A stretch of DNA of 21,263 nt. Origin: a virus. The translations under genes were made by a program, and so were the position numbers. The stretch spans positions 1 to 21,263 of the IMG/VR virus record IMGVR_UViG_3300044294_000263; one strand, written 5' to 3'. This document shows positions 1 through 21,263 of the stretch, one piece after another. Numbering within the stretch: the stretch's first letter is position 1; each line of letters starts with the position of its first letter. The notes beneath the pieces were generated by a model that saw only the letters and a program-made list of their open reading frames with translations, was not told where the DNA came from and searched no databases.

Positions 1-1730
1 ATACTAATATGCAAATAAATGAATCTTTTATAGATTCAGCAACACTCAGAGAAAATGTAGTATCTCTTGCAAGAAATATTGGTTATGTTCCTCGTTCAAA
101 AAAATCAGCAATATCAAAAATATCATTTACCGTAAACACCGTAAGGAACGAAGGTGGTATAATTTTAAAATCAAAAACAGTTACACTAAAAGCTGGAATT
201 GTTGCATTGGGTGCTTTACAATCTGGTAATTATATATTTTCAATTCCATCAGATGTAACTAAAACTGTTGATAATTTTGGTGTTGCAAATTTTAATGATT
301 TATCAATTTATGAGGGATCATATTTAACCAAATCATTTACAGTAGATAATAGTCAACCAAATGAAAAATATATTTTAGATAATCCAAATATTGATACTGA
401 TACAATTGTTGTAAATGTAATTTCAACATCAACTGAAAAATATGAACTTTATAAAAACATTTTTAATATCGATAAAAATTCTAAAATATTTTTAATACAA
501 GAAATTGATGATGAAAAATATGAAATTCTTTTTGGTGACAATTTATTTGGAAAGAAACCAACAAATGGTAGTAGAATAAATGTTTCTTATATTGTAACGA
601 ATGGAAAATCTGCGAACGGAGCATCTAATTTTACATTTTCTGGAAATTTAGTAGATAATAATGGAACCAATATCACATCTGGAGTTTCTCTGTTAACAAC
701 TATCTCACCCTCACAAAATGGTGATGACATCGAATCGATAGATTCAATCAAATATCTTGCACCAAGAATTTATGCATCTCAATATAGAGCAGTTACTTCA
801 AATGATTACACTAGTTTGATTCCATTTCTATATCCAAATGTAGAATCGGTAACTGCTTATGGTGGAGAAGAACTGGATCCACCCCAGTATGGGAAGGTTT
901 TTATTACCATAAAACCAAAAAATGGAGAATATTTATCTGAAGTTTCAAAAAATTCAATTAAAGAAGATCTAAAAAAATATACTGTTGCTGGAATTAAACA
1001 AGAATTTATAGATCTTAAATATCTTTATGTTGAATATGATTCGACAGTATCATATGATCCATCATTTATTTCAAGCCAAGAAAATTTATACTCTAGAATT
1101 TTAAAAACAATTGAAAATTATTCCAATTCTTCGGACATTAATTCTTTTGGTGGAAGATTTAAATATAGTAAATTTATCTCATTAATTGATAAAGTTGATA
1201 CAGGGATTACTTCTAATATCACTAATGTAAAAATGAGGAGAAATTTAATTCCAGCATATAATACTTTTGCAAATTATGAACTTTGTTATGCAAATAGATT
1301 TCATGCAGATATGGAAGGGTTTAATATTAAATCTTCATCATTTAAAATTAGTGGAATTACTGAAAATATATATTTAACCGATTTACCAGACAATAATGAA
1401 ATAACTGGAAAGATTAGGTTTTTTATCTTAGAAAACAATATTCCAAAATTTATCAACAATAATGCAGGAACAGTAAATTATAAAAAGGGAGAAATTATAT
1501 TATATCCAATTATGATTGAATCTTCTTCTCTTGATAATAAAATTGAAATAGAAGTTATTCCCGAATCAAATGATATTGTTGCAAGAGAAAATCTTTATAT
1601 AGTTATAGATATATCATCAATCAGTAAATTGACTCTTATTGAAGATTTGATAGCATCTGGATCAAACCGTTCTGGGTCATCCTATGTTACACCATCAAGT
1701 TTTATCAATAATAAAAAATATACGAGATAA
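1..1730 (+). CDS. 6: Baseplate wedge protein gp6 (5' end outside window)
   Basis: This is the T4-type baseplate wedge subunit gp6, which in T4 forms the inner ring of the baseplate that links the wedges around the hub. The frame is already open at base 3, and the codons before the first visible ATG (base 9) read T-N. In marine T4-like gp6 proteins the stretch NESF-DSATLRENVVSLARN (here at about 18-77) lies some tens of residues inside the protein and follows 'YNTNM', so the ATG at 9 is an internal methionine and the true start is upstream. Other landmarks are GDNLFGKKPTNGS (about 535-575), the core 'APRIYASQYRAVTSNDY' (about 759-810) followed by GGEELDPPQYGKV (about 861-900), and a beta-rich C-terminus. 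The visible part has 575 codons; T4 gp6 is about 660 residues, so roughly 50-90 residues are missing. Assignment rests on recalled family motifs and on the downstream gp8. Confidence 0.93.
   Translation, partial: TNMQINESFIDSATLRENVVSLARNIGYVPRSKKSAISKISFTVNTVRNEGGIILKSKTVTLKAGIVALGALQSGNYIFSIPSDVTKTVDNFGVANFNDLSIYEGSYLTKSFTVDNSQPNEKYILDNPNIDTDTIVVNVISTSTEKYELYKNIFNIDKNSKIFLIQEIDDEKYEILFGDNLFGKKPTNGSRINVSYIVTNGKSANGASNFTFSGNLVDNNGTNITSGVSLLTTISPSQNGDDIESIDSIKYLAPRIYASQYRAVTSNDYTSLIPFLYPNVESVTAYGGEELDPPQYGKVFITIKPKNGEYLSEVSKNSIKEDLKKYTVAGIKQEFIDLKYLYVEYDSTVSYDPSFISSQENLYSRILKTIENYSNSSDINSFGGRFKYSKFISLIDKVDTGITSNITNVKMRRNLIPAYNTFANYELCYANRFHADMEGFNIKSSSFKISGITENIYLTDLPDNNEITGKIRFFILENNIPKFINNNAGTVNYKKGEIILYPIMIESSSLDNKIEIEVIPESNDIVARENLYIVIDISSISKLTLIEDLIASGSNRSGSSYVTPSSFINNKKYTR
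1724..1727 (+). promoter_or_regulatory. Weak Shine-Dalgarno (GAGA) for the giant gene
   Basis: GAGA lies 6 bases before the ATG at 1734, inside the last codons of gp6. It is the only recognisable Shine-Dalgarno-like core upstream of any start in this window. The gp6 stop and this start are separated by just three bases (TAA AAA ATG), so translational coupling from gp6 is also plausible. Confidence 0.4.
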
Positions 1731-1733
1731 AAA

Positions 1734-4700
1734 ATGGAAAAAAATAAAGTTAAAATTTCAAATATTTTAGATAGTCAAATACCAAATTTCATTAAAGAAG
1801 ATAATCCCCTATTTAAAGAATTTTTACTTCAATATTTTATTTCAGAAGAACGCAAATATGGATCAATATATTTATCTGAAAATATTTCTTCTTATAAAAA
1901 TATTTCTACATATTCTGACATAAATTTTTTATTATCACCAACAATTTTATTAAATGATATAACTTCATTTGATGATACGATTGTTGTTCATTCTTACATA
2001 CCCAATGTAAACGCAACTATTGGGTTTCCAAATACATATGGGCTTTTAAAAATTGATGATGAAATAATTACATATACAGGGATCACCACAAATTCATTTA
2101 CTGGTTGTATTCGTGGTTTTAGTGGAGTAGATAAAATTGAAAGTAATAATGATCCAGAGTTTTTATCATTCAACATTACAAATTCAGGAGAACATTTTTC
2201 TGGGGCAAGAGTTGAAAATTTAAGTTTTATTTATCTTTCAAAGTTTTATCAAAAATACAAATATCTTTTTATTCCAGGATTTGAAAATAGAAACTTTAAA
2301 GAAAATTTATCTGTTGAGAATATTCTATCGAGAGCAAGAGATTTTTATTCATCAAAAGGAACGGATTCGGCATTAAAAATTCTTTTTAGTGTTCTTTTTG
2401 GTAAAGATGTAGAAATTATCAAACCATTTGATAATACAATTGTATCATCTGATTCAGAATGGAGTGTTTCTTATGAGATGATTGTCGAATCTATTCAAGG
2501 AAATCCACTAAATTTAAAAAATTCAACAATTTTAAAAGATTCAGTAAATTCCCCAACAGCAAGTGGGGCAGTTTCAAACGTTGAAGAAATTTTTCTTGAA
2601 AATAAAAAATACTATAAAATATATATTTCAAAAAATACTCTCAACGGAAATTTTGAAATAAACAATAAAACAAAAATAATTGAAATCGGAACCACATTAT
2701 CAACAGTAACAGTTGATTCTACAGTTGGATTCGCTCCATTTGGATCATTTTATTATTATGATTCAATTAATGGTTACAAAGAAGTAACATATCAATCAAA
2801 ATCCTATAATCAATTTTTTAATTGCTCTGGAATATCTACTTTCATAACAGAGAATAGTTCAATAATTCAAAATAATTTTATTTATGGATATGAGAAAAAT
2901 AATAAAAATAATATTTGCATAATGAGAGTGGTTGGATCTATCTCTAATAATTTAAACAGAAATGAATCTACAAAATATTTTTTACCTGAAGATAAAATTG
3001 GGTTAAAATATCTTGGAGAAAAAACTCCAATTGAAGATAAAAAATTTAATAAATGGTTTTATAATAATGTTTCATATATTGATGTCTTTATTGTGGACCC
3101 TTCGACGAATACAATTACAACAAAAGATTATCATTTTTTATATCAAGGCGATAAAATTGATATTATTCAAAAATCAAATAACAAAACAGTATATAATAAT
3201 GTTATTGTATCTAAAATTATAAGTGAAACAAAATTTCAAGTAAATTCTGAAACTTTAGAATTAAATGTTGATTATATAATTAAAAAAAGATTAAAATATA
3301 TTTCTAGTAATTTAAATTTAGGTGATCTACTGTCAGATGTTCAAAATTCATTCGTAGATAAAGATAAAAATACTTATATTATTTTCTCTGGATATCCATC
3401 TTATCCTGGACTAGAAACAACAGATAGATCAAAAACATTTAAATCGAATGAAGCTTCATCGAATATTATATCAATACAAAATCATAACTTTTTAAACGGA
3501 GAAAAAATATATTACAATTCTTTATCTAATGAAAGTGGAATAACTGGTTTGTCAAGTGGTTTTTATTATGTTAAAAAAATTAATAATGATGAATTATCTT
3601 TATCATTAAATAGATCAAATTTATTTAATGATAAAATCGAAAAATTTAATGGAAAGAAGGAAGATGGAGATGATTTACATAAAATTATAAGTTCCAATTT
3701 ATCATTTAAAAACTTAAAAAATCAAAATAATTTTAAAAGGATATATAAAACTCCAAAAAATAAAGAAACATTCTCAAATATAGTTGGACCAATAGGAGTT
3801 TTATTGAATGGTATAGAATTACATTCTCCAATATCTGAGGATTCCGTATTTTATGGTCAAATTGAAAAAATTAATATTCTCAATTCAGGAAAAGATTATG
3901 ATGTAATTAATCCTCCTGATATTTTAGTTGATGATAATTTTGGTTCATCGTGCGAGGCATATGCCCATTTGTCTGGAGGAATTTCAGAAATAATATTAGT
4001 ATCTCCTGGGTTTGATTATATAAGTACACCTTCAGTAACAATATCTGGAGGTAATGGAACTGGTGCTGAATGTGAAGCAAAAATGAAAAGCTTCAAACAC
4101 AGTGTATCTTTTTCAAATAATTTTGTAGATTTATCTAGTAATACATTTTCTTTAAATTTTGATCATAAATTTTTAGATGGAGAAGAAGTAATTTATACTT
4201 CTGATGGTCTACCTATAGGTATTGGAAGTACTAATGTTGGTTATTCTACTTCTAGATTATCAAATGGTGGAACATATTATATTGCTAAAATTAATAATAA
4301 AAAATTTTCTATTGCTACAACAAAAAAAAGAGCATTAGAAAAAACAAAATTAATTGATTTTACTTCATTTGGCAATAAGACGAATATATTCACTTCTACA
4401 AAATTTAGGAAAATTATCGATAGAATTATTATTAAAAATCCTGGAAATTTTTATTCAAACAATAAAGTTGTCATTTCATCTCAATTATATCCACCACAAA
4501 ATGTTAAGGATATATTTAAAACTTTTGTAGGAATTAATACTTATGATAATTACATTTATGCAAAAAATCATAACTTTAATGATGGAGAAATTATAAAGTA
4601 CTCTTGTGAAGGAACTCCAATTGCTGGTTTGTCCACTTCTCTATATTATAAAGTTACGTCTATTGATAAAAATAAATTTAAATTAAGCAGTGTCGGAACA

Positions 4701-7700
4701 GCAACGAGCATAAATGATGAAAATTATAAAAATAAAGTATATGTAAATATTGAAAGTATTGGTATAGGAACTCATATATTCAATTATCCGCCAATCATTG
4801 TAAATATTACTGGACCAATTGGAATTGCTAGTACAGAAAAACCTTCTTATTATGAATCTACTGCTTATGCAACAGTAAAGGGAAAAATAAATAATATATT
4901 TGTAAAAAATGGTGGAATTGGCTATGGTGTAACAAATATCATTAATTACATTCGAAGACCAATAGTTACTTTAAAAACTGGTAGCAATGCGACAATACAA
5001 TCAATTATCAATAAAATAGGTGAAATAAGTGAAATATTTATAGTAAACTCTGGAGAAAACTACACCTCACCTCCATCTTTAGAAATAATTGGTTCTGGAA
5101 ATTATGCAAAACTAAAGGCAAATGTTTTTGATGGAAAAATTATATCCGTAGATATTCTCAATAGGGGAAATGGTTATTTTCAAGATAATACTTACATTAA
5201 AGTTATTCCTACAGGAATAGGAGCAATATTTAGCGCAGATATTTATGAATGGAAAATTAATCAGGTAGAAAGATACAAAACAATTTTAAATGATGAAATA
5301 TATAAAAATACTCTCCAAATAAAATCAGGAATAGAAGAAAAAGAAAATAAAATTTGTTCTTTTTATTGTCCAAAAGAAATACGTAAAATATTAAATGATA
5401 ATTTAGATCCAAATACTTTTGAAGACCTCGATGAGTTACAAATTCATTCACCAATTATCGGTTGGGCATATGACGGAAATCCAATTTATGGTCCATATGG
5501 AAATGCAAAAGGAATTCCGGATGAATTTGGAACTGGTGGTTTAAAGAGAATTGTATCTAGTTATTCCATCGACCCTTTGGATGATATTAATCTAAGACCA
5601 TCTGCATATGTTCCTGGTTACTTTATTGATGATTATATCTATAAAAATGATGGAGATTTGGACGAGTATAATGGAAGATTTATAGTCAATGGAGATTTCC
5701 CAAATGGAACATATGCTTATTTTTCTACTTTAGATTCCAATAAAACACCACAATTTCCTTATATAACATATAAACATCGAAATGAAAGTGATCTATTTAA
5801 CTATGATAAACTTAAAAATCAATCTGATTATTATTTAAATACCGGAGAGTATAAAAGAAATATTACTCCATTAGGATTAAATGAAGAAAATAGAAAATAT
5901 CCATTTTTATCTGATTCTTTAAATTCAAAAATAAATTTAAAAATAAAAGATATAAAATATTCTGGAATTTCTTCAATATTTGTAGAAAATTCAGGAGAGA
6001 ATTATAATGTTGGTGATAAAATTAATTTTAGTAATAATTTTTCAATAGATTGCGTAGTTGATGAAATTTTAGGAAAAAATATAATATCAATAGATACAAC
6101 GGAAACGATATTAAATGACTTAGTTTTTTCTATCAATGATAATAGAGTAACTGCGTTTAGCACTAATCCTCATAATTTTTTTGATGGTGATATTATCAGT
6201 ATAACTGGAATTTCTTCTGCAATTTATAAAAATATAGAAGGTGTAAGAGTAATTGGTGTTAATACGATATCTTCACTACTTTCAGTTTCTATTGGAAATA
6301 CAGGAGATACTGGAATTTCCACTTTCGTTTCCCTATTTGAACCAACATCGAGTGGAAATTTTTTAATAAATGATTTAATTCAAATTGGAAGTGAAAAGAT
6401 GCTTATCGTAAATATCGATAACTACAATAACAGATACAGAGTAATAAGAGAATATGACCAATCTGTAGGGAGTTCTCACACTCAAGGAAAATTTGTAAAA
6501 AAACTCCCAAGACAATTTACATTTGATATCAATAAAAAAATAGAAAATAAAAATATAACAATAAACAATTATTATTATTTTGATGCTGCAAAATCTGTTG
6601 GAATTGGATATAGTTATACCAATGTAATTGTTGGAAATTCTGGAAATTCTAACATAAGAAAATCAATTCCACCCAGAGCAATATACTTAGAAAAACACAA
6701 TTTTAAAACAGGAGACATATTATCTCTCGTTTCGGTTGGTGGAACAATTTTAGCTTCAAATGATTCTTCGTTAACATCATCTTTTAATTTATCTAAATTT
6801 TTAAATCTTTATTGTGTAAAGTTAAGTGATGATTATATAGGAATTTCTACAGAAAAAATTGGATTTACTACTTCTTATGTTTATTTTGTTTCTGCTACTG
6901 GAAAAAATCATAAGTTTGAAAATATTTCTAATCAAATTTCTGGTAGTGCAAAAAAAATAAATTCAATTATAACTCTAGATTCTCAACATAATTTAAAGAA
7001 AAATGATGTTATTAAATTGAATATTAAACCAAATAAAATTCAAACTTTTAATTTTGAATATAACAATAATATTAAAAAATTAATTGTTGATAAAGTTTCA
7101 TTTGCATCTACAGCAGTTGGTGTTGGTTCTGGTTTTTCTACTATTAAAATCAATAATCACGGATATGAAACTGGAGATGTTGTAATTTATAATTCAAATG
7201 ATCCAATAATACCTTTGAAAAACAATGGGATTTACTACATAATAAAAATTAGTGATGATTTACTTAAAATCGCAGAAAATAAATACAATTCGACTAAATT
7301 TCCATACGAACACATAGGGATAACTTCATATGGATCAGGAAGTCACCAAATAGCAAAAATAAATCCAAGAATAAAAATCTATAGAGGAAATACAGTATCA
7401 ATTGCTGTATCTGATTCCAGTTTAACTGATTATAGAGTTAATTTTTACATTGATAATAAATTCAAATCAAAGTACGAATCTCCATTAATTCAATATAAAG
7501 GAAACTTTGGAGATGGAAATTCAAATACAAGAATTTTAATATCCAATTCAGAATCTCTTCCAAATCTGTATTACAGAATTGAAGGAAAAAATTTAAATTA
7601 TACTAATACTTATCCATCATCAACAAATGAAGAAGTTTCAAATTATTCTCAAATTGAATTTTTAGATTCTAAATTAAATGGAAATCATAGAGTTTCTGGA

Positions 7701-10700
7701 GTTGGAAGTACTACAATTACTATTAATTTAAAAGAAGATGTAGAATCTTTATCATATAATCTAAATGGATTTTCTACTTGTTTTTATTCGTCATCATCAA
7801 AAACAGAAAAAGGTGGAATACACTCAGTAAAAATAATAAATCCAGGAAAAAACATTAATAAACTTCCATCAATATTATCAGTAGGTTCAACTACTGGATC
7901 ATTTGCAAATCTTTTTGTAGATTCTAATGATATTGGACAGATATTAGATGTTGATGTTTTGTCTCAAGGTGTAGAAATACCAAATGATAAAACATTAACA
8001 CCAAAAGCAGATACATATACAATATTAAGACTAAAAGATATTTACACATTATCTTCAATTGGAATTATAACTGGAGGAAAAAATTATACGTCACCACCAA
8101 AAACAATTGCGATCGGAAATAATTCAATTTTAACTAAAACATCAATTTCTGGAAATTCTGTCTCAGATGTCGAAATAATATCAAACGATAGTGGCATATC
8201 AAATAATATTAGATTTATTCCAACCAATAATTCAAATGGAGTCAATATTATCAATGCTACATCTTCATTTCAAGTCAATACGATTTTTTTACGAGCACCA
8301 GTAATTGGATTTTCTGAATTTCCATTTGAAATTGGAGATAAAATTTATGTAGAAAATGTCAAAATAATTAGCAATGATGATGGTTACAATTCAAGTGATT
8401 ATAATTACCAATACTTTACTGTTACTAGTATTAATACTACGCCTGGAACAGAAAGTGTTTCATATTCAATTTCTGGAATTGGAAGTACTGGAGGAGTTTA
8501 TGATATTAACTATACTTTTGGAAGAGTTATTAAAGCAAATGATTTGTCTTCTTATTCTCCAAGTTTTAAACCTGTTGAATTTTTTGAAGGAGAGAAAATT
8601 TCTCAAATTAATGGATCTTCTTATGGATATGTTGCAAAAAATGGATGGGACAAAGAGTCCAATACATTAAAACTAGAAAAAGTCAAAGGTAAATTTGAAA
8701 AAAATAAAAAAATAATTGGTTCTATTGGAAATAACAAATCAACTATAGAAAATTTTTATGAATTTGATTTTGATTTGATTCCTAATTCATTATTTTTAAA
8801 ATCAAAAACTTGGTTGACCGATAAAGGAAAACTCAATCTAAATGAACAAAGATTGCAAGATAATGATTATTATCAAAGATTTTCTTATTCTATTAGAGGA
8901 GAAGTTGATTATGAATCATGGAAAGAACCAATAAAAAGCTTAACACATATATCTGGATTTAAAAACTTTTCAGACTATGAAATATTAAATGGTGTTGGAA
9001 ATACTGTGATTATTAAAGAAAATGATTCTCAAATTGATCTTACAGTTGAAATTTTAGGACAAGCATCTGTTTATGATAAATTATATTATGATTTGGCATC
9101 TGAAGATACAAGTGATCAAACGTTATCAAAAATTATAAAATTTGATTCAAAGGTAATCACCGATTATAATGAATCAAGAACCAATAAAGTTCTTTTGATT
9201 GATGATATAAGTTCTCAATTTTCTGGGGTTGTTACACCTATTGGTGGAAAAGTAATAGGTCTAACAACATTTGCACTTTATACATCAGGTGATAGATTAT
9301 TTCATAAAAATTTTGATCCTGCGGAGATAAACACATCGACTTCGATTATTACAATTTTAAATCATAATTTTAATACTGGAGAATCACTAACATATTTGCC
9401 AAATGATGGATCTTCAATTGGTATTGAATATACATATGTTTCTGGAATTGGTTTTACTACATTATTACCAAAAAATGTTTATGCAATTAAAATTTCAAAT
9501 GATTCTATAAAATTAGCAATAGGAAAAATAGAGGCAATTTCCGGAACTGCAGTGTCATTTACTTCTGTGACCGGAATTGGATCCACTCATTCATTATCGG
9601 TAGAAACAAATCTTGCCACAAGTAGAGTTTTAATATCAATTGATAACATTTTGCAAAGTCCTATTTCCAAAAAAGATATTTCTGTTTCACTTATTTCTTC
9701 TGTTGGTATTGGATCGACTATAATTTATCTTAATAATATTTCAAGTATTCAAGGAAATTCTTTAATTAAAATTGATGATGAAATATTAAAAGTCAATCTT
9801 GTTGGTATTGGTTCAACTAATGCTTTAGATGTCAATAGAAGTTATATGGGAACAGTTGCCGTTGCTCATACTATTGGAGCAGTAGTAACAATTCTATCTG
9901 GAGATTATAGAATAGAAAGTGGAAATATTTATTTTTCTGATCCTCCTTATGGACCACCTAGGATTAATTCTTTAACAACAAAATCAATATTTCATGGGAG
10001 AGCATTTTATAAACTAAATTATGATAAAAACTATATATTTGATGATATTTCAGAAAATTTTAACAGTTCAAGAAAAAACTTTGATTTAAAATCAAATGGA
10101 CAAATTTTGTCTGGAATTCAATCTAACTTTGGAGTAGTTTTGGTTAATAATATTTTCCAAAGACCTTTTTATGGTGATGTTGGTTCAATTTTAGAATCTG
10201 ATTATAAAGTTGTAGGAACTGGAGAAACAATAACATTTACAGGGACATTAGAGAATAAAGATCTCCCGAAAGGTGGAATTATCAATGAATTTACAGTTGG
10301 TTTAGGAAGTGGTTATCAAATTCCAAAGAGAGCATATGGATATGCAGTAGTTTCTTCTGCTGGAACAATACAATCAATAGGAATTTCTACTAGTGGGTCT
10401 GGATATAGATTTAATCCCAAAGTTTCAATCGCAGACACTTTGGGAGTTGGTATTGGTGCTTCTATAGTATCATCAATATCTAATGGTTTGGTAACTTCAT
10501 TTTCAATAGTAAATCCAGGAAGTGGATATACAAATACAAATCCACCATTAGTTATAATTGATGATCCTTCTCCATATACTAATTTACCTTTAAGTGGAGG
10601 AACTGGATCAAATGCGACTATGAATGTAGTTGTTGGAACTGGAGGAAGTGTGATATCATTTGATATTGAAAACAGTGGGTACGGGTATTCTATTGGGGAT

Positions 10701-12023
10701 GTTCTTTCTCTGACTGGTATTCCTTACCAGGTTGGTATTGGAACTTCTGCGTTTAATATAACTGTAAAAAATAGATATCAAAATAAATTTTCTGGATGGA
10801 TATTTGGACAACTTTTAGAATTGGATGATTTTAGTAATCTTTTTAATGGTTTTAGAAAAACATTTTTACTCACAAGAACTATTGTCACGAAAGAGTATTA
10901 TAGTATTGTTTCACAAAAAAATTCTGGTATTATTCTTTCGAATAATCTTTTAATTTTTATAAATAATGTCTTACAAAGACCAAATATAGATTATATTTTT
11001 ACTAGTGGGACAAGATTAACATTCAGAGAAGCACCAAAGTTTCAAAGTAAATTAAAAATATATTTTTATACTGGTTCCCTTGAAGATTTTGTTGAAGTTA
11101 ATACTGATCAAACAATTAAACCGGGAGACAGATTAAGATTACAAGAAAAAAATAATATTCCATCTCAAGAAGAAAGAATAATTTACGAATTAATTGCTTC
11201 CGATACTATAGAGACACAAACTTACAATGGAATTGGAATTGTTAATGACAGTTCATTTTTAAGACCAATTGCTTGGTCTAAGCAAACTTCTGATATTATT
11301 ATTGATGGTGAACCGATTTCAAAACAAAGAGAATATCTTGAACCAAAAATTTTCCCAAATACAAATATTATCGCATCTGTTGATTCAACGAGTTCAAAAA
11401 TTTATGTAAAGAATACTTATCCAATTTTTAAAAATATTGATGATTTAAGCCAAACATTAAATGACATTCAAATAGTTGGGTTGGGTACTACAGCAGTTAC
11501 TGAAGTAATAAAAAAAGTTAGTTATTCTGGTGATTATGGGGTTATTGTTGGTATTAGTACAAGTGCAACTGGAATTGGAACAACTTCCCCAATGTTGATT
11601 TTTAACATAAAACCAAATGTTAACATTACTAATAATGTAAGTAGACCAGGAATTACCACTGGAGATTATTTTGTTATTGAAAATTCAATTATTGGAAATG
11701 GTGTAACATCGATCAAAAATAATACATCAGAAATTGTTTCGATTGGAAACAGTTTTATTGATAATGTCTACTATGCAAATCACATTGTTTCAATTGGTTC
11801 ATCTTCCCTTCGTGTTTATTCTAACATTTTATCGTTAAATGGCATAGATACATCATCTCTTCCTTTAAATTTATCAAATTATGGAACTTATACTTGGGGT
11901 ATAATTAATTGTTCCAGGAATTCAAATTCAAAATCATTTGAATTTTACAATCAAAATGGGTTATTAGGAATCGAAACGTCTGCTTACGTATCAAGATTAC
12001 TTCAATTAAAAGCATCATATTAA
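1734..12023 (+). CDS. Giant modular virion structural protein at the gp7 position (YHYH-like domain, multiple repeat families)
   Basis: This 3,429-residue protein sits between gp6 and gp8, where T4 encodes gp7 (1,032 residues), so a wedge or peripheral baseplate role is inferred from position. Residues 1 to about 260 resemble the N-terminus of large virion proteins of marine T4-like phages: NPLFKEFLLQYF, then IDDEIITYTG with CIRGFSG (2022-2126), then FYSSKGTDSALK and VEIIKP. The middle and C-terminal parts carry nine HNFxxGD-type repeats, about nine SGxGYxxPP-type repeats, and three 'INNVLQRP' modules. A YHYH-like domain lies at residues 1237-1348. The last ~500 residues include LLIFINNVLQRP, LRPIAWSKQT and KQREYLEPKI, also familiar from cyanophage structural proteins. 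It is rich in Asn, Ser, Gly and Ile and shows no signal peptide or obvious membrane segment. The 10.3-kb frame is uninterrupted, which argues strongly that it is real. True homology to T4 gp7 cannot be shown by eye. Confidence 0.88.
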   Translation: MEKNKVKISNILDSQIPNFIKEDNPLFKEFLLQYFISEERKYGSIYLSENISSYKNISTYSDINFLLSPTILLNDITSFDDTIVVHSYIPNVNATIGFPNTYGLLKIDDEIITYTGITTNSFTGCIRGFSGVDKIESNNDPEFLSFNITNSGEHFSGARVENLSFIYLSKFYQKYKYLFIPGFENRNFKENLSVENILSRARDFYSSKGTDSALKILFSVLFGKDVEIIKPFDNTIVSSDSEWSVSYEMIVESIQGNPLNLKNSTILKDSVNSPTASGAVSNVEEIFLENKKYYKIYISKNTLNGNFEINNKTKIIEIGTTLSTVTVDSTVGFAPFGSFYYYDSINGYKEVTYQSKSYNQFFNCSGISTFITENSSIIQNNFIYGYEKNNKNNICIMRVVGSISNNLNRNESTKYFLPEDKIGLKYLGEKTPIEDKKFNKWFYNNVSYIDVFIVDPSTNTITTKDYHFLYQGDKIDIIQKSNNKTVYNNVIVSKIISETKFQVNSETLELNVDYIIKKRLKYISSNLNLGDLLSDVQNSFVDKDKNTYIIFSGYPSYPGLETTDRSKTFKSNEASSNIISIQNHNFLNGEKIYYNSLSNESGITGLSSGFYYVKKINNDELSLSLNRSNLFNDKIEKFNGKKEDGDDLHKIISSNLSFKNLKNQNNFKRIYKTPKNKETFSNIVGPIGVLLNGIELHSPISEDSVFYGQIEKINILNSGKDYDVINPPDILVDDNFGSSCEAYAHLSGGISEIILVSPGFDYISTPSVTISGGNGTGAECEAKMKSFKHSVSFSNNFVDLSSNTFSLNFDHKFLDGEEVIYTSDGLPIGIGSTNVGYSTSRLSNGGTYYIAKINNKKFSIATTKKRALEKTKLIDFTSFGNKTNIFTSTKFRKIIDRIIIKNPGNFYSNNKVVISSQLYPPQNVKDIFKTFVGINTYDNYIYAKNHNFNDGEIIKYSCEGTPIAGLSTSLYYKVTSIDKNKFKLSSVGTATSINDENYKNKVYVNIESIGIGTHIFNYPPIIVNITGPIGIASTEKPSYYESTAYATVKGKINNIFVKNGGIGYGVTNIINYIRRPIVTLKTGSNATIQSIINKIGEISEIFIVNSGENYTSPPSLEIIGSGNYAKLKANVFDGKIISVDILNRGNGYFQDNTYIKVIPTGIGAIFSADIYEWKINQVERYKTILNDEIYKNTLQIKSGIEEKENKICSFYCPKEIRKILNDNLDPNTFEDLDELQIHSPIIGWAYDGNPIYGPYGNAKGIPDEFGTGGLKRIVSSYSIDPLDDINLRPSAYVPGYFIDDYIYKNDGDLDEYNGRFIVNGDFPNGTYAYFSTLDSNKTPQFPYITYKHRNESDLFNYDKLKNQSDYYLNTGEYKRNITPLGLNEENRKYPFLSDSLNSKINLKIKDIKYSGISSIFVENSGENYNVGDKINFSNNFSIDCVVDEILGKNIISIDTTETILNDLVFSINDNRVTAFSTNPHNFFDGDIISITGISSAIYKNIEGVRVIGVNTISSLLSVSIGNTGDTGISTFVSLFEPTSSGNFLINDLIQIGSEKMLIVNIDNYNNRYRVIREYDQSVGSSHTQGKFVKKLPRQFTFDINKKIENKNITINNYYYFDAAKSVGIGYSYTNVIVGNSGNSNIRKSIPPRAIYLEKHNFKTGDILSLVSVGGTILASNDSSLTSSFNLSKFLNLYCVKLSDDYIGISTEKIGFTTSYVYFVSATGKNHKFENISNQISGSAKKINSIITLDSQHNLKKNDVIKLNIKPNKIQTFNFEYNNNIKKLIVDKVSFASTAVGVGSGFSTIKINNHGYETGDVVIYNSNDPIIPLKNNGIYYIIKISDDLLKIAENKYNSTKFPYEHIGITSYGSGSHQIAKINPRIKIYRGNTVSIAVSDSSLTDYRVNFYIDNKFKSKYESPLIQYKGNFGDGNSNTRILISNSESLPNLYYRIEGKNLNYTNTYPSSTNEEVSNYSQIEFLDSKLNGNHRVSGVGSTTITINLKEDVESLSYNLNGFSTCFYSSSSKTEKGGIHSVKIINPGKNINKLPSILSVGSTTGSFANLFVDSNDIGQILDVDVLSQGVEIPNDKTLTPKADTYTILRLKDIYTLSSIGIITGGKNYTSPPKTIAIGNNSILTKTSISGNSVSDVEIISNDSGISNNIRFIPTNNSNGVNIINATSSFQVNTIFLRAPVIGFSEFPFEIGDKIYVENVKIISNDDGYNSSDYNYQYFTVTSINTTPGTESVSYSISGIGSTGGVYDINYTFGRVIKANDLSSYSPSFKPVEFFEGEKISQINGSSYGYVAKNGWDKESNTLKLEKVKGKFEKNKKIIGSIGNNKSTIENFYEFDFDLIPNSLFLKSKTWLTDKGKLNLNEQRLQDNDYYQRFSYSIRGEVDYESWKEPIKSLTHISGFKNFSDYEILNGVGNTVIIKENDSQIDLTVEILGQASVYDKLYYDLASEDTSDQTLSKIIKFDSKVITDYNESRTNKVLLIDDISSQFSGVVTPIGGKVIGLTTFALYTSGDRLFHKNFDPAEINTSTSIITILNHNFNTGESLTYLPNDGSSIGIEYTYVSGIGFTTLLPKNVYAIKISNDSIKLAIGKIEAISGTAVSFTSVTGIGSTHSLSVETNLATSRVLISIDNILQSPISKKDISVSLISSVGIGSTIIYLNNISSIQGNSLIKIDDEILKVNLVGIGSTNALDVNRSYMGTVAVAHTIGAVVTILSGDYRIESGNIYFSDPPYGPPRINSLTTKSIFHGRAFYKLNYDKNYIFDDISENFNSSRKNFDLKSNGQILSGIQSNFGVVLVNNIFQRPFYGDVGSILESDYKVVGTGETITFTGTLENKDLPKGGIINEFTVGLGSGYQIPKRAYGYAVVSSAGTIQSIGISTSGSGYRFNPKVSIADTLGVGIGASIVSSISNGLVTSFSIVNPGSGYTNTNPPLVIIDDPSPYTNLPLSGGTGSNATMNVVVGTGGSVISFDIENSGYGYSIGDVLSLTGIPYQVGIGTSAFNITVKNRYQNKFSGWIFGQLLELDDFSNLFNGFRKTFLLTRTIVTKEYYSIVSQKNSGIILSNNLLIFINNVLQRPNIDYIFTSGTRLTFREAPKFQSKLKIYFYTGSLEDFVEVNTDQTIKPGDRLRLQEKNNIPSQEERIIYELIASDTIETQTYNGIGIVNDSSFLRPIAWSKQTSDIIIDGEPISKQREYLEPKIFPNTNIIASVDSTSSKIYVKNTYPIFKNIDDLSQTLNDIQIVGLGTTAVTEVIKKVSYSGDYGVIVGISTSATGIGTTSPMLIFNIKPNVNITNNVSRPGITTGDYFVIENSIIGNGVTSIKNNTSEIVSIGNSFIDNVYYANHIVSIGSSSLRVYSNILSLNGIDTSSLPLNLSNYGTYTWGIINCSRNSNSKSFEFYNQNGLLGIETSAYVSRLLQLKASY
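2022..2126 (+). repeat. 'IDDEI..Y/RG' beta module, copy 1 (gene 2 N-terminus)
   Basis: The module reads GLLKIDDEIITYTG, a short spacer, then FTGCIRGFSG. The pattern G-x-L-x-I-x-x-E-I-I-x-Y followed by a turn and R-G recurs in many phage tail proteins. Two more copies occur here: 9753-9896 in the same gene (IKIDDEILKV ... RSYMGTVAVAHTIGAVV) and 19839-19970 in the DUF4815 gene (LQINSEIISYNS ... ASRGIDSSLKSNHP). Each is preceded by a hydrophobic beta-like stretch. Confidence 0.6.
3129..9524 (+). repeat. Dispersed H-[N/G]-[F/Y]-x-x-G-[D/E] repeat family, nine copies inside gene 2
   Basis: Nine segments share a His-(Asn)-Phe-x-x-Gly-Asp/Glu start, a short hydrophobic strand, a variable loop often containing 'GL/GI', then a 'YY-[IV]-x-K-I-x-x-x-x-[FL]-x-[IL]' strand pair. 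Approximate copies: 3129-3248 (YHFLYQGDKI), 3474-3608 (HNFLNGEKIYY), 4161-4319 (HKFLDGEEVIY), 4566-4691 (HNFNDGEIIKY), 6168-6290 (HNFFDGDIISI), 6693-6851 (HNFKTGDILSL), 6984-7025 (HNLKKNDVIKL, short), 7155-7283 (HGYETGDVVIY) and 9360-9524 (HNFNTGESLTY). The copies are divergent, indicating old duplications. The pattern resembles 'HGLxTGDxVxY ... GLxxGxxYYV' repeats of large bacterial surface adhesins and other marine phage structural proteins (recalled, not searched). Confidence 0.7.
5442..5777 (+). other. YHYH-like domain within gene 2 (residues 1237-1348)
   Basis: The segment begins HSPIIGWAYDGNPIYGPYG and continues through a Gly-rich loop, 'YVPGYFIDDYIY', 'DLDEYNGRF' and 'FPNGTYAYFST', and ends 'YITYKH'. 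The combination of G-[WY]-A-x-D-G-x-P-I-Y-G-P and P-N-G-T-Y-x-Y-F is the hallmark I associate with the YHYH domain family of bacterial and marine phage proteins. The usual His in 'GTYHYF' is Ala here. The family's biochemical function is not established to my knowledge. The domain is embedded in a structural protein, so a virion role is inferred. Confidence 0.7.
9624..11075 (+). repeat. 'I-x-[IV]-[ND]-N-[VI]-[LF]-Q-[RS]-P' module, three copies in gene 2
   Basis: Three segments share a strand ending in 'NNVLQRP'-like residues: 9624-9689 (RVLISIDNILQSP), 10134-10247 (VVLVNNIFQRP, then YKVVGTGETITFTG) and 10947-11075 (LLIFINNVLQRP, then YIFTSGTRLTFREAP). The second and third copies also share the following 'Y-x-[VF]-x-[GS]-G-[ET]-x-[IL]-T-F' strand, so they are full-length paralogous modules; the first keeps only the front half. 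This pattern is common in tail-fibre and baseplate-associated proteins of marine myoviruses. Confidence 0.65.
9753..9896 (+). repeat. 'IDDEI..Y/RG' beta module, copy 2 (gene 2 C-terminal part)
   Basis: This copy reads SLIKIDDEILKV, then NALDVNRSYMGTVAVAHTIG and AVVTIL. The 'G-T-x-A-x-x-H-x-x-G-A-x-V' ending is the classical form of this phage tail module and is more complete than in the N-terminal copy. Confidence 0.65.
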
Positions 12024-12025
12024 TA

Positions 12026-12033
12026 TATAAATA
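12026..12033 (+). promoter_or_regulatory. T4-type late promoter box TATAAATA before gp8
   Basis: An exact TATAAATA lies in the 24-base gap between the giant gene's stop and the gp8 ATG at 12048. In T4-like phages this is the late promoter element recognised by the phage sigma-like factor gp55 with gp33/gp45. Transcription normally starts a few bases downstream, which would leave a leader of only about 8 bases before gp8. In DNA this AT-rich the octamer can occur by chance (an in-gene copy exists at 15965-15972), but both true intergenic gaps in the window contain one. Confidence 0.65.
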
Positions 12034-12047
12034 ATCAAAAACACATT

Positions 12048-13610
12048 ATGCCCGCTATAATTACTGATCAATTTAGAATATTAAATGCTGAAACTTTTGT
12101 TAAAAGTTTTACAGGAATAGGAACAACTACAAATTATTATTATACATTTTTAGCACATCCAAATCCAACTAATACTACAATCGAAAATTATGGAATTTCT
12201 TCATGGAATTCCAATCCACCAGAACCAAGAGACTCATTTCAACAAGAAAATTTATATTTTGATAGTATGCTTTTTTTAAAAAAAGTAAACTATGATGATA
12301 TTTCTAGAGTCATTCCTAGATATGATTGGGAATCCGGAATAATTTATGATATGTATAGAAATAATTATGATATTAGTAATCCTGCGCCACAAACTGATTC
12401 AAAAACTCTATATGACTCAAGATATTATGTTGTAAACTCTTCGTATAAGGTTTATATTTGTTTAAATAATGGAGAAAATCCAGAGTATCCAAAAGGACAA
12501 AAATCAGTAAATGAACCAAACTTTGTGGATTCAAACCCTCAGCAAGCTGGTGATGGTACTGATGGTTATCTGTGGAAATATCTCTATACTATTACTCCAA
12601 AAGAAATTATAAAATTTTCTACAAGCAATTATATTCCTGTTCCAAAAAATTGGAGCGATTCAGAAACAGAATCAATAAAAAATACAGCAATAAATGGAAA
12701 AATTGAAACAATTATAATTAAAAACAGAGGTTCTGGATATGCAATTCCCGGAGGAGAAACTACTGGTACAATTTCAAATATACCAATCATAGGTGATGGT
12801 TCTGGTGGATTTGCTTCTGTTACAATTAATGGTGGAGAAATAGATACAGTTCAAGTAACGAACGGAGGAACAGATTATACTAGAGCATTTATAAAATTTG
12901 GGTATGGTTATAGTGAAACACCAGATATAACTTCTGGATCTGGAGGAGTTTTTGAGGTCATAATACCACCCAAGGGTGGTCATGGATACGATATATATAG
13001 AGAACTTGGTTCTTATAGAGTTATGGTTTACTCTAAATATGAATCAGAATCTGATTATGTGATTGGAAATGATTTTTCTCGTGTGGGAATAATAAAAAAC
13101 CCAACAATTTATGGAAGTCAAAATCAACCAATAAATAGTTTTACTGCAACTAATCTTGGAGCATTAAAATTGAAACCAGTTGGTTCTGGAAACATTTCGG
13201 ATACTTTTTATCCAAACAACTCATTAATTACTCAAAATATTGGAGTTGGATCAACTGCAATTGGATATGTTGCATCATGGAATCAAAATACAGGTATTTT
13301 GAGATATTATCAACCAGTAGGTCTTTCTACACTTTTTGGAGGAAAAAATCTTTTTAATTTTGTCGGTTATGCATCAACTATAAATTGCTCAAATATAACT
13401 GGATCCGCATTGATTGTAGATACAAATTTTTCAGGTGATGTAATACAAATTGGTGGAAAAAATATTAATTTAGGGCAATCTTTTACTTCTGGAATATCAA
13501 ATCCAGAAATTAAAAAATATTTTGGAGAAATCATTTATATTGATAATAGAGCACCAATAACAAGATCTTCATCACAAAAAGAAGAAGTAAAAATCGTAGT
13601 AGAATTTTAA
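12048..13610 (+). CDS. 8: Baseplate wedge protein gp8
   Basis: This is the T4-type baseplate wedge subunit gp8, which in T4 is a dimer bound on each wedge with gp7 and gp10. The start MPAIITDQFRILNAETF matches the usual N-terminus of marine T4-like gp8 proteins, fixing the ATG at 12048. Other family landmarks are DGTDGYLWKYLYTI (around 12553-12594) and PPKGGHGYD, with GGHGYD at residues 310-315, followed by ELGSYRVMV. The protein has 520 residues against 334 in T4 gp8. Part of the extra length is a Gly-rich insertion of SGxGY-type repeats at 12699-12947. No Shine-Dalgarno is visible before the start, and a TATAAATA late promoter box lies 14 bases upstream. The stop is followed after six bases by the DUF4815 gene. 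No frameshift or truncation is apparent. Confidence 0.93.
   Translation: MPAIITDQFRILNAETFVKSFTGIGTTTNYYYTFLAHPNPTNTTIENYGISSWNSNPPEPRDSFQQENLYFDSMLFLKKVNYDDISRVIPRYDWESGIIYDMYRNNYDISNPAPQTDSKTLYDSRYYVVNSSYKVYICLNNGENPEYPKGQKSVNEPNFVDSNPQQAGDGTDGYLWKYLYTITPKEIIKFSTSNYIPVPKNWSDSETESIKNTAINGKIETIIIKNRGSGYAIPGGETTGTISNIPIIGDGSGGFASVTINGGEIDTVQVTNGGTDYTRAFIKFGYGYSETPDITSGSGGVFEVIIPPKGGHGYDIYRELGSYRVMVYSKYESESDYVIGNDFSRVGIIKNPTIYGSQNQPINSFTATNLGALKLKPVGSGNISDTFYPNNSLITQNIGVGSTAIGYVASWNQNTGILRYYQPVGLSTLFGGKNLFNFVGYASTINCSNITGSALIVDTNFSGDVIQIGGKNINLGQSFTSGISNPEIKKYFGEIIYIDNRAPITRSSSQKEEVKIVVEF
12699..12947 (+). repeat. SGxGY-type repeat insertion in gp8
   Basis: Two to three units occupy about residues 218-300: IETIIIKNRGSGYAIPGG, IDTVQVTNGGTDYTRAF and GYGYSETPD, with Gly-rich turns between them. 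They match the repeat family in the preceding giant gene and sit immediately before the conserved GGHGYD segment, so they look like a surface insertion in the gp8 fold. Confidence 0.7.
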
Positions 13611-13616
13611 AAAAAA

Positions 13617-16600
13617 ATGACTCAGAATACCAATTTAAACGTTTCTCCATATTTTGATGATTTTGATGAAAATAAAAATTATAAAAGAGTTTTATTTAAA
13701 CCTGGTTATCCAATTCAATCAAGAGAACTTACTACTTTACAATCAATATTACAAAATCAGGTAGAAAAATTTGGTCAATATTTTTTTAAAGAAGGATCTG
13801 TAGTAATTCCTGGTGGAAGTTTTTATGATGACAGATATTATTCTGTAAAAATAAATCCATTCTTTTTAAATATACCAGTAAATCAATACACAAGATATTT
13901 GTCCGACAATGAAATAAAAATTAAAGGAGAAACATCTGGAGTTACTGCAACTGTCGTAAACATAATCACCAATGTAGAATCAGAGCAAGGGTATGATACT
14001 CTTTATGTAAAATACACTTCCTCCGGAAATGATGGAGAAACAAAAACATTTCAAGATGGAGAAAATTTAATAACTTTATCTGATATTAATTATTCTATAT
14101 TTAATATTCCTGCAAATAGTTCTTTCGCACAATGTATTTCCGACAATTCAACGGACATAGGATCTTCTGCTTCAATAAATGAGGGGATATATTTTATTAG
14201 GGGATTTTTCGTAAAAGTCGAAAAATCAACAGTAATTCTTGATCAATATTCGAATACACCAACTTATAAGATTGGTTTATTAATTTCTGAAGAAATTGTT
14301 ACTGCATCTTCAAAAAATAATGATCTATATGACAATGCAAAAGGATTTTCAAACGAATCTGCACCAGGAGCAGATAGATTTAAAATTTCCGCAACTTTAC
14401 ACAAAAAACCAATTACGGATCAAAGTGATAATGATTTCGTAGAATTAATCAGAGTAGAAAATGGAATTATTAAAAAATTTGTAAATGAAAAAACAGATTT
14501 TAATATTTTTAAAAATGAATTGGCAAGAAGAACATATGATGAGTCTGGGGATTATTATGTGAATCAATTTTCAATTGATGTTAGGGAATCGTTAAATGAT
14601 AGAATTTCAAATAGAGGAATATATTTCGAAAATCAATTAACTCAAAATGGAAATACCCCATCTGATGATATATTCGTTCTTCAAGTTTCTCCAGGAAGAG
14701 CTTATATTAGAGGATTTGAAGTCGACAAACTATCTACTTCTTCTATTGACATCTTAAAGCCAAGAACTACAAAATCTAAAAATAATATAAGTTTACCAAT
14801 AAAAATTGGTAATATTGTTAAAATTAATAATTTAGTTGGATCACCAAAAATTGGGTTTTCTACAACTTATACTATAAGTCTTTTGGATAGAAGACTGACA
14901 AACAAACAAATCGGTTCTGCAACAACCATTGGAGTAGCAAGAGTTTTTGATTTTAATCAAAAAAATATTTCAGGAGTTTCTACTACCCAATACGAAATTA
15001 GATTATTTGATATTCAAACCTATACGAATTTAACTATTGGTTTTGGTATAACAGCAACAGAAGATTCTCACATAAAGGGACAATATAGTGGTTCTACTGG
15101 ATATTTAAAAAAATCAGTCTCAAATGGAAAAATATTGATCGTATATAATTCGAAAGGTGAATTTCAAATTAATGAGCCATTGATTATTAATGGCATAAAT
15201 GTAGGAAGAAATATTTCTTCAATTCGAGATTATGATTTCTCTGATATAAAATCCGTTCATAGTATCGTAGGAGTATCTACTTTTGCTGCTGATTTAGTTC
15301 TTGATAATAAAAACAAATTATTTTCTGAAGCAAGTCAATTTACAATTTCTTCTACAGGAAAAGTAACGTCACCAAGTGTTTCTGATTTTTCTTCTTTAGT
15401 AAAAATTGGAGACATTGTTCAGTATTCAATTCCTGGATTTAGTACTGCGACTTTTAATAGAGTAACATCTGTTAATAGAAATGAATTAAATTTAACTTCG
15501 GTATCAACAGTTTTGGGAGTTTGCGAAGGTAATATCCCACAATCAGACCAAAATATAATTGATTTTGATGTAGTTATACCTTATTTAGAAAAATCAAATG
15601 ATCCTGGTTATATAATTCCACTACAAAATGACTATGTATCTTCAATAAATGTTTTAGATTCAACTTATATTATAAGAAAACAAATAACAAAAAATATTAC
15701 AGGGTCAACATTTACCTTTCATTTGAGTGATTTTGGTGACAATGATTTGTACTTTGAGCCATATTCAGAAAATAATTATATTTTAACATGGGAGACCGGA
15801 GAAAAAGAAGTAATATTAGACACTCAAGTATCTTTCAGTCTAGATTTGAGAGAAATGACAATATCTGGATTATCCAGAACCGGAAATGCTACTATTACTT
15901 TTATATTAAAAAGATCAAAACTTTCATCTAAAGAAAAGACATTAGTAAGATGTAGTTCCCTTATTATAAATAAATCAAAATTTCAAGGGTCTGGAATTGA
16001 ATCAACAACTTTTAGTGATGGTTTGACATATAGTCCAAAATATGGAACAAGAGTACAAGATGATGAAATATCTTTAAATGTTCCCGATGTGTATAGAATT
16101 TTAGGAATTTTCGAATCAAATAATATAGAGGAACCAAATTTACCATCAATTATTGTATCCTCACAGTCAGATACTTTTACAAATAATGTAATAGTTGGAG
16201 AAGAATTTATTGGAAATAGTTCCGGATCTATTGCTCGTGTGGTAAAAATCGTTAGTGGACAACAATTGGAATTTGTATATGAAAATGAAAAATTTTTTGA
16301 TATTGGAGAAACTATAACTTTAAAATACTCCGGAATTATTGCAAATATTAGTTCTTTGATTGTTGGTGATAGAAACATTGCACAAAATTATAATTTGGAC
16401 AGTGGTCAAAGATTAGAATATGTTGATTATGGAAGAATTATAAAAAAGAAAAATATATCAGATCCGACAAGAAAACTTAAAATTATTTTTGATTATTATT
16501 CTAACAATGAAAATAGTGGAACAATAGAAACAATCAACAGCTATAATTCTCTTAATTATTCTACAGAAATACCGTCTGCATTTAATAAAAGATCTTCTGA

Positions 16601-19600
16601 TTTTATTGACATAAGACCAAGAGTTATCGAATATTCTAATAATAATACAAATTCTCCATTTTCTTTTTCTTCTAGAATTTTTTCAAATTCTTCGTCTGAA
16701 ACTCTTGTATCAAATACGACCATGATTGCTGACTATGAATATTATCTTGGAAGAATCGATAGATTATATTTGACAAAAGATGGGACATTTGAAGTTAAAA
16801 AAGGAGAACCATCAGACAATCCAAGGTCCCCAACTCCAAATGAAGAGGCATTTGAAGTTGCATTAATAAAAATGAATCCTTATATGATAAATGCAACTAA
16901 TGATTGCTCAATACAGATAATTCCACATAAAAGATATACAATGAATGATATTGGAAATCTTGAAAATAGAATTAAATCTCTTGAAAATTATACAACACTC
17001 TCTTTACTTGAATCTGATACTAGAAATTTAAGTATAAAAGATCCAAATACCGGATTAGACAAATTCAAATCTGGTTTCTTTGTTGATAATTTTAGAAATC
17101 ACAATTCTCACAATTTAACAGGTGAATCATATTTTGATATTGATATGACAACTGGAGAATGTAGGCCAAGATCTACAGAAAGAAATGCTGGATTAATTTT
17201 TGAAACTATTTCGTCAAAATTAAATCCAATAACTGCAGATTATCGTTGGATTGAGGATTTTGAATCTCCCAATATCACAAGGAAAGGGTCAGGATTGACT
17301 CTTGCATACAATGAAGTTAATTTTGTTTCTCAAGAATTGGCCACAAGAACAGAAAACTTAAATCCTTTTCATATTGCACTTTATGCAGGAAGTATTGAAA
17401 TTACCCCATCTTCTGATTTTTGGATAGAAGAAGTTTCCCTTAGTACACCAGATGTAGTGAAAATTGATTCTGTATTTAATGGAATGGCAAGTCTTCTTGG
17501 TGTAGAAAACCGTGAAAATGGGGGAATGGCAGCAAGTTATTGGAATTCTCACGAGACAACTTGGACGGGAAGAGAATTAATTAAAGAAGAATTGACTGAT
17601 AGTGAACTTATTGCGTCTACATCTTCATCTCAAGTTCTTAGAGGTGGAGGAGTAAGAGAAATCACTACGAGAAATGATACATTATCAAATGATTATTTAC
17701 AAATATTTGAAGAAACCGGAACAGATAAAGTATTTGGTATCGAATTGTCCTCTAGTGAAGAAAGAGTAAGCCTTGGAAATAGAGTAATTGGTGTGGATAT
17801 TTTATTTAATTGCAGATCCAGAAATATTGAAGTAGTTGGAAAAAGACTAAAACCAAATACAAAATATTATGTTTTTATGGAAAACACAAATATGACTGAA
17901 TATTGTGTACCAAAACTTCTTCCAGTCTCAATGACGAGAGGATCCTTTTCCACCTCGGACATTATTGATACTTCTACTACAAATCAAATTCCAGGAATAT
18001 CAAAAATAAGATTTAGAACAGCGCAAACAAATCATAAATTTGGACCATACAATAATCCAACAGACATATACAAAACAGAACCATATAGTTTAACAAATTT
18101 AACATCTTCATATTCAGGATCAAGTAATATAATAAATGTAGACACAGCAGGTCTTGCATATCACACAACACCCGATCATTTGGGATGGGTAAGAAAAGGA
18201 ATGGTTCTTGTCAATACACAAGGAACTGCAGAAGCAATTGTGAATGACTTGCAATTAATTAGTGACGAAAAAGGAAATTTAATTTTTTCATTACATATTC
18301 CTGATCCGAAAATAAAAAGTAATCCAAAATTTACTACTGGTTTAAATACGATAAGAATTACTACAAGTCCAATAAATTCAAATCAATTAAGTCCAGGAGA
18401 AAGTTCCGCGGAGGCAATATATAATGCTTCTGGATATTCTCAGAGCACTCAAGAACAGACTCTTTCTATTAAAACTCCAGAAATTGAAAGAAAACAAATT
18501 GGTTCCGATCAACCAGTAACAAGAATCTCTCAAAATATTGAAAACAGAATAGAAACAAGAACTACAACATCAGATACTGGTTGGTATGACCCAATCGCAC
18601 AATCATTCTTAGTCGAAAGGGACAAATATCAAGATGGTGTTTTTGTAACTGGAGGTGAAGTTTATTTCAAAACCAAAGATGATAATATTCCAGTGACAGT
18701 TCAAATTAGAACTATGAGAGATGGTTCTCCAACCACTACAATAGTTCCATTTGGACAAACAAATATCAACCCAGAAGATATATTACTTTCAGATAATGGG
18801 AGTGCTCCTACTAAATTTAGTTTCTCAACTCCAGTATATCTTCAAACTGGATACGAATATGCTTTAGTTCTTGCTACTCCCACAAGTAAATATCTCACAT
18901 TTATAACAAGAATGGGAGAAGAAGATTTAATATCAGGTTCTATAAGTAATAGACAACCATATCTTGGATCATTATTTAAATCCCAAAATAGTTCAACTTG
19001 GGATCCAAGCCAGTTAGAAGATTTGAAGTTTAAATTATTTAAAGCAAAATTTGTAACGAATACTCCATCTAGTTTTATTATGTACAACCAAGAATTACCT
19101 CTTGGTTCTATTCTCAAAGAAAACCCTGTAATTTCTTATTCGAAAAGACAATATGTATCAATTTCAAACACATCAATAACTTTTGGACAAGGAAATACCA
19201 TATTACAATCGACAAATTCCGCAAATATATTCTCTTCTGGTGGTCCAGTCAGTTTGGGCACTACATCATTGACTCTCGCATCTTCTGGAATTGGTCTGAC
19301 GGATGGAATTTATTCTGGTATAGGATTCACTTCTCTTGTTGGATTTGGAAATTCTTGTGTTGCGACAATTACTATTTCTGGTGGATCTGTAACTCAATTT
19401 AATGTCACTTCAGGAGGAACTGGTTACTCTGTTGGGGATTTATTACTTACAAATAAAATTGGTAATACTGGAACAGGTATAAGAGCAATTGTTGGAATAG
19501 TAACACTGACAAATCTTTTAGTATTAGACAATGTAGTATCAAATATAGATACTAGTTCTGAATTGACTTATTATAATTCATCTGGATCTTTATACAATAT

Positions 19601-20879
19601 CCCAGCACCTTTATCAGTAAATAATGATCATATTAGAGATGGATATACAATGTTATTTGATCACAGAAATCATGGAATGCATTCAAGTACAAATAAAGTA
19701 AGTGTTTTAAATTTCTCAAGTGATATTTCTCCTACATACTTATCTGCAGATATGAGTATAGACTCCACCACATTAACTGTTGGAAATTCTGGAATTTTAA
19801 CATCATTTGAGGGAAATCCAATAAGCGTTGGAAATACTGGTTACTTGCAAATTAATAGTGAAATTATTTCTTATAATTCAATATCTGGAAATACTATTAC
19901 AATTGCATCTAGAGGAATTGATTCAAGTTTAAAATCAAACCACCCAATAAATTCTTTAGTCTACAAATATGAATTCAATTCAGTTTCATTGAGAAGAATT
20001 AACAAAGATCACAATATAGACAATAGAGAAAAAACCTTTAATAATTATTATTTAAATATAAATGATGGAGGAAGAACATTCCCAACAACAAAATCCGGTG
20101 GAGGAAAAAATTTACAAATATCACAAAACATTCCATTTGAAATTATCGATCCAAGAATTAATACAATTACTCCAACAGGAACAAATATTACTGCAAGAAT
20201 AAAAACAACTTCCGGAACAAGTCTTAGTGGTAATGAAGCATCATTTAATGATAAAGGTTATGAAAATGTATCTTTAAACAAATTAAATTATCTAGATGAT
20301 CCAAGAATCATAGCATCTAAAGTCAATGAATATAATTTACTCAATAACCAAAAATCATTTGCTCTTGAATTAACTTTAATTACAGACAAAGAAGATGTTT
20401 CCCCTTTAATTGATTTAGATACTACAAATATTATTTTGACAAGCAATTTAGTTGACAATAAAACTATCGACTTCATAACAGATAATAGAATCAAAATACC
20501 AGGTTTTGATCCAAACTCCGCAATTTACGAAACAAAAAAAATAAGTTTAGAGTTTCCTTCAAATTCACTTTTTGTACAATTTGATGGTCATAGAGAATCT
20601 GTTGGTGATATTCGTGTATTATATAAGTTATACAGAAATGATAGTTCTGATTTTCAACAAGTATATATCCCATTTAATAGTGATGGGTCTCCGAATAAAT
20701 TTGTAAATTCAAATATTGGAATTAAAAATTTTAGTGAATACAAATTTACTGCCGATAATCTTCCACAATTTAATGGATTTATGATTAAAGTTATTATGAC
20801 ATCTACAAATCAAGCAAAACCACCAAGAATTAAAAATTTTAGAGCAATTGCTTTACGATCCTTTTCTATAAATGAATAA
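13617..20879 (+). CDS. Large DUF4815-type virion structural protein (baseplate/tail-fibre region)
   Basis: This 2,420-residue protein follows gp8 where T4 has gp9/gp10. The N-terminus (NVSPYFDDFDENKNYKRVLF, then RELTTLQSILQNQVEKFGQ and FKEGSVVIPGG, about residues 8-66) is the conserved start of DUF4815-type proteins of T4-like phages. A second conserved block is RYTMNDIGNLENRIKSLENY (about residues 1106-1125), probably a short coiled coil, followed by SLLESDTRNL and GLDKFKSGFFVDNF. A third, about residues 1653-1811, includes WYDPIAQSFLV, VTVQIRTMRDGSP, SFSTPVYLQTGYEYALVL, GSLFKSQNSSTWDPSQLEDL and ends FKAKF. The C-terminus has PPRIKNFRAIALRS, typical of this family. A Gly-rich repeat (19323-19499) and an 'EII..RG' module (19839-19970) lie in the last quarter. 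A peripheral baseplate or fibre-attachment role, possibly gp10-like, is inferred. The start is six bases after the gp8 stop, with no visible Shine-Dalgarno. Confidence 0.9.
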   Translation: MTQNTNLNVSPYFDDFDENKNYKRVLFKPGYPIQSRELTTLQSILQNQVEKFGQYFFKEGSVVIPGGSFYDDRYYSVKINPFFLNIPVNQYTRYLSDNEIKIKGETSGVTATVVNIITNVESEQGYDTLYVKYTSSGNDGETKTFQDGENLITLSDINYSIFNIPANSSFAQCISDNSTDIGSSASINEGIYFIRGFFVKVEKSTVILDQYSNTPTYKIGLLISEEIVTASSKNNDLYDNAKGFSNESAPGADRFKISATLHKKPITDQSDNDFVELIRVENGIIKKFVNEKTDFNIFKNELARRTYDESGDYYVNQFSIDVRESLNDRISNRGIYFENQLTQNGNTPSDDIFVLQVSPGRAYIRGFEVDKLSTSSIDILKPRTTKSKNNISLPIKIGNIVKINNLVGSPKIGFSTTYTISLLDRRLTNKQIGSATTIGVARVFDFNQKNISGVSTTQYEIRLFDIQTYTNLTIGFGITATEDSHIKGQYSGSTGYLKKSVSNGKILIVYNSKGEFQINEPLIINGINVGRNISSIRDYDFSDIKSVHSIVGVSTFAADLVLDNKNKLFSEASQFTISSTGKVTSPSVSDFSSLVKIGDIVQYSIPGFSTATFNRVTSVNRNELNLTSVSTVLGVCEGNIPQSDQNIIDFDVVIPYLEKSNDPGYIIPLQNDYVSSINVLDSTYIIRKQITKNITGSTFTFHLSDFGDNDLYFEPYSENNYILTWETGEKEVILDTQVSFSLDLREMTISGLSRTGNATITFILKRSKLSSKEKTLVRCSSLIINKSKFQGSGIESTTFSDGLTYSPKYGTRVQDDEISLNVPDVYRILGIFESNNIEEPNLPSIIVSSQSDTFTNNVIVGEEFIGNSSGSIARVVKIVSGQQLEFVYENEKFFDIGETITLKYSGIIANISSLIVGDRNIAQNYNLDSGQRLEYVDYGRIIKKKNISDPTRKLKIIFDYYSNNENSGTIETINSYNSLNYSTEIPSAFNKRSSDFIDIRPRVIEYSNNNTNSPFSFSSRIFSNSSSETLVSNTTMIADYEYYLGRIDRLYLTKDGTFEVKKGEPSDNPRSPTPNEEAFEVALIKMNPYMINATNDCSIQIIPHKRYTMNDIGNLENRIKSLENYTTLSLLESDTRNLSIKDPNTGLDKFKSGFFVDNFRNHNSHNLTGESYFDIDMTTGECRPRSTERNAGLIFETISSKLNPITADYRWIEDFESPNITRKGSGLTLAYNEVNFVSQELATRTENLNPFHIALYAGSIEITPSSDFWIEEVSLSTPDVVKIDSVFNGMASLLGVENRENGGMAASYWNSHETTWTGRELIKEELTDSELIASTSSSQVLRGGGVREITTRNDTLSNDYLQIFEETGTDKVFGIELSSSEERVSLGNRVIGVDILFNCRSRNIEVVGKRLKPNTKYYVFMENTNMTEYCVPKLLPVSMTRGSFSTSDIIDTSTTNQIPGISKIRFRTAQTNHKFGPYNNPTDIYKTEPYSLTNLTSSYSGSSNIINVDTAGLAYHTTPDHLGWVRKGMVLVNTQGTAEAIVNDLQLISDEKGNLIFSLHIPDPKIKSNPKFTTGLNTIRITTSPINSNQLSPGESSAEAIYNASGYSQSTQEQTLSIKTPEIERKQIGSDQPVTRISQNIENRIETRTTTSDTGWYDPIAQSFLVERDKYQDGVFVTGGEVYFKTKDDNIPVTVQIRTMRDGSPTTTIVPFGQTNINPEDILLSDNGSAPTKFSFSTPVYLQTGYEYALVLATPTSKYLTFITRMGEEDLISGSISNRQPYLGSLFKSQNSSTWDPSQLEDLKFKLFKAKFVTNTPSSFIMYNQELPLGSILKENPVISYSKRQYVSISNTSITFGQGNTILQSTNSANIFSSGGPVSLGTTSLTLASSGIGLTDGIYSGIGFTSLVGFGNSCVATITISGGSVTQFNVTSGGTGYSVGDLLLTNKIGNTGTGIRAIVGIVTLTNLLVLDNVVSNIDTSSELTYYNSSGSLYNIPAPLSVNNDHIRDGYTMLFDHRNHGMHSSTNKVSVLNFSSDISPTYLSADMSIDSTTLTVGNSGILTSFEGNPISVGNTGYLQINSEIISYNSISGNTITIASRGIDSSLKSNHPINSLVYKYEFNSVSLRRINKDHNIDNREKTFNNYYLNINDGGRTFPTTKSGGGKNLQISQNIPFEIIDPRINTITPTGTNITARIKTTSGTSLSGNEASFNDKGYENVSLNKLNYLDDPRIIASKVNEYNLLNNQKSFALELTLITDKEDVSPLIDLDTTNIILTSNLVDNKTIDFITDNRIKIPGFDPNSAIYETKKISLEFPSNSLFVQFDGHRESVGDIRVLYKLYRNDSSDFQQVYIPFNSDGSPNKFVNSNIGIKNFSEYKFTADNLPQFNGFMIKVIMTSTNQAKPPRIKNFRAIALRSFSINE
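19323..19499 (+). repeat. SGxGY-type repeat in the DUF4815 protein
   Basis: The core reads GSVTQFNVTSGGTGYSVGD, flanked by alternating hydrophobic strands (CVATITISG before, GTGIRAIVGI after). It is closest in form to the unit at 10647-10718 of the giant gene (SVISFDIENSGYGYSIGD), sharing the 'GYS-[IV]-GD-[VL]-L' ending. Confidence 0.7.
19839..19970 (+). repeat. 'E-I-I-x-Y ... RG' beta module in the DUF4815 protein
   Basis: The segment reads GYLQINSEIISYNS, then ITIASRGIDSSLKSNHPINS and LVYKY. It aligns by eye with the two modules in gene 2 (2022-2126 and 9753-9896), including the E-I-I/L-x-[YV] strand, the R-G or R-S turn and a final His-x-x-[GN] segment. Confidence 0.6.
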
Positions 20880-21159
20880 ATTTTTAAAAGTAGAATCTGA
20901 TTCAACTTTAGTTAGAGATTCTGATTCAAATGCAATTATTAATACAAATAAAAGTGAATTTGAAAAATTTTTGAATTTTTCAAAAATAAAATATAAAGAA
21001 AAAGAACAATTTGAAAATTTAAAGAAAGATTTGAATTTATTGAAAGAATCAAAATTAAAAGAAATAGAAAAAACAAAACAACTAGAAAATGATGTAAAAA
21101 ACATAAAAGAAGAAATAAAAGAAATAAAAAATCTCCTTAAATATATTGTAAACAAATGA
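20872..21159 (+). CDS. Small charged coiled-coil protein of unknown function
   Basis: This 95-residue protein starts inside the end of the DUF4815 gene, overlapping it by 8 bases in another frame (ATGAATAA). Residues 1-30 (FLKVESDSTLVRD, then NAIINTNKSEF) resemble the N-terminus of small uncharacterised proteins that I recall at this place in other marine T4-like phages. Residues from about 35 to 90 are almost entirely Lys, Glu, Leu, Ile and Asn with a heptad-like spacing, ending NVKNIKEEIKEIKNLLK-like, so a coiled coil is likely. There is no signal peptide, membrane segment or catalytic motif. Tight overlap with a structural gene suggests co-translation and a role as a minor structural or assembly protein, but no function can be assigned. 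The antisense frame over this gene is a compositional shadow. Confidence 0.75.
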   Translation: MNKFLKVESDSTLVRDSDSNAIINTNKSEFEKFLNFSKIKYKEKEQFENLKKDLNLLKESKLKEIEKTKQLENDVKNIKEEIKEIKNLLKYIVNK

Positions 21160-21161
21160 TT

Positions 21162-21169
21162 TATAAATA
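21162..21169 (+). promoter_or_regulatory. T4-type late promoter box TATAAATA before the last gene
   Basis: An exact TATAAATA octamer begins three bases after the stop of the small coiled-coil gene and ends 29 bases before the ATG at 21199. This position fits a late promoter with a leader of about 20 bases. No clear Shine-Dalgarno follows it. Confidence 0.7.
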
Positions 21170-21198
21170 TCTAATATATAATCCAATTTCTTATAGTA

Positions 21199-21263
21199 AT
21201 GGCAGCATATGTTAGCAACATAGTAATCGATATTGGATCTGATTTTGAGCAGACTTTTAACCT
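21199..21263 (+). CDS. Probable virion structural protein, N-terminus only (runs off window)
   Basis: Only the first 21 full codons are present: MAAYVSNIVIDIGSDFEQTF followed by N and an incomplete codon. The form 'MA-x-Y-V-x-N-[IL]-x-I-D-x-G-x-D-F' is the N-terminus I associate with a virion structural protein lying downstream of the gp8/DUF4815 region in marine T4-like phages. It has its own late promoter box 30 bases upstream. Little more can be said from this fragment. Confidence 0.7.
   Translation, partial: MAAYVSNIVIDIGSDFEQTFN

Follow-up and report, generated by a model that had tools for sequence, protein, structure and literature searches.

Gene content of the locus

The window, i.e., the whole stretch of DNA analysed here, is a viral fragment of 21,263 bases with 28% G+C. 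On its + strand it carries gp6, a giant ORF, gp8, VrlC, and a 95-aa ORF that overlaps the 3′ end of the VrlC gene, in this order (Table 1). The boundaries that the preliminary description gave for the giant ORF, and its length of 3,429 residues, were exact, from the ATG start to the TAA stop. Its placement in the gp7 slot also held, as the ORF is directly flanked by gp6 and gp8, and this slot order is kept in many relatives. Described as more than three times the length of T4 gp7 (1,032 aa), it is 3.3 times as long. Scans for promoters and terminators gave signals at chance level only.

Table 1. Position of the genes of the window and of the blocks, domains, and modules of the giant ORF
Feature	Position	Strand	Residues of giant ORF	Support and remarks
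gp6, putative wedge partner	3..1730	+		PHROG wedge subunit, E 1.9e-167; truncated 5′ by the window edge
Giant gp7 orthologue (sequence-based)	1734..12023	+	1-3429	381 kDa; phrog_2885 wedge subunit, E 0 (residues 3-2497 on profile 7-2546)
Trunk block N	1734..1916	+	1-61	15-107 bits; predicted helices (helices in model), putative core-bundle hairpin
IDDEI module	1965..2126	+	78-131	Small strand-rich insert between blocks N and A
IDDEI module, second copy			2655-2710
Trunk block A	2184..2750	+	151-339	phrog_964, hhalign, and fold search; T4 gp7 725-826
Insertion inside trunk	2751..8798	+	340-2355	Putative peripheral arm; A-to-B gap of 2,017 residues
HNF-turn modules, 8 copies	span 3465..9530	+	578-628, 804-865, 940-988, 1474-1518, 1649-1709, 1745-1793, 1803-1851, 2538-2599
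GIxxI..GxGY modules, 9 copies	span 3849..10565	+	706-738, 747-776, 891-920, 1094-1124, 1132-1164, 1408-1438, 2107-2132, 2876-2905, 2925-2944
YHYH domain	5424..5747	+	1231-1338	PF14240, E 1.8e-19; within conserved region 5154-5915
Trunk block B, LQDNDYYQRFSYSI...W...HISGF	8799..8996	+	2356-2421	T4 gp7 865-891 (weak)
Post-B tail, lineage-specific	8997..12020	+	2422-3429	1,008 residues
gp8	12048..13610	+		PHROG, E 4.5e-147; Pfam Phage-Gp8, E 2.4e-13
VrlC/DUF4815 protein, separate from gp7	13617..20879	+		2,420 aa; DUF4815, E 4.9e-56; phrog_358, E 0
Small structural-protein-like ORF	20872..21159	+		95 aa; phrog_473 (virion structural protein), E 3.6e-19

Similarity of the giant ORF to T4 gp7

We searched the whole record with phrog_964, the T4 gp7 family profile, and retrieved a single match (2319-2675, E 1.3e-9), which aligns residues 196-314 of the giant ORF to gp7 725-826. 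A separate gp7 elsewhere, together with no gp7 fold in this protein, had been proposed as the finding that would speak against the assignment. We looked for it within the 21-kb fragment and in the records of 13 relatives, and the T4 gp7 profile retrieved no second gp7 in the fragment or in the relatives' genomes. In the relatives, phrog_964 matched one site in 10 of 13 records, always in the slot ORF, and none in pf16, Mosig, and S-CREM2.

The HHpred-type comparison suggested in the preliminary description agreed with the profile search: hhalign of a 37-sequence alignment of the ORF N-terminus against a 7-sequence alignment of T4-type gp7 gave a probability of 96.9% (E 1.5e-10). Residues 140-333 alone retrieved T4-type phages by tblastn (best E 2e-4); among the matches listed, most of those with an annotation bore the name gp7 or baseplate wedge protein. 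The best short stretch, within block A, aligns SRARDFYSSKGTDSALKILFSVLFGKDVEI with T4 SRSYDFYSTKGIEASYKFLFKVLYNEEVEI (53% identity over 30 residues). Residues 10-208 of phiM12 gp7 also match phrog_964 (643-832, E 9e-7). With the full-length protein as query, phmmer gave no match among PDB sequences up to E 10.

For the fold comparison, residues 1-351 were modelled with AF2 without templates (pLDDT 64) and searched with Foldseek against 350,542 PDB chains. T4-type gp7 chains occupied ranks 1-3 (9f4a, E 4e-5; 5iv5, E 5e-5; 5hx2, E 5e-3), and the next chain was unrelated (E 0.045). Since superposition of the model on gp7 was poor overall (TM 0.18-0.19), we used the fold match by rank and E-value only. 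Given this superposition and the modest pLDDT, the ranking supports the gp7 assignment rather than proving it, and it is not an independent line because Foldseek uses sequence too.

Trunk blocks N, A, and B

We ran one profile per block (N, A, and B) against gp7-slot proteins from other phages, with gp6, gp8, VrlC, and others as controls. The N-A-B order was found in 14/14 non-T4-type gp7-slot proteins examined, including the giant ORF, with lengths from 482 to 7,124 aa. By length, the carriers were ACP17 (482 aa), Yut3 (503), pf16 (523), BUCT-ZZ01 (607), Cr30 (767), Mosig (874), Melnitz (896), phiM12 (1,007), S-CREM2 (1,937), S-SSM7 (3,007), the ORF described here (3,429), P-HM2 (4,454), P-SSM2 (5,195), and P-SSM7 (7,124). 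Block N was present in closed metagenomic ORFs too. None of the blocks reached the threshold in gp6, gp8, VrlC, or the other controls.

When searched in T4-type gp7, block A was clear (29-34 bits) and mapped to T4 gp7 729-758, and block N stayed below the threshold. Block B was weak (9.9-13.2 bits) and fell on the same site in 7/7 (T4 865-891), all of them above the best shuffled or reversed control (5.2 bits). This match is consistent only with the broader profile and the shuffle control; when block B was compared by itself with T4 gp7, the hhalign probability was 5.7%.

The core of the giant ORF is the gp7 trunk, formed by residues 1-339 plus 2356-2421. The protein had been described as arranged around a YHYH-like core: the YHYH match is real (PF14240), but the domain sits in the insertion, and we rejected it as the core because small relatives carry the trunk without YHYH.

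Considering the colinear trunk blocks, the conserved slot, and that no other gp7 was found in the relatives' genomes, the giant ORF is, as judged from sequence, the orthologue of T4 gp7. This is the first of the two alternatives put forward in the preliminary description, in which the ORF is itself the wedge protein and has a very large extension. The phrog_964 and hhalign results support it, as does, less firmly, the fold ranking. It is not T4 gp7 in the narrow sense: it lacks the N-terminal domains of ~640 residues, and the Pfam profiles Gp7_helical, Gp7_5th, and Gp7_6th had no match in it.

Insertion, repeat modules, and tail

The distance between blocks A and B was 102-107 residues in T4-type gp7, 113-751 in small relatives, and 1,624-2,605 in YHYH kyanoviruses, with 2,017 in the giant ORF. 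Wherever the YHYH domain is present it sits in this gap, and the giant ORF has one copy. The PF14240 match scored 70.9 bits (cut-off 25) and covers profile positions 86-187 of 193 only; in this region, 57/57 aligned relatives match. A model of residues 1141-1406 (5154-5951; pLDDT 74) gave no match in a fold search against the PDB. Against viral predictions, its significant named matches were YHYH or cyanophage structural proteins, and the viral matches include YHYH proteins of Mimiviridae and Megaviridae.

Regarding the repeats, the HNF-turn (8 copies) and GIxxI..GxGY (9 copies) modules were secure, with 0/51 shuffled or reversed controls at the 8-bit threshold. When the training copies were taken exclusively from other phages, the models still recovered 6 HNF-turn and 5 GIxxI..GxGY copies, with 0/101 controls. 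The IDDEI and NNVLQRP modules were less secure, and the model of NNVLQRP, the fourth module, did not generalise. Recognisable copies cover at most about one quarter of the chain; with the models trained on other phages, the coverage is 12%. Thus, of the proposal that the protein is built largely from at least four beta modules, the repeats remain, whereas "largely" is overstated.

In this window, gp8 has 520 aa vs. 334 in T4, and it bears a GIxxI copy at residues 217-232, so these modules may be common to several wedge proteins.

The tail after block B has 14-224 residues in small relatives, 15 in S-CREM2, 1,008 in the giant ORF, and 3,625 in P-SSM7, and it is mostly missing from S-SSM7-like and other relatives. 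The insertion is conserved lengthwise among kyanoviruses; the tail is strongly variable between lineages.

Coexistence of gp7 and VrlC

T4 gp7 has been reported as absent from pelagimyophages and cyanomyophages, apparently substituted by VrlC (PMC7029224), and comparisons from 2010 did not include gp7 among the genes common to cyanophages and other T4-like phages. The GenBank records of many cyanophages, however, already name gp7. If the published absence were right, VrlC would take the place of gp7 and the YHYH protein would be a receptor-binding protein merely situated between gp6 and gp8. We consider this extremely improbable. It is true that the N-terminal 640 residues of T4 gp7 are missing from the giant ORF, and the reported absence is understandable given that these peripheral domains are truly lacking and that the trunk is short. 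However, several methods detected the gp7 trunk in the giant ORF and not in VrlC. Moreover, VrlC (DUF4815) was present in 13/13 non-T4-type relatives, each with a gp7-trunk protein, and absent from T4 and KVP40, so it looks like an added component of the baseplate that occurs together with gp7, and no substitute for the trunk.

With a single gp7 in the slot and VrlC coexisting in relatives, the published substitution is unsupported, and the same applies to the suggestion that the gp7 function had been absorbed or replaced, since the gp7 trunk lies in this ORF.

The record of S-SSM7 (GU071098) names two nearby genes gp7 (SSSM7_101 and SSSM7_103); only SSSM7_101 adjoins gp6 and has a gp7 profile match.

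Potential role in the baseplate

Three wedges are known to be two-plus-one heterotrimers that contain a helical bundle and a trifurcation: (gp6)2-gp7 in T4, (gp16)2-gp17 in XM1, and (TssF)2-TssG in type VI secretion (PMC6300606, PMC10457771). By analogy with them, blocks N and A would join two gp6 chains as the third member of the core helical bundle and of the trifurcation, and block B would complete the trunk. Each wedge would have one gp7, and the baseplate six. Six giant copies add up to ~2.3 MDa (381 kDa each). The chain would depart from the trunk after block A and rejoin it at block B, and the ~2,000 residues in between would make up a long arm of modules that includes one YHYH domain; the tail behind block B would add a lineage-specific extension. 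The arm would most likely form the baseplate periphery, replacing the N-terminal 640 residues of T4 gp7; there it would position fibres and VrlC, and it probably contacts the host surface. As a whole, a gp7 orthologue with its trunk in the wedge and the A-B insertion as a peripheral arm is very probably the best explanation.

The function of the arm can also be read differently. It could be purely a scaffold for VrlC, fibres, and neighbouring wedges, with no host contact, which we find possible but somewhat doubtful. The lengthwise conservation of the insertion among kyanoviruses would fit a scaffold, and so would XM1, where flexible loops and the tail of the gp7 homologue hold spikes (PMC10457771, PMC6300606). 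On the other hand, a Bacillus phage has a wedge protein with carbohydrate modules that reportedly binds to the host surface (PMC11406892), and the strong variation of the post-B tail by lineage is expected of a host-facing part.

The giant form of gp7 is a real virion part in the relative S-CREM2: its ORF122 (1,937 aa), with the layout N-A-YHYH-B, was found in virions by mass spectrometry with 91 unique peptides (PMC10665884). This bears on whether the protein is a polyprotein, whose trunk would stay in the wedge and whose long modules would be released by cleavage and work at another site of the virion. The extreme and variable length, and a post-B tail that is dispensable between lineages, would suit such processing. 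We regard it as very unlikely, because the trunk is split and cutting out the insertion would separate block A from block B, and because the S-CREM2 copy was reported as one ORF (the positions of its peptides are not given).

Comparison with other gp7 proteins

For a giant gp7, the size of this ORF alone is ordinary, with relatives in hundreds of cyanophages, many of them annotated as gp7. The gp7 assignment is not new either, since many cyanophage GenBank records already have it; what is new here is the evidence for the assignment and the split-trunk layout. The kyanovirus giant gp7s (phrog_2885; S-SSM7, P-SSM2, and P-SSM7) share the slot and the N-A-YHYH-B layout, and they are similar to this ORF over the first 2,500 residues. 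Nevertheless, identity to the named cyanophage gp7s is only ~30-35% over the first 1,000 residues, and the tails behind block B are neither of the same length nor of the same content.

T4 gp7 (phrog_964; PDB 5IV5 and 5HX2) shares the gp6-gp7-gp8 order and matches blocks A and B. It has ~640 residues before the trunk and lacks the insertion, whereas the giant ORF starts with block N at residue 1. Hence the additions to gp7 stand before the trunk in T4, and inside and after it in these kyanoviruses. The small gp7s of Yut3, ACP17, and pf16 (phrog_26741 and phrog_17744) have the same slot and the three blocks in order, an A-to-B gap of 152-183 residues, and no YHYH domain; they are mostly annotated as hypothetical. 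The minimal gp7s of ~480-520 aa in T4-like phages of Stenotrophomonas, Acidovorax, and Pseudomonas (L171:7734-9245, L263:4001-5449, and L256:7947-9518) are annotated as hypothetical.

Among simpler contractile systems, XM1 gp17, TssG, and P2 gpI are the published gp7 equivalents in the two-plus-one wedge (PMC10457771, PMC6300606). Block A of the giant ORF matches TIGR02242 weakly (E 1.7e-4, below the curated cut-off), and XM1 gp17, with only 242 residues, lacks such an arm.

Overall, gp7 is likely to be general in T4-superfamily baseplates, with a small trunk of ~480 residues, its short linker included, as the socket. T4 would add to it in front, and kyanoviruses would insert ~1,600-2,600 residues, including YHYH, between blocks A and B as an out-and-back arm, the protein ranging from ~480 to > 7,000 residues with its core kept. 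The proteins compared show one wedge protein with a ~15-fold length range around a fixed trunk. What we find of most interest is that a very large insertion divides the trunk and that the published gp7 absence is corrected, which resolves, for abundant marine phages, the disagreement between GenBank (gp7 present) and the published comparison (gp7 absent, VrlC as substitute). The defined block boundaries can be used in structural work, and the kyanovirus baseplate periphery is the thing to image.

Finally, phrog_701, phrog_4406, phrog_3465, and phrog_460 are matched by this ORF (trunk or arm) and by small gp7s. Several of these families are labelled as head and packaging, virion structural protein, or head closure Hc2, and look like misannotated wedge proteins.
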